From positions 45,820-109,819 of IMG/VR virus record IMGVR_UViG_3300026484_000095: 64,000 nucleotides of DNA; one strand, given 5' to 3'. Both the position numbers and the translations under genes were made by a program. The notes under the pieces are model-generated. The model searched no databases. It saw nothing but the letters and a program-made list of their open reading frames with translations, and was not told the DNA's origin. This document shows positions 1 to 64,000 of the stretch, one piece after another (within the stretch, counting starts at the first letter, position 1; the number at the start of each line of letters is the position of its first letter). Source of the stretch: a virus.

Positions 1-1854
1 TCAGGTAAATCAACTACAATGGTATCAAAGGCTTACAGGTTTATAAAAATGGGACTGAAGCCACATAACATCTTATTAACTACATTCAGTAATAAGAGTG
101 CTAAGGATTTAAGAACTAAATTCCGAAATACATTTGGCGATAAGGTTCAAGGCACTCCTATGATTACAACTCTCCATAGTTTCGGTATAGAGATATTAAA
201 AACATTTTTCAAGATAAAGACACCTATCATTCTTACAGAGTGGAAATCTCTAATGGTTATACGAGAGATATGTGATAATATGGGTCTATTTGTTAATGAA
301 GATACTGGAATGAAATGGAACAAGAAAGACCAAACAGCTTTTGTAAGACAAGTGTATGATGGACTTGATTATCTTAAAAGTAATATGATAATCAATGATA
401 TAAGAGATATATCAACTGGTAAAGTTCTTATCAATGAGTTCAAGGATAAATCTAACTGGTTCTCCTCTGAACTGTTTGCTCAAATCGTAGTGCAATATGA
501 AAATGTTAAAAGAGAACGGGGTTTCTATGATTACAATGACCTGATATTCAGAGTATATTATGAGTTACTAAATCATAAGAAAATTCTAGCTAAGGTTAGA
601 AAAAAGTATAAAGTGGCTATAATTGATGAAGCACAAGACTTAGACGCTTCTCAATGGGCTTTTATCTTATTGCTAAGTATGGGTCAAAGACTTATAGCAG
701 TTGGAGATAAAATGCAAAACATATATAACTTTCGGTACTCTGTTCCTGCGAATTTTAGCACAACTTTCTTATATAAGTTCTTTGGTAAAGTCATAGAGCT
801 ATCATTGGAGAATAATTATAGAAGCACCAAGAATATCGTAGATATTGGAAACATTGTACGATACATAGGTAAAGATAAATTGGTTTCTAAATCTTTTAGA
901 CCTAAGGTGCAAGGTTCAGTTAAATTCATCACAGTTAAAAACAACCTACAAGAGGGAACAGCTATTGCTGACCAAGTTAAAAAAGCATTAGAGCAAGGTT
1001 ATTCATTAGGCGATATAACTATCATCTGTCGTAGTAATATGTATATCAAAACAAATGTAGAACCTGCATTAGTTCGTAATGATATTCCTTATATGCTACT
1101 ATCTAAACAAATCGGTAAGAAGCTAACAGATAAACCTGCTAATCAAATTTATTTCAATATCTTATCATTATTGATTAATCCCAATGACATTACTTCGCTA
1201 TCAGATTTAACTGTATATATAAAAGGGTGTGGAGAGAAGTTTGCAGATGAACTTGGTAAGCAGTTGCTAAGAACTGGGGATATTAGAAGTGTCTCCGTGT
1301 CAAGTAATAACAAAACTAAATTAGATAATGTAAAAGTTCTTTACAATGAAATCTATAAACTGAGAAATAGTATTAGCAGTATTAAGCTAATAACTAAAAT
1401 GCTTGATGTAATAGGGTATCTTATAAATGTTTATCTTAAACCCGAAATTGTATCTAACAAAGAGAGGGAAACAATCGAGCAAGTTATATTAAACTGGGTT
1501 AATTATTACAAAGGCGAGGGTATAACTGATGTATGGGAAAACATCAATCAAGTTCTATTTGAGATAGACTCATTTGATGCAGATGATAGCGAAGATAAAG
1601 TAAGAGTAGGAACTATACATTCGCAGAAGGGACTAGAGCAACCTATATCAATATGTGCAGGGTTTGTAGGGTATAAGCAAAGACCTGATGTAGATAATGA
1701 TAATGTTAATATGTTGTATGTTCAACTATCAAGAGCTATGGATAAATTGGTGGTTATTAACTCAATCGATTATGTTCTAAAGAGTGGCGACACAGTAAAA
1801 GGTGCTATGTTATCACAAATGAAAATTTTATTAAGTATATTAAAGGGGGAGTAA
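1..1854 (+). CDS. UvrD/Rep-like SF1 DNA helicase (5' end cut by window)
   Basis: Superfamily 1A 3'-5' helicase expected to unwind DNA in replication or repair. The frame is open from base 1, where SGKSTT, the end of a Walker A motif, is read, so the true start lies upstream; the first ATG at 19 is internal. Visible motifs in order: DEAQD (motif II, codons at about 625), GDKMQNIYNFR (motif III), ENNYRST (motif IV), GTIHSQKGLE (motif V) and YVQLSRAMD (motif VI). This order and spacing are those of UvrD/PcrA/Rep. The stop codon TAA is immediately followed by the ATG of the next gene, so the two are probably co-transcribed. Only the first few residues appear to be missing. Confidence 0.9.
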   Translation, partial: SGKSTTMVSKAYRFIKMGLKPHNILLTTFSNKSAKDLRTKFRNTFGDKVQGTPMITTLHSFGIEILKTFFKIKTPIILTEWKSLMVIREICDNMGLFVNEDTGMKWNKKDQTAFVRQVYDGLDYLKSNMIINDIRDISTGKVLINEFKDKSNWFSSELFAQIVVQYENVKRERGFYDYNDLIFRVYYELLNHKKILAKVRKKYKVAIIDEAQDLDASQWAFILLLSMGQRLIAVGDKMQNIYNFRYSVPANFSTTFLYKFFGKVIELSLENNYRSTKNIVDIGNIVRYIGKDKLVSKSFRPKVQGSVKFITVKNNLQEGTAIADQVKKALEQGYSLGDITIICRSNMYIKTNVEPALVRNDIPYMLLSKQIGKKLTDKPANQIYFNILSLLINPNDITSLSDLTVYIKGCGEKFADELGKQLLRTGDIRSVSVSSNNKTKLDNVKVLYNEIYKLRNSISSIKLITKMLDVIGYLINVYLKPEIVSNKERETIEQVILNWVNYYKGEGITDVWENINQVLFEIDSFDADDSEDKVRVGTIHSQKGLEQPISICAGFVGYKQRPDVDNDNVNMLYVQLSRAMDKLVVINSIDYVLKSGDTVKGAMLSQMKILLSILKGE

Positions 1855-2594
1855 ATGAGACCTAAAAGAAAAAAGAGAAAGCTCATTAAACCTAATAACA
1901 TTTACAATATGGACGCTAGGAAGCTGTTAAGACTTATCCCCAGCAATTCTGTAGATTTAATTGTAACAGACCCTCCTTATCCCGTTATAAGTGGTGGTAG
2001 GAATGGAAAAAACAGTAAAGACCCAAAAGGTGTATTGTTAGCTAATGATGGTAAGATATTCAAACATAATGATATTTCAATTCACGAATGGTTACCTGAA
2101 TGTTATAGAGTATTGAAAGAAGATACACATATCTATATTATGACCAATATGCTTAATTTAGTAGAGTATCTTAATGCAGTAGAGAAATACGGGTTCAAGA
2201 TACATAATCTTTTAGTATGAGTTAAGAATAATGCAACTCCTAACAAGTGGTATATGAAAATGTTGAGTATACTATCTTTGCTAGAAAGGGTAAGGCTAAA
2301 TATATAAATAACCCTAGCTCTCTAACAGCCCAGAACCATAAGAATAAAGATAGAGGTAGAGTGAATGAATCATATCACCCAACAGAAAAGCCTCTAACTT
2401 TAATGAGAGAGTATGTAAGTAATTCTGCTAAGACAGGAGATTTAGTTTTAGACCCGTTTATGGGTGGTGGGGCTGTACCCATAGTATGTCAAGAGCTTAA
2501 TATAGATTATATAGCAAATGATATAGATGAAGCTTATTACAAAGTAGTTCAAGACCGTTTAGAATTGGAAAGAACTGATAATTGGTTTCAATAG
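1855..2594 (+). pseudogene. Broken beta-class DNA methyltransferase (in-frame TGA plus -1 frameshift)
   Basis: S-adenosylmethionine-dependent N6-adenine/N4-cytosine methyltransferase. The first ORF (1855-2220) has catalytic motif IV as DPPY at residues 39-42. The second (about 2247-2594, another frame) has HPTEKP and the SAM-binding LDPFMGGGA. The order DPPY then DPF.GGG is beta-class. Translation through TGA at 2218-2220 gives LLV-stop-VKNNATPNKWYMK, then a -1 shift in an A-run near 2257-2259 restores NVEYTIFARKGKAKY. The TGA sits where the intact paralogue at 13192 has Trp (LLTWWKYN). So the gene looks like one coding region with two lesions: a TGG-to-TGA change and a one-base loss. A sequencing error could explain the second lesion more easily than the first. 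Two separately translated subunits are a less likely alternative. Confidence 0.8.
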
Positions 2595-2943
2595 ATAGTT
2601 AATAAATAGTTAATAAAGTTCTATATATTGTAAAAAGTTCTTATAGTTATAAAGAGCTTCATATTTGGCTTATATGGGTTTAAAATAGTTTATTAAGGGT
2701 AAAGTGTATCTTAGAGAGAAAAAGGCTTAAAAGGGCTTAGAATTAAATTTTAAAATTTATAGTAAAAAATCTCTTCTTTAAGGTATATTTAAGCTATATT
2801 TTTATATCATTTTTTATCTAAAAAGTTAAAGAGCTTTTTAGGGTTATTTAAAATCATATTGTTAAGCTTTAATAGTTTATTTTTATAGCTTCCGAATCTT
2901 TATTATAATTTAGTATAAATAAGAAAAAATAAGGATATTAAAA
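2595..2943. other. 349-bp AT-rich non-coding gap with promoter-like sequence
   Basis: No ORF of useful length lies here on either strand. The stretch is very AT-rich and carries several short A/T runs. Near its end it holds TATAAT (2904-2909) and TATAAATA (2914-2921), the latter identical to the T4 late promoter core, followed by an AAGGA ribosome site in front of the ATG at 2944. The two broken methyltransferase ORFs end just before it, so part of the gap could be decayed coding sequence, but I see no residual protein similarity. Confidence 0.5.
2904..2921 (+). promoter_or_regulatory. Candidate promoter (TATAAT and TATAAATA)
   Basis: Two -10-like hexamers sit 23-40 bases upstream of the ATG at 2944, in the longest gap of this region. 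TATAAATA matches the T4-type late core, but in so AT-rich a genome such words also occur by chance, so this is a weak inference from position. Confidence 0.3.
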
Positions 2944-3753
2944 ATGGAAAATGTAAAATTAACTAAGGGTTCTAAAGTAAAGTTAGCAGGTAAAGAGTAT
3001 GAAGTAACTGTTGTTGGTTCAAATCAAGTTACATTAAAAAATGTAAAAGATGGTAAGACTAGAAGAGTTGCTTTTAGTAGTTCTGCCTATGCTAAGATTG
3101 AAGTCCTAGAACTTGTTGAAAGCAAAGAAACAGAAGCAAAAGAAGAGAAGACTTCTAAAAAAGCTCCTAAAAAGAGAGAGGGTAAGAAACTTCAAGAGAA
3201 AGAAGATATTAAACCTCTTAACATTGAAGAGTTTGAGATGGAATCTTGGAAAGAACTTGTAGGGGAAGTGGAAACAGTAGAAGAAGCACCTCATTTCAAG
3301 TTTGAAGCTGAAACATTCACTTCTGCTTGGATATATTCAATCCAAAGAGCAAATAAAGCTCAAAGACTAGAGTATATCTTGAAAAAGTTAGAGATGGAGG
3401 GAGAGGACAGTTTCTTTGGGTTGCTGTTAGCTATCTATAAAGTTAGACAAAATTACAAGTTTAACTTTAACAAGTTTGAGCAACGAGTTCTTCAAGATAA
3501 AGTTCATCAAGGTAAAAGAGCTAAAAAGATAAAAATCGCAGATATTTTAGAGGCAATGAAACCTGCATTACATAAATCTCAAAATAAAATCACAATGGAG
3601 ATGTATGACGCTGTTATCAAAACAATACCTGATGATGGTGTTGATGGTAAGCAAAGTTGGATTTTCTATGCAATAGATGGTCTATGGACTGATGTTGGTT
3701 CTCTAAAATTATCTCAACAAGATTTAGCAAATATCAAGATACCTATGTCATAG
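2944..3753 (+). CDS. Unknown protein with KOW/SH3-like N terminus and charged linker
   Basis: 269 residues, not recognised. Residues 1-55 look like a small beta-barrel: KGSKVKLAGKEYEVTVVGS followed by QVTLKNVKDGKTRRV, a pattern seen in KOW or SH3-like nucleic-acid-binding folds. The same pattern opens the protein at 4290, so the two may be related. Residues 60-90 are a Lys/Glu-rich linker and the rest is predicted helical with no motif I can name. It has its own promoter-like gap upstream and an AAGGA ribosome site. Its downstream neighbour is a thioredoxin. Confidence 0.7.
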   Translation: MENVKLTKGSKVKLAGKEYEVTVVGSNQVTLKNVKDGKTRRVAFSSSAYAKIEVLELVESKETEAKEEKTSKKAPKKREGKKLQEKEDIKPLNIEEFEMESWKELVGEVETVEEAPHFKFEAETFTSAWIYSIQRANKAQRLEYILKKLEMEGEDSFFGLLLAIYKVRQNYKFNFNKFEQRVLQDKVHQGKRAKKIKIADILEAMKPALHKSQNKITMEMYDAVIKTIPDDGVDGKQSWIFYAIDGLWTDVGSLKLSQQDLANIKIPMS

Positions 3754-3848
3754 TAGGTGTCTTGACGGTCATTGGTTTTGCGGTGGGTTCGTTTGCTATA
3801 AAAATAAGCTATTAAGCTGAAACAATAAAATAATGTTAAAGGAAAGTT

Positions 3849-4202
3849 ATGACTGAGATTAGTGTAAAAACTGAGCAAGAGCTTGATGATGTTGTAAAGA
3901 GTAATGATTTTACTATGATTCGTTTCTCTGCTCAATGGTGCAACCCTTGTAAGATGTTAAATGAAACTATGGAGCAAAATGTATTGACTTCTGATGAGAT
4001 TGACAGTAGCAAGATTGCTTTTGTTAAAATAGATGTAGATACACCAGAGCTTCAAACTTCCGTAGTACCCAAGTTTGATGTCCGTTCAATTCCTTATGTA
4101 GTCTTTGTAGATAAGCAAGGCACGAAGATAGAGGGTCTCAGTTTTGTTGGGTATAGAACTCCCGAAGATATACTAGAAATAATTAAGGGTTTATATTCTT
4201 AA
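3849..4202 (+). CDS. Thioredoxin
   Basis: Small dithiol-disulfide oxidoreductase of 117 residues, the normal length of the family. The active site is W30-C31-N-P-C34, a WCxPC variant of the usual WCGPC, followed by the thioredoxin-fold sequence KIDVDTPELQ and a cis-Pro strand in VRSIPYVVFVDKQG. Phage thioredoxins commonly serve as reductant for ribonucleotide reductase, and nrdA/nrdB lie about 26 kb downstream; that link is inference. The start is supported by AAAGGA seven bases upstream. Confidence 0.9.
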   Translation: MTEISVKTEQELDDVVKSNDFTMIRFSAQWCNPCKMLNETMEQNVLTSDEIDSSKIAFVKIDVDTPELQTSVVPKFDVRSIPYVVFVDKQGTKIEGLSFVGYRTPEDILEIIKGLYS

Positions 4203-4226
4203 TTATCCCTTAGAGAAGCTATTTTT

Positions 4227-4253
4227 GTTAGAGGTTAAAATTTAATCCCTAAC
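4227..4253 (+). terminator. Hairpin after the thioredoxin gene
   Basis: GTTAG.GGTTAAA pairs with TTTAATCC.CTAAC in the 87-bp gap before the gene at 4290. No long U-run follows, so it may be an attenuator or RNA end rather than a classical terminator. Confidence 0.35.
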
Positions 4254-4289
4254 TTCGTATTTGGGTTAATCCTATTAAGGAGGTAAAAT

Positions 4290-5645
4290 TTGAAAATAAT
4301 CAAGGTAGGTGCAGAAGTTAATTACTTGGGTCGCAATCATATCATTACAGATGTGACGGAACAAGGAGTTACAATAAAGCGAGTTGAAGCACTCCCTAAT
4401 GAGTATTCTATTTATATCCGAAATGGCTCTGAACGATTTTTTAAAATCTTTCAAAAGGAGTTCAATGTAGAGGACATAGAAGTTACTGATGATGGAGGAA
4501 CCGATGTTACATTGGTAAAGTCTAATCAACAAGATGAAGATGATGAGGAATACGAAGATGAGTATTTGTCATTGAACGATTTTATCGTTAATCTTACAAA
4601 AGCTCACACTGGTTATGCAAACAAAGAGGGAGTACTCGAATTTCTTGAGTCGGAAATCTTTGATTTTGACGACCCGTATAATGAGCTGAAAAGGTTTACT
4701 GTATCTTGTTGGCTTAATAGAAGACTGTTGGTTAAATTTCAAACTGACAAAATTCAAGAAAGTTTAGACAAAATTCAAAACAGACAGGAGGTTTATTCTA
4801 ATGAGTTAAGATTATTCATTGAAAGTGCAGTAGGTGATTTAACGGAACCTTCGGCTAAGGAGTTAAAGAGTTTAGCTCAATTAATTCCTTTGGAAGACGA
4901 AGAGTTAATTGTTAATATCATTAGAGGTTTTGATATACCAACACTATGGTTAAATCAAATGGAAGTTAAAGAGCTGTTAGAAGAAGCAGACTCTCAATTT
5001 TTAAACAATTCAAACAAGGAAAAAATTATGGCAACAATCAAAGGTTTAAGCGACAACACAGTTAAAGAGATGTTAGATTTATTTTCAGCAGAAGCAAACG
5101 CAAGAGGGCTTGTTGGTGCAGAGGTAGAAGATACTGAGGAAGATGAAGAAGAAGAGCTAGACTTGGAAGCTATGTCTATCAAAGAGCTAAGAGCTTATTG
5201 TAAAGAAGAGGGTATCGACATCAAAGGTCTAAAGACAAAAGATGATATTCTTGATGCAATCTACGGCGAAGATGAAGAGGAAGCTGATGACGAAGAGGAA
5301 GAAGCTGATGAAGATGAAATCGACGAAGAAGAGGCAGAAGATATTGCTGATGAAGAGGCAGAAGATGAAGAATATACTGAGGAAGAGCTTGAAGAGTATT
5401 CTTTGAAAGACCTTAGAGAAATCGCTGATGAAGACTTCGGTATCGAGGGTGTTAAAAAGATGAAAAAACCTGCCCTTATTGAGGCTATCCTTGAAGCACA
5501 AGCAGAAGATGAAGATAACGATATGCCCGATTTTGAATCAATGACTCTAAAAGAGCTTAGAGATTTTGCAAAAGATGAGGGTATCGACACAAAAGGTCTT
5601 AAAAAGCAAGAGCTTATCGACGAGCTTGAAGCATTATATGAGTAA
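4290..5645 (+). CDS. Acidic protein with three SAP/Rho-N-like repeats
   Basis: 451 residues, starting at TTG behind a perfect AAGGAGGT (4277-4284). Residues 1-45 resemble the KOW/SH3-like start of the protein at 2944. The C-terminal third has three copies of a roughly 36-residue helix-extended-helix module at about 293-328, 367-404 and 415-451 (consensus SLKELRDFAKDEGI..KGLKK..LI), separated by Asp/Glu-rich linkers. Such SAP/HeH/Rho-N-like modules usually bind nucleic acid. The RecA tail at 12.4 kb carries the same module, which suggests a role in the same nucleoprotein machinery. An internal ATG at 5028 with its own ribosome site could give a 205-residue product. The exact function is unknown. 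Confidence 0.75.
   Translation: MKIIKVGAEVNYLGRNHIITDVTEQGVTIKRVEALPNEYSIYIRNGSERFFKIFQKEFNVEDIEVTDDGGTDVTLVKSNQQDEDDEEYEDEYLSLNDFIVNLTKAHTGYANKEGVLEFLESEIFDFDDPYNELKRFTVSCWLNRRLLVKFQTDKIQESLDKIQNRQEVYSNELRLFIESAVGDLTEPSAKELKSLAQLIPLEDEELIVNIIRGFDIPTLWLNQMEVKELLEEADSQFLNNSNKEKIMATIKGLSDNTVKEMLDLFSAEANARGLVGAEVEDTEEDEEEELDLEAMSIKELRAYCKEEGIDIKGLKTKDDILDAIYGEDEEEADDEEEEADEDEIDEEEAEDIADEEAEDEEYTEEELEEYSLKDLREIADEDFGIEGVKKMKKPALIEAILEAQAEDEDNDMPDFESMTLKELRDFAKDEGIDTKGLKKQELIDELEALYE
5017..5030 (+). promoter_or_regulatory. Possible internal translation start inside the SAP-repeat gene
   Basis: AAGGAAAAAATTATGGCA, in frame with the TTG start (codon 247), closely matches the leaders of real genes here (AAAGGAAAAGTTATGGCA at 7920 and 45992). 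It would yield a separate C-terminal protein containing all three SAP-like repeats. Confidence 0.4.
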
Positions 5646-5661
5646 GAAGTTGGTGCAAAGG

Positions 5662-5690
5662 TAAGGGGTTTAATTACCCCTTATGCTTTT
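5662..5690 (+). terminator. Rho-independent terminator-like hairpin
   Basis: TAAGGGGT (5662-5669) pairs with ACCCCTTA (5676-5683) and is followed by TGCTTTT. It lies just after the SAP-repeat gene and before a 75-bp AT-rich leader, which fits a transcript end. Confidence 0.6.
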
Positions 5691-5764
5691 ATATATGTGT
5701 ATCTATTATGTATATATGAGAGCATAAAAGTATAGGCATAAAATGATTATAAAGGTGGTTTACG

Positions 5765-6481
5765 GTGGCTAAAATAGATGTTAATCAATTAAAAGAGTTA
5801 AGGGAAGAGTGGAGCGAAATAGCACAAGATACGGCTGAAACATTGGAAACAATAAAGCAAAGAAGCGATAAAATAAAAAATGAAGCTAAGAAGCTGATAG
5901 AAGATTTTACTAAGAGTAAGTATTCACTATCTAAGGTTACAGATAGAGTTATTAATAAACATACTTCGGCTATTGCAGGATTAAAAGATATTCATAATTC
6001 ATTGCATAAAGCACAAGAACTATCAGAGCATTTTAGAGCTATCTTGTTACCTAATGATGTAGAGTGCTTATCAGATGGTAAAGCTATTTGGGACGAAAAG
6101 TATGCAGAGTTCACTGGCGATATTGATGTTATAGCATTGTTACAAACAAATACAGATAAAGAGCGAGAGCATTATTATATCTTTAAAGATGGGCTTACTG
6201 CTTGGTCTTATATTAGAGCTAATTCGCAACAGATGGAGAGCTATGAAAAGTTCTTAACTAATCAAATCTTTGGCTTTAATAGGTTAGATAATCTAGTGCA
6301 AAAGTTAGAAAATATCAAGGCAAATGAGCTATTTACTGATATGAATGATGATAGCAGAATGAATAAAGATGAAGATGATAAAATCTTCAATAATGATGAT
6401 ATAGACGAAGATGGTGTAGAAGCTATGCCTAAAAGACGAAAAAGAAAATCTTTAGGTAAAAGATTAAATAAAGTTAAGTAG
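5765..6481 (+). CDS. Coiled-coil protein of unknown function
   Basis: 238 residues from a GTG start preceded by AAAGGTGG. The first 95 residues are rich in heptad-like Glu/Lys/Leu stretches and probably form a coiled coil. The middle contains aromatic residues (HYYIFKDGLTAWSYI) and the end is an Asp/Asn-rich segment followed by a basic tail (PKRRKRKSLGKRLNKVK). It abuts the Pif1-like helicase with a 7-bp gap, so a role in replication is possible. I recognise no family. Confidence 0.7.
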   Translation: MAKIDVNQLKELREEWSEIAQDTAETLETIKQRSDKIKNEAKKLIEDFTKSKYSLSKVTDRVINKHTSAIAGLKDIHNSLHKAQELSEHFRAILLPNDVECLSDGKAIWDEKYAEFTGDIDVIALLQTNTDKEREHYYIFKDGLTAWSYIRANSQQMESYEKFLTNQIFGFNRLDNLVQKLENIKANELFTDMNDDSRMNKDEDDKIFNNDDIDEDGVEAMPKRRKRKSLGKRLNKVK

Positions 6482-6488
6482 GTCTATT

Positions 6489-7856
6489 ATGTTCACCTTA
6501 AATCCTAATATCAAACCTAGTCCTCTAGCTAGTAAAGTTCTTAAAAAGTTGTTAGAGGGTAGAAATGTTTTTCTAACTGGTGCAGGAGGTATGGGTAAAT
6601 CACACCTAACAAGGGAATTGATAAGTTTTTTTCCTAACCCATTGGTCTTAGGTTCTACAAATCTTGCCGCAACTATTTTAGGTGGCTCAACGGTTCATTC
6701 AGCATTTTGTCTTTATAATAGTAAAAATATAAGAGAGTTACAAGCTAAAGACCGAGATAGAATCAAAAGAATATCTATGTCAAAAGGTGTTAATATAAAT
6801 ACAGCAAAACATATTTACTTCTCTAAGATAAAAAAGGTTATACAAGCTACCAATGTAATTTTTATAGACGAAATATCTATGTTATCAGCAGAAGTATTTG
6901 ATGCAATGCACTATCGTATTCATTCATTGATGGGGGACGATTATAATATTCCTATGATAGTGATAGGGGATTTTTTCCAATTACCACCTGTTAAAAGTTC
7001 AATGTGCTATACCTCAAAGAATTGGGATTTCTTTATTATAGAGTTAGCAGAGATGAAAAGGAGTTCTAATAAGTCGTTTACGGCAATGCTATCTGATTTA
7101 AGAAAGGGTTATTATTCTAAAAGAGTTAAAAATTTTATTGATAATCATTCAGTAGATTATGAAGAACCTCCTCTTGATATGTTAAGAGTATACCCTAAAA
7201 ATGATGCTTGTGCTGACCATCATAAATTAGCTTTACATTCATTAAAAGGTAAAACATACAAGTTTAGAGCACGAATTAATAATATAGCAAATTTAAGTCC
7301 TGATAAGGTTCAAGACTTTATGGAAAAAGGCTGTCCTGCTGAACCTCTTGTTCAATTAAAAGTGGGTGCTAAAATCATCTTTGTAGTGAATTATCAATCC
7401 GACCAAGATGATGGGTATTATAATGGGGAAACTGGGAAAGTATTAGCTATAAATAAAGCCGATAGAACTATATTGGTTCAAAAAGGTAATGGAAAAAAGA
7501 TAACCGTAGGAGAGTTCATATTTACTAAGGAGAGGTATGATACTATATCAAGTAATCAGTTGAGATTAGTTAAAGAGTTAGAGGTAACTCAAATCCCTTT
7601 GAAATTGGCTTATGCTATGACTGTTCATAAAACACAAGGTATGAGTATCAAAGAACCCCTTTATGTTAATTGTTCTAAGATGTGGAAGAGGAATCAAGGA
7701 CTTGTCTATGTTGCATTAAGTCGTGTAACATCACCTGACTTAATATATATTTCTGATTTTCAAAAGAAAGTTCATTTGAACATACGAAGAGATATAGCTG
7801 AATTTTATAAGGAGGAAAAGAGAAAGGGTAACTTGGTTAGGTATAAAGGTTATTAA
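6489..7856 (+). CDS. Pif1/Dda-like SF1B DNA helicase
   Basis: 5'-3' DNA helicase of 455 residues. Walker A is GAGGMGKS at residues 31-38, Walker B is FIDEISML, and motif III is GDFFQLPPV, the form typical of Pif1. The C-terminal motifs are MTVHKTQGMS (motif V) and YVALSRVTSPD (motif VI). Between them is a small domain with GETGKV, as in other SF1B enzymes. Phage proteins of this type assist replication start and remodel stalled forks. It lies upstream of the SSB-like and EndoVII genes. Confidence 0.88.
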   Translation: MFTLNPNIKPSPLASKVLKKLLEGRNVFLTGAGGMGKSHLTRELISFFPNPLVLGSTNLAATILGGSTVHSAFCLYNSKNIRELQAKDRDRIKRISMSKGVNINTAKHIYFSKIKKVIQATNVIFIDEISMLSAEVFDAMHYRIHSLMGDDYNIPMIVIGDFFQLPPVKSSMCYTSKNWDFFIIELAEMKRSSNKSFTAMLSDLRKGYYSKRVKNFIDNHSVDYEEPPLDMLRVYPKNDACADHHKLALHSLKGKTYKFRARINNIANLSPDKVQDFMEKGCPAEPLVQLKVGAKIIFVVNYQSDQDDGYYNGETGKVLAINKADRTILVQKGNGKKITVGEFIFTKERYDTISSNQLRLVKELEVTQIPLKLAYAMTVHKTQGMSIKEPLYVNCSKMWKRNQGLVYVALSRVTSPDLIYISDFQKKVHLNIRRDIAEFYKEEKRKGNLVRYKGY

Positions 7857-7867
7857 GTTAAAAAGTG

Positions 7868-7886
7868 GTATACTGTGAGAGTATAT
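7868..7886 (+). promoter_or_regulatory. TATAC...GTATAT dyad upstream of the SSB-like gene
   Basis: TATACT, a five-base spacer and AGTATA form an inverted repeat in the 63-bp gap, about 33 bases before the ATG at 7920. Similar dyads precede the genes at 42936 and 45992, so it may be a promoter or operator element. Confidence 0.35.
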
Positions 7887-7919
7887 TAAGTATTCTAAAA
7901 TTAAATCAAAGGAAAAGTT

Positions 7920-8801
7920 ATGGCAACTACAAGAAGAAGAGCCTCAAGTAAAAGTGCAGAGAGTAAAGCTCCAACTAAAAGAGTTAAAAAGACAGCAAAC
8001 AAAAAGGAAGCTCCAACTAAATCAAGAAGAGCCTCTAAGGTTGAAGATACAGAAGATGAAGATGATTACGAGAGTATCAGAGATGCAAAACCTGAGGGAG
8101 AGAAAGCTGAAACATTTAAGCTAGATGACAAAAAGCAGAAAAAGAGAATCGGCTTCCCACTGGTAACAAAAGCAGGTACTGTAGGTATGGTCAAAGTGCA
8201 TTATTTCAAAGCTAAGTTTAACACAACATTGGCAGATGGTAAATGGCACGCATTTCAAGCTCCAACAGACCCTGATTTATTGCAGATGTGTAAAGACCAC
8301 CCAAATCTCGATGAGAAAACAGAGAGAGCTACTATCGTTATCGTTTATGATACAGATAGTAAAGGCAAGGTTTATGGCAAAGGTGACGATATAGGTTATG
8401 AGCTTCTAGCTATGAAAATCAACAATCCAAAACTTATCGAGCTACAAGATATTGATGAAGATGATGATTTAACTCAGGTAGATGTGATGGTTAGATTGGA
8501 CGCTTCAAAAGATGTCAAGTTCCAAGATATGAGATTTAAAACAGCAGGTGACGCCCTTTGGCTTAATGATATGGATTCAGAGGAAATCCAAGAGGAGGCT
8601 AAGGCTCTAACTAAGAAGCTAAAAGATGTTATAGCTTTTAAATATGATGATGAAAAAATCGAGGCTCTTATCGGTGATGGTGATGTAGATGACGATGATT
8701 ATGACGATGATTATGATGATGATTATGATGACGATGAGATAGAAGATGATGAAGAGGAGGAAGAGAAACCTGCTCCAAAGAGAAGAGCTAGAAGAAGATA
8801 A
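7920..8801 (+). CDS. Probable single-stranded DNA-binding protein with acidic tail
   Basis: 293 residues in three parts: a basic, Lys/Arg/Ser-rich head (1-40), a central beta-rich region (about 75-245), and a strongly acidic tail with three tandem DDDY repeats ending in a basic RRARRR. The centre (VKVHYFKAKF, WHAFQAPTDPDLLQMCKDHP, IVIVYDTDSKG, GYELLAMKI) follows the layout of gp32-like phage SSBs but lacks the paired cysteines of their zinc site. An acidic tail is the usual partner-binding element of SSBs. Position between Pif1-like helicase, EndoVII and recA supports the call. The family assignment is an inference and needs a profile or structure comparison. Confidence 0.5.
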   Translation: MATTRRRASSKSAESKAPTKRVKKTANKKEAPTKSRRASKVEDTEDEDDYESIRDAKPEGEKAETFKLDDKKQKKRIGFPLVTKAGTVGMVKVHYFKAKFNTTLADGKWHAFQAPTDPDLLQMCKDHPNLDEKTERATIVIVYDTDSKGKVYGKGDDIGYELLAMKINNPKLIELQDIDEDDDLTQVDVMVRLDASKDVKFQDMRFKTAGDALWLNDMDSEEIQEEAKALTKKLKDVIAFKYDDEKIEALIGDGDVDDDDYDDDYDDDYDDDEIEDDEEEEEKPAPKRRARRR

Positions 8802-8809
8802 ACTCTTAA

Positions 8810-8850
8810 AGTGCTAATAGTTAAAACTCTATTAGCACTCTTCCTATTTC
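8810..8850 (+). terminator. Terminator after the SSB-like gene
   Basis: A perfect 11-bp stem, AGTGCTAATAG (8810-8820) with CTATTAGCACT (8829-8839), is followed by the pyrimidine-rich CTTCCTATTTCTC. It begins eight bases after the stop codon. Confidence 0.7.
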
Positions 8851-8851
8851 T

Positions 8852-8881
8852 CATAATATATAAATAAAGAGGTATATTATG
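8852..8881 (+). promoter_or_regulatory. Hairpin enclosing the RBS and start codon of endonuclease VII
   Basis: CATAATATA (8852-8860) is exactly complementary to TATATTATG (8873-8881), so the stem includes the ATG at 8879 and the loop holds AAAGAGG. Gene 49 of T4, the same enzyme, is known to be translationally controlled by a hairpin. Here the stem is AT-only and weak. Confidence 0.4.
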
Positions 8882-9478
8882 AGAAATGCGAAGAGAAGAA
8901 GACGGAAAAAGAAAGTATCTTTAATTCAGTTAGAACATAGAGATATAACTGAGTTCAGAGAAATAGTCCACGATAGTCAAGATAGGATTTGTCCTATATG
9001 TAATCTTGAAATAGATTATAAAGATACAACATTAGACCATCAGCACCCATTAAACAAAAGTGAGCCTATTGGTCATAATGGCTCAGGACTCGTGAGAGGA
9101 ACTATATGTCGTATCTGTAATTCAGCAGAGGGTAAGATTTGGAACAACTTTAAGAGGTCAGGTCTTATGAATAAGCAGATGGATAAGAACCATATAAAAG
9201 CTAGAGCTAAATGGTTGCGAAACCTAGCAGATTATTATGAGAGTGGAGTAATCAAGAATGAAGATGGCGAAGCATTTGTGCACCCAACAGAGAAACCTCC
9301 TATGGCTACAATGGGTAAGCAGTTATTTAACAAACTGAACAAATTGTATAAAGCTAAGTATCCTAACAGAAAGCCTTTGGAAGTGCCTAAGAGTATTGGT
9401 AAAAGAGGTAAGAATAAAGGTAAATGGAAGATAACTGCAAAGTGGGAAGCTCTTTTAGATGAGTTTCAATTAAGTTAA
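8879..9478 (+). CDS. Recombination endonuclease VII (gp49-like)
   Basis: Holliday-junction and branch-cleaving nuclease that clears DNA branches before packaging. The family signature is complete: C38-P-I-C41, LDHQH with D53-H54, LVRGTICRIC with C77 and C80, then N81 and the G-W spacing of the ββα-metal core. The four cysteines bind structural zinc, and the Asp-His pair is catalytic. At 199 residues it is slightly longer than T4 gp49, with a basic head and a C-terminal extension containing KPLEVPKSIGKRGKNKGK. It is followed by the recA locus. Confidence 0.9.
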   Translation: MRNAKRRRRKKKVSLIQLEHRDITEFREIVHDSQDRICPICNLEIDYKDTTLDHQHPLNKSEPIGHNGSGLVRGTICRICNSAEGKIWNNFKRSGLMNKQMDKNHIKARAKWLRNLADYYESGVIKNEDGEAFVHPTEKPPMATMGKQLFNKLNKLYKAKYPNRKPLEVPKSIGKRGKNKGKWKITAKWEALLDEFQLS

Positions 9479-9525
9479 TAAGTAAGTGCCACACTGCTGT
9501 ATATAGGGTATATAAGGAGCATAAA

Positions 9526-9897
9526 ATGAATTTAGGTAAATCACATTTAACACACTATAAAAAGATAAAGTTGAATAAGGATATTTCATTGAGATATTTC
9601 TTTACCTTTGAGGATAGACTTAACCTGAATGGTAAGTGGGTTATTAAATCCCACAGCACAAAAGAGTACGGTATTATAGATGAGAGAACTGCAAGACTTA
9701 TTGCCACAGCTCATAACAAGACCTTAGATGATTATAAAGAGATTATGGGTCGCTATGTAGCTAATATGTCAGGGACTGGTTCTGTATATAGAAAAGTGAT
9801 TATATCTAACAATGAGAAAAAAGATAAAGCTAAGTTTACTTATGAACCTAATGTAAAGGTTACAGAGATTGATAAATCACAAAAAACAAAGGAGTAA
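9526..9897 (+). CDS. Hypothetical protein just upstream of recA
   Basis: 123 residues, not recognised. It contains a mixed alpha/beta pattern (ISLRYFFTFEDRLNLNGKW, then DERTARLIATAHNKT) and a charged C terminus. The ATG follows AAGGAGC. It ends two bases before the start of the recA N-terminal ORF, so it is very likely in the same operon. Confidence 0.65.
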   Translation: MNLGKSHLTHYKKIKLNKDISLRYFFTFEDRLNLNGKWVIKSHSTKEYGIIDERTARLIATAHNKTLDDYKEIMGRYVANMSGTGSVYRKVIISNNEKKDKAKFTYEPNVKVTEIDKSQKTKE

Positions 9898-9899
9898 AA

Positions 9900-10181
9900 A
9901 TGGCATTTGATGAAAAGACCTTAAAGGCACTTAGCTCAAAGTATGCAAAAAAGAATGAAGATTTTATCTATAACCCTAACAGAGTTTTAGAGGGGGCTTC
10001 AACTGGTTCAGTTATTGCTGATACAGTTATAGGGCAAGAGGGTATGCTTTTAAAAGGCAGAATGACAGAGGTGTTTGGACCTGAGAGTTGTGTTACAGCA
10101 GATACAATGGTTGAGGTTAGAATTGATGGTGTGGAAAGACTTATCCCTATTATAGAATTACAAGGCTTATTAAATGGGTAA
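9900..10181 (+). CDS. recA: RecA N-terminal extein fused to a split-intein N fragment
   Basis: First half of a fractured RecA recombinase. Residues 1-63 end in GRMTEVFGPES, the first part of the RecA Walker A (GPESSGKTT). Residue 64 is Cys1 of an intein, CVTADTMVEVRIDG, which is intein block A. The ORF stops 30 residues later at TAA (10179-10181), before block B. The matching intein C fragment and the rest of RecA are at 11019-12521, with an endonuclease ORF between. Trans-splicing would rejoin GPES with SGKTT exactly. The ATG of the endonuclease overlaps the last codons, so the ORFs are translationally coupled. The 30-residue N fragment is much shorter than in canonical split inteins such as DnaE. 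Confidence 0.92.
   Translation: MAFDEKTLKALSSKYAKKNEDFIYNPNRVLEGASTGSVIADTVIGQEGMLLKGRMTEVFGPESCVTADTMVEVRIDGVERLIPIIELQGLLNG
10089..10178 (+). other. Split intein, N fragment (30 residues)
   Basis: Cys1 at 10089-10091 opens block A. The fragment holds only the first beta strands of the Hint fold. The TxxH of block B is on the C fragment, so the split lies between blocks A and B. Confidence 0.9.
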
Positions 10182-11022
10182 AAGACTTTCGGATTTAGAT
10201 ATTATAGACGAGTGTAGAAGCTTAGGTCTTAAAGATATAGTTATCTATAGAGAGGAGTATAAGCCTCCGAGAGTGAGTTATATATGTACTTGTGGAGCTA
10301 AAGTCCAAAACAAAAATTGGTATAAAATAAAACACGAAAATCAATTTTTGTGTAAGGCTTGTTCTGACGACATAAGAAGTCAGGCTCAAATTAAATACTC
10401 TAAAAAAGTGATAAAAGGTAGGTTAAGTGAAGTTTCTAATGATAAACCCATAAAGATAAATGAGGGTATAAAGTCTGTTAGCGAGATACATTGTGAGTCT
10501 TGCAGTACTGTATACTATATTAGAAATGAGGAAATCTTTGCTTCTTACTTTAAAGGTCATCCTGATTGTTCTTATAAGCTGAAAATTAAATCTAAAGGAG
10601 AGTACTTCATAAAGGAATTATTGGATTCTTATAATATTAATTACTTACACAATAAATCTTTTAAGTCTTTAGGAATAGATAGTTTATTGAGATTTGATTT
10701 TTACCTACCTAATTTCAATTTAATAATTGAGTTTGATGGTATTCAACACTTCTCAAAAAAAGAATTAAAGAGGGTCGGTTATAACATAAATTCTAGTAAA
10801 TTTACAAGTAGAAAAGATTTATTCAAAGACCAAAGGCTAAGGGATTTCACTAAAAATCATCTTTGTTTAGATAATGATATTAATATACTTAGAATCCCTG
10901 CTTGGCATTTAGGTAAATTAAAAGAGATTCTACTTCCTATATTCACAAGAGAAGATGTAATTGAGGGCTTATATTACACTGATGATAGTTTCTATAAAAA
11001 AGGTTCAAGGAGATTAATATGA
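10174..11022 (+). CDS. Vsr-like (EDxHD) homing endonuclease inside the recA locus
   Basis: 282 residues with two Cys-pair zinc-binding regions near the N terminus (CTCG...CKAC, and CESC...HPDC) followed by a PD-(D/E)xK/Vsr-like nuclease core: GEYFIKELL, LRFDFYLPNFNLIIEFDG, IQHF, then a downstream RD and INILRIP. The E-D-x-H-D arrangement matches the endonuclease family reported between the halves of fractured genes. It overlaps the upstream ORF by 8 bases and the downstream ORF by 4 (ATGA), so all three are read in sequence. Its expected role is to cut intein-free recA alleles and spread the cassette. Confidence 0.85.
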   Translation: MGKRLSDLDIIDECRSLGLKDIVIYREEYKPPRVSYICTCGAKVQNKNWYKIKHENQFLCKACSDDIRSQAQIKYSKKVIKGRLSEVSNDKPIKINEGIKSVSEIHCESCSTVYYIRNEEIFASYFKGHPDCSYKLKIKSKGEYFIKELLDSYNINYLHNKSFKSLGIDSLLRFDFYLPNFNLIIEFDGIQHFSKKELKRVGYNINSSKFTSRKDLFKDQRLRDFTKNHLCLDNDINILRIPAWHLGKLKEILLPIFTREDVIEGLYYTDDSFYKKGSRRLI

Positions 11023-11345
11023 AGATAGAAATAAACACACCTGATGGGTGGCAAGAGGTAAGAAACTTCCAAGATAAAGGATTTCAACATAGTATAAGAG
11101 TGGGTTTCTTCCGACCTGATAATCGTGAGATTATTTATGTTACCTGCTCTATTATGCACAGATTCCTATTATCAACTGGAGAGTGGATAGAGGCTGATTT
11201 ACTCACAGAAGGTCATTTTATCCAATCTAAATGGGGTAATCTAAAATTTATGGCAAGAACAGATATGGGAGAACAACCTGTATATGACATAGAGGTAAAG
11301 CACCCTAATCATAGATATTATACAAATGGTATTGTTTCTCACAAT
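11019..11345 (+). other. Split intein, C fragment (109 residues)
   Basis: Contains block B as VTCSIMHRF (T43 to H47 of the ORF), block F as PVYDIEVKHPNHRYYTNG and block G as IVSHN, with splice-site Asn109 followed by the +1 Ser110 of RecA. All catalytic positions needed for protein splicing are present. Confidence 0.92.
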
Positions 11346-12521
11346 TCGGGAAAAACAACAATATGTTATCAGTCGATAGCAAGTGCACTGCAAAAGGGTT
11401 GGGTCGGTTGTATGTTCGATAATGAGCAGACTTTTGATAGTGATTATGCTCGTGCTTTAGGTGTAGAGATAGGAGAGAATTTTCAAGTGTTCCAACCTGA
11501 TGATGCCGAAGAAGCAGAAGCTATATTCAATGAACTAGTCGGTATTGGTAAAGATGGTAAAACAAAAACACCTCTTCTCCCTGATATGGATTTTATAATT
11601 ATTGATAGTATCACAGCTTGGGCACCTCGTAAATTGATGGCTATTGAAAATTCAACTGGTGAAGGTCAAACAAAAGGATTGCACGCCGCTTATTGGACTA
11701 ATTTCAGTCGTAAGTTACAGATAGCTATTAAAAAGAGAAAGATTGCTTGTCTATGCACTAATCAGGTTCGTAACAAGTTGCAGATGGGTGGCTCGTTTCA
11801 AGCACAAGCTATGAAAGACACTGGTATCGGTGCAGGTTTCAGTCAAGATGCAGGGTGGACTACAACTGGTGGTAATGCTCTTAGATTTTATATGTCTGTG
11901 AGAACTCTAATGTATCAAGCTAAGAAGCTGAAAGAGACGAGAGTTATTAGAGGTGTAGAAACAGATGTAGACGAAGCACATTGGGTGGAGTTCAAAAATG
12001 TTAAAAACAAAGTATCAGCACCTTTTAGAAAAGCTAGATTGGTTCTTAGATATGGTGTAGGAACTGATGATATTCCTCCTATGATGGAGTATCTTAAATT
12101 GAATGGTATCATAACAAATGCAGGTGCTAACTTGATGTATAAGTCAAGTGACGGTAGTTGTGATGTTAAAGAGTTCGGAGCTAAGAAGTTCGATAAGGCT
12201 ATGAAAGACCCTACTGTTGTTAAAGATATGAGAAAACAATATATAGCATTGAAAAGAGAAGAAGACCCTTATGCAGATGAAGATGAGGACATAGCAGTAT
12301 TCTCTGACGATGAAGATGGAGTGGAGTTCGACGAAGAAGAGGTTGATTTTGATGAAGTAGAAACTGATAATGAAATCGAAGATGAGGAAGAGGACAGTGG
12401 CTCTATAAAAGATTGGTCGTTAGCTGATTTAAAACAACTTGCAAAAGATGAAAAAATCAAAATCGTTGGTAAAGTAACTAAAGAGAAGTTGCTTAAAAAA
12501 TTGTTAAAAATATATGATTAG
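11019..12521 (+). CDS. recA: Intein C fragment plus RecA C-terminal extein
   Basis: The second half of RecA. Residues 1-109 are the intein C part. From Ser110 the RecA sequence resumes with SGKTTICYQSIASAL, then FDNEQTFDSDYARALGVE, Walker B IIIDSITAWAPR, the loop region KDTGIGAGFSQDAGW and the CTNQVR motif. The core is followed by a long acidic linker and a final 36-residue SAP/Rho-N-like module (DWSLADLKQLAKDEKIKI, residues about 465-500), the same module as in the protein at 4290. After splicing, the recombinase would be about 454 residues, promoting strand exchange for recombination-dependent replication and repair. The start is fixed by the ATGA overlap with the endonuclease. Confidence 0.92.
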   Translation: MKIEINTPDGWQEVRNFQDKGFQHSIRVGFFRPDNREIIYVTCSIMHRFLLSTGEWIEADLLTEGHFIQSKWGNLKFMARTDMGEQPVYDIEVKHPNHRYYTNGIVSHNSGKTTICYQSIASALQKGWVGCMFDNEQTFDSDYARALGVEIGENFQVFQPDDAEEAEAIFNELVGIGKDGKTKTPLLPDMDFIIIDSITAWAPRKLMAIENSTGEGQTKGLHAAYWTNFSRKLQIAIKKRKIACLCTNQVRNKLQMGGSFQAQAMKDTGIGAGFSQDAGWTTTGGNALRFYMSVRTLMYQAKKLKETRVIRGVETDVDEAHWVEFKNVKNKVSAPFRKARLVLRYGVGTDDIPPMMEYLKLNGIITNAGANLMYKSSDGSCDVKEFGAKKFDKAMKDPTVVKDMRKQYIALKREEDPYADEDEDIAVFSDDEDGVEFDEEEVDFDEVETDNEIEDEEEDSGSIKDWSLADLKQLAKDEKIKIVGKVTKEKLLKKLLKIYD

Positions 12522-12531
12522 GGGGTATAAA

Positions 12532-12741
12532 ATGAGAAAAGGTTACCATAAGAAAATTGGTTTAGATGGGTTGAAGCACCGTAAGGATATTATGCGATTG
12601 GAGAGCATAATCATACGATTAGGTTATAGTCATAATGATTATCGTATTAACTATTTCAATGAAAAAGCTGAGATGGTTATAACTAATCAAGAGCTACATA
12701 GAGATTTTAAAACAATTCGTAGAACATCTTACGGAGAGTAA
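12532..12741 (+). CDS. Small basic hypothetical protein
   Basis: 69 residues from the ATG at 12532, which has AGGGGG seven bases upstream; a longer reading from 12514 would overlap recA and lacks a ribosome site. It is rich in Lys, Arg, His and Tyr (MRKGYHKKIGLDGLKHRK) with no recognised motif. Confidence 0.6.
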   Translation: MRKGYHKKIGLDGLKHRKDIMRLESIIIRLGYSHNDYRINYFNEKAEMVITNQELHRDFKTIRRTSYGE

Positions 12742-12742
12742 G

Positions 12743-13195
12743 ATGTCTTTATTTAGCTATGATGAAGTAAAGCAAAAGGAAGCTATTGAATCCTTTTATA
12801 ATGCTATTACGGCGGTCTTTAAACAAGCAATCATAGTTCCGAAATACAGAGAGGGTTTGTATGTTATACCCCTCTCAAAAAACAAATATGAAATCCCTGA
12901 AATAGATACTGTTGAGTTAATGAATGGGAACTATGATGAGTATATATCTCTTTTTATGGAGTTCAACTCTCCTATAAATATAAGTAATATATCTTATATC
13001 AACTCCCTATCTGATAATATATTAAATGATTCTAATTATCTACTAATTAAACAGCAAGTAGAAGCTAAGGTTGATGTTTTGGTAAGAGCTATCAGTTCCT
13101 CTTTTAAAGCAACTGCTACCGCCTCTATTATTGATATAATAGATAATGGCGAGATTCTTTGGCAATTAGAATTAACTATAAGGGTGGGAAGATGA
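12743..13195 (+). CDS. Hypothetical protein
   Basis: 150 residues, not recognised. Predicted alpha/beta with no Cys or His cluster. Starts behind GGAGAG, and its TGA stop overlaps the ATG of the methyltransferase (ATGA at 13192), showing translational coupling to that gene. Confidence 0.6.
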   Translation: MSLFSYDEVKQKEAIESFYNAITAVFKQAIIVPKYREGLYVIPLSKNKYEIPEIDTVELMNGNYDEYISLFMEFNSPINISNISYINSLSDNILNDSNYLLIKQQVEAKVDVLVRAISSSFKATATASIIDIIDNGEILWQLELTIRVGR

Positions 13196-13923
13196 GTACA
13201 GTAAGGAAAAGACGAAAAAAGCTACAAATAACAAAAAATAATGTATATAATGGCGATTCTTTAAAGCTAGTAAAGTATATAAAGGATAATTCTATAGATT
13301 TAATTATAACAGACCCTCCTTATGAGCTTGATATAAAGGACGGTGTCAAAGAGTGTTCTATACATTCCATACAAAAGCATAATGACAAAGAGTTTTTAGC
13401 AATGTGTAGTGGGTTTGACATAGATGTCTACCTTAAGGAATGGAGTCGTGTCCTTAAAAAGATTAATATGTTTATATTTTGCAGTAGTCAGCAAATATCC
13501 TCACTTATGAAATGGGGCGAAGATAGAAATTATCTTGTTACCCTATTAACTTGGTGGAAATACAATTCTGTCCCTTTCTCCAATGGTGTTTATAGACCTG
13601 ATACAGAATACATAGTTCATATTAGAGAGCGAGGGGCAACCTTTCAAGGTAGTGCTAAAATCAAATCTAAAGTATTCAGAATCCCAACTGAAGTATCTAG
13701 GTTTAATCACCCAACTGAGAAGCCTATATTCTTTTATAAGAGATTCTTAGAGCTTTGTTCTAATGAGGGGGATTTAGTTTTAGACCCCTTTGGGGGTAGT
13801 GGCACATTAGCATCTGCTTGTATTGATATGGGTCGTGATTATATTCTGTTTGAGAAAAACAAGAAGCACTTTGAAACAATAAAAGAACGAATAGAGTTAT
13901 GTAGTTCTACTTGGGAGTATTAG
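13192..13923 (+). CDS. Beta-class DNA methyltransferase (intact)
   Basis: 243 residues from the ATG at 13192, which overlaps the previous stop and has GTGGGAAG upstream. Motif IV is DPPY at residues 41-44, HPTEKP follows, and the SAM-binding motif I is LDPFGGSGTL near residue 205, giving the beta order. It methylates adenine-N6 or cytosine-N4 in a specific site, probably for protection from restriction or for regulation. It is a full-length paralogue of the broken gene at 1855, and its LLTWWKYN shows that the stop in the other copy replaces a Trp. Confidence 0.88.
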   Translation: MSTVRKRRKKLQITKNNVYNGDSLKLVKYIKDNSIDLIITDPPYELDIKDGVKECSIHSIQKHNDKEFLAMCSGFDIDVYLKEWSRVLKKINMFIFCSSQQISSLMKWGEDRNYLVTLLTWWKYNSVPFSNGVYRPDTEYIVHIRERGATFQGSAKIKSKVFRIPTEVSRFNHPTEKPIFFYKRFLELCSNEGDLVLDPFGGSGTLASACIDMGRDYILFEKNKKHFETIKERIELCSSTWEY

Positions 13924-13924
13924 A

Positions 13925-15130
13925 ATGTATACTTTAAGAGCTAAGAATTTCCAAAGATATAAAAATGTTCAGATGGGTATAGATAATTTTACTGTTTTGG
14001 AAGGACCTTCATCATTGGGCAAATCAGCTATTGTTAGAGCTATTGAAGTAGCAACTAAAAATAGTTGGTCGGCTAGTTATGTAACACAAGGTCAGAAATC
14101 TACTTCTATTCAATTAACATCAGATGACTTCGATATTCAAGTAGCTAAGGGTAACAAGAACTCTTTTATCATTAAAACAGATAAAGGTTTAAAAGAATAC
14201 TCTAAGGCAGGTAAAGATGTTCCATCTGAAATTTTAGACTTAGGCTTCTCTCCTTTGGTAACTGGTTCAGATAATAAAATTGATTTAATGCTTTCAGGTC
14301 AATATGACCCTCTGTTTATGGTTAGCTATTCAGATATGTTGAATACCAACATATTAAATAGTGTTTTTGGTATATCAAAACTGGAAAAAGCTAATAGCTT
14401 AGTTATTAAAGATATTAGTGTAGCAAAGAAAGAACTTCAAAGAAATGTCAAGGATATTGAATATAAGAACAAAGAGCTTAACCGTAACAAAGAGTTACAA
14501 GAGCAGTTTTTAGTTATCAAAGATAAATACAGTAATGCAGAAGATATAGGGAGCTATCACGGGCTTAAAAATGATTATATCAAGGTAAAAGGTAGTCTAA
14601 GTGATTTAAAGAGCTTACAAGCTAATTATGATAAGTTACGAGAGCTAAGAGATAGTATTCATCTTATTAGTGATTTTATAGATGTATGCAGAGATATTGA
14701 TAATTTGAAACCTAAATTAGATAAAGCAACTAATAAAGTTAAAGCTATTGAAATTTTAGATGGTTTATACTCCATCTTAGATTACAATGATGTAGACCTA
14801 GATATTATCAGAGTAGGTATGGATTTAGATAGTTTAAAAAGTAAAACTGCACATTATAAACAGTCTGATGATTTACTACAAGATATATATCTTGTTAGCG
14901 ATTTTGTAGCTATAAATGAAGATATATATAAGATGACCACAAGCATATCGTTGAAAAAGGCAACTCTTGATTTAGCATTATTACAAGATTATCTATTGAA
15001 ATCAGATTTATTAAAAGTAAAAAGAAATGCTATAACTGGCATATATGGTAGTGTTAAGCAGATAGAGAGTGAAATATCCAATATAGGATACTGTCCTTGC
15101 TGTAATCAAAAAATAGGAGTTCATAAATGA
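13925..15130 (+). CDS. SbcC/Rad50-like ATPase, N-terminal half ending at the zinc hook
   Basis: 401 residues. Walker A is GPSSLGKSA at 27-35 after the typical opening LRAKNFQRYKNV. Residues about 150-380 are coiled coil, and the protein ends 12 residues after the hook CPCC (C390, C393). In SbcC, Rad50 and T4 gp46 the chain turns at this hook and returns to a C-terminal lobe with the ABC signature, Walker B and His switch. That part is absent here and is encoded separately at 24043. A complex of the two with SbcD (18701) would process DNA ends. The stop TGA overlaps the next ATG. Confidence 0.82.
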   Translation: MYTLRAKNFQRYKNVQMGIDNFTVLEGPSSLGKSAIVRAIEVATKNSWSASYVTQGQKSTSIQLTSDDFDIQVAKGNKNSFIIKTDKGLKEYSKAGKDVPSEILDLGFSPLVTGSDNKIDLMLSGQYDPLFMVSYSDMLNTNILNSVFGISKLEKANSLVIKDISVAKKELQRNVKDIEYKNKELNRNKELQEQFLVIKDKYSNAEDIGSYHGLKNDYIKVKGSLSDLKSLQANYDKLRELRDSIHLISDFIDVCRDIDNLKPKLDKATNKVKAIEILDGLYSILDYNDVDLDIIRVGMDLDSLKSKTAHYKQSDDLLQDIYLVSDFVAINEDIYKMTTSISLKKATLDLALLQDYLLKSDLLKVKRNAITGIYGSVKQIESEISNIGYCPCCNQKIGVHK

Positions 15131-15621
15131 GTGAGAATACTAAGGTCGCTATTGAAGAAGTGAAAAAGCTACTTAGAAAGCAAGAGAAAATTCAAAAATG
15201 GCTGAAAAAGAATGGTAAACCTAAAAATCAAAACATTCAACATAAGATAGCTTTTGCTTATGCTGTTTTAGATTTTCTATACCATAATGAGTGCAGAACA
15301 CACAAAGCATTGCTACCTAACAGTATGTTCTTTAAAGACGGAAGTGTCGTAGCAAAAGGTATTGAAGATGTACTAAATAGAGATGTTCAATCTTTCGTGA
15401 AAAAGGTTAGAAGTGTAGCATTTAGAAACCCTGCACATTGGTTTCTTTTTAGAGTAGCACCTTCAAGAAGAGGTCAAGTTCTAGGGTTGGAGTCAAAGTA
15501 TGAAACCATCTCTAAGTTAGTAGGGAGACTATCTAAATCGGAGCTAGAGGATTTAGAAGACCTGATTCAAAATCGTTATGCAGTAGAGCTAACAGAAGAG
15601 GAGAAAAACTGTGAGAGTTGA
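15127..15621 (+). CDS. Hypothetical protein
   Basis: 164 residues, mostly helical and basic in the first third, not recognised. It overlaps the SbcC-like gene by 4 bases and the ThyX-like gene by 11, so it is translated in the same chain. Confidence 0.65.
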   Translation: MSENTKVAIEEVKKLLRKQEKIQKWLKKNGKPKNQNIQHKIAFAYAVLDFLYHNECRTHKALLPNSMFFKDGSVVAKGIEDVLNRDVQSFVKKVRSVAFRNPAHWFLFRVAPSRRGQVLGLESKYETISKLVGRLSKSELEDLEDLIQNRYAVELTEEEKNCES

Positions 15622-16672
15622 TATTTATAAAGATGGTATAGGTTATGTGACTGATGAGGTGTCTGAAATCCCAACTTATCTAGCAAATGCTAGTGAGGGA
15701 AATAGACAAAAGTTTGTTACAGACCTCGCCGCAGTAAGTCGTGGTAAGAGTTCAAGTAACAACCCTGCTCTGAGATACAAGAAGCTATTGAAAGAAGCCG
15801 CACCTAAGTTCAAAGGGCTAGATGGTTACAAAATTGCTATGGAGTGTATTAACGATAAAGTTTCAATGGGTAAAAGCCCAAGTAGACCTTTGGAGTTCTT
15901 ACCTATCATAGTCCATATATTCCTTGATGCAGGTGCAGTAACTATGTGGAAAACTAATTATAGTGATTCAGATGACCCTATCTTTGAGTTCAAAGATTTA
16001 GCAGAATTTAACAATAGCTTAGGTAATCACTCTTATTTAGAGAAAATCCCTGATGAAGATAACTTATATAGATGTTATACAAATATGAGAGCTATGTTAA
16101 ATGCAGGTGTTCCTTATGATAGTGTACCTTATGCGAGAGAGAGCGATTTACCTTTTTATAAAGAGTTCAAAGCACTTAAAGCAAGAGTTCCTATGTTTGC
16201 ATTTAATCATCTAATCACTCATACAGCATTATCAAAAGAAGCTCAAAGTGATAGAGTAACTAAAGATGGTGAGTATTGGTTACCTTCTGATTTAAGAAAA
16301 AGAGCCTATGAATATAATGATGTAGAGGATACCTCTTATAGAGAAGTCTATACTGAATGGACTGAAGTATCAGCTAGTATTTTATCTTTTGAAGATAGAA
16401 ATAAATTAGTTAGTAAATTACTGAGTTTATCTCAAAATGTAGTACAAGCTTATTTGAAAGCTCTTGGTTATGAGCAAGAGATATACCAAAGAGCTATGTT
16501 GGAGTTCAGATATAAAGAAGTTGTTATGACTGGTTGGTATAACAATCCAAAAACATTTAGACACTTTATGATTGAAAGAGAAGCATATCCTACTTTACAC
16601 GAGAGTTGGGTGCAAAATGAAACAAGATTGTTAGCAAACGGTGTTAGAGAAGTGTTAGAGGTTTCTTTTTAA
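15611..16672 (+). CDS. Divergent ThyX-like protein (possible flavin thymidylate synthase)
   Basis: 353 residues from a GTG inside the end of the previous gene. The middle has FNHLITHTALSKEAQSDR followed by GEYWLP, which lines up with the ThyX signature RHRTxSxNExSxRY. The C-terminal part has LKALGYEQEIYQRAMLEF, then PKTFRHFMIER and SWVQNETRLLANGVREVL, as in the ThyX FAD-binding helices. The two Arg of the RHR motif are replaced (ITHT), so activity is uncertain. Synthesis of dTMP would fit the dCMP deaminase, dUTPase, thymidylate kinase and RNR genes in this window. The call rests on motif pattern only. Confidence 0.45.
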   Translation: MRVDIYKDGIGYVTDEVSEIPTYLANASEGNRQKFVTDLAAVSRGKSSSNNPALRYKKLLKEAAPKFKGLDGYKIAMECINDKVSMGKSPSRPLEFLPIIVHIFLDAGAVTMWKTNYSDSDDPIFEFKDLAEFNNSLGNHSYLEKIPDEDNLYRCYTNMRAMLNAGVPYDSVPYARESDLPFYKEFKALKARVPMFAFNHLITHTALSKEAQSDRVTKDGEYWLPSDLRKRAYEYNDVEDTSYREVYTEWTEVSASILSFEDRNKLVSKLLSLSQNVVQAYLKALGYEQEIYQRAMLEFRYKEVVMTGWYNNPKTFRHFMIEREAYPTLHESWVQNETRLLANGVREVLEVSF

Positions 16673-16693
16673 AACATATTGAGGTGTGTTAAT

Positions 16694-16882
16694 ATGAATG
16701 AGAAACTGTATAAGGATTATGTGAGGGTGTGTATAGAGAAAAATCTAACATACCCTCCTCTACAGGACTGGTTAAAAAGAATGGAGCATAAAGAGGTTAA
16801 AAAAGTGCGATATAAATCTGTTGAGACTTCTTTAGAGCAAGAGTTAGATGTAGCAAGGGAGTTACATAACTTATATAGATGA
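16694..16882 (+). CDS. Small protein, paralogue of the N terminus of its neighbour
   Basis: 62 residues from the ATG at 16694 behind GAGGTGTG. Its sequence (KDYVRVCIEKNLTYPPLQDW) matches residues 8-28 of the next protein (LDYLRICEEKGFTPTPEQEW), pointing to a local duplication or a part-gene. An inverted repeat CATATT/AATATG (16675-16696) surrounds the ribosome site. Confidence 0.6.
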   Translation: MNEKLYKDYVRVCIEKNLTYPPLQDWLKRMEHKEVKKVRYKSVETSLEQELDVARELHNLYR

Positions 16883-16892
16883 GGATTTTGAT

Positions 16893-18188
16893 ATGGAAGA
16901 TAAGTTACACAAACTGTGGTTAGATTATTTAAGAATTTGTGAGGAAAAAGGTTTCACTCCCACTCCTGAACAAGAGTGGAAAGAGAGTAACAGACATAGC
17001 TTAAAAGGTGTCAAGGTTGCTAAAACAAATAAAGATGATTTGCTAGAAGAACCATTAGAAGATATAGAACAAGATGAGCCTTTAGTTATTTCTGAGTCTA
17101 AACCTACTGGTAGTAGAGTAGATTTATACATAGCTAAAGTAAATGAAATACCTGAGCATAAGTTGATGGAAGTTGCTAAGTATCTTAATGTTACTGTTCA
17201 GTATTTTAGAGATAATGCTATATCTATCTTTGGAACTAATTCTAGTATAAGAAATGCTATCATTAAGGCTTATCACTCTTGTGATAATATCTTTTGTGCT
17301 AAAAACATCAATGAGAGAATACAGCTAAGATTGAGTAACCAACATTTAAAAGCTGATAAGGTAGTAGAGCATAAACCTGAACAGCGAGAAGTAGAGGTTA
17401 GAGAAGATAGTAAACCGTTACCAAAAGAAGATGTTAAAAGAGAGGTCAAAGCTGATATTGTAGATGAGTATTACTCTATACAAGAAGCTATAGATAAGCT
17501 ACAAATTCAGAGAGCTACTTTATTGTTATATATCCGAAGAGAAGATATAAAAGGTTCTGTTAAGGACGATAAAGTTCTTAAAGCTGATATTGACAAACGA
17601 TATAATGATTTAGTAGCCAAAGGTAAGCTAGGTAAATTAGGTCGTAAGAAATTTACTAAACAATCTTCTGATAGTGTTCCAACTAAAAAAACAAAAGAGC
17701 AGATAGAAGAGCCAAAAAAAGTAGAGGTTAGAGAAGAACCAACAGTGCAGAGAACTATTTTAGATAGTGAAACAGTAGAACTGGTTTATAAGTCTGTTCC
17801 TTTTTCAGTAGCACTTAAAGTGTTAGGTGTAACAATGTTCACCTTAGTAGCTCAAATTGAAAAAGGTATAATCAGAGCTGACTATGATTTAGGTTTAGTT
17901 TCTTATCAAGATATATTGAGTAAAGCCAAATATAATCTAACTAGAAAGAATTGTAAAGTTAATCCTGACTTTCAAAAGATGCTTGATGGAGCTAGTATAT
18001 CTCATTTAGAAGATAAAAAATATATAGTTAAAGATGTCCATACTGTTGTTGAGGAAGTCCATACTGAGAAAGTAGTGTATAAAGATAAGGTCGTAGTTGA
18101 TAAGAAGTTTACTAAGGCTTATAAAAAGTTAAGTAAGAGAAAACAGAGATATTTCTACCATAAGATAATGGCTGAAGTATTAAAGTGA
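16893..18188 (+). CDS. Putative DNA-binding protein with excisionase-like HTH segments
   Basis: 431 residues. After a 50-residue head shared with the preceding small protein, it contains two segments resembling MerR/excisionase-type helix-turn-helix domains: YYSIQEAIDKLQIQRATLLL plus YIRREDIKGS around residue 195, and KSVPFSVALKVLGVTMFTLV plus QIEKGIIRAD around residue 307. The rest is charged linker with a KVVYKDKVVV beta-rich part and a basic tail. A transcription or DNA-organising role is possible, but no family can be assigned. It is followed by a strong AAAGGAGGT site for the next gene. Confidence 0.55.
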   Translation: MEDKLHKLWLDYLRICEEKGFTPTPEQEWKESNRHSLKGVKVAKTNKDDLLEEPLEDIEQDEPLVISESKPTGSRVDLYIAKVNEIPEHKLMEVAKYLNVTVQYFRDNAISIFGTNSSIRNAIIKAYHSCDNIFCAKNINERIQLRLSNQHLKADKVVEHKPEQREVEVREDSKPLPKEDVKREVKADIVDEYYSIQEAIDKLQIQRATLLLYIRREDIKGSVKDDKVLKADIDKRYNDLVAKGKLGKLGRKKFTKQSSDSVPTKKTKEQIEEPKKVEVREEPTVQRTILDSETVELVYKSVPFSVALKVLGVTMFTLVAQIEKGIIRADYDLGLVSYQDILSKAKYNLTRKNCKVNPDFQKMLDGASISHLEDKKYIVKDVHTVVEEVHTEKVVYKDKVVVDKKFTKAYKKLSKRKQRYFYHKIMAEVLK

Positions 18189-18201
18189 AAGGAGGTCAAA
18201 A

Positions 18202-18384
18202 ATGCAACGAGAACAACCTGATACCTCATTCTTAACAGCTTGGGGTCAAGTTACAATGTCTAAAGAAGATAGTAAATTAGCTCAAGCGAACTTCACTAAA
18301 ACATTAGAAAAATGTACTCCAAAGTTCATTGCTAAAATGAAAAGCCATAATATGCAATGCACTAAAATTAAAGTAAAAAATTAA
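18202..18384 (+). CDS. Small hypothetical protein
   Basis: 60 residues with an excellent ribosome site (AAAGGAGGT, five bases before ATG). Not recognised; ends in a basic stretch with two Cys. Confidence 0.55.
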   Translation: MQREQPDTSFLTAWGQVTMSKEDSKLAQANFTKTLEKCTPKFIAKMKSHNMQCTKIKVKN

Positions 18385-18429
18385 TCCTCTTACTCTTATA
18401 TAGCTATATGATATTAAAAAGGTATAGCT

Positions 18430-18699
18430 ATGAGAGAATGGATTAGAAATCTACTATTTATAAATAAAACTTCAACAAATATTATCTTTATGGGTCAGTT
18501 TATCAAAGGTGGTCTTACAAAGAACTCTGATAAATTTAAAATAGATGAAATCAACCGTCTTAAAGATTTGATAAAAGATTGTTCATCTAACTTCAATGTA
18601 ATCCATAAAGTTTATAACTACATACAAAATAAATCTTATTATAAGGGCTGTCCTGTGTCTATCGTTGATGGTATAGTAATAGTGCAAAAGGCTGTCTAA
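18430..18699 (+). CDS. Small hypothetical protein
   Basis: 89 residues, not recognised. Its start codon lies at the edge of a palindromic ATAGCTAT repeat (18400-18407 and 18424-18431), with the ribosome site in the loop. Its stop is separated by one base from the SbcD start. Confidence 0.55.
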   Translation: MREWIRNLLFINKTSTNIIFMGQFIKGGLTKNSDKFKIDEINRLKDLIKDCSSNFNVIHKVYNYIQNKSYYKGCPVSIVDGIVIVQKAV

Positions 18700-18700
18700 T

Positions 18701-19717
18701 ATGGCAATTCGTAAAAAGGGATTGAAAGCAGACCTTAATGTAGGTGCTATATTTTTAAAAGACACTCATTTTAGATATGGCTTTAATGCTCCTAGTGGTA
18801 GAAAAGAAACATATTTTGAAGAGATAGACGATAAGGTAGATGATGTTATAGTTATCGGCAAAAAACAAAAATGTAAGACCTTAATTATATTGGGAGATGT
18901 ATTTGATATAAAACAACCTAGCCTATGGAGTTCTAAGGCTGTAAGAAAGACTCATAAAGTTTTAGCAAGGTTGAAATCTTGGTATGATAATATCTATACC
19001 ATAGCAGGTAATCACGATTTAATAGGTTCAGCAAGGAGTAATAAGAAAGATAGTATGTACTCTTATTTTGTTGAAGCAGGTCTGTTAAATGATATACACG
19101 GTAAATATATCAATCTTAGTGATAATGTTTATCTGACGGGATTAGATTTTAATAGTGATATTAAAGCTCTTAAAAGAGAGTTGAAACGAGTAAGTGCTGA
19201 AGCCAAGAAGTTAAAAATGAGGAACCCAAAAGCCAAGGTAATATGTGTATTTCACGAACATCTGATAGCACCTGAAGAGAGAGACAAAGTTTGGGGAGAC
19301 TCTTTTAATTATCGTTATGCAGTAGCAAATTATAAATATATAGATGTATTTTGTGCAGGTCATTACCATAAAGGGTATGCTACACAAATATACAGAGGTA
19401 AGATATTTATTAACCCATTTAATTTCAGTAGGTTAGCAAGAAGTCATTATACATTAGATGGTAGCCATATCCCTACTGCTGTTTATCTTAATATAAAAAC
19501 ATTTAAATATAAAGATATTCCTATTAAACATCTTCCATTTAACGATAGCATTAACATTGAGGAAATGCTACAAGAGGTAAGAGAGACTTTGGATATATCA
19601 AATTTTATAGATAATCTTGAGGATATAAACACTGATAGTGAGGTTAGCATTGATAATGTTTCAGACGAAGTTAAAGAAAAGATAAGCTATTACCTAGATA
19701 TAGCAAATAATAAATAA
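18701..19717 (+). CDS. SbcD/Mre11-like nuclease (gp47-like)
   Basis: 338-residue calcineurin-type metallo-phosphoesterase, partner of SbcC/Rad50 in double-strand end processing. Metal-ligand motifs appear in order: D21-T-H23 (usually DxH), LGDVFD, AGNHD, VFHEH and CAGHYHKG. The last part is a short cap and acidic tail. All five phosphodiesterase motifs are present, so the enzyme should be active. In T4-like phages gp46 and gp47 genes are neighbours; here the N-terminal SbcC half is 4 kb upstream and the C-terminal half 4 kb downstream. Confidence 0.9.
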   Translation: MAIRKKGLKADLNVGAIFLKDTHFRYGFNAPSGRKETYFEEIDDKVDDVIVIGKKQKCKTLIILGDVFDIKQPSLWSSKAVRKTHKVLARLKSWYDNIYTIAGNHDLIGSARSNKKDSMYSYFVEAGLLNDIHGKYINLSDNVYLTGLDFNSDIKALKRELKRVSAEAKKLKMRNPKAKVICVFHEHLIAPEERDKVWGDSFNYRYAVANYKYIDVFCAGHYHKGYATQIYRGKIFINPFNFSRLARSHYTLDGSHIPTAVYLNIKTFKYKDIPIKHLPFNDSINIEEMLQEVRETLDISNFIDNLEDINTDSEVSIDNVSDEVKEKISYYLDIANNK

Positions 19718-19727
19718 AGGTGTAATA

Positions 19728-20633
19728 ATGCGACAAACAATAAAAAGAAAAGTAGAACCAAAGTTATATGTATCTTATAGCTCTTTTAAAACTTTTAAGA
19801 ACTGTCCTGAGATGTATAATCAGCTTTTTATATTACCGAGAGAAGATACAGAGGATAAAGTTCCTTTCGACTCTTATGATGCAAGTGTAGGGACTGCCAT
19901 ACAGGCTATATTTGAGCATATAATCAATAAGAACATTGAATACACTGATACAGATAAGTTTCATAAGAAGATACAAGATGATATATTCACTCTATCAGAT
20001 ATGCTTATCCCTATTGATAGATATTCTTTTGAGAACTCAAAGGTTTATGTTGATGATAATCATATAGTTACAAAGTTTAGTAAATTTGCAGTAGATACCT
20101 CTGAGAAGTCTTTAAAAGCTGTAAGGCAAAGATTTATATTAGATGTGCTTAAAATGTATCACAAACCTCTTAAAAAGATGTCTAGCTTATATGATTTATC
20201 TAAAATGAGTTCAGAAATTAAAATGAAAAAAGAGTATAAAGATTTTACCCTTATAGGTACATTAGATTTCGTTTACTTCAATGAAAAAGGCTCTATTGAT
20301 ATAATAGATGGTAAAAAGCAGTATAACCCTGCTTGGATAGATGATGAGCAATTAAGAATATATACTTTGTTAGCTAAACATCATTATAAATTAAAGGTTA
20401 GAAAGACTGGCTTTTGGGATTGGAGTTCAAACAAATTGATAAACAGACCTTTTACAGAAAAAGAATTATTAAACACTTTAGAATCTCTTTTAGACTTTAA
20501 AGTTAAATTAGATAAAGCTAAGGTTACCAATAAATTTCGCAGAAAAGTGGGCTTCCATTGTAGATGGTGTCCTATTCAAGAGCAATGTCCTAATAACAAG
20601 AAAGAGACTGTTGATGGTCTTGTATCTTTTTAA
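19728..20633 (+). CDS. RecB/Cas4-like PD-(D/E)xK exonuclease with Fe-S cysteines
   Basis: 301 residues. The nuclease core is GTLDFVYF...IDIIDGKKQ (D, then D-G-K) followed by the QLRIYT helix. Cys26 near the N terminus (FKNCPEMYN) and a C-terminal C278-x2-C281-x5-C287 cluster form the four-cysteine iron-sulfur arrangement of Cas4, AddB and related phage nucleases. It would resect DNA ends to make single strands for RecA. It follows the SbcD gene by 10 bases, which fits a recombination operon. Confidence 0.82.
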   Translation: MRQTIKRKVEPKLYVSYSSFKTFKNCPEMYNQLFILPREDTEDKVPFDSYDASVGTAIQAIFEHIINKNIEYTDTDKFHKKIQDDIFTLSDMLIPIDRYSFENSKVYVDDNHIVTKFSKFAVDTSEKSLKAVRQRFILDVLKMYHKPLKKMSSLYDLSKMSSEIKMKKEYKDFTLIGTLDFVYFNEKGSIDIIDGKKQYNPAWIDDEQLRIYTLLAKHHYKLKVRKTGFWDWSSNKLINRPFTEKELLNTLESLLDFKVKLDKAKVTNKFRRKVGFHCRWCPIQEQCPNNKKETVDGLVSF

Positions 20634-20885
20634 ATGGATTTAATTATGACTATTAGATATGAGGGAAGTCTGAGATACACTCTGTGCTTCCTATCAGGAT
20701 TAGAGGTAGAAGTATCTGAGCAAGACTTGGATGATTTTAGAGATGATATAATCAGTAATGAGATAGAGAATTATGCTTCTTTACTAGATTTATATGAGGA
20801 TACGAAAATTAAGTTAGCCAAAGTTAGAAAGGCTAATAGGAGACTTCGTAGATTATGTAAGTCTAAAAAGAAGAAAGGAAGTTAA
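20634..20885 (+). CDS. Small hypothetical protein
   Basis: 83 residues from the ATG touching the previous stop (20634); an ATG at 20646 is an equally possible start. Acidic front half and basic C terminus (RRLRRLCKSKKKKGS). Not recognised. Confidence 0.55.
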   Translation: MDLIMTIRYEGSLRYTLCFLSGLEVEVSEQDLDDFRDDIISNEIENYASLLDLYEDTKIKLAKVRKANRRLRRLCKSKKKKGS

Positions 20886-20886
20886 T

Positions 20887-21192
20887 ATGCCACCTATTAG
20901 AAAAAAAGTCAAGAGAAAAGCACCCTCTAGTCAAGCTACAAAAGATGTAAAAATTGATGAAGAAGATATAATCTCAAAACTGGAAAAGCTCTCCAAAAAG
21001 AAAGACTCTCTCGTTAAAGAGATTTCTAAGATGGAAGTAGAGTATGAGAACCTACAAGCTGAGTATGACGAGATTGGTGCTGTGATGGAAGAGAAGTTCG
21101 GAACAACTGATTTAGACAAGCTCCAAAAGATTAAAGAGAAAATGCTAAGGGACGCTGATAAACTTTTAAAGGAGGTAGAAGATGAAAGCTAA
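20887..21192 (+). CDS. Small coiled-coil protein
   Basis: 101 residues, basic head (PPIRKKVKRKAP) then a long Glu/Lys/Leu coiled coil. Function unknown; it overlaps the next small gene by 11 bases. Confidence 0.6.
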   Translation: MPPIRKKVKRKAPSSQATKDVKIDEEDIISKLEKLSKKKDSLVKEISKMEVEYENLQAEYDEIGAVMEEKFGTTDLDKLQKIKEKMLRDADKLLKEVEDES

Positions 21193-21325
21193 GGAACTAA
21201 TCCAAGCATTACAAGAGCTAGATGAAGATACTGAAATTGAAGTAATGGTTGATGGCGAAATAGTAGGAATAGTGGTCGGTTGTTTAGATGACCCTGATGG
21301 ACCTTATATTGAAGTAGGAGAGTAG
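21182..21325 (+). CDS. Very small acidic protein
   Basis: 47 residues (MKAKELIQALQELDEDTEIE...), overlapping the previous gene and preceded by AAAGGAGG, the best ribosome site nearby. It resembles short phage proteins with a helix followed by a beta hairpin (EVMVDGEIVGIVVG). Function unknown. Confidence 0.6.
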   Translation: MKAKELIQALQELDEDTEIEVMVDGEIVGIVVGCLDDPDGPYIEVGE

Positions 21326-21329
21326 TTTT

Positions 21330-21485
21330 ATGGCAAAATATCTAAAAGAACACGGAGAAAGAGTGTCTTTTCAAGGTGACGAAGTAAGAGTTGATACTAA
21401 GGGTCGTCTATACATCTTTGTAGATGGTAAAAAGACTTATGTTAAAAAAGTAAATGGAATTATACATTTTAAAGGAGAGTCATAA
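21330..21485 (+). CDS. Very small beta-rich protein
   Basis: 51 residues from the ATG four bases after the previous stop; its TAA overlaps the next ATG by one base. Predicted to be a beta sheet (ERVSFQGDEVRVD, RLYIFVDGKKTYV). Function unknown; the tight packing supports that it is real. Confidence 0.5.
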   Translation: MAKYLKEHGERVSFQGDEVRVDTKGRLYIFVDGKKTYVKKVNGIIHFKGES

Positions 21486-22696
21486 TGGCAAACAATGAAC
21501 CAAGAAGAAGAAAAAGAAGAGTACCTAAATCAAGTGCTACAAAAACAAGTCAAGCAGGAACAGATTTAAGAGAAACACCTGCTAATGTAAATACAGATGG
21601 TGCAGAAGCAACTCATACAGTTTCAGTTAATAAAGATTATGGAGATAGTGCGATATTCACTCTTTCTAAAAATCAGTTAGCTCAAATTGTAAAAGCAATG
21701 AAACCTGTTGTAAGAGAAGATAAGTTCAGATTTGAGATTGGAACTGATGGTGATATTACTGTTTCAGTAGATGAGCAAGGCTTTATCTTATGTATCAAAT
21801 TGGGAACAACTGATGTTCAGGCTGATAAACCTTTCGTGTTCTATATGGATAAGTCAGTTCTCAGTCGTATCACTTCTGTTGTTGCAGATGAGATTAAATT
21901 CAATATGACAAAAGAGACTATGTCTATTGAGGTTGGTGGAACTGATATTAATCTAGGTCTATCTATTGAAGATGTAGAACCTGATATTTCATATTCAGCA
22001 GGTGTAACGGAAACAAAGTCAAGTGAGTGGTTACTGGATATTTTAAATAGAATATCTGTATCAAAAACAGCAAATGCACCATTAGCAAGTGTAATGTATT
22101 TTGGTGAAAACATCAAATACGGTTCTAAGAAAAATACATCTCTTATTAAAGATGGTCTATCTAAGACTAAAGCAGGGCTAGTACCTGAGTTCGTGCTGTA
22201 TCTGAAAAATATTGCTTCACTAGGCGATAATGTAGATTTCATTCTTGATGAAAAAGGTGGCAACTTTGTAGTTAAAGCTGATAATGTTTTCTATAAGACA
22301 AAACTGGTTAAAAACAAATTCCCCGTAGATATTAAGAAAGACCTCATTGATAATATGGAAGTTGAAGCAAACGGGGAGTTCAGCTCAAGTCCAATCCTTA
22401 TAAGTTTAGATAAACTGTCAATCCCTCTTATCGGTGCAGATAATGCCGAGTTAAATATGACTTTTAGTGAAGATGACCAAGAGGTTGAAGTCTTTGTTAA
22501 TAGTATAGGAAATCAAGCAAGTAAAGATACTTGGACGGCAGGTGTATTAGAGGGCGATGCAAGTGGTGTCCTTGATTTATACCACCTGATGAGTTCGTTA
22601 AGTGTAATGGACGATGATATTAAAATATCTATGTATAAATCTTTCGTATTGTTAGAGGACTCTAAACAGTATCTTCTGTTAAGTAAATATCTCTAA
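21485..22696 (+). CDS. Probable sliding clamp-like processivity factor
   Basis: 403 residues with a disordered basic head (1-50) and then repeating beta-alpha-beta units such as IFTLSKNQLAQIVKAMKP, FVFYMDKSVLSRITSV and IVKADNV-type strands, ending in SLSVMDDDIKISMYKSFVLL and YLLLSKYL. This pattern, and the ending in a hydrophobic strand, resembles DnaN/gp45 clamps. A clamp is expected because a DnaX-like loader is encoded at 44678. The identification is by overall pattern, not by a diagnostic motif. Confidence 0.45.
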   Translation: MANNEPRRRKRRVPKSSATKTSQAGTDLRETPANVNTDGAEATHTVSVNKDYGDSAIFTLSKNQLAQIVKAMKPVVREDKFRFEIGTDGDITVSVDEQGFILCIKLGTTDVQADKPFVFYMDKSVLSRITSVVADEIKFNMTKETMSIEVGGTDINLGLSIEDVEPDISYSAGVTETKSSEWLLDILNRISVSKTANAPLASVMYFGENIKYGSKKNTSLIKDGLSKTKAGLVPEFVLYLKNIASLGDNVDFILDEKGGNFVVKADNVFYKTKLVKNKFPVDIKKDLIDNMEVEANGEFSSSPILISLDKLSIPLIGADNAELNMTFSEDDQEVEVFVNSIGNQASKDTWTAGVLEGDASGVLDLYHLMSSLSVMDDDIKISMYKSFVLLEDSKQYLLLSKYL

Positions 22697-22704
22697 CCTC
22701 CTTA

Positions 22705-22730
22705 TAAGAGTGGGATTACCCCTGCTCTTA
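22705..22730 (+). terminator. Hairpin after the clamp-like gene
   Basis: TAAGAG...GGG pairs with CCC...CTCTTA about ten bases after the stop codon; only a short AT-rich tail follows. A second small stem, CTAAAAG/CTTTTAG, lies at 22748-22767. Confidence 0.4.
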
Positions 22731-22788
22731 GTTAATAATTTCCCCTACTAAAAGGTATATCTTTTAGATTAGATTAAAAAGGTATATT

Positions 22789-23229
22789 ATGAATAATCCA
22801 ATAATTCCACAAACTGCAAGTGTTAATTCTCCATCTATTGATAATCAAAGAGCTTTATCGTTATCTATGAACCATAGTGTCAATATAGCCAAGGACAATG
22901 ATACAACTGTGGTCTTTGTTTCAAATTTTGATATGCTTAATAGAATAAAAGAGCTAGATGGTGAACTCAACAAATACAGAGGTCAAGTGTTCGGTAAAGA
23001 CTGGGTAAAAGAAAAGCCCTCTAAGTATCAAACAGATGAGCTAACCTTACAATTAAAAGCTTTACAATCTTTTGAAATACCCGTAGTATTGAAAGCTATA
23101 CCAAATCCTGAAAAAGATATTGTTGAAGCTCTTATTGTACCCGAAGATGGCTATAAAATATCTTATTATGAAGACGCCTCTCGTCTTGGTATGGTTTATC
23201 AATTTAAAAGGATAGACAATGCAAGTTAA
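22789..23229 (+). CDS. Hypothetical protein
   Basis: 146 residues, not recognised. Polar N terminus and a predicted alpha/beta C-terminal half (VVLKAIPNPEKDIVEALIVP). First gene after a hairpin-containing 92-bp gap, so probably the start of a new transcript. Confidence 0.6.
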   Translation: MNNPIIPQTASVNSPSIDNQRALSLSMNHSVNIAKDNDTTVVFVSNFDMLNRIKELDGELNKYRGQVFGKDWVKEKPSKYQTDELTLQLKALQSFEIPVVLKAIPNPEKDIVEALIVPEDGYKISYYEDASRLGMVYQFKRIDNAS

Positions 23230-23452
23230 TATATTAAGAAAGATATTATCTGCTGTTTGTCCTATTATCTTTGTAGATAAGTTAAAAGGGGGATGTTTAA
23301 TACGAAAGAGGTTATTACATAAAGGCTACCAAGTGTCAAAGATTGATTATTTAGATAATGGGAAAACAATAATGGTAACTTGGATAGATGATTGTCCTAA
23401 TTGGGATTCGGTGTTAGAAACTATTAATATAGGAGGTAAATATGAAGTATGA
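23219..23452 (+). CDS. Small hypothetical protein
   Basis: 77 residues, overlapping its neighbours by 11 bases on each side, with AAAGGATA upstream. Not recognised. Confidence 0.5.
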   Translation: MQVNILRKILSAVCPIIFVDKLKGGCLIRKRLLHKGYQVSKIDYLDNGKTIMVTWIDDCPNWDSVLETINIGGKYEV

Positions 23453-24041
23453 TAAAGTGATGATAGAGACTGCTCGTATATGGGCTGAACAAAGTTATTG
23501 TAAAAGACGAAAAGTGGGTGCTGTTGTAGGTAAAGAGGGTCGTATCTTAGCAACTGGTTATAATGGAACTATATCAGGTTTAAAAAATGAGTGCGAAGAT
23601 GTTTTTTACAAGTGTCCAAACTGTGGTAATAGTGCCGATGAAAGACAACATTTAATAGCCAACCCTATTATAGACCATTATAAAATCCCTTTCGGTCAAA
23701 AGGTATCTTTAAATTGTAGTAAATGTAATGAACCTCTAATAGTAGGGCAAGGCAACTATCATTACAGTATTGATGTTATTGAGGATAAAATCGTAAAGGA
23801 ATCTATAACAAATGATTTTACAGTCCACGCAGAGCAGAATGTTATATCTTATTGTGCCAAACAAGGGATACCTCTAAATGGTGCTACAATGTATATAACT
23901 ACAAGTCCTTGTAAGCAATGTGCTAAACTGATAGCTCAAAGTGGTATCACAAGAGTTGCTTATATTGAGAAGTATAAGGACACATCAGGTTTGGATTTTT
24001 TAGGTGAGTTGGGAATAGAGACTAAACAAATAAAGGTTTGA
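23442..24041 (+). CDS. dCMP deaminase with an inserted zinc-ribbon
   Basis: Converts dCMP to dUMP, the substrate for thymidylate synthesis. The catalytic zinc motif is VHAEQN with the later TSPCKQCAKL. The N terminus (IWAEQSYCKRRKVGAVVGK) is the usual one. Between them, about residues 50-100, is an insertion with CPNCGN and CSKCNE, a second zinc ribbon as found in several large-phage and ComEB-type enzymes. Length is 199 residues. It starts behind AGGAGGT. Confidence 0.9.
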   Translation: MKYDKVMIETARIWAEQSYCKRRKVGAVVGKEGRILATGYNGTISGLKNECEDVFYKCPNCGNSADERQHLIANPIIDHYKIPFGQKVSLNCSKCNEPLIVGQGNYHYSIDVIEDKIVKESITNDFTVHAEQNVISYCAKQGIPLNGATMYITTSPCKQCAKLIAQSGITRVAYIEKYKDTSGLDFLGELGIETKQIKV

Positions 24042-24042
24042 T

Positions 24043-24651
24043 ATGAGTTCAGAATATGTTAATAAGCAGTTGGATATGCTCACTGCAAAACAATCGGTAT
24101 TAAAAGATGATATTGTAAGGCTAGAAGATGAGAATAAGTCCTTAACTAATGATATTGTTATATTAGAACAAGTCAATACTTTCTTCTCTTCACAAGTAGA
24201 ACAGAAGATAAGTTCCATTAAGAGTAAAATAGAGACCTTAGTTAATTCAGGGTTGGAGCATATCTTCGGTGATGATATAAAACTGGAAATAACAAGCTCT
24301 ATTAAGTATTCTAAGACTACATTCTCTCTTAGGATAAATAACAATGGTGTTATAGGGTTAGGTAAGACACACGGTGGTGGTGTGTTGTCAGTAGTTGCAT
24401 TTATATTAAAAGTAGTCATAACTCTGCTTACAGATAAAAGAAAGTTTTTAATATTTGATGAGAGCTTATCAATGGTATCAGTTCATTATCAACCCAAAGT
24501 TTCATCATTTATAAGGCAATTATGTGATGATTTAGGCTTTACAATTTTGCTTATATCTCATCAACCTATTTTAGGAGAGAAAGCAAAACATATCTACCAA
24601 GTAGGTAAAAAAGGTTCTTACACTTCCTTAAAGGAAATTAGAAATGATTGA
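24043..24651 (+). CDS. SbcC/Rad50-like ATPase, C-terminal half
   Basis: 202 residues. It begins with a coiled coil (about 1-70), followed by the ABC signature region LGKTHGGGVLSVVAFI, Walker B KFLIFDESLS and the His switch ILLISHQPIL. There is no Walker A. This is the part missing from the 13925 protein, which has Walker A and the zinc hook. Together they make a complete Rad50-type ATPase. The coiled coil here is much shorter than in the N half, so the pairing may be asymmetric. A stand-alone SMC-like fragment with another partner is possible. Confidence 0.78.
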   Translation: MSSEYVNKQLDMLTAKQSVLKDDIVRLEDENKSLTNDIVILEQVNTFFSSQVEQKISSIKSKIETLVNSGLEHIFGDDIKLEITSSIKYSKTTFSLRINNNGVIGLGKTHGGGVLSVVAFILKVVITLLTDKRKFLIFDESLSMVSVHYQPKVSSFIRQLCDDLGFTILLISHQPILGEKAKHIYQVGKKGSYTSLKEIRND

Positions 24652-24654
24652 GTT

Positions 24655-24680
24655 CTTATAACCTAATCAAAGGTTATAAG
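24655..24680 (+). terminator. Perfect 9-bp hairpin after the SbcC C half
   Basis: CTTATAACC (24655-24663) pairs with GGTTATAAG (24672-24680) just after the stop. There is no U-run after it. A further AGGTT at 24715-24719 could form an alternative pairing with AACCT, as in an attenuator. Confidence 0.4.
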
Positions 24681-24730
24681 GGAATCAGGTACTTCCTATA
24701 TAATGTATCATAATTAAAGGTTAATAAGAG

Positions 24731-25114
24731 ATGATAGAAGTAATACAACGAAATGACAAAATAGACAAGTTTGATGAGTTAGATATTCTAACAGAATACC
24801 ATAACACTGATTATGGATTTACAATAGAAACCAGAGCTAATCTAATAGATAAAGACTTTACAAAATCTATTGCTATTTTGAACAATGCTGTAACTTTGCT
24901 TATAGATTCAATAGCAAAAGATGACGAGGATTTTCTAAATAAGATTATATACACTTACAATGATAAAGCTATGTTTATGTATATTGATACAAACAAAGAC
25001 AACCCTAAATTGCCAATCTTCTTAGGTAAGAAATACTCTAATATAGGGTTCATCAGGAAATTAGCTGTAAACTTATCAGGTCAGTTTGGGAAATCAATTA
25101 AAGTGTATGTTTAG
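24731..25114 (+). CDS. Hypothetical protein
   Basis: 127 residues, not recognised, alpha/beta and acidic. Precedes the primase gene by 14 bases. Confidence 0.6.
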   Translation: MIEVIQRNDKIDKFDELDILTEYHNTDYGFTIETRANLIDKDFTKSIAILNNAVTLLIDSIAKDDEDFLNKIIYTYNDKAMFMYIDTNKDNPKLPIFLGKKYSNIGFIRKLAVNLSGQFGKSIKVYV

Positions 25115-25128
25115 AGGTCATTTAAGCT

Positions 25129-25761
25129 ATGAACATATCATTAATCAAAAAAGCTTATAGACTATCTCAAAAGCATAAAAAAATCGTTAATACCTATCTT
25201 AAATCGAGAGGGTTGAAGAACTCTAAGATTAAGCCAATAGGTTATCTTCCATATTTTGAGATGAACAACTTTAAGATAGTGGATAGTATTCTTATCCCTA
25301 TATTAGATATTGAAGCTAACATAATGGGCTTTGAGACTAGAAGCTTAAAAACAGATGCAAAGGTTAGATATAATAAGGTCTTTACAGATGAAGAGCTTTT
25401 TATACCTCAATATGGGTTAAGAAATCCTAACTTCACAAGTGAGTATGTTATATTAACAGAGGGAGCTTTTGATACAGAGACCCTTATCCAATTAGGTTAT
25501 AATAGTGTAAGTGGTTTAAGAGCTTCAATGCCTAGTGCATTACTTCACTTCTTAGCTGTATTCTTTGATAAAATCATCATAGCATTAGATAATGATAAAT
25601 CGGGTATTAACAATACTAGGAGGATTATTCAGTTTTATAGTCGTTATTACCCTGATTTAGATATAGAAGTTTTGGAGTATAAAGGTAAGGATATTAACCT
25701 TGCAAAGCAGAAGTATATAAAAACATTGAGAAGTAGCTTAAAGAAAATTATCGTAAGTTGA
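25129..25761 (+). CDS. DnaG-type primase catalytic (TOPRIM) protein
   Basis: 210 residues, covering only the RNA polymerase core of DnaG: the N-terminal DnaG-fold strands (SILIPILDIEANIMGFETRS), TOPRIM motif E as LTEGAFDT and the metal-binding ALDNDKSGI. The N-terminal zinc-binding domain and the C-terminal helicase-interaction domain are absent. It would synthesise RNA primers, but may need a separate zinc or helicase partner. The stop overlaps a short stretch before the next gene. Confidence 0.8.
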   Translation: MNISLIKKAYRLSQKHKKIVNTYLKSRGLKNSKIKPIGYLPYFEMNNFKIVDSILIPILDIEANIMGFETRSLKTDAKVRYNKVFTDEELFIPQYGLRNPNFTSEYVILTEGAFDTETLIQLGYNSVSGLRASMPSALLHFLAVFFDKIIIALDNDKSGINNTRRIIQFYSRYYPDLDIEVLEYKGKDINLAKQKYIKTLRSSLKKIIVS

Positions 25762-25808
25762 TAAATGGTTGCACTCATTGGTATATAAAAATTAAAAGGA
25801 GATATGGT

Positions 25809-26534
25809 ATGAAAGTAACTGCAAATGGAGATGGTTCAGAACTATCTAGTGAAGTGGTAGAAGAGAGTGATGTTCAGCAAACAACTGTTTCTAAATCAAA
25901 CACTGTTAGCTTAATGTTTGGCTTAATTGATGTTAATGTCAATATAGCAAGTGCAAATTATGATGACGGTAAGTTTGAAGCTAAAATCAATGTTAAGGTA
26001 GGTTCAAATCTTCCAAGCTTTGATATAGCATTAGATGACCCTGCTGTTGCACAAGCATTATTTGTAGAGAGTAAAAATGCTGATTTCAATAGAAACGGTA
26101 TTAAGTCTTTTATAGTTGCAGGTATAGAGAACGCATTAAAAAGTGCATTTGATGAAGATAAATTTAACAGAGCTTTGGAATTAGCAGATGAGAAACTAAA
26201 AAGTAAAGTAAATGAGATTTATCAGATAGAAAATCACAACGGTTCTATTAAAGCAAGTTCAGAGGTCGTGGATTTAGTTACAAGTGCAACTGATGTTTCT
26301 GCTGTATCTAGTGAGCAAGAACAGATGGAAGATATATCCACTGACTTAAAGGCACAAGGGTATTCAGAACATTCTATTTTGGAAGATGACGATAATGATG
26401 ACCTCCCTGCAAATTATAAGCCGTTATCAGATGGTACTTCATCTATTGTATTGAGAGATGAGAAAGAAGATGTATCAGATGACGATGAAGAAGATGAGGG
26501 GTCTATCGTATCAGTAGCTAAATTAAAGTATTAA
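25809..26534 (+). CDS. Hypothetical acidic protein
   Basis: 241 residues from the ATG at 25809, which has AAAGGAGAT upstream; an upstream in-frame reading from 25758 lacks a ribosome site. The centre is beta-rich (VSLMFGLIDVNVNIAS, FEAKINVKVGSN) and the tail strongly acidic. Function unknown. Confidence 0.6.
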   Translation: MKVTANGDGSELSSEVVEESDVQQTTVSKSNTVSLMFGLIDVNVNIASANYDDGKFEAKINVKVGSNLPSFDIALDDPAVAQALFVESKNADFNRNGIKSFIVAGIENALKSAFDEDKFNRALELADEKLKSKVNEIYQIENHNGSIKASSEVVDLVTSATDVSAVSSEQEQMEDISTDLKAQGYSEHSILEDDDNDDLPANYKPLSDGTSSIVLRDEKEDVSDDDEEDEGSIVSVAKLKY

Positions 26535-26536
26535 TT

Positions 26537-27094
26537 ATGATAGTCAATTTAACTAAGATAGTTAGATACAGACCTTTAACAAAGTCAGCTAAGGGTATTG
26601 ATAGATTGAAAGAGTTGGCAGAGTATTACGGATTAGAAGAGGTGGAGTTCAGAAGAGAATTTACTCTCTTCTTAGCTTATTTAGTTCGTAGGCATATACA
26701 AAATGCTGTAAAGACTCAAAAAATAGGTGGAGTTCCTATGAAGTTGAAATATAGACCTCTAAACAAAAAATACAATAAAAGCAAACCTAAAAGCAGTCAG
26801 GATAAATTTTGGGTTAATACTGATTTTCTTATTAAGAATTTGAAAGTATGGCAGTTAAAAAACGGAGATGTATATATTGGTTATAGGTTTAACAATGTTC
26901 ATAAGAACTTTAAAAAAGGTAAAAATGGTCGTAGGGTTAAAGCACGGGATATTATGGTTTGGTTGGAAAAAGGAACAAAGAAAATCCCTCCAAGACCTTT
27001 ATTTAGTGTTATAGTTAGGAACATAGCAAAGAACATATCATTTTACTTAGATATGTTTCATAGAAATATACAGAAAGGAATAATAAAACTATGA
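26537..27094 (+). CDS. Putative HK97-gp10-like neck or tail protein
   Basis: 185 residues, basic. The segment MVWLEKGTKKIPPRPLFSVI resembles the WLE.GT..MPARPF signature of the HK97 gp10-like tail-completion family. Overlaps the thymidylate kinase by 4 bases (ATGA). It lies within nucleotide-metabolism genes rather than tail genes, so the call is tentative. Confidence 0.35.
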   Translation: MIVNLTKIVRYRPLTKSAKGIDRLKELAEYYGLEEVEFRREFTLFLAYLVRRHIQNAVKTQKIGGVPMKLKYRPLNKKYNKSKPKSSQDKFWVNTDFLIKNLKVWQLKNGDVYIGYRFNNVHKNFKKGKNGRRVKARDIMVWLEKGTKKIPPRPLFSVIVRNIAKNISFYLDMFHRNIQKGIIKL

Positions 27095-27720
27095 ATAAGT
27101 TTATATGTATAGAGGGCATTGATGGGAGTGGTAAGACTACAATCGTAGATAGTCTAGCTAAACAAGGTTATACAGTAATGAAAGAGTTACCTGATGTCGA
27201 TAGTTTTGATAAAGTAGATGCTAAATCTACTGCATTTCAAATTAGAGCATTGTTATCAAGCACTGATGAGCTTAAAGATAACACAGATATAGCAATGTTT
27301 CAAAGCCTGATGGTCGCTTTATTCACTAAGAATAGAAAAGAATATCAACCCAAGCTGTTAGATATGCTGAAAGAAACTGATGTTATAATGGATAGAGGTA
27401 TCTTATCAACTTTGGTGTATGGTTACAATGAGTTCAACAAAGATGAGAATAGAGCTATCTTTGATGAAAATATGAAAACAAGAACACCTGATAAAGTTAT
27501 ATATCTAGCTATTGATATAGAAACAGCCTTAAATCGTATCGGTGCAAGAGAAGACCAAAGAGAGTTTTATGAGGGTAAAGAGAAGTTAGTTAAACTGCTA
27601 TATATTTACAATCAGTTGATAGAGAAATACAAAGACCTATTGAACATTGTTGTTATAGATGGTACTCAGGATAAAGATACAGTATTAACACAAGTGCAAG
27701 AAGTCTTGAAAACTATATAA
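27091..27720 (+). CDS. tmk: Thymidylate kinase
   Basis: Phosphorylates dTMP to dTDP. P-loop EGIDGSGKTT (residues 8-17), DRGILSTLVY (the DR-Y motif of the family) and a LID-like region around REDQREFYEGKEKL. 209 residues, normal length. With dCMP deaminase, dUTPase and the ThyX-like protein it supplies dTTP. Confidence 0.9.
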   Translation: MNKFICIEGIDGSGKTTIVDSLAKQGYTVMKELPDVDSFDKVDAKSTAFQIRALLSSTDELKDNTDIAMFQSLMVALFTKNRKEYQPKLLDMLKETDVIMDRGILSTLVYGYNEFNKDENRAIFDENMKTRTPDKVIYLAIDIETALNRIGAREDQREFYEGKEKLVKLLYIYNQLIEKYKDLLNIVVIDGTQDKDTVLTQVQEVLKTI

Positions 27721-27731
27721 AGGTGTAAAGT

Positions 27732-29291
27732 ATGGCAAAAGAGTTAGCAGATATATTTGATATTGAAGCAACTGGTGGTGAATCAGTTGAAGCTAAATTG
27801 TCTAAGAAAAGATTACACACTTTAAGAGATATGGTTATCTATAAAGGTAGCCCACTCTTAAATGAAAAGTCTTTCAAAGAAGCATATAACAAATATAAAA
27901 AGTATCTAAAAACAAGATACACGATTTTATTACAAGAAGATAATGAAATTCTTTCAGGTATAGCAATGGCAGCCGCCTATGATTACTATCGCCAAAGAGA
28001 TTATTTCATTAAGTCGAGAGATACTTATGATATTAAAGATTTAACACATTTCTTAAACACTAATCTAAAAAGAATGTTCGATAGAAAAGGTAAGTATGTA
28101 CTTCAAAATAAAGTAGGTATCAATTTCTTAAACTCTTTTGTCAAAACATACATTACATCAACTAGTGTAGATGGTAGAGAGGGTAAAAATCTAAATAAAA
28201 CAGCAGGTAACTGGAAACAGATGTATAGAAGTGCTTTAAAGTCTATGTATCTAGGTGATGATATGACAGCACAAAATGTTTTCAGCACTATTCGTTTTAG
28301 TGATGGTTCTCAAATCCCATCGAATTTTAGACCATTAGCCGCCGCTTTTATCTTTAATAGATATGGTATCGAACCTAACAAAGATGAAAAAGATATTTAT
28401 ATACATTGTAGTTCAGAGGGATTTCTAGGTAGAACATTGGCTACTTATTATTTGGCTTATAACAACCCTGATAAGAATATCCATTATTATACAATAGACC
28501 CTAATCTACAAGTTATAGATGCCTTCGGTAAATTGGAAAAGTGGCTACGAGAAAATATAGCTGATTTAGATAATTGGAAACCTAAGATATTCAATATAGG
28601 TTCAGAGGTCGAGGAAGCTAATTTCTATAAACTGTATGGTAAGAAGTTCCATTGTAGTTTCACAAGCCCACCATATTTTGATTTAGAGAAGTATGCAGAA
28701 ACTTATATTATCTATTCTGTAATGGACTTAGATAACAAGGGTAAGGTTCTTAACTTTAAAGTGAATGGCAAATTGCTTAAAATGAAATATATTGAAGCAG
28801 TTAAAAAATTCAAGGCTGACCCAAGTATATCTATTGAGCTTGATGGGGAGAGTTTCATTAAGACTGAAAAGCTAAGTGAAGATTTAGAAATAGAAACTTC
28901 TAAGGGTAAATGCAAAGTTAAAGATTTAAAATTGGGAGATGTACTTTCTAAATATAGAGTAGTTAAAATTGGTAATGTAGGTCAATCTCATCAATACAAG
29001 ACTTTCAATAGTTGGAATGAGAACTTCCTATCGCCAACTGTTGTCAATATCCGTAATAGTATGGATAAAGGGAGCTATTTAGTTCTTAATGTTGTTGATA
29101 TTAAAACCCATCAAACATTAGAAGCTGATACAGTTAAAATCGCAGAAAGACACTCGTATATGTTAGAAGATACATTGAAGTTGAAACTAAGTCGAGTGCC
29201 TGGTATCGTTTATTTGAAAGATGGCACTAAAATGCTGTTAAGGGAATTTAAAAAGAATTGGGAACCAATTTTCGTTTTCAAAGCTATTTAA
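27732..29291 (+). CDS. SPPY-type DNA methyltransferase with an inserted beta domain
   Basis: 519 residues. The SAM-binding part includes IYIHCSSEGFLGRTLATYY and the DPN of IDPNLQVID; the catalytic motif is TSPPYFDLEKY. After this motif the expected continuation, SHQYKTFNSWNENFLSP and YLVLNVVDI, appears only about 95 residues later. The insert (about residues 330-422) has LEIETSKGKCKVKDLKLGDVL, which looks like a Hint or similar small beta domain but has no Cys nucleophile or HN-Ser end, so it is not an active intein. The C terminus NWEPIFVFKAI is the usual ending. Target base is probably cytosine-N4 or adenine-N6. Confidence 0.75.
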   Translation: MAKELADIFDIEATGGESVEAKLSKKRLHTLRDMVIYKGSPLLNEKSFKEAYNKYKKYLKTRYTILLQEDNEILSGIAMAAAYDYYRQRDYFIKSRDTYDIKDLTHFLNTNLKRMFDRKGKYVLQNKVGINFLNSFVKTYITSTSVDGREGKNLNKTAGNWKQMYRSALKSMYLGDDMTAQNVFSTIRFSDGSQIPSNFRPLAAAFIFNRYGIEPNKDEKDIYIHCSSEGFLGRTLATYYLAYNNPDKNIHYYTIDPNLQVIDAFGKLEKWLRENIADLDNWKPKIFNIGSEVEEANFYKLYGKKFHCSFTSPPYFDLEKYAETYIIYSVMDLDNKGKVLNFKVNGKLLKMKYIEAVKKFKADPSISIELDGESFIKTEKLSEDLEIETSKGKCKVKDLKLGDVLSKYRVVKIGNVGQSHQYKTFNSWNENFLSPTVVNIRNSMDKGSYLVLNVVDIKTHQTLEADTVKIAERHSYMLEDTLKLKLSRVPGIVYLKDGTKMLLREFKKNWEPIFVFKAI

Positions 29292-29513
29292 AAATTCTAA
29301 GAGTTCATTAAATACAAGTTGTTAAGTTCTAAGGTTCTATCTATGGTGAGTAGCATTGAAGAGATACTGAGTAGAGTGATGTAAATTGATTACATCACCT
29401 CATTCTTTATCTTTGAAATGGGGGAATGGGTGGCAGGAATCAAAGTGGACGATGTTTCAAGCATATCGCAGTAAGAGTTACTGTTGAAGTGTCGCACTCA
29501 TAAAGGATTTGAT
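29292..29513. other. 222-bp gap with a strong hairpin
   Basis: No gene recognised. A perfect 9-bp stem GTGATGTAA (29376-29384) with TTACATCAC (29390-29398) is followed by CTCATTCTTTATCTTT, consistent with a terminator for the methyltransferase transcript. Two mini-ORFs (13 and 18 codons) lie either side but have no support. The following 100 bases have higher GC than the other gaps and could hold an RNA element. Confidence 0.4.
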
Positions 29514-29822
29514 ATGAAAAAAGTAATCACATTACTAATGGGATTTGTTGCTTCTCTATTAGGAGCATTCGGTGGAGGTGGTTCAGCTTCTGACATCAAA
29601 AGCAAAATTGCATCAGGTAAGGCATTACCTCTAAACATTAACCAAAAAACAGGTGTAATGAAAAAAGGTATAGGGACTGGCAAAAATTTAGTTCACGGTA
29701 ACAAAAAGTTATCAGTTGGTAAAGGCTTTGGAGCACCAAAAGCCACTAAGAAAGCTGCCGCAGAAGCTAGAAAAGCTGGACCTAGACCAATAAGAACAAC
29801 TCCAAAGAAAAAAAGAGGTTAG
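29514..29822 (+). CDS. Small basic protein with hydrophobic N terminus
   Basis: 102 residues from the ATG at 29514 (AAAGGA upstream). Residues 4-20 (VITLLMGFVASLLGAFG) are a signal or membrane-anchor stretch; the rest is Lys/Gly/Ala-rich and basic. The segment GKALPLNINQKTGVMKKG closely matches GKASPLNINHKGGMVKS in the virion-region protein at 62722, so it may be virion-associated. A strong terminator follows. Confidence 0.6.
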   Translation: MKKVITLLMGFVASLLGAFGGGGSASDIKSKIASGKALPLNINQKTGVMKKGIGTGKNLVHGNKKLSVGKGFGAPKATKKAAAEARKAGPRPIRTTPKKKRG

Positions 29823-29853
29823 GCTTTAAGTCTTAAATCTTAACTGATTTTTT

Positions 29854-29893
29854 AAGGTAGGTAGGGTTTATCCTTATCTACCTTTTTTTTTTT
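29854..29893 (+). terminator. Strong rho-independent terminator
   Basis: AAGGTAG (29854-29860) and its extension GTAGGG pair with TCCTTAT-CTACCTT, followed by 11 consecutive T. It separates the small basic protein from the RNR operon. Confidence 0.85.
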
Positions 29894-30026
29894 CTTCATT
29901 TTATATTCTTCAATTCAATTACAGTCATTTAACTCCTTATATATGTATATCAGTATTTTAGTAATCTATTTACTGAGTTGTAGTTAAGCATAATTCTACA
30001 AACATTTTAAATCAAAGGAAAAAGTT

Positions 30027-32435
30027 ATGACTAGAGTTCGTAAGAGAGATGGTAGTTTAGAACCGATAGATATATCTAAGATTCATAAGCAAACGGATAT
30101 ATGTAAAAAGTTCCCTGACACAAATCAAAGTGAATTAGAAGTTGATTCACAGATACAATTTTATAATGGTATTACCACTGAACAAATACAAGAGACTTTA
30201 ATTAAAGTAGCGATAGATAAGGTAGATATAGATTGTCCTAATTGGACTTTTGTAGCAAGTAATCTATTTCTGAATGATGTTTATCATAAAGTTGGTAAAA
30301 AGTATAACGGGAACAAAGGTAACCCATATTCCATCCACTTAAAATCAATCATTGATATAGGTATCGCTAATGGACTTTATGTAGATAGTTTCAAGTATAA
30401 CCTTAGTGAAGAAGATATTAACATCTTGAATGATTATATCAAACCTGAAAGAGATGAGCAGTTCACTTATCTTAGTGTCAAAACATTGTATGATAGATAT
30501 TTGGTTAAAGATAAAGAGGGTATTCCTATCGAACTTCCTCAACAGATGTTTATGTTAATCGCTATCTTTTTAACATATCACGAAGAGGATAGGGTGTATT
30601 GGTCTAAAAAATTCTATGATGTAATATCTACATTTGAAGTTATGTTAGCAACTCCTACATTATCTAATGCTCGTAGAACAAGACACCAATTAAGTAGCTG
30701 TTATGTTGGTTCAAGCCCTGATAATATAGAGGGTATTTTCGGTGACTATAGTGAAATGGCACTTCTATCTAAATTTGGTGGTGGTATCGGTTGGGACTAC
30801 TCTATGGTTAGAAGTATAGCAGGTTCAATAGATGGACACCAAAATATTGCAGGTGGGGTAACTCCATTTATCAAAATTGATAATGATATTGCTTTGGCAG
30901 TTGACCAGTTAGGCACAAGAAAAGGTGCAATAGCAGTTTACTCTACTATCTACACAAAAGATTTATATGATTTCATTGACCTTAAAAAGAACAATGGTGA
31001 TGATAGAAGAAGAACACACGATATTTTCCCTGCTCTATTGATTAATGATTTATTTATGGAAGCAGTAATGAAAGATGAAGACTGGGTGATGGTAGACCCT
31101 AATGAGGTTCTAGTTGAGCTAGGTATAAATTTAGCAGAACTTTGGGGCGAGGACTTTGATAAAGCTTGGCAAGAAGTACTGTATAGTGATGTATCAAGAA
31201 ACACTTTACCTGCAATGCAAATATGGAAGTTTATCATCACTTCTTATTTTGAAACTGGTTCTCCATTCTTAATGTTCAAAGATACAGCAAACAAAAGAAA
31301 TCCAAACAAACACGCAGGGATAATCAGAAGTTCAAATTTATGTACTGAAATCTTCCAAAACACAAAACCAAGTTATTATTTAGTTCAAGTTACATTAGAA
31401 GATGGGACAGTTATTGAGAAACCTGAGGATATTGTTATTAAGACTGATAATGGTTCTAAGTTAATCACGGCAGTTACCCAACTAGATTATATAGATGGTT
31501 CAAGAGTTGTAACAATAGAGAAAGTTCGTAAAGGGGGAGAGACGGCAGTTTGTAATCTAGGTTCAGTTAATCTATCTAAGGTAAATACAAAAGAGGATTT
31601 TGAAAGAGTTATACCTATCTTAGTTCGTATGCTTGACAATGTAATCACATTGAACTATTATCCTAATGCAAAAACATATCATACAGTTAAACAAACTCGT
31701 GCTATCGGTTGTGGTGTAATGGGTGAAGCTCAGATGTTAGCAGACCAACAAATTATGTGGGGTTCAAAAGAACACTTCTTCAAGCTAGACGAAATTATGG
31801 AAATGTTTAGTTTTAATGTTATTAAATCAAGTATGCAGTTAGCAATAGAAAGAGAACCTTACCCACAGTTCAAAGGCTCTGATTGGTCTAAGGGTATTCT
31901 ACCTGCATTTGATTTAGATAATATGTCAAGTGGTGCTAAGAGTTTCTTTGTTCAAAGACCATTGACTTATGGTGATAAGTGGGAAGAGCTGAAAGCTATG
32001 GTATCTACTTGTGGTGTTAGAAATGGATATATGATGTCAATAGCACCTACAAGTTCTATATCTATTCTAACGGGAACAAGTCAGTCTATCGAACCTATCT
32101 ATAAGAAAAAATGGTTTGAAGAGAATTTAAGCGGATTGGTACCTGTTGTAGCTCCTAATCTAAACCTTGATAATATTAATTATTATCCAAGTGCTTATGA
32201 TGTAGACCAAATGACAATTATTGAAGCTGGTGCAATTAGACAAAGATGGATAGACCAAGGTCAAAGTCTAAATATCTTTGCTAGACTTGATAAGATAAAT
32301 GGCAGATTGTTATCTAGTTTATATATTAGAGGTTGGCAGTTAGGTCTGAAATCTAACTATTATCTTAGAAGTCAATCACCTGAGGTAGATAATAGTGTAG
32401 AGGACAGAAGTATGGAGTGTGTAGGGTGTCAATAG
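30027..32435 (+). CDS. nrdA: Class Ia ribonucleotide reductase, large subunit
   Basis: Reduces ribonucleoside diphosphates to deoxy forms. 802 residues. Start ATG behind AAAGGAAAAAGTT. The ATP-cone begins at residue 1 (RVRKRDGSLEPIDISK). Active-site residues fall at C225 (QLSSCYVG), N437, C439 and E441 (SNLCTEI), with the partner Cys in TAVCNLGSVNL. The C-terminal shuttle pair is ECVGC at the end. A phage-type insertion of about 60 residues (LEDGTVIEKPEDIVIKT...) lies between NLCTEI and the CNLGS motif. It is followed by nrdB. Confidence 0.96.
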   Translation: MTRVRKRDGSLEPIDISKIHKQTDICKKFPDTNQSELEVDSQIQFYNGITTEQIQETLIKVAIDKVDIDCPNWTFVASNLFLNDVYHKVGKKYNGNKGNPYSIHLKSIIDIGIANGLYVDSFKYNLSEEDINILNDYIKPERDEQFTYLSVKTLYDRYLVKDKEGIPIELPQQMFMLIAIFLTYHEEDRVYWSKKFYDVISTFEVMLATPTLSNARRTRHQLSSCYVGSSPDNIEGIFGDYSEMALLSKFGGGIGWDYSMVRSIAGSIDGHQNIAGGVTPFIKIDNDIALAVDQLGTRKGAIAVYSTIYTKDLYDFIDLKKNNGDDRRRTHDIFPALLINDLFMEAVMKDEDWVMVDPNEVLVELGINLAELWGEDFDKAWQEVLYSDVSRNTLPAMQIWKFIITSYFETGSPFLMFKDTANKRNPNKHAGIIRSSNLCTEIFQNTKPSYYLVQVTLEDGTVIEKPEDIVIKTDNGSKLITAVTQLDYIDGSRVVTIEKVRKGGETAVCNLGSVNLSKVNTKEDFERVIPILVRMLDNVITLNYYPNAKTYHTVKQTRAIGCGVMGEAQMLADQQIMWGSKEHFFKLDEIMEMFSFNVIKSSMQLAIEREPYPQFKGSDWSKGILPAFDLDNMSSGAKSFFVQRPLTYGDKWEELKAMVSTCGVRNGYMMSIAPTSSISILTGTSQSIEPIYKKKWFEENLSGLVPVVAPNLNLDNINYYPSAYDVDQMTIIEAGAIRQRWIDQGQSLNIFARLDKINGRLLSSLYIRGWQLGLKSNYYLRSQSPEVDNSVEDRSMECVGCQ

Positions 32436-32443
32436 CCCTACAC
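32419..32443 (+). terminator. Hairpin over the nrdA stop codon
   Basis: GTGTAGGG (32419-32426) pairs exactly with CCCTACAC (32436-32443); the stop TAG is in the loop. Followed by TAAATCTTT. It could attenuate nrdB transcription or protect an RNA end. Confidence 0.45.
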
Positions 32444-32474
32444 TAAATCTTTAAATAAAAAAGAAAGGAATAGT

Positions 32475-33551
32475 ATGAAAGACGATATTAACAAATCAAT
32501 TCATAAGAAAATTAAAAAAGTTCGCAAATTGATTGAGAGAAAGAAAATCTATAACCCTGATAGCTCTGAGACTATCAACAATAGACAAGTCTTTGGTGGA
32601 GAACCTAATGGTATCTTTGAAGTAGCTAAGGTAAAATACAAATGGGCTGATAATCTTTGGACTGTAATGGAGAACAATACTTGGTTTCCAAAAGAGGTTA
32701 ATCTAACAGAAGATAAAAGGGATTATCTACGATTATCCAATTCAGAAAAGAATATGTATGATTTAGTGTTATCTCAACTTATCTTTATGGATAGCTTACA
32801 AACTAACAATCTGATAGATAATGTTAATCCATATATAACAGCACCTGAGATAAATCTAGTGTTGGTAAGACAAGCTTATGAGGAAGCTAACCATAGTAAG
32901 TCTTATGCAGTTATGGTAGATGGGATAGCTATTGATAGTGACTCTATTTATGAGATGCCTAAGTTGGTTCCTGAACTAAGAGCTAAAAATGATTACATTG
33001 CTAAGGTGTTTATGGATTTATCAAAAGACCCAACTGAGGAAAATCTAATCTTGTCTATGTTCGCTAATCAGATATTAGAGGGTATCTATTTCTATGCAGG
33101 ATTTACTTGTCTTTATGTGTTAGCACGAGGTGGTAAAATGCTGGGGTCGGCTGATATGATTAGATTTATACAAAGAGATGAAGTAACTCATTTAATCTTA
33201 TTCCAAAATATGATTAATAGTGTTAAGAAAGGTAGACCTGAGTTCTTTACAGATGAACTAAAAGAGAAAGTTTATGATATGTTCAGAGGTGCAGTTAAAC
33301 TAGAAATCGAGTGGGGTCAATTCCTTATAAAAGATGGTGGTGTTCTAGGTCTAACTGATGATATATTTGATAGCTATATTAAATATCTAGCTAATGATAG
33401 ACTTACAGCAGTTGGATTTGAACCTTTATACCCTGAGATAACAAAACACCCTCTTAAATGGGTAGATGATTTCAGTAAGTTCAATGACCAAAGAACAAAT
33501 TTCTTTGAGGGAACAGTTAAGAACTATTCCAAAGGGTCGTTAGATTGGTAA
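32475..33551 (+). CDS. nrdB: Class Ia ribonucleotide reductase, small subunit
   Basis: 358-residue R2 protein that holds the di-iron centre and tyrosyl radical. Iron ligands: D in LIFMDSLQ, E137 and H140 (EANHSKSY), E in NQILEGIYFYAGF, and E/H in RDEVTHLILF. Tyr144 in HSKSY is in the position of the radical tyrosine, so this is class Ia. It follows nrdA by 39 bases with an AAAGGAA site and should form the R1-R2 complex with it. Confidence 0.95.
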   Translation: MKDDINKSIHKKIKKVRKLIERKKIYNPDSSETINNRQVFGGEPNGIFEVAKVKYKWADNLWTVMENNTWFPKEVNLTEDKRDYLRLSNSEKNMYDLVLSQLIFMDSLQTNNLIDNVNPYITAPEINLVLVRQAYEEANHSKSYAVMVDGIAIDSDSIYEMPKLVPELRAKNDYIAKVFMDLSKDPTEENLILSMFANQILEGIYFYAGFTCLYVLARGGKMLGSADMIRFIQRDEVTHLILFQNMINSVKKGRPEFFTDELKEKVYDMFRGAVKLEIEWGQFLIKDGGVLGLTDDIFDSYIKYLANDRLTAVGFEPLYPEITKHPLKWVDDFSKFNDQRTNFFEGTVKNYSKGSLDW

Positions 33552-33570
33552 ATATCAATTAAAAATAAAA

Positions 33571-33617
33571 TTGTCTACTGTCTATATGGTATTAAATTAT
33601 TATATAGAGGTAGGCAA
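33571..33617 (+). promoter_or_regulatory. Hairpin sequestering the DNA ligase RBS
   Basis: TTGTCTAC (33571-33578) pairs with GTAGGCAA (33610-33617, one G-U) and CTATAT (33582-33587) with ATATAG (33602-33607). The ribosome site AGAGG (33606-33610) is inside the stem, two bases before the ATG at 33620. This would reduce ligase translation from read-through transcripts. Confidence 0.5.
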
Positions 33618-33619
33618 AT

Positions 33620-35086
33620 ATGCAAGTTCATACTAAACAAAAAGATGGTTCAACAACTGTAAGAGAGTTCGATTATATATCTATATGGGATATTATAGAT
33701 GAGCTTAGACAGGAGCCAAAAACTACATTAAAACAACAAATCCTTAAAGACAACAAAGATAACTTCCTCTGGTTGAGAGTTCTACAATACACTTATGATA
33801 CATCAAAAAATTATGGTATAAGAGATTTAGACCAAGAGTGCTTCCAAAGGCACAATAAATACAATGCTGAACCCCTTTCTGATGAGTATATGTTTAGTCT
33901 TTTAGATAAGTTAGAGAAAAGAGAGCTGACTGGGAATAAAGCAAAAAGTGAAATTCTTAACTTCTGTCGTAATTGTAATGATGGACTACAAGATTTGTTA
34001 CAGCTCATTTTGTGGAGAGACTTAGATGTTGGTGCTTCTGTAAAATCTTTCAATAAAGCCTACGGAAAAAACTTTATCTATGAATTTAAAACGATGGCCG
34101 CACGGGGTAAGAAAATCGAATATCCTTGCTATGTTGAAACAAAAATGAATGGACAGAGATTAGTTATCGAAAAAGAAGATGGTGTTATCACTTTTAAAAG
34201 TCGTAATGGTAAAAGTTATTCTCCACCCTATCTGATAGCACAAGCTGATTTCCTATTGGCAGAACACGATAATGTTATGTTGGATTGTGAGATAGATGGA
34301 ATACCGAGTGAGTATGGCGAAACTTCATTATACAATTCAGATGCAGTTCGCACTGCTGTTAATGGACACATTAATCAGTTCATCAGAGGAACAGCACCTG
34401 CTGAGTTGGATTTAAAATTTAGAGTAAATGTCTTTGATATGCTGACATTAGATGAGTTCAGAGGTAAGGTAACTTCTGTAATACAAGAGGATAGGTATCA
34501 TAGACTTGAAGATTTGTTTGATGGTATAGAGCTTCATAATTTTAGATGGGAAGAACCTAAGCTAGTTATTTCTATCCCCAAGATTAGAGAGATATACTTA
34601 AATGTTGTATCAAACAAAGGCGAGGGGATTATCATTAAGAAAAAAGGTAAACCTTATCAATTAGGAGATAGCCAACACTGGATTAAAGCAAAGCAAGAAG
34701 TAGAGGTAGACTTAGAGATAGTTGATTTCTACAAAGGCAATAAAAGTGGAAAAAGAGCCGATACTGTTGGTGGTGTGATGTTAAAGACTTCTGATGGCTT
34801 ATTAGAGGTAAATTGTGGGAGTGGTCTAAAAGATGTTGATATGGACTTCATTATGGATAACCAAGATGAATTAATTGGTAGAATTGTTAGAGTAAAATTC
34901 AATACTATTGTAGATAAGAAGACTAGCTCAATCAAATCTCTTTTCTTACCTAGATTTACAGGTGGTAACAAGACTGTAAGCAACTTTGTAGCAAGTCTTA
35001 GAGATGATAAAGATATAGCAAACTCTTTGGAAGAAGTGATACTAGAAGAACAATTAGCACAAGAAAATCTTTTTAAGGAAAAATAA
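33620..35086 (+). CDS. ATP-dependent DNA ligase
   Basis: 488 residues. Nucleotidyltransferase motifs are visible: motif I VETKMNGQR (adenylated Lys of KxNG), motif III LDCEIDG, motif IV GEGIIIKKKG, motif V WIKAKQEVEVD, then an OB-fold domain (VDFYKGNKSGKRADTVGG, RIVRVKFN). The N-terminal helical domain is as in T4 gp30. Seals Okazaki and repair nicks. Its RBS lies in a hairpin. Confidence 0.92.
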   Translation: MQVHTKQKDGSTTVREFDYISIWDIIDELRQEPKTTLKQQILKDNKDNFLWLRVLQYTYDTSKNYGIRDLDQECFQRHNKYNAEPLSDEYMFSLLDKLEKRELTGNKAKSEILNFCRNCNDGLQDLLQLILWRDLDVGASVKSFNKAYGKNFIYEFKTMAARGKKIEYPCYVETKMNGQRLVIEKEDGVITFKSRNGKSYSPPYLIAQADFLLAEHDNVMLDCEIDGIPSEYGETSLYNSDAVRTAVNGHINQFIRGTAPAELDLKFRVNVFDMLTLDEFRGKVTSVIQEDRYHRLEDLFDGIELHNFRWEEPKLVISIPKIREIYLNVVSNKGEGIIIKKKGKPYQLGDSQHWIKAKQEVEVDLEIVDFYKGNKSGKRADTVGGVMLKTSDGLLEVNCGSGLKDVDMDFIMDNQDELIGRIVRVKFNTIVDKKTSSIKSLFLPRFTGGNKTVSNFVASLRDDKDIANSLEEVILEEQLAQENLFKEK

Positions 35087-35137
35087 AGGCTTTCTATGTT
35101 AGAATGTTTATAGTTAAAAGATTTAAAGGGTTTTAAA

Positions 35138-35743
35138 ATGTTTAAATATAAACAATTCTTTGATTTTGTCATATTTAGAAAGGCTTATTTTTTAAATATA
35201 CAGAGAAACACTGATAGTCATATAAAATCCTTAGAGGTAGAAAATAATAAGCTATTGGAAGAGCTGAGGGCTTTAAAAAGTGGTTTAAGTGCTAATGTGA
35301 GAGGTAATGAGGATATAGAGCTTATAGGCGATTTACGGGGTCGTATTCAAACATTGCAAAGTATCATTAAAGATGATAGGGCTATCTATAAAAAGAAGCT
35401 GAAACATCTTGAAGATGAGCTAAAAGTCGAAAGGGCTACTGTCAAGAGATTGGAAGTGTCTGTGAAGTCTAGTAATCTACTTATTAAAGATTTATGGTTA
35501 GGGTTAAAGAGAAGTTTATCCAAAGCCCAAAGAACTGATTTTTATAAGAGAGAGTTAGAACAATGCAAAAAAGAGAAAGCAGGGCTTTATACAACTCATA
35601 ATAAGCAGGAGACCCAAATTGAGGGTTTAGAGAGTAGGATAAAAGCAACTATCGGAGAGATAGGTAAATTTGTTAGAAAACAAAAAGAGCTACCTAAAGA
35701 AGTTGTCAATAAACGAAATCTATCAATAGATTTATATACATAG
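35138..35743 (+). CDS. Coiled-coil protein
   Basis: 201 residues, almost entirely predicted coiled coil (KHLEDELKVERATVKRLEVS, LESRIKATIGEIG), Lys/Glu/Leu-rich, with an aromatic N terminus. Function unknown. Confidence 0.6.
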   Translation: MFKYKQFFDFVIFRKAYFLNIQRNTDSHIKSLEVENNKLLEELRALKSGLSANVRGNEDIELIGDLRGRIQTLQSIIKDDRAIYKKKLKHLEDELKVERATVKRLEVSVKSSNLLIKDLWLGLKRSLSKAQRTDFYKRELEQCKKEKAGLYTTHNKQETQIEGLESRIKATIGEIGKFVRKQKELPKEVVNKRNLSIDLYT

Positions 35744-35756
35744 TAAAGGAGATACT

Positions 35757-36470
35757 GTGAGTGATAAAAAAATACAGAACTTGTTGAAGTTACAAGATAA
35801 GTTAAATAAAATGTATGCAGATAGAGAAGAGAAAGGCTATAAGTCCGACTATCTCATATCTGATATGAAGGACTTAGAGATAAGGATTTCTAAAATAGAA
35901 AAGGAGTTACTAAAAGAAGAGTATGATAAGGATTTCACTTATTCTATTCTGAAGGATGTTAGAGCTACCTTAGAAGACGATATTCAGTTAGAGAAAGAGT
36001 TATTTTCTAAACTGGAGAGGGTTCGTGCTAACATTAGAAAGAATAAACTGAAACAAGCTAATCTTGAATCAATTCTAAAAGAGCAAGAGGGAGCAAACTA
36101 TATTAGCGAGATGGATTACAAATCCCTTGTTGATAGTTTCGACCACAAAAACTTTGATGTTGATTTGTTCTGTAAGACTTATGAATTGGATTTAACAGAT
36201 AAAGTTAAACATAAGCCATCTTTTGTTATGACGATGTTTTCCTTTTTGAAGTCAAGTGAGGCTTTTGAGGGGTACCTCGAAAATGACTTGATGATTATAT
36301 TCTATCGTGAGATTATGGAGGACGGTAAGAGACTGTCTTTCTCTGAAATCAAGCAAAGGTATTATGCGAATGATGATAAGTCTGACACTTCTTTCGCTAA
36401 ATTGCACAAGAAGATTAAAGATAAACTAAAGAAATATATTAAAGTCCATAAGGATAGTTTACCTTTTTAA
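35757..36470 (+). CDS. Coiled-coil protein with globular C terminus
   Basis: 237 residues from GTG at 35757 (AAAGGA upstream). Residues 1-115 are coiled coil; the rest (FVMTMFSFLKSSEAFEG...) is helical. Function unknown. Confidence 0.6.
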   Translation: MSDKKIQNLLKLQDKLNKMYADREEKGYKSDYLISDMKDLEIRISKIEKELLKEEYDKDFTYSILKDVRATLEDDIQLEKELFSKLERVRANIRKNKLKQANLESILKEQEGANYISEMDYKSLVDSFDHKNFDVDLFCKTYELDLTDKVKHKPSFVMTMFSFLKSSEAFEGYLENDLMIIFYREIMEDGKRLSFSEIKQRYYANDDKSDTSFAKLHKKIKDKLKKYIKVHKDSLPF

Positions 36471-36500
36471 AAGCCTCAAAATTCTTATAAAGGTTGAGCT

Positions 36501-36731
36501 ATGGTTGTAAGATTAGGAAATAATAGCTCTACTCCGTTTATAGTGTATGAAGATACTCCTATTTTTGTATCTAAGAGAGATATAACAAAGATACAAGGTT
36601 GTTTAGATGTTCGTACTGTAATAGTCTTTGAGAAAGATGGTTATGTATTTGAGGGTAGAGTTTTTAATGGAATACCTAATGTGGTCTTTAACATTGTTAA
36701 GGGTGTAAAGGTTGCCAAGTCTATTATATAA
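36501..36731 (+). CDS. Small hypothetical protein
   Basis: 76 residues, beta-rich and Val-rich. The terminator stem begins inside its last codons. Not recognised. Confidence 0.6.
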   Translation: MVVRLGNNSSTPFIVYEDTPIFVSKRDITKIQGCLDVRTVIVFEKDGYVFEGRVFNGIPNVVFNIVKGVKVAKSII

Positions 36732-36751
36732 GCTTGGTGACCTTTTTTTTT
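36708..36751 (+). terminator. Strong rho-independent terminator
   Basis: AAGGTTGCCAAG (36708-36719) pairs with CTTGGTGACCTT (36733-36744), followed by nine T. Its 5' arm lies in the coding end of the preceding gene. Confidence 0.85.
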
Positions 36752-36816
36752 ATTTATCCATAAGTTAAAATATACTATGCAAATTTACATATATAATACT
36801 ATTAAGGAGAACTTAG

Positions 36817-37236
36817 ATGAAATTAAAATTTGTATATTATATTTTACCAACTATCATCATTCCTATAAAATCTTGGAACGGGAAGAACCTAAATGCAGTT
36901 GAATTAGGGAATGTAATCCTAATAGCAGAGAACGAGATGGATGATAGAAATGGGTTATTAACTCACGAATTAACACACGCAAAACAGTTTTACAGAACTT
37001 TCGGATTAGCTTGGATATTGTCCAAGGTCAGCAAGAAGTATAGATTGAAATACGAGATAGAAGCTTATGTAGAGCAAATTAAAAAGCAGAACCTAAGCAT
37101 AGAAAACAATTATTTTCATATAGTAAGATATGCAGATTTATTGTATAAGCATTATGACTTAGGGTTATCACAAGTTGATATATTGGCAACCCTGATAGCT
37201 CAATTAGAGGTTAGTTATAAGGTAAAAAAGAAATAG
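36817..37236 (+). CDS. Zinc metalloprotease-like protein (HExxH)
   Basis: 139 residues. HELTH at about residue 50 (LLTHELTHAKQFYR) followed about 25 residues later by YEIEAYVEQ gives the HExxH-E arrangement of small zincin-fold proteins. The N terminus is hydrophobic (VYYILPTIIIPI), a possible membrane or signal stretch. Function unknown; a virion or lysis-related peptidase is possible. First gene after a terminator. Confidence 0.6.
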   Translation: MKLKFVYYILPTIIIPIKSWNGKNLNAVELGNVILIAENEMDDRNGLLTHELTHAKQFYRTFGLAWILSKVSKKYRLKYEIEAYVEQIKKQNLSIENNYFHIVRYADLLYKHYDLGLSQVDILATLIAQLEVSYKVKKK

Positions 37237-37286
37237 ACCAAGAAAATTGGGCTACTGCAAAAGTAAGGTTAATAAATAGGTTCTTA

Positions 37287-37336
37287 ATTCCTTATATGTA
37301 TTATCTTTAAAAGATAAATCAAAAACATTAAGGAAT
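37287..37336 (+). promoter_or_regulatory. Two-layer hairpin masking the RBS of the gene at 37341
   Basis: ATTCCTTA (37287-37294) pairs exactly with TAAGGAAT (37329-37336), which contains the AAGGA ribosome site. Inside is a perfect 7-bp stem TTATCTT/AAGATAA (37301-37317). Confidence 0.45.
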
Positions 37337-37340
37337 GAGA

Positions 37341-37721
37341 ATGAAAAAGTTACAAATAGTAGGACTATTGGCAAGTGTTGTGTATGAAGAGATTAAGGCT
37401 TCAACTGTTATGGGCGATACAGCAAACAAAGTTAATGCAGGGCATATCCATACTATTGGTTACAAATGTCCAGCTAGAGTTCAACTAGATACAAGTGCAA
37501 GTGTTAAAATCAAAAAAGGTCAAAGTTTAATTCATATCCCATCAGCCGATGCAATTAAGCATAATATTACTGTTAAATTCTTACCAATGAGTAAAGAGGA
37601 TAGAAAGCAACTAAATGTAGAAGTTGTTATATGTGTAGATGGTCAGCTTACAAATGAAACTGGTAAAAGATTGAATGTTATACCAAACAAGTTTGATTTA
37701 GGTGCAGTTGTTATTGTTTAA
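37341..37721 (+). CDS. Hypothetical protein
   Basis: 126 residues; the ATG at 37341 is chosen over 37335 because AAGGA (37330-37334) is correctly spaced only for it. The N terminus (KLQIVGLLASVVYEEIK) is mildly hydrophobic and the rest beta-rich. Not recognised. Confidence 0.6.
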   Translation: MKKLQIVGLLASVVYEEIKASTVMGDTANKVNAGHIHTIGYKCPARVQLDTSASVKIKKGQSLIHIPSADAIKHNITVKFLPMSKEDRKQLNVEVVICVDGQLTNETGKRLNVIPNKFDLGAVVIV

Positions 37722-37738
37722 AGCTGTAGAGGTGCAAA

Positions 37739-37760
37739 TAAGCCCTTTACTGGGCTTTAA
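37739..37760 (+). terminator. Terminator-like hairpin
   Basis: AAGCCC, loop TTTACT, GGGCTT, then TAAAA, in the 60-bp gap after the hypothetical gene at 37341. Confidence 0.5.
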
Positions 37761-37781
37761 AAGGTAAGAGGGTAAGAAGTT

Positions 37782-38273
37782 ATGGAAGCTATGAAAGATG
37801 GGTTATATATCGCTAAATGTGATATATATGATGAAGAGCTAAGTGCAACGAAAGATAAGTTATTTTCAGAGGGCTTAGTCTATACAGTAAAAGACGGTGT
37901 AGTGAAAGATAACAACTATAATGATGTAGATGTATCTAGTTGGGACGAAAGCTTCAGAGGTAAATTTGAGTATCAAGAAAATCAAGGGACTGATACAGCA
38001 AACACTGAGGAAGATAGTCTAGTTGGTAGTATGTTTAGCATAATTGAAAAATTATCTAACCCAAAATTCGAGGTGGATATTGTTGAGATACCTTATGGAA
38101 ATAATATCAAGCTAAAAGAGTATCTAAAAGAGGGTTATCAACCTTTAGCTAGTCTAAATGGAAAGGTTAAGCTATTTAATCGTAAAGTAAGTAACGATAT
38201 TGGTGTAGAGTGTCCTTGCCCTAAGTGCAAAGAGAAACGAGAAAATGCAAAGGAGAATGGGAATGCAAAGTAA
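37782..38273 (+). CDS. Hypothetical protein with C-terminal CPCPKC
   Basis: 163 residues. Acidic and variable in the middle. The C terminus has CPCPKCKEKR, a single knuckle that could bind metal in a dimer. Not recognised. Overlaps the next small gene. Confidence 0.6.
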   Translation: MEAMKDGLYIAKCDIYDEELSATKDKLFSEGLVYTVKDGVVKDNNYNDVDVSSWDESFRGKFEYQENQGTDTANTEEDSLVGSMFSIIEKLSNPKFEVDIVEIPYGNNIKLKEYLKEGYQPLASLNGKVKLFNRKVSNDIGVECPCPKCKEKRENAKENGNAK

Positions 38274-38394
38274 AAACAAAAAAGCAAAAATCGGGTTATC
38301 AATACCTGCCTGTGTTGCTATTGATGATATGAAAAAGAGAAACTTTATTAAACAAAATACTGCTGGGTCAAAAGCCACTTCGAGAGGTGTTTAG
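38263..38394 (+). CDS. Very small basic protein
   Basis: 43 residues (MQSKNKKAKIGLSIPACVAI...), with AAGGAGAA upstream and overlapping its upstream neighbour by 11 bases. Its end is one base before the dUTPase start, as expected for a real gene in a packed operon. Function unknown. Confidence 0.5.
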   Translation: MQSKNKKAKIGLSIPACVAIDDMKKRNFIKQNTAGSKATSRGV

Positions 38395-38395
38395 T

Positions 38396-39352
38396 ATGGT
38401 AAGAACAACTGTTAAATGCAAATTGGAAAATGCTGAAATCCCTAGATATGCAACTCTTGAAAGTGCAGGAGCAGATGCAGTAGCAAACGAAGATGTAATG
38501 TGGCAACCTATTTATAGTGAGCCTATTGAAATCTTTGATAGATTAAACATACCTGCAATCAATGATTCAAATGTTAAAGGTTTATCTGAAACAGTAAGAG
38601 GTATTAACCCACTGTATAAATCTATGCAAATCATTGTAGGTTGGAAAGCTATTGTTAGCACTGGTCTATTCTTAGAAATCCCAAAAGGTTATGAGATACA
38701 AGTAAGACCTAGAAGTGGTCTAGCATTTAAGCATAATGTAACAGTTATCAATGCACCTGGCACTGTTGATAGTGATTACAGAGGGGAAGTAAAAGTAGCC
38801 ATTATGGTAGCTGGTGCTTTGGATAAAGAGTTAGCTGTTACTGACAACAATGGTAATTTCATTTATTCAGATGACCCTGAAACAGTAGCAATGGAGACTT
38901 ATCCTATTCTACCAAAGGGGACAAAGATTGCTCAACTGGTTCTAGCGAGAGTAGAACAAGCAAGATATGTATTGTCTGAAAAGCTGAACTCAACAAGTCG
39001 TGGTGCAAATGGCTTTGGCTCAACTGGTCTTAAAGCAGAGGGTTCAACTAAGGTTGAAGTGGAGTTTAAAGTTGGCGATATAAATGTGCTTAATGCAACT
39101 GAAACAACTATCGCAAAGTTCATTCAGAGTTTAGAGCAGTATAACAAAGATATAAAAGGTTTAGACTTCATCTATGATAACAATGTAGCAGATGATAGAA
39201 TGTTGTTTGTTACTTATGATGTCTATGAGTTCGATTACTCTAAGCAAGATTTAGTAGATATTCTTAAAAGCACTATTGATTTGCTTGGTGGTCGTGATGT
39301 AGTAGAGAGAGCTTATCAAGAGCTACCTCCAATAAAAAAGCCTAGCTATTAA
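38396..39352 (+). CDS. dut: dUTPase with insertion and C-terminal extension
   Basis: Hydrolyses dUTP to dUMP. All five motifs of the trimeric family are visible: LESAGADAVA (I), RPRSGLAFKH (II), APGTVDSDYRGEV (III), GTKIAQLVLARV (IV) and SRGANGFGSTG (V). At 318 residues it is about twice normal length: about 55 residues are inserted after motif I, about 25 between III and IV, and a roughly 105-residue acidic C-terminal domain follows motif V. Start at 38396 is chosen because of AGAGGTG upstream; an ATG nine bases earlier lacks it. Confidence 0.9.
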   Translation: MVRTTVKCKLENAEIPRYATLESAGADAVANEDVMWQPIYSEPIEIFDRLNIPAINDSNVKGLSETVRGINPLYKSMQIIVGWKAIVSTGLFLEIPKGYEIQVRPRSGLAFKHNVTVINAPGTVDSDYRGEVKVAIMVAGALDKELAVTDNNGNFIYSDDPETVAMETYPILPKGTKIAQLVLARVEQARYVLSEKLNSTSRGANGFGSTGLKAEGSTKVEVEFKVGDINVLNATETTIAKFIQSLEQYNKDIKGLDFIYDNNVADDRMLFVTYDVYEFDYSKQDLVDILKSTIDLLGGRDVVERAYQELPPIKKPSY

Positions 39353-39370
39353 AAGATAGCATATCCATTG

Positions 39371-39396
39371 CAGTAAGGTGTTTTATCTCCTTACTG
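39371..39396 (+). terminator. Terminator-like hairpin after dut
   Basis: CAGTAAGG (39371-39378) pairs with CCTTACTG (39389-39396), followed by TGGTTTCT. The rest of the 183-bp gap is AT-rich with TTGACT (39494) and TATATAGTATAT, a possible promoter for the next gene. Confidence 0.5.
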
Positions 39397-39535
39397 TGGT
39401 TTCTAAGAGCTTCTATAAACAAAAATCCTAAACATTATATATAATCTATTAATAAATTGCTTAAAAATGCAAATAGTAGGTTATATATAGTGCTTGACTA
39501 CAAGTATATATAGTATATCAAATAAAGAGGAAAAT

Positions 39536-39979
39536 ATGGAAAAGTTAAGTAGTTTTAAGGCTAATAAATTAGCCGAAGAAGAATTGATATTTCAAAATCA
39601 GATACCTATCCAAAACATTAAGTATCTAAAAGAAGATATTGAAAATCTAAAAGAACCCAAATCTTTTGTTTATAAAGATTATCAGATTATATTGCTTAAT
39701 CGTTCAACTGTTACAAGTGTAGTGGCTTCATTTAAAGAAGTATCTTTTAGACTGTTCGCAAATAAGTATGAGAAAGTTCTAATGTTCTCACCTATCGCTC
39801 CTTATCATCAGAATTTGGATTTAGAGGATTATTGTCGTAAGGCAACTGATTACATTGCAGACTACTTTGAGGGCTTAGATAAAGGTGTTAAATATGATAC
39901 GGGGGATAAGATAACAGAACCTATCAAGAAGTTTCAGCTATGGAATTTCTATAACTATAAAGTTTATATATCGGCATAG
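39536..39979 (+). CDS. Hypothetical protein
   Basis: 147 residues from the ATG at 39536 behind AAAGAGG (an upstream in-frame ATG at 39494 has no ribosome site). Mixed alpha/beta, not recognised. Confidence 0.6.
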   Translation: MEKLSSFKANKLAEEELIFQNQIPIQNIKYLKEDIENLKEPKSFVYKDYQIILLNRSTVTSVVASFKEVSFRLFANKYEKVLMFSPIAPYHQNLDLEDYCRKATDYIADYFEGLDKGVKYDTGDKITEPIKKFQLWNFYNYKVYISA

Positions 39980-40000
39980 TAAAAAAAAAAGAGGGTTAGT

Positions 40001-40210
40001 ATGAAAAATTTTATATTGAGACTAAAAGCTCTTTATTGGTGGTATATTGTTCTAGGTAAAAATGAGTTCCACCCATCTCTTGATTTTAGTTTCAACTCTA
40101 CATCTAAGATATTGGTAATATATCGTAGAGAGTTGGCTCATCATTTAGATAACGATACATCATTGTTTGCAGATGGAATGGTGGAACTTATAGAGAAATG
40201 TGAATTATAA
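40001..40210 (+). CDS. Small hypothetical protein
   Basis: 69 residues, aromatic (LYWWYIV) N-terminal helix, no known motif. Ribosome site GAGGG after a run of ten A. Confidence 0.5.
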   Translation: MKNFILRLKALYWWYIVLGKNEFHPSLDFSFNSTSKILVIYRRELAHHLDNDTSLFADGMVELIEKCEL

Positions 40211-40221
40211 AAGGTTCTAAT

Positions 40222-40410
40222 ATGTCTAAAAATGACTCATCTAAAGAAGTATTTAAGATTAAAGCTAATGCTAAGGCTTCAAAGTTGGTACTAGCATATA
40301 AGGTTCAGAAATCTAAACATTTTAATCACTTAAAAAATGTTATATCGAAGATTGAATCAATCACGGGGGTAGAAACTGATATTCCTAGTGAATACAAAAA
40401 CAAAAAGTAA
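40222..40410 (+). CDS. Small hypothetical protein
   Basis: 62 residues, Lys-rich (SKNDSSKEVFKIKANAKASK). Not recognised; precedes the membrane protein by 12 bases. Confidence 0.5.
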   Translation: MSKNDSSKEVFKIKANAKASKLVLAYKVQKSKHFNHLKNVISKIESITGVETDIPSEYKNKK

Positions 40411-40422
40411 AGGTAGAAGAGA

Positions 40423-41508
40423 ATGAATTACTGGTTATTATCAGCAAGTAGTGTGATACTGTTTTTAGTATCGGCTTCTTTAAACATAGATGGCTATATC
40501 CATTTATTCCCTAACTCTGTTTATATGGCAGGAACTATATTAGCAGGATTGGAGTTAGCTAAATTCACTATCGTAGGTGTTGTCTATAATATAGAACATC
40601 ACATATCCACTTTCGTTAAGGTTATTCTAAGTGCTTTCTTAGGACTGTTGATTTTAATATCTGTCATAGGTCATTATGCAATCCTAACTTCTTTCTATAC
40701 AAGCAATCAGAGTTCATCTATCATTATAAAAGATAACACTGCTTTCTATAAAAACAGAATGGAAGAGATAAAAACAGAGATAGCTGACTTACAAGCATTG
40801 TATAAGAATTATCCAAAAGGTTATGCTAGTAAAAGGTTAAAAGTTTATAATAGTGTCAGACCTCAAATAGATGAGCTACAAAGCGAATATAAAGAGTTAT
40901 TTGCTAAGTTATCCAAAGAGCGAGAAAAAGGTCATACGGAGCTTAAAAACAATTCTAATATATTTGAAGCGAGTGCCAAGTTGATGGGAGTTACAACTGA
41001 TAAGTTTGCTTTGTATATTATTATGCTAGTAAGTCTTATATTAGACCCCTTAGCTTTATTGATGGTCTATACAGCTCACTCATTTAAAAGCAATTTCCAA
41101 AAAGCAGAAGAAAAGAACCTCAACATTGATACAATCGAAGTTCAAAAAGAAACTCCTCTCCCTAACTTAGAAGAAAAAACACAAGATAAAGTTCTTGAGT
41201 CCAACGAAGTAGATGGTGTAAATAATGAGGTAAGGGATATTCAAAATTCTAAAAACTCTTTATATCAGAAGCTGATTGATATTCAAAACATTAAGCTATA
41301 TGGTAGCACTGTAAGAGATGTAATGTCTTGGAATGACTATGAAGTTAAAAGTTATAAAGCTAGTTTCTTGAAAACAAAGTTAGATAGGTACTGGTTCAAA
41401 TTGGCTCTTGTATGGAGAGAAGTTGGCACAATAGATAACGGTGTAATGGTTTTAGATGAAAGTGTAGTAGATACAATTAATCCTAATGAGATATACGGGA
41501 GATTTTAA
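40423..41508 (+). CDS. Membrane protein with coiled-coil loop
   Basis: 361 residues. Hydrophobic segments at about 1-20, 32-50, 65-90 and 192-215 suggest four transmembrane helices, with a long coiled-coil loop (about 105-180) between the third and fourth. The C-terminal 140 residues are soluble and charged. Function unknown; an inner-membrane role near the lysis gene at 42310 is conceivable. Confidence 0.65.
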   Translation: MNYWLLSASSVILFLVSASLNIDGYIHLFPNSVYMAGTILAGLELAKFTIVGVVYNIEHHISTFVKVILSAFLGLLILISVIGHYAILTSFYTSNQSSSIIIKDNTAFYKNRMEEIKTEIADLQALYKNYPKGYASKRLKVYNSVRPQIDELQSEYKELFAKLSKEREKGHTELKNNSNIFEASAKLMGVTTDKFALYIIMLVSLILDPLALLMVYTAHSFKSNFQKAEEKNLNIDTIEVQKETPLPNLEEKTQDKVLESNEVDGVNNEVRDIQNSKNSLYQKLIDIQNIKLYGSTVRDVMSWNDYEVKSYKASFLKTKLDRYWFKLALVWREVGTIDNGVMVLDESVVDTINPNEIYGRF

Positions 41509-41510
41509 AA

Positions 41511-42317
41511 ATGGGTTTAAAAGAGAAAAGACTTAAAAATAAGGCTAAAAAATCTAAAAAGTCAGAAAGGCAACCTTTTAAAGGTTTCCAAACAGCAACT
41601 AATTATTCTATTATAGGTAAATCTGATTTCTTAGTGAACCTTATCTTAGGTCATATAGTTCATATAAATATGGAAGAGGACTGGGATTTTGAAGCTAGTA
41701 TATTTGGTAAATATATGGAGATTTCAGATGAAGCAGAACCAATAGAAGATGAGAAGATTATCTTTTCTAAGAAAGAACGAAATGGATTTACAACAATCAA
41801 TATAGATGAGGATTTTATTGATATATACTATTCTCTGCTAATTGAAGATGAGTTACCTGAGTTTTTAGATTATTGTAAGAAGTTCTTATCAAGGAAAAAT
41901 CCTGAACTGGCTCTTTATTATATGTTCGCTGTCTGTGAGGTAGCTATTGATGAAGACTTAGAGTTCAATTATAAAAAGGCTGATTATGTCTTAGATAATT
42001 TCAAATATAAAGGAACTCACACATATTTAGATAAAGTGAAAACAGTTATTACATTTGTAAAAAATCCTAGCGAGAAACACTTATCAGATATGCTATTGAT
42101 TATGAATGAAGAGGAAGACCCTTATCATAATATAATCAACATTATAGGTGCTATATCTAATGAAACATTACCCAAATATATAGCAGATAAATATAGCTCT
42201 ACTATTGAAGATTACAATTTTCAGAAAGGGCTACTTAAAATCTCTATTGCTATCTTACAAGCAGAGACCATAGAAGATTTTATCTTAACATTAATAAAAG
42301 GGGTTATCTATGCTTAG
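41511..42317 (+). CDS. Hypothetical protein
   Basis: 268 residues with a basic N terminus (KEKRLKNKAKKSKKSE) and otherwise acidic, helical sequence. Not recognised. Overlaps the lytic gene by 8 bases. Confidence 0.6.
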   Translation: MGLKEKRLKNKAKKSKKSERQPFKGFQTATNYSIIGKSDFLVNLILGHIVHINMEEDWDFEASIFGKYMEISDEAEPIEDEKIIFSKKERNGFTTINIDEDFIDIYYSLLIEDELPEFLDYCKKFLSRKNPELALYYMFAVCEVAIDEDLEFNYKKADYVLDNFKYKGTHTYLDKVKTVITFVKNPSEKHLSDMLLIMNEEEDPYHNIINIIGAISNETLPKYIADKYSSTIEDYNFQKGLLKISIAILQAETIEDFILTLIKGVIYA

Positions 42318-42882
42318 AAAAGGTGCTATCATATTATCGCTTACGGTGGGTCTATTAGGCTCTCCGTTAGTTATATCGGTGGAAGATAATATAAAGAGTT
42401 TAAGGAGCTTTACTGACAAACAAAAAGGTATCTTGATACAATCTTATCTTTATGCTGAGAGAGATGACCTCGGATTAACAATGTCTGCAATAGCTTGGCA
42501 CGAAAGTAATGCAGGTAAAAATCTAGTAAATTTAGGTGACCCTAGTTTTGGTATATACCATAATTTAGTTGGTTCTGTTATAAATAGATTAGGGTTACCC
42601 AACACTCTTTATTATAGAAATAAGATAGCTAATAGATTAGTTCAAGACCCCAACTTCGCAAGAAGTCAAGCTCTTAGCGAGTTGCTATATTGGAAAAGTC
42701 ATTACCTAAGAACAAGTGGAAAGCGATTACTATGGCAGAAGACTATCAGAAGCTATAATGGTGGAACAATGTGGAGAAATAAAGACACTGAGATTTATTT
42801 CAACAATATAAGAAATAAAATTAAGGCATTAAGAAAAGCTCCTTTTTTCAAGAACTTCCTACGAGGTAGAGGTGTAAAGTAA
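42310..42882 (+). CDS. Lytic transglycosylase-like cell-wall hydrolase
   Basis: 190 residues. A signal-anchor sequence (KGAIILSLTVGLLGSPLVIS) is followed by an SLT-like domain: IAWHESNAGKNLVN with the catalytic Glu, DPSFGIYHN and IRSYNGGT, typical of lysozyme-fold transglycosylases. It would cleave peptidoglycan at lysis or entry. The N-terminal signal suggests export through the host Sec system. Confidence 0.75.
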   Translation: MLRKGAIILSLTVGLLGSPLVISVEDNIKSLRSFTDKQKGILIQSYLYAERDDLGLTMSAIAWHESNAGKNLVNLGDPSFGIYHNLVGSVINRLGLPNTLYYRNKIANRLVQDPNFARSQALSELLYWKSHYLRTSGKRLLWQKTIRSYNGGTMWRNKDTEIYFNNIRNKIKALRKAPFFKNFLRGRGVK

Positions 42883-42890
42883 AAAAATCT

Positions 42891-42910
42891 CTATACTGTA
42901 AGGTATATAG
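42891..42910 (+). promoter_or_regulatory. TATAC...GTATAT dyad
   Basis: CTATACTGTAAGGTATATAG, an imperfect inverted repeat 26 bases before the ATG at 42936, similar to those at 7868 and 45924. Confidence 0.35.
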
Positions 42911-42935
42911 ATAAAATTGAAATAAAGGTGTAAAA

Positions 42936-43664
42936 ATGTCAGATACAAAAAATAAAAAGCTACTGCAAAGTCTTGGTGGCAAAGGTGAAAAGAAAGAACT
43001 ATTTGCTGTTAATTATGAGTATTTAGCGGATGAAAGTAAAACTATCGCTGATGCAATAAAAGAGCAAAGTAGCTTTAACGAAGTGTTCTATATCAAGTAT
43101 AACACTCTTGCTGAGTATCAGCTACAAACAACTATCAAAAGTTGGCTATATGGTCTAATGCTTCACTCTCAAATCGCAACATCAGATGAACACGGTCTAA
43201 GTCCTCTATGTGTATTGGAGAAAGCTCTAAGAGTTCTACCCGTGAAAGCTAAGTTCCTATTTGAAGCAACTGAACATACAAGCTCGGTTTATCCTGCAAT
43301 CAAAGAGGGAACCCCACTGGTTAATAATACAAAGAGTGGTTATATGCCAATCATTAGTTTATACACTAAGGCTCTTAATGGAGAGAACAACAAAAATGAT
43401 TATGTTGAAATCACTCCTGATTTAGCTATGTCGGTGCAAATCTTAGATAAACATTCATTAGAGATGACAACAGATTTTGCAGTAGAGTTTAGTAAAATGT
43501 TGAAGTTCGCATTTACAAGCGACGGTATGGACTTAGTTGGTGGAACAATCAGCTTAGGTATCGATTCAGGTAACCTTATGAGACTGTTCGATTTTGATTT
43601 AATCGTAAAAGATTTAGAGGGCAACAAGTTAAGCACTGAGCAGATAGTCGATAAACTATCTTAG
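42936..43664 (+). CDS. Hypothetical protein
   Basis: 242 residues, alpha-rich first half, mixed second half (DLVGGTISLGIDSGNLMRLF). Not recognised. Followed by a hairpin before the HNH gene. Confidence 0.6.
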   Translation: MSDTKNKKLLQSLGGKGEKKELFAVNYEYLADESKTIADAIKEQSSFNEVFYIKYNTLAEYQLQTTIKSWLYGLMLHSQIATSDEHGLSPLCVLEKALRVLPVKAKFLFEATEHTSSVYPAIKEGTPLVNNTKSGYMPIISLYTKALNGENNKNDYVEITPDLAMSVQILDKHSLEMTTDFAVEFSKMLKFAFTSDGMDLVGGTISLGIDSGNLMRLFDFDLIVKDLEGNKLSTEQIVDKLS

Positions 43665-43674
43665 AGGTTTTATC

Positions 43675-43700
43675 CTTACATCTCTAAAAAGAGGTGTAAG
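43675..43700 (+). promoter_or_regulatory. 11-bp hairpin sequestering the HNH endonuclease RBS
   Basis: CTTACATCTCT (43675-43685) pairs with AGAGGTGTAAG (43690-43700, one U-G), with loop AAAA. The 3' arm is the ribosome site immediately before the ATG at 43701. Such hairpins are known to silence homing endonucleases (for example I-TevI of T4) on early transcripts. Confidence 0.6.
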
Positions 43701-44018
43701 ATGGCAAAGAACTGGCGAAAAACAAGAGATTATAGAGTTTGGAGAGTGTCTGTAATAAGACGAGATAAAGTTTGTCAATGTTGTGGGTCACCTAAAAAAA
43801 GACAAGCTCATCATATAGAAGATGGCAGTCATAACAAAGAACTTAGGTTCAATGTAAAGAATGGTATTACATTATGTAAAGATTGTCATATACAACTTCA
43901 TACAAATTTCAAAAACAGTTATAGAGAAAAAACAACTAAAAAGGATTTAGATAATTTTCTAGCACTTAGAGATTATTTCTTTAAGAAAGTAGAAGAGGAT
44001 TTAAGTCGTTCATTGTAG
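43701..44018 (+). CDS. HNH homing-type endonuclease
   Basis: 105 residues. CQCCGS, AHHIEDGSHN, NGITLCKDCH and LHTN make a complete HNH core with the zinc CxxC pairs. Stand-alone HNH nucleases of this size in phages are usually homing endonucleases; packaging HNH proteins sit by terminase, which is not the case here. Its RBS lies in a strong hairpin. Confidence 0.85.
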   Translation: MAKNWRKTRDYRVWRVSVIRRDKVCQCCGSPKKRQAHHIEDGSHNKELRFNVKNGITLCKDCHIQLHTNFKNSYREKTTKKDLDNFLALRDYFFKKVEEDLSRSL

Positions 44019-44038
44019 ATTATTATAAAGGATTAAAT

Positions 44039-44293
44039 ATGAGTTATAGAGAGACTGTGGAAAGTATTAGAAATGAGTTTCTTAGTATAATAGAAGAGAA
44101 GAACTCTTGGGGAAAGAGGGAGCTAGAATTGGTAATCGAGAAAGCTATATCTAATCACTTTATTTCTATGCAAGATAATGCTAGTAGGATTAAAGACACT
44201 AGCTTGAAAGTTATATCTAGTAAAAAGGTAAAAAATCAAAATGAAAATGATGTTAGACCAAAAGCATTAAAGAGGAGACGAAGAAATGTCTAG
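44039..44293 (+). CDS. Small hypothetical protein
   Basis: 84 residues, helical, with a basic C-terminal RPKALKRRRRN. Overlaps the next gene by 8 bases. Confidence 0.55.
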   Translation: MSYRETVESIRNEFLSIIEEKNSWGKRELELVIEKAISNHFISMQDNASRIKDTSLKVISSKKVKNQNENDVRPKALKRRRRNV

Positions 44294-44666
44294 TAGAGTA
44301 AAACATATCCTATTGGTGGACAGTAAAGAGCAGGGCTTATTGCATAATGTAAAATGTATGCAAGACCTTGAAGCTAGTTTTGATTATCTTCAAGATGATA
44401 AAATCAAAAAGAGAGAAGTTAAACCTCAAAAAGGTTTCGCAGGTATGGTGGATTATGAACCTGCAGAGTATGTTTATATGAGTTATAAACACTTTCTAAA
44501 AGAGTTCCTAAAACAAAAGCAAACTGGTATCTTGGTAGCAAATGTCGATAAGTATAGCTATATGTTATCTAAATATAAGCCTAAGATGTATATACTAGGG
44601 GGAGATTTTGATAAGTATTTAGATAAGCTACCTAAGTCAGCTATACATCATATAATGGTAATATAA
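44286..44666 (+). CDS. Hypothetical protein
   Basis: 126 residues, Tyr- and Lys-rich alpha/beta protein (HILLVDSKEQGLLHN, MYILGGDFDKYL). Not recognised. Upstream of the clamp-loader gene by 11 bases. Confidence 0.6.
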   Translation: MSSRVKHILLVDSKEQGLLHNVKCMQDLEASFDYLQDDKIKKREVKPQKGFAGMVDYEPAEYVYMSYKHFLKEFLKQKQTGILVANVDKYSYMLSKYKPKMYILGGDFDKYLDKLPKSAIHHIMVI

Positions 44667-44677
44667 AGGCTTTAAAA

Positions 44678-45910
44678 GTGAAAGTAGAAACTGTCTCTAA
44701 AGCTCATAGGCTATTTACAAAATACAGACCTATGTCTTGGTCTGATGTAAGAGGTCAAGACCATATCATTTCTATTATGAAAGGTTTGTTAGAAAGGGAA
44801 ACATATAAGTATATCAATGGAATTATACTCGGAGGAGCTGCCGGTGGTGGAAAAACTACACTAAGTCGTTTGTTCGCTAAGGCTATAAATTGTCAGTCTG
44901 ATAATAAACCTTGTAACAAGTGTGATAACTGTAAGAGGTTCAATGCTAATGAATATCCTGACTACATTGAGGAAGATGGAGCTGAATACAATAAGAAAGA
45001 GGACATAGCAGTTCTTAAAGATTTAGCTAATCAATATGCTAGTGTACCTGATGGGTTTAGAATAATCTACATTGATGAAGCCCACGCTTTAAGTAATGCC
45101 GCTTGGGATATTCTATTGAAACAGTTAGAAGAGGGAGAGACTAGAACAATATGGGTCTTTGCTACAACGGAACCTGATAAGATTAGAAGTGCTATTGTAT
45201 CAAGATGTATGCCTTTTAAAGTTAAACCTCTTGGTTCAAAAGAGATAAAAGCTGAACTCGTTAATATCTGTGAAAAGGAGGGTATAGAGTACGATGACAT
45301 AAGTATAGAAAAATTAGCTATTGCTTATCGTGGTAGGACTAGAGATGCTATTAAAATTCTTAATATGTATTATGATAGTCAAGGTAACTTCAAAAACATT
45401 GATTTATTATCTATCGAGGAACAAATGATAGATATAATTAAACTAGCTTTATTTAACAAGATGGAAGAGTGTTATAAAAAGTTAGAAGAGCTTATAACAG
45501 TAGAGGAACACGAGTATGCTACAGCTATGAGTAATCTTTTGACAACCACATTCCTATATCCGTCTGTGCCTCCTATGGGTATTCAAGAGCAGTTAATATC
45601 TGATTTCAAAGATATTATAGGTAAGGACATAAAAGATTTAATTGATTTATATATGAAGTATAAACCTTCAAATTTTGATGAGATGAAAATCTTTTTACTC
45701 ACAGTTGCAGAGCTAGGTATTAATTTCAATAATGTAGAAGTCGTAGAAGCCAACTCACAAACAAAGAAGAGACGATTTGTTGAGGGTGCAGATAATCATT
45801 TAGGAGTTAAGAAAATAGCTAAGAAAGATACTAAAGTCAAGAAGACTGTGGTCAATGCAAAACAGAGAGCTAAGAAAAAGTTTGAGAACTTAGGATTTAG
45901 TTCTAAGTGA
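44678..45910 (+). CDS. DnaX-like clamp-loader ATPase
   Basis: 410 residues from GTG at 44678. Loads the sliding clamp on DNA. Walker A GGAAGGGKTTLSR, the DnaX zinc module CQSDNKPCNKCDNC, Walker B IIYIDEAHAL, sensor I TTEPDKI and the SRC Arg-finger motif (IVSRC). Followed by a helical collar domain and a basic tail (KKRRF, KKTVVNAKQRAKKK). It would act on the clamp-like protein at 21485. Confidence 0.9.
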   Translation: MKVETVSKAHRLFTKYRPMSWSDVRGQDHIISIMKGLLERETYKYINGIILGGAAGGGKTTLSRLFAKAINCQSDNKPCNKCDNCKRFNANEYPDYIEEDGAEYNKKEDIAVLKDLANQYASVPDGFRIIYIDEAHALSNAAWDILLKQLEEGETRTIWVFATTEPDKIRSAIVSRCMPFKVKPLGSKEIKAELVNICEKEGIEYDDISIEKLAIAYRGRTRDAIKILNMYYDSQGNFKNIDLLSIEEQMIDIIKLALFNKMEECYKKLEELITVEEHEYATAMSNLLTTTFLYPSVPPMGIQEQLISDFKDIIGKDIKDLIDLYMKYKPSNFDEMKIFLLTVAELGINFNNVEVVEANSQTKKRRFVEGADNHLGVKKIAKKDTKVKKTVVNAKQRAKKKFENLGFSSK

Positions 45911-45923
45911 GGTTAATAAATTC

Positions 45924-45944
45924 CTATACCAAGGAGTATATGAG
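45924..45944 (+). promoter_or_regulatory. TATAC...GTATAT dyad
   Basis: CTATACCAAGGAGTATATGAG in the gap before 45992, like the elements at 7868 and 42891. Confidence 0.35.
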
Positions 45945-45991
45945 TTATTAAAAGGGTGGTAGGTTGGTAAATAAAATTTAAAGGAAAAGTT

Positions 45992-46540
45992 ATGGCAAAG
46001 GGTAAAACAGCACCTAAGGGTAAATTTGTTAAACAAAACAATGCAGTTAAAAAATCAGAGGAAAACATCTCAGCAAAAGATGACCTGCTAAAAAGAATCG
46101 GTGCGAGACTAGATACAACAAAAATGCAAAGTGATGTAATCTTGAATGTGGTTCTATCTTCTATTGAAGAAACTACAGTTGCAAAAGGTGCATTGAATCT
46201 AACTGGTTTTGCTAAGTTGGAGGTGGTTGATAAACCTGCTTCTGAGGGAACAATCCAATTCGGTGAGAGAAAAGGTGAAAAATGGACTAAACCTGCTCAT
46301 AAAGCCGTTAAAATCTCTAACATTTCAGCATTTTGGAATGAAATTGCAAATGACGAGCAAGAGCTTGTTGCTATTGATAGCTTGGAAAATGTTTGGGCTG
46401 AAGCTAACGAGGAAGTTGAAGATGCAGATGATATAGAAGATACTGAGGAAGAAGCAGAAGAGGAAGAAGAGGAAGCACCTGCTCCTAAAAAAGCTCCTGC
46501 TAAAAAAACACCTGCAAAAAAAGCTCCTGCTAAAAAATAG
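45992..46540 (+). CDS. HU/IHF-like DNA-binding protein with acidic and basic tails
   Basis: 182 residues. After a basic head, the part from residue 40 to 130 resembles the HU fold: SDVILNVVLSSIEET, LNLTGFAKLEVVDKPASEGT and VKISNISAFWNEI. It is followed by a Glu-rich stretch and a C-terminal Lys/Pro/Ala repeat (APKKAPAKKTPAKKAPAKK). HU-like proteins compact or bend DNA. The start has the AAAGGAAAAGTTATGGCA leader used by the most strongly marked genes here, suggesting high expression. Confidence 0.5.
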   Translation: MAKGKTAPKGKFVKQNNAVKKSEENISAKDDLLKRIGARLDTTKMQSDVILNVVLSSIEETTVAKGALNLTGFAKLEVVDKPASEGTIQFGERKGEKWTKPAHKAVKISNISAFWNEIANDEQELVAIDSLENVWAEANEEVEDADDIEDTEEEAEEEEEEAPAPKKAPAKKTPAKKAPAKK

Positions 46541-46555
46541 GGTAGGAGGGTCAAT

Positions 46556-47671
46556 ATGTTTTATAAAGTCTTAATGTCTTATGAACCAATAGAATATAAA
46601 GCATATAAGGAACTAGAAGATTTAGGTCTAAAAGTTCCTTATGACCCTAAAAATCCTGATATAAATGTTTATGCTTATCAATTAGAGACTTCTAATGTTT
46701 CAATTCAAAAGATAAAATCAATAGTACCTTCATTGAGTTATGCTGTATTTGGTGGAGAAGACTCTAAGCAGTATATGTTGGCTTCTGAGTACGAAGTTAA
46801 TAAAAACATTGATAAGGTGCAAATAGTTAATAAGCCTACTATTGGTGATAATGTTACTTATAGTGAATATAAAAAGCTAGTATTTACTTTAATTAACATA
46901 GATAATGATATTGCTACAATAAAGCACGAGCTTAGAAACATAGATTTATTGCTAGATGTTCCCTTAGATGATATTGCTATATTTAAAGGCGATTTGGTGC
47001 ATTATAAGTCTATTACCTTTCCTGAATTAAATAGTAACATTTATATAGATTGTGATTATTTAGGTAGCGATTACTCAGATATATTTTCATTGATTTTAAG
47101 ATTAAAGATTATGTATCAAGGTTATAATCTGGTATTTCTAAACCCTGATATTGATTTAGCTAATTTTCTAAGTGTTCTAAAACTATCTTCAATATATGGA
47201 AACATAGATTTATTGATACCTTATCTAAATGCAGAAGATAAATTATATACTAATAATTTCAGATATCTGAAATTTATCCCAACTATATTAGTGAGAGAAA
47301 CAAATAAATTTTATAGCTTCGTGAGTGAAGTCAATATCAATGACTTAGGATTTAAAGATATTGAATCATTCTCATTTTTCTACTCAGTTAAAGCACTATA
47401 TAACAAAGGTGTAATAGATAATGAGATAGACTTTTCTATTCTTAAAAACAAAATCAATCAATCATTGACTTTTGCTAAGGGTCTATATGGCTCGTATAAA
47501 AAAGAGATAAAAGAACTAAGTGATAAAGGGTTAGAAGTGGATGGCGAACTATTTATATCTAAAAAAGAGGGTAATATAGATATAGAAGAGCTTATCAAAA
47601 TGTTTAACTTCTATAAGCTTCAATACTATATAGATAATTTGGAGTATTATATTTACCTTATAAAAAGCTAA
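46556..47671 (+). CDS. Hypothetical protein with possible NGN-KOW-like N terminus
   Basis: 371 residues, not recognised with certainty. The N terminus (FYKVLMSYEPIEYKAYKELE) and the segment KPTIGDNVTYSEYKKLVFTL plus LLLDVPLDDIAIF suggest an NGN-like and KOW-like layout as in NusG-type proteins; the C-terminal 230 residues are Tyr- and Ile-rich and unknown. A transcription role would fit the sigma-like gene next to it, but this is speculation. Confidence 0.55.
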   Translation: MFYKVLMSYEPIEYKAYKELEDLGLKVPYDPKNPDINVYAYQLETSNVSIQKIKSIVPSLSYAVFGGEDSKQYMLASEYEVNKNIDKVQIVNKPTIGDNVTYSEYKKLVFTLINIDNDIATIKHELRNIDLLLDVPLDDIAIFKGDLVHYKSITFPELNSNIYIDCDYLGSDYSDIFSLILRLKIMYQGYNLVFLNPDIDLANFLSVLKLSSIYGNIDLLIPYLNAEDKLYTNNFRYLKFIPTILVRETNKFYSFVSEVNINDLGFKDIESFSFFYSVKALYNKGVIDNEIDFSILKNKINQSLTFAKGLYGSYKKEIKELSDKGLEVDGELFISKKEGNIDIEELIKMFNFYKLQYYIDNLEYYIYLIKS

Positions 47672-47686
47672 CAGAGGTATTTATCA

Positions 47687-48364
47687 ATGGAAGAGAACAA
47701 CGGGTATTGGGATTATATATCTACATTAGATAGTAAAGATATTGAAGAACCCTTAAAAGAGTTAATTAAAGACTCTTTCGTATTTTTCAATCCCTATCTA
47801 AATGAGCTATTTTATATCGAAGCCAATTATATTTACTTAAATTATGTTTGGGATATTCCACAAGCAAAGATAGGTGACTTATTTGGTGTTAGTCAGTATG
47901 GAGTATCTAAGAGGATTAAAAGTGGACTTAAAAAGATAAATACAATTTTTAAAAGACCTGAGAATGATAGAAATATAGTTCGCAATGATTTTGCTTCTAT
48001 CTTACCAAAAGATTTAGTTGAAATATCTGTATTATATTACTTCTTAAAAACATTTAGCTTAGTTTCAAACATTGTAGATATTAGCTACGGAAATATGCGA
48101 AATAAGATTAATTATGTCTTGCAGATATTAGAGAAGTATAAGGGCTGTAACCAACAAGAGTATAAGAAGTATTATAAGGAGTTGCTAGGTTCAAAAGCTG
48201 ATGAGTTATATATCAATCTGTTAGAGGACGAGCATTTTTATAAGAATGAGTTAGTTAAGGTTGAAAGATATTATGACTATATGAAAGAGCTAAGTGAATC
48301 TTACAATTATGGTGACTATCTTTTTAAAAGAGATGACAACAAAAGACTAGAGAGATTTGAGTAA
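47687..48364 (+). CDS. Sigma-region-4-like HTH protein
   Basis: 225 residues. Residues 35-90 are YIYLNYVWDIPQAKIGDLFG followed by VSQYGVSKRIKSGLKKI, which match the helix-turn-helix of sigma-70 region 4 (repeat of EIA..LGIS...V..RI..AL.KL). Regions 2 and 3 of a sigma factor are not visible. It could be a divergent late sigma factor or a transcriptional regulator. The upstream protein may be a transcription-elongation-like factor. Confidence 0.5.
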   Translation: MEENNGYWDYISTLDSKDIEEPLKELIKDSFVFFNPYLNELFYIEANYIYLNYVWDIPQAKIGDLFGVSQYGVSKRIKSGLKKINTIFKRPENDRNIVRNDFASILPKDLVEISVLYYFLKTFSLVSNIVDISYGNMRNKINYVLQILEKYKGCNQQEYKKYYKELLGSKADELYINLLEDEHFYKNELVKVERYYDYMKELSESYNYGDYLFKRDDNKRLERFE

Positions 48365-49005
48365 TGCTTAGTAAATTAGTTAAACAAAACACTGGTTCTA
48401 TTTCTAATTTAATCAAATTGCAGATTAAAAATCCTACAAAGAGATACGATAAAATTTATATTGATATATGGTATGATAAATATACGATAAAATCTACATT
48501 TAGTGGTGTAGAAGATTGTGACCATAAGTACATAGACGAAAACAATAGATGTGTATGTGGTGCTTGGGTCGGTAATATAGCAAGTGAAACAGACCCTATT
48601 GAGTTCTATAAGCATATCTTTAATTTAGCTAACAATTTGTATGCTAATGAGCTTTATATAAGAACCCCTAAATACTATCCTCCTGAATACAGATATTATA
48701 TATTTGAAAAGGAAATCAATCTCAACTTCAAATATGTAGAAACATATACTATATTTGATAGATTGGTAAGTTTTAATGAGAGGGGGGAAAGACTAAAACA
48801 GAAATCTTTTTATTTGATACATTTTTCAAAAAAGAAATCTCACTTGTGGAAATCTAAGGTCGTTACATATAAAGGTTTTAATCCTTTATTTTTGTTAAAC
48901 TCAAATTCGTTATGGGTTAATCCTTATTACAATGAGGTAAAATTTGATATAGATATTGAGTTTTACTTTTGTAATACAAATGTTTTAAAAACAATAACAA
49001 ATTAA
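48364..49005 (+). CDS. Hypothetical protein with a zinc knuckle
   Basis: 213 residues. A putative metal site is DCDHKYIDENNRCVCGAW (C-x-H...C-x-C). Otherwise Tyr/Lys-rich, beta-strand-rich. Starts on the stop codon of the sigma-like gene (TAATG overlap). Confidence 0.6.
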   Translation: MLSKLVKQNTGSISNLIKLQIKNPTKRYDKIYIDIWYDKYTIKSTFSGVEDCDHKYIDENNRCVCGAWVGNIASETDPIEFYKHIFNLANNLYANELYIRTPKYYPPEYRYYIFEKEINLNFKYVETYTIFDRLVSFNERGERLKQKSFYLIHFSKKKSHLWKSKVVTYKGFNPLFLLNSNSLWVNPYYNEVKFDIDIEFYFCNTNVLKTITN

Positions 49006-49020
49006 AAATAGGAGTACTTT

Positions 49021-49362
49021 ATGGGTATTATAGGAATGAAAAAGAGCAATCAAGTTGACTCAATGATGAGAATTACAGCAGGTGTTCAAACTGCTTCTAG
49101 TCAAGTGTCAAAAGAGCTATCTCTTGGGAGAGTAAGACAACACGGTGGGCAAGTTTTTAGAAATCAAGATGGATACTCAATTAAAGGTATACCTTCTTTA
49201 TCTTCACAAGCTATGCTGGATATGATTAAAAGAGATAACGGTAGTGTTCAAGTGAAATACAAAGATGAGATATTGGATAATGACCAAATCTCTAAAACAG
49301 AAGAACCATTATGGGTTTTAGATAGAAATGGTGATACATTCAATCTAAAACGAAATTTTTAA
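49021..49362 (+). CDS. Virion-region small protein with MRITAG motif
   Basis: 113 residues. MRITAG at 16-21 matches MRATAG at 19-24 of the portal and MRKIAG of the protein at 57755. This suggests a common processing or targeting signal. The rest is basic/mixed with no known domain. Confidence 0.6.
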   Translation: MGIIGMKKSNQVDSMMRITAGVQTASSQVSKELSLGRVRQHGGQVFRNQDGYSIKGIPSLSSQAMLDMIKRDNGSVQVKYKDEILDNDQISKTEEPLWVLDRNGDTFNLKRNF

Positions 49363-49377
49363 GAGAGGGGTTTAAAT

Positions 49378-50220
49378 ATGTCAAATTCATTCGATAGATT
49401 ACTTTCTAAAAGTAAAGGTCAGCAGGGAGCTTCTTTTGAAGCACAAACTAATGTTGAAAGACGAGGTCAAGATTTTCCTATATTTGCTAGTTACAATGAT
49501 AATTTAGCAATGAGCACTAAGGCTAGTGCAACAGAAGTTCAAGGTGAGATAACAGTACCAGAAGCTATGGTAAATTCAATCACTGCTCTTAGAAATCAGC
49601 CAAACATCATTAAGGCTATGTCTTTGGATATGGTGGGTAGTCTAAGCTCTTTAGCTAGTGTTTACGAAGCTACAAATAAGCATAAAATAGATGTAGAAAG
49701 TCTATATAATACAAATGATGATTATAAGCATTTTTTAAATGCAATCGCAAGTGGTTTTGTAGTCACGGCAGGTATTGAGAAGGTTATATCTAATCCTATC
49801 AAACTGTATTTTCTTACATCTTTTGATGGTAATGTAGATATGAGTATTAAAGCAGGTTATCTGTTTATGGGAGTTTACCCAACTATTACATCTTTTGATA
49901 GTAATTCAGTTAATAAGGTGCAATCTCTTGTAAGAACTGTAAATAATCTTGTTTCTACACAAGGTTCAGGATTAAACCTAATGAACTTTATCATTAAAAA
50001 GGGTTTAGAGGCTAATAAAAGCACGATAAAAAATACGGATTTAGTGAGTGATAAAGTTCTTGTTAGAAATATGGATACTAAACAGTTAGCAGAGCTTATC
50101 ATAGGTAAATTTTCAAATGTAAATGACGGTATAAAGTTCGCAAAAGAGAATGGTGTAAATGATGAGAAACTTCAAAAGGTTTCTATGTTGATAAAAGCAT
50201 TAAAGGACTTTAGCCATTAA
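49378..50220 (+). CDS. Hypothetical structural-region protein
   Basis: 280 residues, polar N terminus then a helical repeat-like region (TKQLAELIIGKFSNVNDGIK). Not recognised; its place just upstream of the packaging genes suggests a virion role. Confidence 0.6.
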   Translation: MSNSFDRLLSKSKGQQGASFEAQTNVERRGQDFPIFASYNDNLAMSTKASATEVQGEITVPEAMVNSITALRNQPNIIKAMSLDMVGSLSSLASVYEATNKHKIDVESLYNTNDDYKHFLNAIASGFVVTAGIEKVISNPIKLYFLTSFDGNVDMSIKAGYLFMGVYPTITSFDSNSVNKVQSLVRTVNNLVSTQGSGLNLMNFIIKKGLEANKSTIKNTDLVSDKVLVRNMDTKQLAELIIGKFSNVNDGIKFAKENGVNDEKLQKVSMLIKALKDFSH

Positions 50221-50239
50221 AAAATAAAAAGAGGGAATT

Positions 50240-51109
50240 ATGGTTAATAGTGCAGAAAGACCAAGAAAGAGAATCAAAAAAAGAGTAAGGGCAAAAACAA
50301 ATGAATCCTCTATTAATCCAACTCCTAAAAAGAAGAGGATTAAAAAGAGGATTAAAAAAGTAGCAGAGCCTAAACAACACGATATTATAGAAGATGAGAT
50401 AGATGATATTAACTCTCCCATTGAGTTGGATTTAGGTTCTAATATCCCTAATCTTGAAGACTTATCTAATTTTGGAGATGATAAAAGAACTGGTTTCAAT
50501 GTAGAGAATATGCTGAAAGAAGCCCAGAACACTATGGGTCATATCTTCGATAATCTTACAAATGATAACAAGACCTTTGGTTCAAAAATGGATAGTATTT
50601 TATCTTTACAAATGTTAGCATTGCTACCCACTATTCAGAATTTGGATGATACAATGTTTGATGAACGAAAAGCACAAGCCGCCGTTAAATTAAACGAGAC
50701 GATAAATCATTTAAAAAGTAGTTTAGTACAAAAGCAACAGTTTGAGATTAAAGAGGAAGTTGATTTACAACACCCTAAAATTCAGAAAGCACTTACATTC
50801 TTAACAGAGGCATTTTTCTATGTCCTTACAGAAGTTGGAGTAGACCCTAGTGTTAAATCTCTTATCATTAACTCATTAAGTTTAAAAATGATGGGGTTCG
50901 AGGAAGAGCTTAACAAGCGATTTAAAGGAGTCGCTTTTAGTTTATTAGAGCAAGTAGAAAATCCTCTACTTGAAAGCCTACCTAATGTAAAACAATTAGA
51001 AGCCTTACAAGAGCATAAAAACAAACAACTAGAAGAAGCTCAAAATAAGGGTGATGATTACGAAGAAGAGGGTAACAATGTAATAGATATTATCCCTGAA
51101 AGGTCTTAA
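50240..51109 (+). CDS. Basic-acidic protein upstream of the large terminase
   Basis: 289 residues with a strongly basic head (RPRKRIKKRVRAK and KKKRIKKRIKK), then a helical body and acidic tail. Its place before the large terminase would suit a small terminase, but there is no identifiable HTH. Its stop touches the ATG of the homing endonuclease. Confidence 0.55.
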   Translation: MVNSAERPRKRIKKRVRAKTNESSINPTPKKKRIKKRIKKVAEPKQHDIIEDEIDDINSPIELDLGSNIPNLEDLSNFGDDKRTGFNVENMLKEAQNTMGHIFDNLTNDNKTFGSKMDSILSLQMLALLPTIQNLDDTMFDERKAQAAVKLNETINHLKSSLVQKQQFEIKEEVDLQHPKIQKALTFLTEAFFYVLTEVGVDPSVKSLIINSLSLKMMGFEEELNKRFKGVAFSLLEQVENPLLESLPNVKQLEALQEHKNKQLEEAQNKGDDYEEEGNNVIDIIPERS

Positions 51110-52660
51110 ATGAAGAAAGAAGCTTTTGTAGAACGAGCCAATAAAATTCATAATGGATTATATAAATATGACAATTTACCTCAAATTGTAAAAGTAAAAA
51201 ATAAATATGATATATTATGTCATTCTTGTAATTCCTTATTTAATCAACAACTACAGTCCCACTTGGCTGGTAGAGGCTGCCCTAATTGTAGAGGGGGGAT
51301 AAAACTACCCTTACAATTCTATATAGATAAATGCAGGGAAAATAATAAAGACTATTCCAAAATTGCTTTTAAAGATAATGGTATTGAAGCTAAGTGTAAT
51401 AAATGTGGCAACTTGATATTCAAGAAAAATAAAAATCATATCTATACTAAGGGTTGTAAATTTTGTGCCAATATGAAAATGAAGCAATTTAAAACCAAGA
51501 CCTTAGAGGACCTATCAATACCAAAAGGAACTAAGTTACTAGATTATAAAGGTCATTCACAAAAAGCTGTCCTTTATTGTATAAAGCATAAATGCACCTA
51601 TGAGCAACTTCCTAGTTATATAGGTAAGAAACAAGGCTGTAAATATTGTAATTCCAAACTAAAAGATTTAGATTATTTTGAAAGTAGAGTTGATTTAGAT
51701 TTATGGGATACAACTGATTCAGTTTATAAAGGTGCTAAGTCTTACATAACTGTTAAATGTAAAAAGTGTAATCATATTCAGATTAAAGAAGCTGGTAGTT
51801 TAATGCAAAGAACTGCAGGGTGTTCTAAATGCTCTAACTCATTCAATTCTTCTAAAGAGCAGAAAGAGTTATCAGATTGGTTATCTTCTTATACAGATGT
51901 ACAATTAAGCTACAGACCTAAATGGATGAAAGGTAAGGAGCTAGATATTTACCTCCCTAAGTTTAATTTTGCTATAGAGTACAACGGAGTATACTGGCAT
52001 AGCTCTCATTTTAAGAGCAGAAATTATCATAAAAGAAAAACTGATTTATGCAATGCAAATAATGTAAATCTATTTCATATTTGGAGTGACCTTTGGTTCA
52101 AAAAGAAAAGTCTTATAAAATCTATGCTATTGAATAAATTGGGTATTACTCCTTTTGTAATAGGTGCTAGAAAGTGTAATATAAGGAAAGTAACTATGCA
52201 GGATTCATTTGATTTCTTAAACTTAAATCATCTCCAAGGTGGTAATAAAGGTAGCATAATCAGTTATGGTTTATTTTATGATAATGAACTATTATCTATA
52301 ATGACCTTTAGACATAGAAAGGATTGGGAGCTAGTTAAGTTTGCTACCAAGACCTATACATTAGTTCAAGGTGGTTTTTCCAAATTGTTAAAGTATTTCA
52401 TAAAAGAACATTCTTGCAAAACCTTATACTCCTTTATAGATAGGTCTTGGTCTTTAGGTAATGTTTATTATAGAAATGGTTTCAAGACTATAAAAACCAT
52501 ACGACCTGATTATGTTTATATTAGTCCTAATAAAATAAATAGATTTCATAAGTCTATTTTAAGACAGGAAGAAAAGAATAGACAACTAAATTCTTATTTA
52601 AAAATCTATAATTCAGGTTTAATAAAAGTTATATGGAGGGACTCCTATGGCTTTAGTTGA
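51110..52660 (+). CDS. Zinc-ribbon plus Vsr-like homing endonuclease next to terminase
   Basis: 516 residues. Four zinc-ribbon-like repeats (CHSCN...CPNC, CNKCGN...CKFC, CIKHKC...CKYC, CKKCNH...CSKC) are followed by an EDxHD/Vsr-like nuclease core: EQKELSDWL, ELDIYLPKFNFAIEYNG and YWHS, NVNLFHIWSD. A C-terminal domain (QGGNKGSIISYGLFYDNE, FIDRSWSLGNVYYRNGF) is shared with the endonuclease at 60079. It starts on the upstream stop, its 3' end overlaps the terminase start by 14 bases, and the terminase RBS (GGAGGG) lies inside it. It has probably been inserted between the upstream gene and terL. Confidence 0.85.
   Translation: MKKEAFVERANKIHNGLYKYDNLPQIVKVKNKYDILCHSCNSLFNQQLQSHLAGRGCPNCRGGIKLPLQFYIDKCRENNKDYSKIAFKDNGIEAKCNKCGNLIFKKNKNHIYTKGCKFCANMKMKQFKTKTLEDLSIPKGTKLLDYKGHSQKAVLYCIKHKCTYEQLPSYIGKKQGCKYCNSKLKDLDYFESRVDLDLWDTTDSVYKGAKSYITVKCKKCNHIQIKEAGSLMQRTAGCSKCSNSFNSSKEQKELSDWLSSYTDVQLSYRPKWMKGKELDIYLPKFNFAIEYNGVYWHSSHFKSRNYHKRKTDLCNANNVNLFHIWSDLWFKKKSLIKSMLLNKLGITPFVIGARKCNIRKVTMQDSFDFLNLNHLQGGNKGSIISYGLFYDNELLSIMTFRHRKDWELVKFATKTYTLVQGGFSKLLKYFIKEHSCKTLYSFIDRSWSLGNVYYRNGFKTIKTIRPDYVYISPNKINRFHKSILRQEEKNRQLNSYLKIYNSGLIKVIWRDSYGFS
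52022..52084 (+). repeat. 63-bp near-identical repeat (copy 1)
   Basis: Matches 60682-60744 with two mismatches in 63 bases, inside the two related endonuclease genes at the KRKTDLCNANNVNLFHIW core. Confidence 0.85.
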
Positions 52661-54485
52661 TTATTTAAGACAATTAACGAAACAAATCGAAAGTGAAGCT
52701 CGTTTCAAACCACTAACAATCTTGGAATTTGCTACAAGTTCTAGTGGTTTAAATCTTAAACTGTTCCCTGCACAGATATTCATCTTCAAGGTATTCTACG
52801 GTATCCCATTGTCTAATAGTAAAGCAGAAAATAAGATAACTATCAAAGATAATTTCAATGAGCATATATTGTATGAGTTCAGCGAGGTAGAATTTTTTGA
52901 ATTTCTTTACCAAGAGGGTAGAATTAATTTATCTCCAACTGAATGGCAAGAGATGGTGGAGCTTGAAGAGACCATAGATGAGATAGTCTTTATTATAGGT
53001 CGTAGGGGTTCTAAAACAACAATGACTTCAATCATTTCAGCTTATACAGTATATCTATTGTTATTGATGGAAGACCCTCATAGTTTCTTTGGTGTAGCTC
53101 ATTCAGAGCCTATAGGTATCGCTTTATGTTCTAATAGTTCAGAGGGTGCAGAAAGACAGCTTAGAAATCTTATCCAATTAATGCACCCATCTAAATTCTT
53201 CATTCCTTATGTTTATGGGACTAAAGGTGGTAAGTATTGGCTAAGAACACCTATGTTTAAAGAGAGAGAAGAGATAGGTGCAACTACATCGCCGGGTGAT
53301 ATTTTGATAGAAGCTTACGCCGCTAGTCCATCTGTTAGAGGTGCAAGTAATATCGTTGTGGTAATGGACGAGTATGGACACTTCAATGATGCAGATGTAA
53401 GTAATAAAAAGAAACCCTTAGATATTAAATTATATGAAGCATTAACTCCATCAGTTGCAGGTTTCTCAGATGAAGACGGAAAGGCTTATGGTAAATCGTT
53501 TGTTATGAGTTCACCTAATGGTAAAAAAGGTGAACTGTATAAAATGTATAAAGATGGTAGATTAAACAAAGATACATATCTAGTATTGAATATGCCATCG
53601 CACTGGGTTAATAACAGTATCGCTTCAAAAAGGCTTAGAAATGCTTACAATAAATCGGAGCTATCTTATAGACAAGAGTACTTAGGGGAGTTCGTTGATA
53701 ATATCAATGGTTGGATAAGTAACCCTAATAAAGTTCGTGCTATGGTTAATAAGCTATGGACTAATAATATAGATAATGGTGTAAGAGCTAAGAAGTATTA
53801 TTTAGGAATTGACTTGGCAATGAGTGGAGATGGGTTCGCTTTATGTATCGCTCATAAAGAGTTAAAAAGACCAATGGGTGAATATGAAGAACCTGAGTTC
53901 GAGCTTTCTTTACATCAAGGCGAGTGTTATGTAATTGATTATATGGAATGTCATACACCTGAATTAGGAGAGGTATTAGAACACGAGTTCATAATCGATA
54001 GAATTAAATATATGTATTCTAAATTTAGTATAGTTAAAGGTGTATATGACCAATGGGCAGGTCAGGTATTTACCCAATTATTCGCTAAGGCGAAAATTCC
54101 TAGATTGGAGATGAAACCTTCTACACAAGCTGTTAATAGTGAGACTGCTAAACAGTTTAGACAGCTTTTAATGGAGGGTAAAATAATGGCACCTGATTAT
54201 GAGCCTTTAGTTACAGAGCTTTTAAATTTACAAGAAACAACTGGTAGAAATGGTTATGTAAAAGTAGAAGCATTATCAGGGGGACACGATGACTTGTTTG
54301 ATGCTGTTAGCAGAGCTGTATACCTATCTTTTGAGTATGGTGATATTAACCCTTATACAGTTGGTATAGAGAATGGTAAAAAACCCAAATTATCTGGGAA
54401 ATCTAAGGAAGAGTTACTCAAGATGAAGAAGTTGTTATTAAAAAGAAACAAAGAAACAGTTTATGGTGGAGCAATAACTAGATAA
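52647..54485 (+). CDS. terL: Terminase large subunit
   Basis: 612-residue packaging motor with ATPase and nuclease. Walker A IIGRRGSKTT, Walker B NIVVVMDEYG with the catalytic Glu, and the coupling motif VMSSPNG. The RNase H-like nuclease has YYLGIDLAMSGDG, YDQWAGQ and GGHDDLFDAV. The ATG at 52647 has GGAGGGA upstream. Portal follows. Confidence 0.92.
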   Translation: MALVDYLRQLTKQIESEARFKPLTILEFATSSSGLNLKLFPAQIFIFKVFYGIPLSNSKAENKITIKDNFNEHILYEFSEVEFFEFLYQEGRINLSPTEWQEMVELEETIDEIVFIIGRRGSKTTMTSIISAYTVYLLLLMEDPHSFFGVAHSEPIGIALCSNSSEGAERQLRNLIQLMHPSKFFIPYVYGTKGGKYWLRTPMFKEREEIGATTSPGDILIEAYAASPSVRGASNIVVVMDEYGHFNDADVSNKKKPLDIKLYEALTPSVAGFSDEDGKAYGKSFVMSSPNGKKGELYKMYKDGRLNKDTYLVLNMPSHWVNNSIASKRLRNAYNKSELSYRQEYLGEFVDNINGWISNPNKVRAMVNKLWTNNIDNGVRAKKYYLGIDLAMSGDGFALCIAHKELKRPMGEYEEPEFELSLHQGECYVIDYMECHTPELGEVLEHEFIIDRIKYMYSKFSIVKGVYDQWAGQVFTQLFAKAKIPRLEMKPSTQAVNSETAKQFRQLLMEGKIMAPDYEPLVTELLNLQETTGRNGYVKVEALSGGHDDLFDAVSRAVYLSFEYGDINPYTVGIENGKKPKLSGKSKEELLKMKKLLLKRNKETVYGGAITR

Positions 54486-54498
54486 GGAGCAAGTAATA

Positions 54499-56496
54499 AT
54501 GATAAGAGTAAAAAAGAATAATGTAGCCAATTCAACTATGGCTATCAACAAGATGAGAGCAACAGCAGGTGACCAAAATGCACAAAGATTTCTTAATGTA
54601 GTGGGTAGCACTTCTTCTTTAAGAACACAAGCATTTGGTAAATCAACTATTGCTCATTCATTTTCAAGTTTAAAAAATTCAATAGATGATATGACTGTTA
54701 CAGATGATTATATGTATGTAAGAGCAGAACTATTGATTGAGTTGTTAGCTAATGGTAGCTTAATAATTAGTAGGCTAACTTTGGAACAGAAGATAATCCT
54801 ATTCTCATATTTTTATAAATACGATAAAAAGATGGGTAGAATTATTGACCTATTCGTTGAGCTACCTTTATCTTCTATGCGATTACAAAAACCTGCAAAT
54901 GCTACAAATGATATATTACAAGATTATATTTTTGACTTCTTTAAAAGAATGTGGGATAGTAAAGATTTTAAGAATAAACTAAAAGGGTTATTCTTAAATA
55001 CTAAGTTATTCGGTGTCGGTGCTATTCTAATATCAGATGATTATAATTTAGATAGCGATACTATCTTAGATTTTAACAATCTTGATTCCATAGTTCAAGA
55101 CGAAGTAGAGGAAGAAGAGTGGGAGTTCATAAAAGAAACTACATCTTTGTATAATGATAAACCTAATGAAGTTCCTTATAAAGATAAAAGCAAGGTTATA
55201 TCTAAACTTATAAAATCTATTAACAAAGATTACAAGGGTGTAAAATTTACTAAAATAATAGACCCGTTTATCGTAGCTAAAAGATTGTCAAATTTAGATA
55301 TTGATTATCACTCATATTCTTTAAAACCTAATGCTAATATATCAAAATTTCTAACTTCCCCTATGGCTAAGGGTAAAAACACAGATGAAATAGTAACTAT
55401 GTTGGCTAATCTAGGGTATTCAAAAAGTTATGTAAAATTGTTTGTTGATAGTAAAATCTCTAATGTAACTATTGATAGTAATCCTTTTTATAACAACGGT
55501 TGTTACATTATAGCTATGGAGGGTTCAGGTTTAAGTATAAACGATAAATCATCTTTTAATAGGGTTCTACAATCTGCTATTGATTTGAAAGTGATTAGAG
55601 ATAGAGAACGATTTAAAGCACAACAAGCCTATAAGGTTAATAGAATAGTATCTGTTGCAGATGGTTCTATCGGAACTGAGGAGATGGATAGTTTAGAAGC
55701 TAAAATTATATCATCTGTTAGTAACCCAGAGGGTACTCTTTTAGTAACAAATTATGATGTTCAATGGCAAGAGTTCTCAATGGACGCAAGGGAACAAGTT
55801 GAGTTAAGTGGTTATGAAGAGAAAGCAGAGAGAGATATTTACTCTTCATTCGGTATGCCTGATGCTCTTATTGGTGGGGATGACAGTTATGCAAATTCCT
55901 TTATGAAAATGGAGATGATGACTAATGAGTTCCAATCAACAAGGATGCAACTTAAACAGTTCGTAGAAGATAAATTGTTTAAACCTATTGCTATTAAAAA
56001 AGGGTTCGTTATTACAGATGACTGGGGTAACCCGAGTGTAGTATTCCCTAGTTTGAAATTCGATAGAATAACTATTGCTAGAGGCACAGAAGATTTTAGT
56101 CTATTACAAGATTTAGCTATGAGTAATAAGATACCTTGGAAAACATTGATTGAAGCATTGAATTTTGATTTTGAGGAAGTTCAATCTGAACTTAAAAGAG
56201 AAAAACTATCTATGGTTAATGATAATATGGGTGCAGTTATTGATAATGCACTAGGGGAAATGTCAGATAAGCTATTGGAGAGTGAAGACTTTACTAAGAA
56301 AGTGGCAGATGTATTAGGAATTAAAGAAGTGGAGGAGATAGCAGATGAGCCTAAAGATGAGGGAGAAGAAGAGACCCCTAACGAGAATAATGAAGAAACA
56401 TCAAGCAATGAAGACGAAGTTGAAGCTGAGAATGAAAATGAGTCAAATCCAATCCAAACTAAAGAGTCTGTTGAAGTAGAGGAGGAAGAGAACTAA
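54499..56496 (+). CDS. Portal protein
   Basis: 665 residues. The central part has the dense helical pattern of phage portals, with SGYEEKAERDIYSSFGMPDA followed by LIGGDDSYANSF and later the stem and clip. N-terminal MRATAG at 19-24 is the motif noted elsewhere. The acidic tail (Glu/Asn-rich, last 65 residues) is typical. Directly follows terL, as expected. Confidence 0.85.
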   Translation: MIRVKKNNVANSTMAINKMRATAGDQNAQRFLNVVGSTSSLRTQAFGKSTIAHSFSSLKNSIDDMTVTDDYMYVRAELLIELLANGSLIISRLTLEQKIILFSYFYKYDKKMGRIIDLFVELPLSSMRLQKPANATNDILQDYIFDFFKRMWDSKDFKNKLKGLFLNTKLFGVGAILISDDYNLDSDTILDFNNLDSIVQDEVEEEEWEFIKETTSLYNDKPNEVPYKDKSKVISKLIKSINKDYKGVKFTKIIDPFIVAKRLSNLDIDYHSYSLKPNANISKFLTSPMAKGKNTDEIVTMLANLGYSKSYVKLFVDSKISNVTIDSNPFYNNGCYIIAMEGSGLSINDKSSFNRVLQSAIDLKVIRDRERFKAQQAYKVNRIVSVADGSIGTEEMDSLEAKIISSVSNPEGTLLVTNYDVQWQEFSMDAREQVELSGYEEKAERDIYSSFGMPDALIGGDDSYANSFMKMEMMTNEFQSTRMQLKQFVEDKLFKPIAIKKGFVITDDWGNPSVVFPSLKFDRITIARGTEDFSLLQDLAMSNKIPWKTLIEALNFDFEEVQSELKREKLSMVNDNMGAVIDNALGEMSDKLLESEDFTKKVADVLGIKEVEEIADEPKDEGEEETPNENNEETSSNEDEVEAENENESNPIQTKESVEVEEEEN

Positions 56497-56538
56497 GTTT
56501 AGTTCTTTTAAGTAAAAATTTTAAATAAGGAATTAAGA

Positions 56539-57192
56539 ATGAGAATCATAGCTGAAATAACTAAGGATTTTTTAAACAGAAATCTAAATCTCCCTGAGGA
56601 AGAGATATATAAAACCCCCGCTGTAAATGGTGGTAAAAAATTCCTAACTGTAATCCGTAGGGGGGATAGTCCTGCAAATTATTATTACTTTTCACAAAGA
56701 CTAGGCATAAATAGTATACGGTTTATTTTATATGATAAAAGCAGACCTAAACCTTTTTGTTTGTTAGAGCAGTTAGAAGCTAGTCATAATAAACTAAAGA
56801 TAGGTGCTTATAGTGGGAGCTTAGATAAGAAAGGTTATACACCTTTACAGGTATGTAGAGAAGAGGTAAACGAAGAAAGTATGTTCAACATTGAAGAAGA
56901 TGATATTGGTCGTATTACCTTAGTATCCGTTCGTAGTGTAGGCTCACAATCCAACGAAAATGCTTATCTCTATTTAGTAGATGTAGAGGGGTTACCTGAA
57001 GTAGGAACTAATCCTGAAAATGAGTGGGAAGAGAATACAAACCACCATTGGCTAAGTCTTGAAGAGGTTAAAACAAAAGGTGACTGGGCTTCTTACATTA
57101 TAGCTGATAGTGTAAGAGTTCTAAATACAGATAAAACACAAAACGGTCAGATTATTGCAAGTGAGGGTTTAAATAGTAGGAGGAGAAGCTAA
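56539..57192 (+). CDS. Nudix-like hydrolase with M-R-I-I-A N terminus
   Basis: 217 residues. The Nudix region is GSLDKKGYTPLQVCREEVNE followed by ESMF. It has REEVNEES of the box (REUxEExGU) but the upstream Glu is Gly, so the box is partly degenerate. Nudix enzymes hydrolyse nucleoside diphosphates linked to X. The N terminus MRIIAE is shared with the next genes. It may be a virion-packaged enzyme. Confidence 0.6.
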   Translation: MRIIAEITKDFLNRNLNLPEEEIYKTPAVNGGKKFLTVIRRGDSPANYYYFSQRLGINSIRFILYDKSRPKPFCLLEQLEASHNKLKIGAYSGSLDKKGYTPLQVCREEVNEESMFNIEEDDIGRITLVSVRSVGSQSNENAYLYLVDVEGLPEVGTNPENEWEENTNHHWLSLEEVKTKGDWASYIIADSVRVLNTDKTQNGQIIASEGLNSRRRS

Positions 57193-57752
57193 TGAGAATA
57201 ATTGCAAGTAACAATAAGTTAACTGTATATCACGGAGATGATTTCAACACATCTAAGATAGATTATAGATATATGAACAATGGGAACAACGAGCTAGGCA
57301 TTGGTATATATTTTGGCAATCTACAAACTGCACAAGCTTATGGGAAAGATATAGTATCTACAGAAATTGACCCTAAGAAATTTGTAGAAGCTAGGGGTTA
57401 TGCCTCAGACTATATTAAGACTTCTGTTTTAGCTAAGTTCTTGAAAGAGTTACATAAGTTGGATAATGAACCGTTATATTATTATATAACAGATTTTGGG
57501 GTAGAGGCTAATGAACCTGAGGATATTGAAGATTATATGTTAGAAGAACTAGCAGAGAATATAATCGACGAAGAGATTAGAAATCTGCAAATAGATTTAG
57601 CACAAAAGTTTGACCATCATCTAAAAGAGTTCGTTCATCTTTGGAACAAGATTATCAAAATAGATGGGACTAAGATGGATAGAGGTGGTGTAATAGGACA
57701 CTGGTTCTGTATCATAAATCCCAAATATAAATTAACTAAGGTAAAGGTTTAA
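57192..57752 (+). CDS. ADP-ribosyltransferase-like protein with M-R-I-I-A N terminus
   Basis: 186 residues. TVYHGDDFN (YHG at 13-15) and GIGIYFGNLQTAQAYGKDIV match the H-Y and strand-helix pattern of PARP/ART-like folds, which move ADP-ribose from NAD+ to a target. The third catalytic residue (Glu) cannot be fixed by eye; candidates lie in EDIEDYMLEELAEN. Placed between a Nudix-like and a basic protein by the portal, it may be delivered with the DNA, as T4 Alt is. Call based on motifs only. Confidence 0.55.
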   Translation: MRIIASNNKLTVYHGDDFNTSKIDYRYMNNGNNELGIGIYFGNLQTAQAYGKDIVSTEIDPKKFVEARGYASDYIKTSVLAKFLKELHKLDNEPLYYYITDFGVEANEPEDIEDYMLEELAENIIDEEIRNLQIDLAQKFDHHLKEFVHLWNKIIKIDGTKMDRGGVIGHWFCIINPKYKLTKVKV

Positions 57753-57754
57753 TT

Positions 57755-58150
57755 ATGAAAATTATCGCAATGGCAGTAAAAGCTGAATATAATCCTGATA
57801 GAAAAAGCTACATAAGGTATCATAGAACCAAGGGTCTATTTAATAAGAGAGCAATGAAACTTATTAAAAGAAATAGGAAAAATCATAAAAGAACTCCTCT
57901 ACAAAAGTTATGTAACGGTAAATTAGATGATAGCTGTATAATGAGAGCTATGAAATCAAACAACCCACATCTAAGAAAGTCTGCTAATTTTGTTCAAACT
58001 ATGAGAAAAATTGCAGGTCGTAGAGTTGGCAAGAAAGATAAATACAATATGTCAAAACGAAAAAAGAAAGACAAAATGTATAATCTACAACATAGACAAG
58101 ATTTAAGAAGAGTTGAGAGATGGAGAAAACTTGGAGGTAGAAAGAGATGA
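57755..58150 (+). CDS. Small very basic virion-region protein
   Basis: 131 residues, Lys/Arg-rich throughout. N terminus MKIIAMAVKA has the shared signature, and MRKIAG at 83-88 matches the portal motif. It could be a DNA-binding internal head protein. No known family. Confidence 0.55.
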   Translation: MKIIAMAVKAEYNPDRKSYIRYHRTKGLFNKRAMKLIKRNRKNHKRTPLQKLCNGKLDDSCIMRAMKSNNPHLRKSANFVQTMRKIAGRRVGKKDKYNMSKRKKKDKMYNLQHRQDLRRVERWRKLGGRKR

Positions 58151-58554
58151 GGATTATAGCAAATATCAAAGAAGATATAAACCCTAGATTGTTTTCTAAG
58201 GCTTTAACAGATGGTCAAAAAGAGGACAAGGGTGTTATTGGTATAGATTTTGACGGTGTTATTCATAGATATTCTAAGGGTTGGCAAGATGGCTCTATCT
58301 ATGATAAACCCATCGAGGGAACAGATAAAGCTCTAACAGAACTGCTTGATAAAGGTTATAAGCTTTTTATCTTTACAGCTAGACCTCTAAAAGGTATTAG
58401 AGAGTGGTTAAAATCTAATTTTGAAGATGAGAGAATACATAACATAAACCTAACAAATAAAAAGCTCCCTGCTCAATTATATATAGACGATAGAGGTTAT
58501 CGTTTCAAAGGTTGGGGTGGTGCAATGAACTTTGTAGAAAAAGGTTTAGTATGA
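58147..58554 (+). CDS. HAD-superfamily phosphatase with M-R-I-I-A N terminus
   Basis: 135 residues. DFDGV with Asp34 and Asp36 (motif I), FTARP (motif II) and YIDDRGYRF (motif IV) form a small HAD phosphatase related to phage polynucleotide-phosphatase-like proteins. N terminus MRIIAN is the shared signature. Overlaps both neighbours by ATGA. Confidence 0.8.
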   Translation: MRIIANIKEDINPRLFSKALTDGQKEDKGVIGIDFDGVIHRYSKGWQDGSIYDKPIEGTDKALTELLDKGYKLFIFTARPLKGIREWLKSNFEDERIHNINLTNKKLPAQLYIDDRGYRFKGWGGAMNFVEKGLV

Positions 58555-58895
58555 AAATTATAGCTATTAGAGTAAGTCCTATTATAAACATCACAAAAGA
58601 TATAATAGGGCGACGCAAATCTCAAAAAGAGGTAATAGAAGAGATAGAAGCTCTGTCTAAGAGATACCCTCGTAATAGCTTATTTAAAGGGCTTAGAAGA
58701 GAATACGGAGAAAGAGAGGTAAGGGATTTTGAGGAAGTATTGAAAAAAGTGAAAAAGCAATATGAACGAAATCTATTTATGAAGTCTATCTATTCTCAAA
58801 TTAAAGAAAACACTCCTTTGGGTATCTACCAAAGAAATCAATTAGGTAATAACTCTCCCATCTTTTCTATATATGCTGAAAAGAAAAACAGTTAA
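58551..58895 (+). CDS. Small hypothetical protein with M-K-I-I-A N terminus
   Basis: 114 residues from the ATG at 58551 overlapping the previous stop. N terminus MKIIAI; the rest is basic and helical (EEVLKKVKKQYERN). Not recognised. Confidence 0.6.
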   Translation: MKIIAIRVSPIINITKDIIGRRKSQKEVIEEIEALSKRYPRNSLFKGLRREYGEREVRDFEEVLKKVKKQYERNLFMKSIYSQIKENTPLGIYQRNQLGNNSPIFSIYAEKKNS

Positions 58896-58932
58896 GTTTT
58901 GACTTAATTGTTTAAAAATAGGAGAAATAAAA

Positions 58933-60063
58933 ATGAGTATAATTGCATTTGATAAGAATACTGTTGATAACAGTAAAGCTCATAAAAAAGATGTTAGTAA
59001 GGTCAGAGCACCTAATCTAGCTACAAGAAACAAAAAAAGAACTTCGAGAACAAGTATCAAAGCCCCAAGTATTCCTAATAAAATCAAAACCCCTACATTA
59101 CCATCTGTCGGTTTATCTGACCCCAATGAAGATGTTGGTAGTATTTTAAGACCAACAGAAATCGACCCTAAGGATAAGATGAAAAAGGTTAAGTGTGACC
59201 AATTTAATTGTTACATTAATGAAGATGGAACAGAAGCCCACATTAGACACAACTCTAATCCTAGTTTAACAAAGATAGATGATAATGGAGAAACTGTTGA
59301 AGTGCTATTCAATAGTAATGATTGGGTGTTTTCTCAAACAACTGCTGTTGCAAGTGTCGATATTATAGAGGGGTTTAGAATTAAACCTGAAACAGCTAAG
59401 TTCGTTAATAACAACGGAAATGCTTTTAGTGATAGAATCGTTCAAAAGTATTATAAAACATTTATCGGTGCACACAATTATAAAAATCATCTACAAGACC
59501 CTGCACAAAGTTATGGTATCATTCTTGATGCAGTATTGAGAGAAGTACCTATCCCTGAAACAGAAACATCTATTTTCTACATAGACTGTTTAATAGCTAC
59601 AAATAGACATAAAGACGATAAATGGGCTAAGGCTATTGAAAATGGTGTCGTTAAATTTGTTAGTATGGGTGCAGAGAGTTCTAGTTTTAGATGTACTAAT
59701 TGTGGTAACATTGCTACAAGGGTTCAGGATTTTTGTGACCATTTTAAATATCATAAAGGTAAGTATTATATAGACTCAAAGGGTAGAAAGCTTAGAATAG
59801 CTCATTTAGTAGAGGACTATAAGAATGCACAAGGTCAAGGTTATGTTGAGTTTATAGAGTTAAGCTATTTAGATATTAACCCCGCTTTTCAAGGTGCATC
59901 TCAAGCTCATATACTACGAGTTCCTACAAACACTGATGTAGCGATGAATCTTCCTATTGGCTATCTAAGTAAAAGTGCATTTAGAACTTGGGTTGATTCT
60001 TATAAAATCAAAAAAGAGGGTCAAGAGGTAGATTATAATACCCTTATAGATAAGGTATTATAA
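58933..60063 (+). CDS. Candidate prohead protease with M-S-I-I-A N terminus
   Basis: 376 residues. The section FIGAHNYKNHLQDPAQSYGI (H-containing) and VVKFVSMGAES (Ser) resembles the His-Ser layout of S78/gp21-like head maturation proteases. A Cys cluster FRCTNCGN...FCDHFKYH suggests a zinc site. Basic N-terminal part follows MSIIAF. If correct, it may cleave the proteins that carry the M-R-x-x-A motif. Structural function is inferred from location and motif pattern. Confidence 0.5.
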   Translation: MSIIAFDKNTVDNSKAHKKDVSKVRAPNLATRNKKRTSRTSIKAPSIPNKIKTPTLPSVGLSDPNEDVGSILRPTEIDPKDKMKKVKCDQFNCYINEDGTEAHIRHNSNPSLTKIDDNGETVEVLFNSNDWVFSQTTAVASVDIIEGFRIKPETAKFVNNNGNAFSDRIVQKYYKTFIGAHNYKNHLQDPAQSYGIILDAVLREVPIPETETSIFYIDCLIATNRHKDDKWAKAIENGVVKFVSMGAESSSFRCTNCGNIATRVQDFCDHFKYHKGKYYIDSKGRKLRIAHLVEDYKNAQGQGYVEFIELSYLDINPAFQGASQAHILRVPTNTDVAMNLPIGYLSKSAFRTWVDSYKIKKEGQEVDYNTLIDKVL

Positions 60064-60078
60064 TAAAAGAGGGTTACA

Positions 60079-61326
60079 ATGAACAGAGGTAATGAAACTC
60101 AAAAGAGAAATTCTTTAGAGAAATTTATGAAGTGGGTTGAAGATAATTCAGACTACACTTCAAATTTTGTATATCATTATGATACTTATATTAATGCTAC
60201 AAAGGGTTTAGAAGTAACTTGTTTAAAACATAATGAGAAATTTAGAAATAGTTTAGCTAGACTAAAAGAGGGTAGAAGCTGTAAAAGATGTTACTACGAA
60301 AAGTTATCTAAAGCCCAATTTAATAACCGTTCTTACAGTATAGAGGAATTGGAAAAAAGATTCCCTACTATATCTTTTGATGAAGCTGAATACATTAATG
60401 CAGTAACTCCTATGAAGCTTTACTGTAAAATACATAAAGAGTATTTTTATAAAGATTATGACCATCTTATAAGGGGTCAGGGCTGTAAAAAGTGTTCAAA
60501 TAAAGGGGTATCTAAGGCTGAGAAAGACTTAGCAGAATGGATAAATTATTATACTCCTATTATAGAGAATTATAAACCTAAATGGTTACAAGGTATGGAG
60601 TTAGATATATTCATACCTGAATTTAATCTAGCGATTGAATATAACGGTCTTTATTGGCATAGTGAAGATTTTTTAGATAAGAATTATCATAAAAGAAAGA
60701 CTGATTTATGTAATGCAAATAATGTAAATCTATTTCATATTTGGGAAGATGAACTTCGAGATAAGACTGATATAATTTTATCAATGTTATTACATAAAAT
60801 GAAATTAACTCCTTTTACCATAGGTGCTAGAGAATGTACTGTAAAAGTTGTTCCTCTTAAAGAAGCTAATGAGTTTTTAGAGAATAATCACTTATTAGGT
60901 GGAAATAGGGCTGTTACCATAAAAGGTCTTTATTATGATAATGAGCTATTGAGTGTTATGACTATGCGAAAAGATGGTGATTATTATAACCTAACAAAGT
61001 TTGCTAACAAAACTTATACAAATGTTCAAGGTGGATTTAGTAAGCTATTAAAGTCTTTTGAGTTAGACCGACCTATAATCTCTTATGCAGAAGATAGATG
61101 GAGTTTGGGTAACTTATATTCTCAAAATGGGTTTAACTTCTCCCATAAATCTCCTCCTAATTATTTTTATGTAAAAGATGGAATTTCTTATAATAAAAAA
61201 TTATTCACTAAGAAGAGATTAAAGAAGCTATATAATTGTAAGGTAGATAATGAGAGGGACTTTATGTATATGCAAGGGTATAGAAGAGTTTATGAGAGTG
61301 GACTCTCTTGTTATATAAAGGATTGA
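60079..61326 (+). CDS. Vsr-like homing endonuclease before the Pol A fragment
   Basis: 415 residues, paralogue of the protein at 51110 but with fewer zinc ribbons (CLKHNEK...CKRCYYEK, CKIHKE...CKKCSN). Nuclease core MELDIFIPEFNLAIEYNG and YWHSED, then KTDLCNANNVNLFHIWED, and the shared C-terminal domain. Its stop is one base from the ATG of the polymerase fragment. It probably invaded, and fractured, the Pol A gene. Confidence 0.85.
   Translation: MNRGNETQKRNSLEKFMKWVEDNSDYTSNFVYHYDTYINATKGLEVTCLKHNEKFRNSLARLKEGRSCKRCYYEKLSKAQFNNRSYSIEELEKRFPTISFDEAEYINAVTPMKLYCKIHKEYFYKDYDHLIRGQGCKKCSNKGVSKAEKDLAEWINYYTPIIENYKPKWLQGMELDIFIPEFNLAIEYNGLYWHSEDFLDKNYHKRKTDLCNANNVNLFHIWEDELRDKTDIILSMLLHKMKLTPFTIGARECTVKVVPLKEANEFLENNHLLGGNRAVTIKGLYYDNELLSVMTMRKDGDYYNLTKFANKTYTNVQGGFSKLLKSFELDRPIISYAEDRWSLGNLYSQNGFNFSHKSPPNYFYVKDGISYNKKLFTKKRLKKLYNCKVDNERDFMYMQGYRRVYESGLSCYIKD
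60682..60744 (+). repeat. 63-bp near-identical repeat (copy 2)
   Basis: Partner of 52022-52084; see there. Confidence 0.85.
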
Positions 61327-61327
61327 T

Positions 61328-62080
61328 ATGTCAGATATTTTAGATAAGATAAAAAATTATGATGATAATGAAAAACCTCATTTCCCCCCAATCGGCGATT
61401 GGCACGGAATCAATGCTACAGCATTTTTCGGCTTCGATAAACTAAAACAATTATATCTTAGTAGTAAAGATGGTATATTGGAGTATGAAAAGAAATACCG
61501 TAAGAAAGCTAAGGGGATGGGTCTAGGTCTGAACTATGGGGGTACTTATAAGGTTCTTCAATCTATTCTAGGAGGTTCAGAAGCAGAAAGTATCAAATTG
61601 TTTTCTAACTATTTCAAACATCTTAAATACTTTAAAGCTCACTTAGATAAGCTAGTAAAAGAAGCTAATAAGGTGTTATATGTTAAAACATTCTTAGGTC
61701 GTAGATTATACCTACCCTCATTAGGAAGTGAAAATTGGCGAGAGAAAGCTAAGGGTCGTAATAAGATATATAACTCTCCTATCCAAGCATTTGGTGCCGA
61801 GACAATTAAACTTATTTTAAATGCTGTCGGTAACTGGGTAGAGAGTAATGATTTAAGTCAACTGCATAATAACAATATATGTAAGAATTATTATCAAAGA
61901 ATTGTATCAATCGACATCAAAGAATGTGATGAGTTCTTAGAGTCATATTTGGAAACAATACCTAATGGCAATGTTAAGCTATTGGTAAAAGATGGTAACA
62001 AGGTAGTTAAAGAGTTCGACAGAAATCTAAAATTATCTATGAGAGATATAAACAATTTTAATATGAACTTGGAGTGGTAA
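61328..62080 (+). CDS. Family A DNA polymerase, fragment with motif B
   Basis: 250 residues. It starts about 20 residues after the expected motif A (DYSQIELR), which is absent. It has GDWHGINATAFFGF, motif B region KKAKGMGLGLNYGG, KTFLGRRLYLPSL and NSPIQAFGAETIKLILNAV of E. coli Pol I type. Motif C is in the next ORF. The N-terminal palm, exonuclease and motif A are not in this window. So this is part of a split polymerase that must combine with another product. Confidence 0.85.
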   Translation: MSDILDKIKNYDDNEKPHFPPIGDWHGINATAFFGFDKLKQLYLSSKDGILEYEKKYRKKAKGMGLGLNYGGTYKVLQSILGGSEAESIKLFSNYFKHLKYFKAHLDKLVKEANKVLYVKTFLGRRLYLPSLGSENWREKAKGRNKIYNSPIQAFGAETIKLILNAVGNWVESNDLSQLHNNNICKNYYQRIVSIDIKECDEFLESYLETIPNGNVKLLVKDGNKVVKEFDRNLKLSMRDINNFNMNLEW

Positions 62081-62081
62081 T

Positions 62082-62639
62082 ATGGGTTTCAAGAGGTCTA
62101 AATATAAAACTGTTGATGATTATAAAAAATCAGTTCAGCAAGATATGGTAGTGTTAGTTAATACAGTCCACGATGAGATAGATTATTTGATAGATGGTAA
62201 ATTGTTAAAACCTATTCTGAAAAAAGTGTCAAATATTTCTACATTGAAAAAGACTATTAATAAGTTAGGGCTACCATATCTCAACTTCTTATTTGATATA
62301 GAGTTCGATAAGTATAATAGTTGGACTTCAAAAGAAGCTCTAAATGTTTATGAGGTTGCAGGTTCTAAGTATGAGCTAGAAGCAATGAATAAACTTAAAT
62401 CTATAAAGGGGAGGGATAGTGATGATAGGTTGTTAGATTCAGATAATTCGGGTAACTCTGATGAAGATACAATAGAAGAGGTTATCATAGACGGTGGGTT
62501 TGAAAAGCTTGATGAGTTAATTAACGCAATTCAAAATTCCGTAGATAAGGGCGAAGTTCGTTTCGGTATCGAAGTGGACGGGGAAGTGATGTATTATAAA
62601 AATCTAGTTAGCAAAAAAGTAATAACTAAGTTTTTGTAA
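62082..62639 (+). CDS. Family A DNA polymerase, fragment with motif C
   Basis: 185 residues in another frame, its ATG one base after the previous stop. It has VNTVHDEIDYLI (motif C HDE) and C-terminal palm sequence, then a 70-residue acidic extension. In this frame there is a stop just upstream (62064-62066), so it is translated from its own ATG, likely by reinitiation. Together with 61328 it covers the C-terminal part of Pol A. Confidence 0.82.
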   Translation: MGFKRSKYKTVDDYKKSVQQDMVVLVNTVHDEIDYLIDGKLLKPILKKVSNISTLKKTINKLGLPYLNFLFDIEFDKYNSWTSKEALNVYEVAGSKYELEAMNKLKSIKGRDSDDRLLDSDNSGNSDEDTIEEVIIDGGFEKLDELINAIQNSVDKGEVRFGIEVDGEVMYYKNLVSKKVITKFL

Positions 62640-62721
62640 ATCTATATTGCTTGGATTTTGTAATAAATCTGATAATTTTGAAATTACTAAATTCTAAAGA
62701 TAAAATAAATAGGAGAATACT

Positions 62722-63987
62722 ATGGACAAAAATGTTCAAATTTTAGATACAATGTCTAGTCTATCTAACTCATTAGATGCGATAGCACAAAAGACTATTG
62801 CAGGTGAGTATGATGTTGACTCTTTACAAAGTAAGCTAGTATCAGTTGCTAATGCTTTGGAAACAACTGCTAATGCAGAGGGTTATATGTTGGGTCAAAT
62901 TTCTGACGCAGATTCATTTTTTACAATGGCTTCAACAACTGATTTTGATGATGCTTATTCAAAAGTTCTTGCCGTTTCTGCACAAGCTACTTTGGTAGGT
63001 CAAATGATACAAGGTGAGCTACAAAAACTTGGTGTAGTTGCTGATGATACAGAAGAAGAAGATAAAGGTGCAGAAGATTCGGATAAAACTGTCGAGGATT
63101 CAGTAGATGATGTTGAAGACTTTGATGAAGATGATACACCTATGGATTCTACTAGTGCTGATATTGAAGATTTAAGAAGTCAAGCAATGGAGTATTTAGA
63201 GGAGGGTCTTTTAACTGAAGCACAAGATACTTTAGAAATTATAGCTGAACTTCAAGCAGAGGCTAAAATTGGTGATGGCAAAGACAAATCAATCAATCAA
63301 AGATTAGATGATATAGCTAAATCGGCCGTTAGTCGAACTTTAAAGAAAACTGGAAATGGTGATAAAGCAAAAGGCGATAAAGCTGCCGCTAGAAAAGCAC
63401 TGGGTGATGCCAACTCAAAGACAGAACATCTTAGACAATACGATGGAGTAACTTCTGGTCGTAAAGGTGGTAATGTTAGAGTTGAAAAAAAGGAAAACGG
63501 TAAGGTAGGTTTAAGTGATGGGAGACCTTCTGCCTTAGGGAAAATGAAAGTCGGAATGAAAACAGGTAAAGCTAGTCCCCTTAACATTAACCATAAAGGT
63601 GGGATGGTAAAAAGTAATAAAGTTAACCGAAAACCTATAGGAGCAGCCCCCTCAGCAACTAAAATGGGAGCTAAAAGAGTAATGAGAACAAGAGCAGATG
63701 AGCTAAAAGCACAAGCTATGGAACTTCTAGCAGATGGATTCACTGTTGAGGCACAAGAGCTTATGACTATCGCTAAAAGATTGGGTGTAGGTAATACACA
63801 CGGGGAAATTAATCCACAAGTGAAAACCGTTGAAAAAGAGGGTGTTAATGATATTATCAACACAGGTAGTAAAGATACAAATCCACCTGCTGTAAAAACA
63901 ACAGCTTCAACAACTGAGGATGCAAGTGCTACTGCTCTAAGTTCAGAAGCAAGTACCCAACCAATGGTTAATTGGAATTTTAATTAA
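62722..63987 (+). CDS. Virion-region protein with helical repeats (scaffold-like)
   Basis: 421 residues. Acidic middle (about 112-140) and basic second half. Two copies of a helical repeat are visible: DLRSQAMEYLEEGLLTEAQD and ELKAQAMELLADGFTVEAQE, about 170 residues apart. GKASPLNINHKGGMVKS matches the small protein at 29514, and MRTRA (321-325) follows the M-R-x-x-A motif. Low-complexity charge and position after the protease suggest a scaffold or core protein. The window ends 13 bases after its stop with an A-run that leads to the next ribosome site. Confidence 0.6.
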   Translation: MDKNVQILDTMSSLSNSLDAIAQKTIAGEYDVDSLQSKLVSVANALETTANAEGYMLGQISDADSFFTMASTTDFDDAYSKVLAVSAQATLVGQMIQGELQKLGVVADDTEEEDKGAEDSDKTVEDSVDDVEDFDEDDTPMDSTSADIEDLRSQAMEYLEEGLLTEAQDTLEIIAELQAEAKIGDGKDKSINQRLDDIAKSAVSRTLKKTGNGDKAKGDKAAARKALGDANSKTEHLRQYDGVTSGRKGGNVRVEKKENGKVGLSDGRPSALGKMKVGMKTGKASPLNINHKGGMVKSNKVNRKPIGAAPSATKMGAKRVMRTRADELKAQAMELLADGFTVEAQELMTIAKRLGVGNTHGEINPQVKTVEKEGVNDIINTGSKDTNPPAVKTTASTTEDASATALSSEASTQPMVNWNFN

Positions 63988-64000
63988 AAAAAAAAAGGAT

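What the first reader, a model, noticed from the sequence alone, without database searches (positions are those of the whole stretch)
9900..12521. Fractured recA: split intein with a homing endonuclease ORF between the halves
Seen: RecA ends at GPES plus Cys1 of an intein, then a Vsr-like endonuclease ORF, then the intein C part ending in SHN followed by SGKTT. Joining them gives GPESSGKTT exactly. Known: this layout (N-extein with intein N, EDxHD endonuclease, intein C with C-extein) is the fractured-gene arrangement described from environmental phage metagenomes by Dassa, Pietrokovski and colleagues. Inference: RecA is made by protein trans-splicing, and the three overlapping ORFs are one mobile cassette. 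A recombinase broken at its Walker A would be inactive until spliced, so splicing could control recombination timing.
Basis: partly seen in the sequence, partly recalled or inferred. Interest (0 to 1): 0.9.

Follow-up and report, generated by a model that had tools for sequence, protein, structure and literature searches.

The report
Phage RecA split by an intein
A bacterial virus makes its DNA-recombination protein RecA as two pieces that most likely stitch themselves together at the ATP-binding loop through a naturally split, self-cutting protein element (an intein), with the gene for a DNA-cutting 'homing' enzyme lodged between the pieces; this is a new variant of a known arrangement.

Summary
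Confirmed and extended. The phage recA is broken exactly at its Walker A motif (GPES|SGKTT). The N half ends in a 30-aa intein-N starting at Cys1. The C half starts with a 109-aa intein-C carrying all expected splicing residues and ending His-Asn|Ser. A 282-aa Vsr-like endonuclease ORF lies between and overlaps both. A syntenic relative (L003) has the uninterrupted recA, i.e. the empty site. The 109,819-bp record holds no second recA.

The closest solved relative is VidaL (sequence E 2e-17; fold TM 0.88), an atypically split intein whose crystallised construct carries the same Walker-A flanks. Homologous UvsX inteins at this site occur in viral contigs as contiguous, split, and split-plus-endonuclease forms, and in isolated Pseudomonas jumbo phages (PA5oct, MIJ3, Paride).

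The window differs in three ways: its recA is not of the UvsX lineage; the break lies after helix 1 instead of strand 2, unique among 77 related intein-C ORFs; and the endonuclease belongs to the Kayvirus group-I-intron VSR family.

Best explanation: constitutive protein trans-splicing of RecA, with the cassette spread by homing. Splicing as a recombination switch is untested speculation. New variant of a known kind.

The parts
9888..9894 (+). SD-like AAAGGAG ahead of the RecA-N ORF
   Evidence: sequence
9900..10088 (+). RecA N-extein (63 aa, ends ...VFGPES, first half of Walker A)
   Evidence: Pfam RecA 26-64, E 1.3e-4; aligns with intact L003 RecA
10089..10178 (+). Intein-N, 30 aa, Cys1 codon 10089-10091 (stop codon 10179-10181)
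   Evidence: position at the Walker A break, Cys1, colinear with contiguous relatives; not significant by profile alone
10162..10165 (+). weak SD-like AAGG of the endonuclease ORF, inside the IntN coding region
   Evidence: sequence
10174..11022 (+). Vsr-like homing endonuclease ORF, 282 aa; conserved F174 D175 E186 D188 G189 H192 (invariant), D224 K227 R240 (nearly)
   Evidence: phrog_559 E 1.2e-28, phrog_9084 E 1.3e-19; alignment of 49 relatives; AlphaFold plus Foldseek to Vsr
11007..11012 (+). SD-like AAGGAG ahead of the IntC:RecA-C ORF
   Evidence: sequence
11019..11345 (+). Intein-C, 109 aa; C43/H47 (block B), D90 and H98 (block F), H108-N109 (block G)
   Evidence: VidaL 6vgv E 2e-17; TIGR01443; AlphaFold pLDDT 92, TM 0.88 to VidaL; residues invariant in 16 relatives
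11346..12518 (+). RecA C-extein (391 aa, starts Ser+1-GKTT; stop 12519-12521)
   Evidence: Pfam RecA 61-261 E 6.5e-30; 64% identical to L003 over the aligned C-extein

Best explanation
The three ORFs form a fractured recA: a cassette (IntN - endonuclease gene - IntC) inserted between the Glu-Ser and Ser-Gly-Lys codons of the Walker A motif. RecA-N:IntN (93 aa) and IntC:RecA-C (500 aa) are translated separately. The 30-aa IntN docks into IntC and completes a Hint fold. Cys1, the block-B His, block-F Asp/His, His108-Asn109 and Ser+1 then carry out class-1 protein trans-splicing, giving a 454-aa RecA with an uninterrupted GPESSGKTT. The Vsr-type endonuclease cuts recA alleles lacking the cassette at or near that motif, and recombinational repair copies the cassette in (homing). 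Shown: gene layout, empty-site relative, intein homology and fold, intact catalytic residues, endonuclease family. Inferred: splicing activity, endonuclease target, current mobility, and that splicing is constitutive.
For: Exact join with an intact syntenic RecA. IntC matches VidaL by sequence and fold, and VidaL's construct has the same extein flanks ESG/SGK. All splicing residues kept. Joined intein 139 aa, colinear with contiguous relatives of 137-148 aa at the homologous site. No other RecA in the record. Halves open and 59% identical to L003 when joined. The same architecture recurs in UvsX genes of viral contigs and of PA5oct-group phages. Endonuclease intact and of a homing family.
Against: No splicing or cleavage data. 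IntN not significant by profile alone. The only close recA relative is about 59% identical, so recent mobility cannot be shown. Vsr fold match has a weak E-value.
Confidence: 0.88

Rival explanations
1. The RecA halves work without covalent splicing: they assemble non-covalently, as the split NrdA of phage Aeh1 does, and the intein pieces are relics.
For: Phage genes split by homing endonucleases can encode functional two-chain enzymes (PMC2988022).
Against: All intein catalytic residues and the Hint fold are intact; an intein relic would be expected to decay. The break lies inside the P-loop, where two-chain assembly would be hard.
Confidence: 0.05
2. The middle ORF lies in a self-splicing RNA intron nested in a contiguous intein, so one precursor protein is made and splices in cis.
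For: Closest annotated endonuclease relatives include a group I intron endonuclease (phiIPLA-RODI terL).
Against: No Rfam match in the window. The endonuclease ORF overlaps both intein ORFs, leaving no separate room for a ribozyme core. The IntC ORF has its own SD-like sequence and start.
Confidence: 0.03
3. Splicing is a conditional switch (for example sensing ssDNA or redox state) that times recombination during infection.
For: A P-loop intein in P. horikoshii RadA compromises ATPase before splicing, and a P-loop DnaB intein is reversibly inhibited by oxidation (PMC8529194). The splicing residue here is a cysteine.
Against: No direct evidence; P-loop insertion is explained by homing into conserved motifs. 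Empty alleles exist in relatives.
Confidence: 0.08
4. recA is a dead, disrupted gene and the phage relies on host RecA.
For: The P-loop is interrupted and the endonuclease could be a recent insertion.
Against: Joined RecA is 59% identical to intact L003 with open frames throughout; both halves have SD-like sequences; the intein is intact.
Confidence: 0.03

Closest known systems
VidaL, atypically split intein (PDB 6vgv, 6vgw), and its UvsX family
   Same: Homologous intein (E 2e-17, TM 0.88), same Walker A insertion point (ESG|SGK in the VidaL construct), short IntN, Cys1 and Ser+1, endonuclease ORF between the halves in many members.
   Different: Break after helix 1 (30-aa IntN), not after strand 2 (15-19 aa); recA not of the UvsX lineage; unrelated endonuclease family; intein falls outside the UvsX-intein clade in the tree, though a joint clade is not rejected.
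Split UvsX of Pseudomonas phages PA5oct, MIJ3 and Paride (Wroclawvirus)
   Same: Same site, short IntN, long IntC, middle ORF ending in an endonuclease-like domain.
   Different: 17-aa IntN; 477-aa middle ORF without a PHROG match; UvsX-type recombinase. Not described as a split intein in the MIJ3 paper, which reports a PolB one (PMC6892783).
Fractured genes with canonical split inteins (Dassa et al. 2009; cited from memory and from other papers, not held)
   Same: Two gene halves each fused to an intein part with a free-standing homing endonuclease ORF between.
   Different: Those inteins are canonically split (IntN about 100 aa, IntC about 35-40 aa); here the split is atypical.
AceL-TerL and GOS-TerL atypically split inteins
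   Same: Break after helix 1 (S2 position) with a short IntN (PMC13014065).
   Different: Different host gene (terminase), not recA.
Kayvirus-type VSR homing endonucleases of group I introns (phiIPLA-RODI terL; phrog_559)
   Same: Homologous endonuclease, 25-30% identity over Zn-ribbon and EFDG.QH core.
   Different: Carried here between split-intein halves, not in an RNA intron.

Membership tests
Class-1 split intein | Cys/Ser1, block B His, block F Asp/His, block G His-Asn, nucleophile at +1 | tested here: met
   C1, C43/H47, D90, H98, H108-N109, S+1
Class-1 split intein | Hint fold | tested here: met
   IntC model top match VidaL, TM 0.88, rmsd 1.1 A, then other inteins
Class-1 split intein | Exteins join into an uninterrupted homologue | tested here: met
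   L003 GPESSGKTT
Class-1 split intein | Trans-splicing activity | not testable with these tools
   needs co-expression and mass spectrometry
Atypically split inteins | IntN of about 15-37 aa with correspondingly long IntC | tested here: met
   30 and 109 aa; range from PMC13014065
VidaL / UvsX Walker-A inteins | Insertion before Ser-Gly-Lys of Walker A in a RecA-family recombinase | tested here: met
VidaL / UvsX Walker-A inteins | Break after strand 2 (S1, IntN 15-19 aa) | tested here: not met
   window breaks after helix 1
VidaL / UvsX Walker-A inteins | One clade with UvsX inteins | tested here: inconclusive
   placed outside (93/86) on a long branch; joint clade not rejected, AU p 0.44
Fractured gene (Dassa type) | Free-standing endonuclease ORF between split-intein gene halves | tested here: met
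EDxHD homing endonuclease | Vsr-like fold with E, D, H, D residues and similarity to I-Bth0305I | tested here: inconclusive
   invariant E186, D188, H192, near-invariant D224; Vsr match probability 1.00 but E 0.04; no I-Bth0305I hit
Group I intron with VSR endonuclease | Group I ribozyme around the ORF | tested here: not met
   no Rfam match in the window; ORFs overlap with no room for it

The most novel reading that the evidence does not exclude
The Walker A site of RecA-family genes was colonised and split independently here: an intein closer to those of other P-loop ATPases entered a non-UvsX phage recA, broke at the S2 position, and captured a homing endonuclease from a group-I-intron lineage (collaborative homing), converging on the same fractured architecture as VidaL/UvsX.
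Probability: 0.4. Interest if true: 0.6.

Novelty: new variant of a known kind. Interest (0 to 1): 0.5.

Why it matters
It places the protein-engineering intein VidaL in its natural setting: a family of Walker-A inteins in phage recombinases found as contiguous, split, and split-with-endonuclease forms at one site, including in isolated Pseudomonas phages (PA5oct, Paride) where the halves are annotated as separate genes and splicing could be tested directly. The window adds a different break point and a different endonuclease lineage at the same site, which bears on how contiguous inteins become split and how endonucleases are captured. A natural split intein with a 30-aa IntN is also a candidate protein-labelling tool.

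Tried and rejected
Group I intron: no Rfam hit. Second intact recA: none in the record. A close copy of this locus in viral contigs or phages: none found, though records very near the window may be left out. Cellular genome contigs with this intein-C: none. VidaL-type endonucleases as the same family as the window's: rejected; two match phrog_22677 and PA5oct's matches nothing. Placing the window intein inside the UvsX clade: neither favoured nor rejected. UvrD helicase of this phage as a second broken Walker A: rejected, it reads EAVAGSGKST intact. A significant profile hit for the IntN peptide alone: none. Direct homology of the endonuclease to I-Bth0305I: none. In one search the 'l3full' sequence carried an arbitrary four-residue tail typed by mistake; its scores are disregarded, and the comparison rests.

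Full report
Observation. The window contains, on the + strand, a 93-aa ORF (9900-10181), a 282-aa ORF (10174-11022) and a 500-aa ORF (11019-12521), overlapping by 8 and 4 nt. The first ends ...RMTEVFGPES-CVTADTMVEVRIDGVERLIPIIELQGLLNG*. The third begins MKIEINTPDGWQ... and reads ...VYDIEVKHPNHRYYTNGIVSHN-SGKTTICYQS. The first matches the RecA profile at 26-64 and the third at 61-261, so they are consecutive parts of one RecA. No other RecA was found in the 109,819-bp record; the UvsX family adds only a weak match (E 5e-4, G000:22284-22553) that was not followed. The record has no end repeats, so absence from the whole phage is not proven.

Empty site. A scan of viral contigs with the C half found one relative, L003, with an intact RecA reading ...RMTEIFGPESSGKTTFALQS.... 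Gene order is shared (an acidic protein, endonuclease VII-like protein, recA, methyltransferase, SMC-like ATPase). Joined window RecA is 454 aa and 59% identical to it over 451 aligned residues, with no gap at the junction. A more distant RecA in the phage of L097 is also uninterrupted (L328, SLESGGKTT).

Intein. The 109-aa IntC matches VidaL (6vgv) at E 2e-17, gp41-1 at 7e-7 and Mxe GyrA at 5e-5. AlphaFold (pLDDT 92) gives a Hint domain whose top solved match is VidaL (TM 0.88, rmsd 1.1 A). C43/H47 (block B), D90 and H98 (block F) and H108-N109 (block G) are invariant across 16 relatives. The VidaL construct runs from ESG-ALPKEAVVQIRLTKKG to SHASGK, where the alanines evidently replace Cys1 and the last Asn: VidaL sits at the same Walker A position. 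The joined window intein is 139 aa and colinear with contiguous relatives of 137-148 aa, so nothing appears missing or duplicated at the break. The IntN alone gives no significant profile score, as expected for 30 aa; it is identified by position, Cys1 and colinearity.

Family at this site. Scans with intein-C alignments gave 239 and 305 relatives, of which 80 each were kept. Inspection shows UvsX inteins at the Walker A site in three forms: contiguous (L107, L169, L175, L180, L184, L189, L192, L205, L221); split without an endonuclease ORF (L088, L168, L179, L196, L226); split with one (L086, L093, L124, L172, L173, L178, L193, L206, L214, L215). L086 carries the VidaL sequence with a 373-aa ORF between the halves; its near-twin L088 has only a short gap there. 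L190 keeps a 65-aa remnant resembling the end of the L206 endonuclease ORF. The Pseudomonas phages PA5oct, MIJ3, Paride and kin (11 records) have the same break; their annotations list the halves as separate genes, and the MIJ3 paper discusses only a PolB split intein. All 80 best UvsX relatives of PA5oct that were fetched are uninterrupted at this site.

What is different here. The split UvsX members examined break after strand 2 (IntN 15-19 aa). The window breaks after helix 1 (IntN 30 aa); it is the only one of 77 related IntC ORFs that starts within 12 aa of the PDG motif. S1 and S2 break positions are both known in atypically split inteins (PMC13014065). The 22 UvsX inteins form a clade (100/99) and the window falls beside inteins of other P-loop proteins (93/86), but its branch is long and a joint clade is not rejected (AU p 0.44). 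Shared ancestry at this site and independent colonisation both remain open.

Endonuclease. The middle ORF matches phrog_559 and phrog_9084. Its phage homologues include the annotated group I intron VSR endonuclease in terL of Kayvirus phiIPLA-RODI, ORFs within terL of other Herelleviridae, and genes between other genes. Across 49 relatives F174, D175, E186, D188, G189 and H192 are invariant and D224, K227 and R240 nearly so. The model's catalytic core matches Vsr (1cw0, 1vsr: probability 1.00, E 0.04-0.06). Endonuclease ORFs of VidaL-type loci are of another family (phrog_22677). One other member of the window's family lies between the halves of a canonically split PolA intein in L097. Capture of a pre-existing homing endonuclease by an intein (collaborative homing; concept in PMC2988022) would explain this, but that step is inference.

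Mechanism. Both recA halves have SD-like sequences (AAAGGAG, AAGGAG), while the endonuclease has only AAGG inside the IntN coding region, which would fit lower endonuclease expression. I conclude trans-splicing of RecA with homing of the cassette; the splicing arrangement is well supported, current mobility less so. A regulatory role is possible: a P-loop intein compromises RadA ATPase before splicing (PMC8529194). Nothing here supports regulation, and insertion in a conserved P-loop is explained by homing and by selection against imprecise loss (PMC2988022).

Verdict. Observation confirmed; interpretation right in outline, incomplete on intein type and relatives, unsupported on regulation. 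New variant of a known kind. Limits: Dassa 2009 and Taylor 2011 are not in the held library and the primary VidaL papers were not found in it; statements about them rest on other papers' citations or on memory.

Noticed in passing
L004 2161-5206 (Paride), L005 (PA5oct): UvsX of isolated Pseudomonas jumbo phages is split at Walker A by a VidaL-like intein (IntN 17 aa, IntC 128 aa) with a 477-aa ORF between; annotated as separate genes. The C half carries an 'ESI-MS/MS' note in PA5oct.
   Followed up: partly
L086, L088, L190, L206: The VidaL-type split uvsX occurs with (L086) and without (L088) the endonuclease ORF; L190 keeps only a 65-aa remnant resembling the end of the L206 endonuclease.
   Followed up: partly
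L097 2780-5745 and 5767-8070: PolA with a canonically split intein and an endonuclease of the window's family between the halves; the next gene is a UvrD-like helicase with a contiguous intein at Walker A. The window phage's UvrD is uninterrupted.
   Followed up: partly
window 61328-62080 and G000:C1:42451-44226: DNA polymerase A seems to be in separate pieces: an exonuclease-containing 591-aa ORF and a C-terminal piece about 63 kb away, after an endonuclease-like ORF; the profile found only positions 201-325 of the polymerase domain.
   Followed up: partly
window 51110-52660 and 60079-61326: Two large ORFs that look like Hef-type homing endonucleases (EYNGVYWHS / EYNGLYWHS), next to terL and the PolA piece.
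   Followed up: no
window 27732-29291: Methyltransferase-like ORF (SPPY motif) with what looks like an in-frame insert of roughly 90 aa after the motif; no Pfam match.
   Followed up: no
L003 3615-3800: 61-aa zinc-ribbon ORF just upstream of the intact recA, weakly similar to the window endonuclease's N-terminal zinc ribbon (pairwise E 3e-4, 37 residues); possible endonuclease remnant.
   Followed up: partly
L107 5716-7065: UvsX with a contiguous Walker A intein and what looks like the start of a second intein further on (SGGCLKADTLVHMADG).
   Followed up: no
L091 and many other L1xx loci (TGVGKS), L090, L096, L099: Related inteins sit at Walker A motifs of other phage ATPases (helicase-like and others), many with an intein-C ORF starting at the S1-type position.
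   Followed up: partly

What the first reader, a model, noticed from the sequence alone, without database searches (positions are those of the whole stretch)
13925..24651. SbcC/Rad50-like ATPase split at the zinc hook into two distant genes
Seen: the 13925 product has Walker A, coiled coil and ends at CPCC; the 24043 product has coiled coil, signature, Walker B and His switch but no Walker A. SbcD lies between them. The break is at the natural turn point of the fold, so two chains could pair to form the ATPase without losing function. Coiled-coil lengths differ (about 230 against 60), which needs explanation.
Basis: partly seen in the sequence, partly recalled or inferred. Interest (0 to 1): 0.7.

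Follow-up and report, generated by a model that had tools for sequence, protein, structure and literature searches.

The report
SbcC ATPase split into three genes
This virus makes the DNA-break-repair ATPase SbcC/Rad50 as separate pieces, cut exactly at its zinc-binding tip, and the same split enzyme turns out to be widespread in phages and to be an ordinary chromosomal operon next to recA in many Bacillota, apparently in place of normal SbcC.

Summary
The 13925 product (401 aa) has Walker A, Q-loop and coil and ends 8 residues after a CPCC zinc hook. The 24043 product (202 aa) has coil, signature, Walker B and His-switch but no Walker A. An SbcD-like phosphoesterase lies between them. This is not a local accident: 239 of 243 distinct relatives of the N half end within 45 residues of a CxxC. 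Of 55 viral records holding an N half, 49 hold exactly one separate C half; the other six are all contigs under 70 kb. Gaps run from 26 bp to 93 kb. In Bacillota the pieces form a chromosomal operon, recA-sbcD-N-M-C-rny in most loci mapped. M is a ~80-aa two-helix coil encoded just before C; the window's likely M is 20887-21192. Split-bearing Bacillota genomes usually lack canonical SbcC (1/23 against 47/96). Natural fusions (SbcD-N, SbcD-N-M, SbcD-N-C) tie the pieces together. A predicted N-M-C fold matches the Rad50 head (Z 25), both halves contributing. Best reading: a multi-chain SbcC that pairs with SbcD, a split variant of a known machine that I found undescribed. Assembly and activity are inferred; M is the least certain part.

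The parts
13925..15130 (+). N half of split SbcC: N-lobe (Walker A, Q-loop), ascending coil, zinc-hook CxxC at the C-terminus
   Evidence: phrog_16465, 3.9e-10; family profile finds Rad50 chains, 1.8e-17; AF2 model; best VIA match P. furiosus Rad50, Z 12.1
14003..14026 (+). Walker A, GPSSLGKS (aa 27-34)
   Evidence: Sequence; G27, S29, G32, K33 invariant in 44 relatives
14300..14302 (+). Gln126, Q-loop position
   Evidence: Invariant in 44 relatives; Q-loop role inferred from position
15092..15103 (+). Zinc-hook motif CPCC (aa 390-393), 8 residues before the stop
   Evidence: Sequence; 239 of 243 distinct N halves carry CxxC within 45 aa of the end
18701..19717 (+). SbcD/Mre11-like metallophosphoesterase
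   Evidence: Pfam Metallophos 1.5e-9; phrog_100 SbcD-like 5.5e-5; motifs DTH, GDVFD, GNHD, GHYH
20887..21192 (+). Probable M piece: 101-aa coiled coil, third SbcC part (weakest assignment)
   Evidence: M model trained on bacterial M only ranks it first of 179 window ORFs, E 2.4e-6, next 0.036; model from all non-window M: E 1.2e-3
24043..24651 (+). C half of split SbcC: descending coil and C-lobe (signature, Walker B, D-loop, His-switch)
   Evidence: phrog_15167, 4.8e-19; family profile finds Rad50 C-lobe chains, 7.3e-18
24373..24381 (+). Signature-position GGG (aa 111-113)
   Evidence: G111 invariant, G112 and G113 nearly invariant in 22 relatives
24457..24462 (+). Walker B Asp139-Glu140
   Evidence: Invariant
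24559..24561 (+). His173, His-switch
   Evidence: Invariant
9900..10181 (+). Context: RecA N-terminal part followed by an apparent N-intein start
   Evidence: Pfam RecA positions 26-64; sequence ...FGPES-CVTADTMVEV
11019..12521 (+). Context: apparent C-intein (...SHN) followed by the rest of RecA (SGKTT...)
   Evidence: Pfam RecA 6.5e-30; sequence. RecA upstream of N recalls the bacterial recA-sbcD-N-M-C order

Best explanation
The window encodes a split SbcCD (Mre11-Rad50) nuclease. Its Rad50/SbcC-type ATPase is not one chain but at least two, and probably three: N (N-lobe, ascending coil, zinc hook at the C-terminus), M (a small two-helix coil) and C (short descending coil and C-lobe). N and C together build one ABC-ATPase head; two such heads would sandwich two ATP, pair through the CxxC hooks of two N chains, and dock on SbcD, whose ATP-gated nuclease processes DNA ends or hairpins for RecA-type recombination and replication, as T4 gp46/gp47 do. 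M, encoded just before C in most relatives, most likely fills part of the descending-coil strand that C lacks. Shown here: sequence motifs, co-occurrence, operon order, natural fusions, predicted composite head. Inferred: physical assembly, hook pairing, nuclease activity, role of M.
For: Motifs split cleanly between N and C. One N and one C per record: 49 of 55 N-bearing records have exactly one C, the six exceptions being contigs of 7-64 kb; one N per record in the 12 records checked, two-row cases being two stretches of one frame. Reverse test starting from C: N lies in the same ~20-kb locus for 148 of 183 distinct viral and 70 of 79 distinct bacterial C halves. N and C distance matrices correlate, r 0.90 over 226 pairs and 0.92 viral only, permutation maximum 0.13. 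M hit just upstream of C in 99 of 148 viral and 69 of 70 bacterial paired loci (the model used there had been trained partly on M genes picked next to C). With a bacteria-only model the best viral M hit is next to C or N in 57 of 73 loci, against 3.7% of small ORFs by chance. Bacterial operon recA-sbcD-N-M-C-rny (RNase Y). Fusions: SbcD-N-hook-M (L039), SbcD-N (L247, L264, L267, L269), SbcD-N-lobe-C-lobe (L358). Canonical SbcC in 1 of 23 split-bearing against 47 of 96 other Bacillota genomes, Fisher 3.4e-5, and no full-length match in 20 other split-bearing genomes. AF2 of an N-M-C read-through chain: best VIA match P. furiosus Rad50, Z 25.1, rmsd 3.4 over 289 residues, model range 1-792.
Against: No biochemical data. 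The fold joins the pieces in one chain with glycine at the stop codons, uses a bacterial relative (L296), and has mean pLDDT 75, pTM 0.50, with low confidence in the middle of the coil. The window's own proteins are divergent: neither N nor C has a Pfam hit over cut-off. The window's M is a weak match and not next to C. The signature lacks the Ser of LSGGE in the window. M may be a regulator rather than a coil strand. The canonical-SbcC comparison ignores phylogenetic non-independence and sorts Pfam matches by size and score.
Confidence: 0.85

Rival explanations
1. The N and C pieces belong to two different proteins: a RecF/PtuA-like single-lobe ATPase fragment and an unrelated ABC-type fragment with its own partner.
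For: Weak similarity of the window's N to PtuA and LmuB and of C to mad3 and ECF ATPases; wide spacing in the genome.
Against: One-to-one co-occurrence, tight N-M-C operons, correlated distances, a natural SbcD-N-C fusion and a composite Rad50 head. Each piece alone lacks half of the ATP site.
Confidence: 0.04
2. Decayed SbcC: a once intact gene broken by mobile-element insertion or frameshift and now a remnant.
For: Homing-type genes lie nearby in this phage and in Bacillus phage vB_BboS-125, where an AP2-domain gene sits between N and C.
Against: Catalytic motifs conserved on both pieces across divergent phages and Bacillota; hook at the end in 239 of 243 N halves; own starts and stops; operon kept across several Bacillota genera.
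Confidence: 0.02
3. Trans-splicing: the two products are rejoined into one chain by a split intein, as RecA in the same phage appears to be.
For: RecA in this window looks fractured by a split intein.
Against: N ends 8 residues after CPCC and C starts directly with coil; no intein block is visible at either end here.
Confidence: 0.02
4. Counter-defence: the phage halves poison host SbcCD or Rad50-like defence by docking on host subunits, rather than forming their own nuclease.
For: Phages are known to inhibit host end-processing nucleases (established knowledge, not tested here).
Against: The phage carries its own SbcD; Bacillota keep the same set as a chromosomal operon beside recA.
Confidence: 0.04
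5. N and C form the ATPase as proposed, but M is not a structural part of it, only a linked coiled-coil gene such as a regulator.
For: M profiles match many coiled coils; M was not detected in part of the viral loci.
Against: Position just upstream of C, fusion SbcD-N-hook-M in L039, top hit adjacent to C or N in 57 of 73 viral loci with a model trained only on bacteria.
Confidence: 0.2

Closest known systems
SbcC / Rad50 (single-chain, with SbcD / Mre11)
   Same: Head fold, Walker A/B, Q-loop, His-switch, coil, CxxC hook, SbcD partner
   Different: One continuous chain with the hook in the middle; here the chain ends just after the hook, C is a separate gene, ~200 Rad50-profile positions of descending coil (454-657) are absent from N and C, and the signature is GGG without a conserved Ser
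Engineered two-chain Rad50 catalytic domain (PDB 1f2t, 1f2u, 1ii8)
   Same: N and C lobes as separate chains forming one head (searches list the A and B chains)
   Different: A laboratory construct of the head with little coil; here the split is natural and keeps a hook
T4 gp46/gp47 and SPN3US SbcC/SbcD
   Same: Phage-encoded SbcCD; in SPN3US the SbcC and SbcD genes are far apart (PMC5105663)
   Different: There SbcC itself is one chain with both lobes (PMC5105663)
SbcD/SbcC fusion proteins (Mimivirus R555; Bacillus phage 0305phi8-36), PMC3175470
   Same: SbcD fused to SbcC parts; the paper noted that in the Bacillus phage one P-loop NTPase segment of SbcC was not observed
   Different: Here the missing segment is found as a separate downstream gene in L247, a 218,948-bp contig that from memory of its size is that phage

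Membership tests
Canonical SbcC/Rad50 | Walker A and Q-loop in an N-lobe | tested here: met
Canonical SbcC/Rad50 | Walker B, D-loop, His-switch in a C-lobe | tested here: met
   D-loop Asp is not conserved in the window
Canonical SbcC/Rad50 | LSGGE-type signature with Ser | tested here: inconclusive
   GGG kept; Ser before it present in some clades (L036, L042), His110 in the window
Canonical SbcC/Rad50 | CxxC zinc hook | tested here: met
   CPCC in the window; 239 of 243 distinct N halves
Canonical SbcC/Rad50 | Both lobes and both coil strands on one chain with the hook in the middle | tested here: not met
   Hook at the end of N; C in a separate ORF
Canonical SbcC/Rad50 | Curated NCBIfam score for SbcC or Rad50 | tested here: not met
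   No family over cut-off for the window's N and C or for bacterial N, M, C
SbcCD complex | SbcD/Mre11 partner encoded nearby | tested here: met
   18701-19717; sbcD next to N in most mapped bacterial loci
SbcCD complex | ATP-dependent DNA-end or hairpin nuclease activity | not testable with these tools
   Needs purified proteins
Split-intein fractured gene | Intein halves at the break | tested here: not met
   None visible by reading the ends of N and C; no intein profile was run on these two

The most novel reading that the evidence does not exclude
A distinct, old lineage of Mre11-Rad50 machines in which the ATPase is permanently divided into N, M and C chains, so that the zinc hook hangs on a free C-terminus and the coiled-coil arm is discontinuous. 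The C chain could then leave or enter, giving a DNA gate at the head or arm that single-chain Rad50 lacks. The lineage serves phage recombination and replaces canonical SbcC in many Bacillota.
Probability: 0.5. Interest if true: 0.8.

Novelty: new variant of a known kind. Interest (0 to 1): 0.72.

Why it matters
SbcCD/Mre11-Rad50 is a core DNA-break machine, and whether its long arm must be a continuous closed loop is an open mechanistic question. A natural enzyme broken exactly at the hook makes that directly testable. It also supplies a candidate SbcC for Bacillota in which no canonical SbcC was found, proposes a function for two phage families with only generic annotations (phrog_16465, phrog_15167) and for a new small protein family, and accounts for the missing ATPase segment reported in a Bacillus phage fusion protein.

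Tried and rejected
A single-protein scan with the window's C half returned one chance match, L002, rejected on inspection. The six-member C alignment was too divergent to scan with, so C was scanned by clade. Achromobacter phage JWF gp043 is an ordinary single-chain SbcC, not a split one. Strong PF13558 matches (>60 bits, ~1100-1440 aa) were set aside as not SbcC because TIGR00618 does not match them in five genomes tested. Literature searches for a split SbcC or Rad50 found no description in the open-access library; subscription papers and preprints are not held. Decay, trans-splicing and unrelated-halves readings were considered and judged unlikely.

Full report
What is in the window. The N half (13925-15130) carries Walker A and the Q-loop position and ends 8 residues after CPCC; the C half (24043-24651) carries the signature-position GGG, Walker B and His-switch and no Walker A; an SbcD-like phosphoesterase lies between. 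The window is part of a 109.8-kb virus record that holds one N and one C match.

The split is general. Tunturi_5, Bacillus phage vB_BboS-125, Microbacterium phage Magritte, Microcystis phage Mvi-JY20 and the megaphage LR745208 all carry separate N and C genes. A scan of viral contigs with an N alignment gave 49 loci. Of 55 records with an N half, 49 have exactly one C half; the six without are contigs of 7-64 kb. Gaps run from 26 bp to 93 kb, same strand in 43 of 43 viral-contig pairs; in Tunturi_5 the two are on opposite strands. Among 243 distinct N halves, 239 have CxxC within 45 residues of the end, median 11 residues after the motif; two of the four exceptions are a fused and an ordinary single-chain protein, L039 and L010, and the other two (L006, L024) simply lack the motif.

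Reverse test. Scans from C in viral contigs and in bacterial genomes gave 183 and 79 distinct C halves (viral count includes those met in the N scan); N lies in the same ~20-kb locus in 148 and 70, hook at the end in 217 of 218. The viral shortfall is largely the A7 group (17 of 49 with N), where N lies further away in several records.

The bacterial operon. In Peptoniphilus, Tissierella, Thermoactinomyces and Alkalicoccobacillus loci the order is recA-sbcD-N-M-C (with one short ORF between recA and sbcD in Thermoactinomyces). An RNase Y gene follows C in the Tissierella map (Pfam); ORFs of similar size and N-terminus follow in Thermoactinomyces, Alkalicoccobacillus and L287, read by eye; in L347 a Trp-repressor-like gene follows C instead. 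Two other loci (L291, L274) have a phage-like setting with sbcD after C.

M. A small two-helix coil is encoded just upstream of C. A model trained only on 72 bacterial M proteins finds its best hit next to C or N in 57 of 73 viral loci, against 3.7% of small ORFs by position, and ranks window ORF 20887-21192 first among 179 (E 2.4e-6); a model from all non-window M gives it 1.2e-3. So the window's M is likely but not secure.

Fusions. L039 encodes SbcD-N-hook-M in one 771-aa ORF followed by C. L247, L264, L267 and L269 encode SbcD-N. L358, from a Bacillota genome, encodes SbcD-N-lobe-C-lobe in 702 aa without coil, hook or M.

Replacement of canonical SbcC. In 20 split-bearing genomes TIGR00618 gives only short partial matches. 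Among 119 Bacillota genomes, 23 have a split C (one of these, G113, is the L358 fusion); canonical-type SbcC (PF13558 matches of moderate score in long ORFs) is in 1 of 23 against 47 of 96, Fisher 3.4e-5 (counted by hand from the table). The sorting rule was checked with TIGR00618 in 13 genomes and held. Related genomes are not independent.

Structure. The C-family profile finds Rad50 C-lobe chains (7.3e-18) and the N-family profile finds Rad50 (1.8e-17) and a Rad50 chain 6zff in its hook-end region (4.5e-5, positions 296-363). An AF2 model of the in-frame read-through chain N-M-C of L296 (mean pLDDT 75, pTM 0.50) matches the P. furiosus Rad50 head at Z 25.1, rmsd 3.4 over 289 residues, spanning model residues 1-792, with SMC heads within 1 Z unit; Foldseek ranks a Rad50 first, 1.2e-20. 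The chain joins the pieces artificially, so the composite head is a prediction. The window's N model matches Rad50 N-lobes at Z about 12, where SMC and RecF heads tie.

Coil lengths. In Rad50 profile coordinates bacterial N covers 2-453 and C 658-869, leaving about 200 positions of descending coil; M supplies about 80. Why the ascending coil is longer is not settled; low confidence in the middle of the model prevents a reading.

Literature. The SbcD/SbcC fusion paper noted a missing P-loop segment in Bacillus phage 0305phi8-36 (PMC3175470); L247 shows a separate C gene downstream of an SbcD-N fusion. SPN3US SbcC is one chain (PMC5105663). I found no description of a split SbcC.

Noticed in passing
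window 9900-12521: RecA appears to be a fractured gene: N-terminal part with an apparent N-intein start, an intervening ORF (10174-11022), then an apparent C-intein and the rest of RecA.
   Followed up: partly
L247 (218,948-bp contig), 6612-10648: SbcD-N fusion with a separate C gene downstream; contig size matches my memory of Bacillus phage 0305phi8-36, whose fusion was reported to lack one ATPase segment.
   Followed up: partly
L358, 2152-4260 (-): Compact natural fusion SbcD-N-lobe-C-lobe without coil, hook or M.
   Followed up: partly
L005, 10978-11550: AP2-domain gene between the N and C halves in Bacillus phage vB_BboS-125, a possible trace of how the gene was opened.
   Followed up: no
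window 19728-20633: PD-(D/E)XK nuclease (Pfam 1e-11) directly after the SbcD-like gene.
   Followed up: no
window 8879-9478: Endonuclease VII-like gene (Pfam 4.7e-11) close to the fractured RecA.
   Followed up: no
L004, 7989-9446: Tunturi_5 N half shows repeats of about 40 aa in its coil, read by eye; may bear on the coil-length asymmetry.
   Followed up: no

What the first reader, a model, noticed from the sequence alone, without database searches (positions are those of the whole stretch)
60079..62639. Family A polymerase in pieces behind a homing endonuclease; motif A missing
Seen: the first ORF has motif B and the second has motif C, in different frames with one base between them. The sequence begins just after where motif A should be, and the gene before is an endonuclease preceded by a probable protease gene, not by a polymerase N half. 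No intein C signature is visible at the start of 61328. Inference: the C part has been separated and moved, with its endonuclease, into the head-gene region, and the polymerase works as a multi-chain enzyme or is a relic.
Basis: partly seen in the sequence, partly recalled or inferred. Interest (0 to 1): 0.78.

Follow-up and report, generated by a model that had tools for sequence, protein, structure and literature searches.

The report
Phage DNA polymerase in four pieces
A large phage carries its family A DNA polymerase not as one protein but as four separate conserved pieces at three places in the genome, with the two metal-binding aspartates of the active site on different pieces, so the enzyme probably works only when the pieces come together.

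Summary
In detail: window 61328-62080 (F, fingers, motif B) and 62082-62639 (C, motif C) are two family A polymerase pieces behind a homing endonuclease (60079-61326), with motif A missing. The N half lies in the same 109,819-base record, upstream of the window (record 42451-44226: exonuclease + thumb), and also stops before motif A. The missing motif A sits in a fourth gene near the N half (record 38800-39711, DVKSQEPR...LSREPNWV): against an intact-polymerase profile it is the sole outlier among 94 conserved ORF pairs (z 7.2). Relatives keep the same pieces and break points (F and C in three records, N in three, A in two), under purifying selection; more distant relatives have one intact polymerase beside the same CHC2 primase gene. 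A relative's head region lacks the insert, so endonuclease + F + C were probably moved there. No intein, intron or other replicative polymerase was found. Best reading: a working four-chain enzyme, a new variant of genes-in-pieces phage enzymes. Assembly and activity are inferred, and the records are fragments.

The parts
60079..61326 (+). Homing endonuclease gene at the upstream edge of the polymerase pieces
   Evidence: phrog_559 1.6e-87, phrog_3339 2.4e-84; same family at the same place in L008, broken in L009
61328..62080 (+). F piece: fingers of a family A DNA polymerase, motif B (RKKAKGMGLGLNYGG) and NSPIQ; starts just after where motif A would end
   Evidence: PF00476 3.2e-20 over profile 201-326; 71% and 54% identical orthologs in G001 and G002; dN/dS 0.15-0.26
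62082..62639 (+). C piece: palm with motif C (NTVHDEIDYLI) and the C terminus of the polymerase
   Evidence: Top of 94 conserved ORF pairs against the motif C profile, z 6.8; orthologs 64% and 44%; dN/dS 0.14-0.32
58933..60063 (+). Neighbour: head maturation protease gene, upstream border of the inserted block
   Evidence: phrog_18299 2.9e-15; in G004 the ortholog is followed directly by the next head gene
62722..63987 (+). Neighbour: next head-region gene, downstream border of the inserted block
   Evidence: Ortholog follows C in G001 and G002; an unmatched gene follows the protease directly in G004

Best explanation
A large phage with a phage-G-like head encodes its family A DNA polymerase as four separate polypeptides at three loci: A (motif A of the palm, record 38800-39711), N (3'-5' exonuclease + thumb, record 42451-44226), and F (fingers, motif B) and C (palm, motif C) in window 61328-62639. 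Homing endonucleases of one family sit at the F edge and, in a relative, at the F/C junction; they probably caused or exploited the breaks and carried F and C into the head-gene region. The four chains most likely assemble without covalent joining into one polymerase whose two metal-binding aspartates come from different chains. Shown: gene structure, conservation of break points and catalytic residues, purifying selection, absence of an intact copy in the record. Inferred: assembly, activity, and the endonuclease as agent of the move.
For: N half with intact exonuclease motifs (D114/E116, N187/D191, Y267/D271 invariant) ends before motif A. A gene: sole outlier of 94 ORF pairs against the motif A profile (28.5 against next 17.1, z 7.2); D180, E185, R187 invariant; 72% identity around the motif against 44% elsewhere; close to N in both records; not found in four records with intact polymerases. 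Same breaks in relatives: F and C in G001 and G002, N in G002 and G003. dN/dS well below 1 for all pieces. Intact one-ORF polymerases in Tunturi_5, LR745208, G006, G008, beside the same CHC2 primase gene. No PolB or PolC in the two large records. Precedents for split phage enzymes that assemble: Aeh1 NrdA and gp43A/B (PMC2988022).
Against: The A assignment rests on about 32 aligned residues with weak single-sequence E-values (0.23 and 3 in the first profile search). No structure or complex could be predicted (models too poor). All records are fragments, so an intact polymerase elsewhere in the genome is not excluded.
Confidence: 0.74

Rival explanations
1. Three known pieces plus an unseen one: N, F and C are polymerase pieces, but the A gene is an unrelated protein with a chance motif, and the true motif A piece lies in the unsequenced part of the genome.
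For: The match covers only about 32 residues and the rest of the A protein (including two Cys clusters) has no convincing counterpart. Record is a fragment.
Against: Outlier at z 7.2 in a null of 93 other pairs, exact register of D, E and R, most conserved part of the protein, next to the N half gene in both records, absent where the polymerase is intact.
Confidence: 0.13
2. Relic: the polymerase has decayed and the phage uses a host polymerase or another polymerase encoded in the missing part of its genome.
For: No intact copy in the record; pieces are scattered.
Against: dN/dS 0.14-0.32, similar to terminase and protease; all catalytic residues kept in relatives only 42-54% identical; no other replicative polymerase found.
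Confidence: 0.07
3. The pieces are joined after transcription or translation by trans-splicing introns or split inteins into one chain.
For: Relative G003 has an endonuclease between intein-like halves inside its exonuclease domain, and split inteins are known in phage polymerase genes (PMC6892783).
Against: No intein motifs at the ends of N, A, F or C by inspection; no Rfam match in the regions searched; pieces have their own start and stop codons and conserved new termini.
Confidence: 0.04
4. Assembly or sequencing error: the frames are broken artificially.
For: Metagenomic assembly; only one base separates the ORFs.
Against: Same breaks in G001 and G002; in G001 a 563-aa endonuclease gene lies between F and C; the pieces lie tens of kilobases apart.
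Confidence: 0.02

Closest known systems
Split gp43 (gp43A/gp43B) of Aeromonas T4-like phages (Petrov et al. 2010, as described in PMC2988022)
   Same: A phage replicative polymerase made as separate chains, in one case with a homing endonuclease gene at the break; the chains co-purify and are active.
   Different: Family B polymerase in two chains from adjacent genes; here family A, four chains, three loci, cut through the palm so that the two catalytic aspartates lie on different chains.
Genes-in-pieces NrdA of phage Aeh1 (mobE insertion; PMC2988022)
   Same: A homing endonuclease insertion splits an essential enzyme gene into separate chains that still work.
   Different: Two chains, adjacent, a ribonucleotide reductase; no relocation.
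Fractured genes with split inteins (Dassa et al. 2009, cited in PMC6892783; MIJ3 PolB)
   Same: An endonuclease gene between the halves of a replication gene; relative G003 looks like this inside its exonuclease domain.
   Different: No intein at any of the breaks described here.
Intact family A polymerases of phage-G-like large phages (Tunturiibacter phage Tunturi_5 gp5; LR745208; IMG/VR records G006 and G008)
   Same: Same domain order, same CHC2 primase neighbour, related head proteins.
   Different: Single ORF, in some with inteins; Phe rather than Leu at the position equivalent to F762 in G006 and G008.

Membership tests
Family A DNA polymerase (PF00476) | 3'-5' exonuclease motifs | tested here: met
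   N piece: PF01612 1.2e-11, exonuclease residues invariant between G000 and G002
Family A DNA polymerase (PF00476) | Motif A with catalytic Asp and Glu | tested here: met
   Variant DVKSQEPR on the separate A gene; z 7.2 against null; a short match, so less certain than the others
Family A DNA polymerase (PF00476) | Motif B (RxxxKxxx[FYL]xxxY) | tested here: met
   F piece R58-K62-L66-Y70
Family A DNA polymerase (PF00476) | Motif C (HDE) | tested here: met
   C piece H30-D31-E32, z 6.8 against null
Family A DNA polymerase (PF00476) | Palm, fingers and thumb on one chain | tested here: not met
   Four ORFs at three loci; no intact copy in the record
Genes-in-pieces phage enzyme (Aeh1 NrdA / split gp43 type) | Continuous gene in relatives, separate ORFs here | tested here: met
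   Intact in Tunturi_5, LR745208, G006, G008
Genes-in-pieces phage enzyme (Aeh1 NrdA / split gp43 type) | Homing endonuclease at a break | tested here: met
   Upstream of F in the window and G001, broken in G002; between F and C in G001. None seen at the N or A ends
Genes-in-pieces phage enzyme (Aeh1 NrdA / split gp43 type) | Chains assemble into an active enzyme | not testable with these tools
   Needs expression; selection on all pieces is consistent with it
Fractured gene with split intein | Intein halves at the ends of the gene halves | tested here: not met
   By inspection, no intein motifs at the ends of N, A, F or C; in relative G003, weak intein-domain matches at another site

The most novel reading that the evidence does not exclude
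A replicative DNA polymerase whose active site is built from four chains encoded in two expression units: exonuclease/thumb and motif A among replication genes, fingers and motif C among head genes. The polymerase would then become complete only when head genes are expressed, coupling replication capacity to virion production.
Probability: 0.12. Interest if true: 0.88.

Novelty: new variant of a known kind. Interest (0 to 1): 0.7.

Why it matters
Split phage enzymes are known, but the closest split polymerase in the papers read is a two-chain family B enzyme. Here a family A enzyme, the group of Pol I, Taq and T7 polymerase, appears to be cut through the palm so that the two catalytic aspartates lie on different polypeptides, and to have stayed under selection long enough for relatives to diverge to 42-54% identity. 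It makes testable how far a polymerase core can be dismantled and still assemble, and whether homing endonucleases drive such dispersal. It also warns that searches for intact polymerases will miss or misjudge such phages.

Tried and rejected
Searched six frames of the record and two relatives for canonical motif A: none; the variant stood out only with a profile that included intact phage-G-like polymerases (it was already a weak top-ranked hit, where I passed over it). An N-half candidate at record 25610 is a separate DnaQ-like exonuclease by appearance. A shared C-terminal module of F and C, suggested by similar predicted secondary structure, was not supported by profile comparison. AlphaFold models of F and C were too poor to use, so no fold search was run. 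Other viral and genome scans gave the same records or ordinary intact polymerases. No relative of C or A in the phage collection. Phage G itself has no PF00476 match. The promoter scan around the block was not above shuffles enough to say anything.

Full report
What is in the window. ORFs 60079-61326, 61328-62080 and 62082-62639 are real and lie as described, one base apart. The first is a homing endonuclease (phrog_559 1.6e-87). The second (F) matches only the fingers part of PF00476 (profile 201-326, 3.2e-20) and aligns with Bst and Klenow polymerases across motif B. The third (C) carries VHDE, motif C, but is too diverged for Pfam; in a profile test against the motif C region of intact polymerases it ranks first of 94 conserved ORF pairs (z 6.8).

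The rest of the polymerase. The window is bases 45820-109819 of a 109,819-base viral record, probably a fragment. Upstream of the window lies the N half (record 42451-44226, 591 aa): exonuclease PF01612 1.2e-11 and phrog_17 polymerase. It ends some 45 residues after the GINAQGVP (NLQNIP-like) segment, before motif A. F begins shortly before the GDWH (DIH-like) segment, after motif A. In intact relatives the gap between them holds motif A, about 45 residues.

The motif A gene. No canonical motif A occurs in the record or in the relative G002. A profile of motif A from intact polymerases picked, as the best full-length-gene hit in each record, a pair of orthologs: record 38800-39711 (303 aa) and G002 22366-23271, 47% identical. 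They read VVATDVKSQEPRAFTLLSREPNWVSVF and VVSNDIRSQEPRGFTILSKEPNWVSVF; the intact polymerase of G008 reads IVAIDYSGEELRIATNLSKEPKWVDEF. BLAST of the first against three intact polymerases gives 8e-5 for G008. As a null, each of 94 conserved ORF pairs of the two records was compared with the motif A profile: this pair scored 28.5, the next 17.1, mean 11.3, SD 2.4. Identity is 72% around motif A against 44% elsewhere. In both records the order is A gene, sigma-like gene, CHC2 primase gene, then N, with four small ORFs between primase and N in G000. The A gene was not found in four records with intact polymerases.

Conservation and selection. G001 keeps F (71%) and C (64%), with a second endonuclease of the same family exactly between them; G002 keeps N (53%), F (54%) and C (44%), with F and C adjacent and the upstream endonuclease broken. 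A more distant record, G003, keeps N with the same end before motif A. dN/dS (NG86, dS above 1, so rough) is 0.15-0.26 for F, 0.14-0.32 for C, 0.31 for N and 0.29 for A, against 0.22 for terminase and 0.24-0.43 for protease.

Where the pieces came from. In Tunturi_5, LR745208, G006 and G008 the polymerase is one ORF directly behind a CHC2 primase gene. N sits behind the same gene in G002 and, with small ORFs between, in G000 and G003, so N is at the likely ancestral site, and A, F and C have moved. In G004 (terminase 43% identical) the protease gene is followed about 45 bases later by the next gene, without endonuclease or polymerase pieces. The simplest account is that an endonuclease-linked block carrying F and C entered the head region; that the endonuclease was the agent is inference from its position.

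Mechanism. No intein motifs at the ends by inspection, no Rfam match in the regions searched, and no family B or C polymerase in either large record. With the expected catalytic residues present across the four chains, the best reading is non-covalent assembly, as shown for split gp43 and Aeh1 NrdA (PMC2988022). The position equivalent to E. coli F762 is Leu; Leu in Taq gave a slower, more accurate enzyme (PMC6302109).

Limits. The records are fragments; the A assignment rests on a short region; assembly and activity are not shown; only three to four records of this lineage were found. That split family A polymerases of this kind are undescribed rests on few paper searches and my own knowledge, so the novelty grade is cautious.

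Noticed in passing
window 56539-60063; L008 1064-6514; L009 2065-5273: Unrelated genes between portal and head protease (NUDIX-like, HAD-like, acetyltransferase-like, metalloprotease-like, one resembling ADP-ribosyltransferases by eye, and the protease itself) share the N terminus M[KRSN]II[AS], with differing codons. It looks like a protein-level tag, perhaps a capsid-targeting peptide as on T4 internal proteins; a few more genes elsewhere carry it too.
   Followed up: partly
L037 9908-13104 (record G003): The polymerase N half of this relative is broken inside the exonuclease domain by intein-like halves with an endonuclease gene between them, like a fractured gene with a split intein.
   Followed up: partly
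window 51110-52660; L008 6514-7992, 8741-10432, 13338-14975; L009 10981-12558: Several homing endonucleases of one family (phrog_559/3339) lie around terminase, polymerase pieces and major head protein genes in this lineage.
   Followed up: partly
L070 and L071 (records G006, G008): Intact polymerases of relatives carry an intein-like insert at the conserved PIQG motif; LR745208 appears to carry two.
   Followed up: no
L005 3000-3575 and record G000 44812-45282 (upstream of the window): Directly behind the N half lie an HD-GYP-like and a GGDEF-like gene by appearance, suggesting phage interference with cyclic-di-GMP signalling; absent at that place in G002.
   Followed up: no
window 61523-61525 (F residue L66): Leu at the position equivalent to E. 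coli Pol I F762, conserved in G001 and G002, while the intact polymerases of G006 and G008 have Phe.
   Followed up: partly
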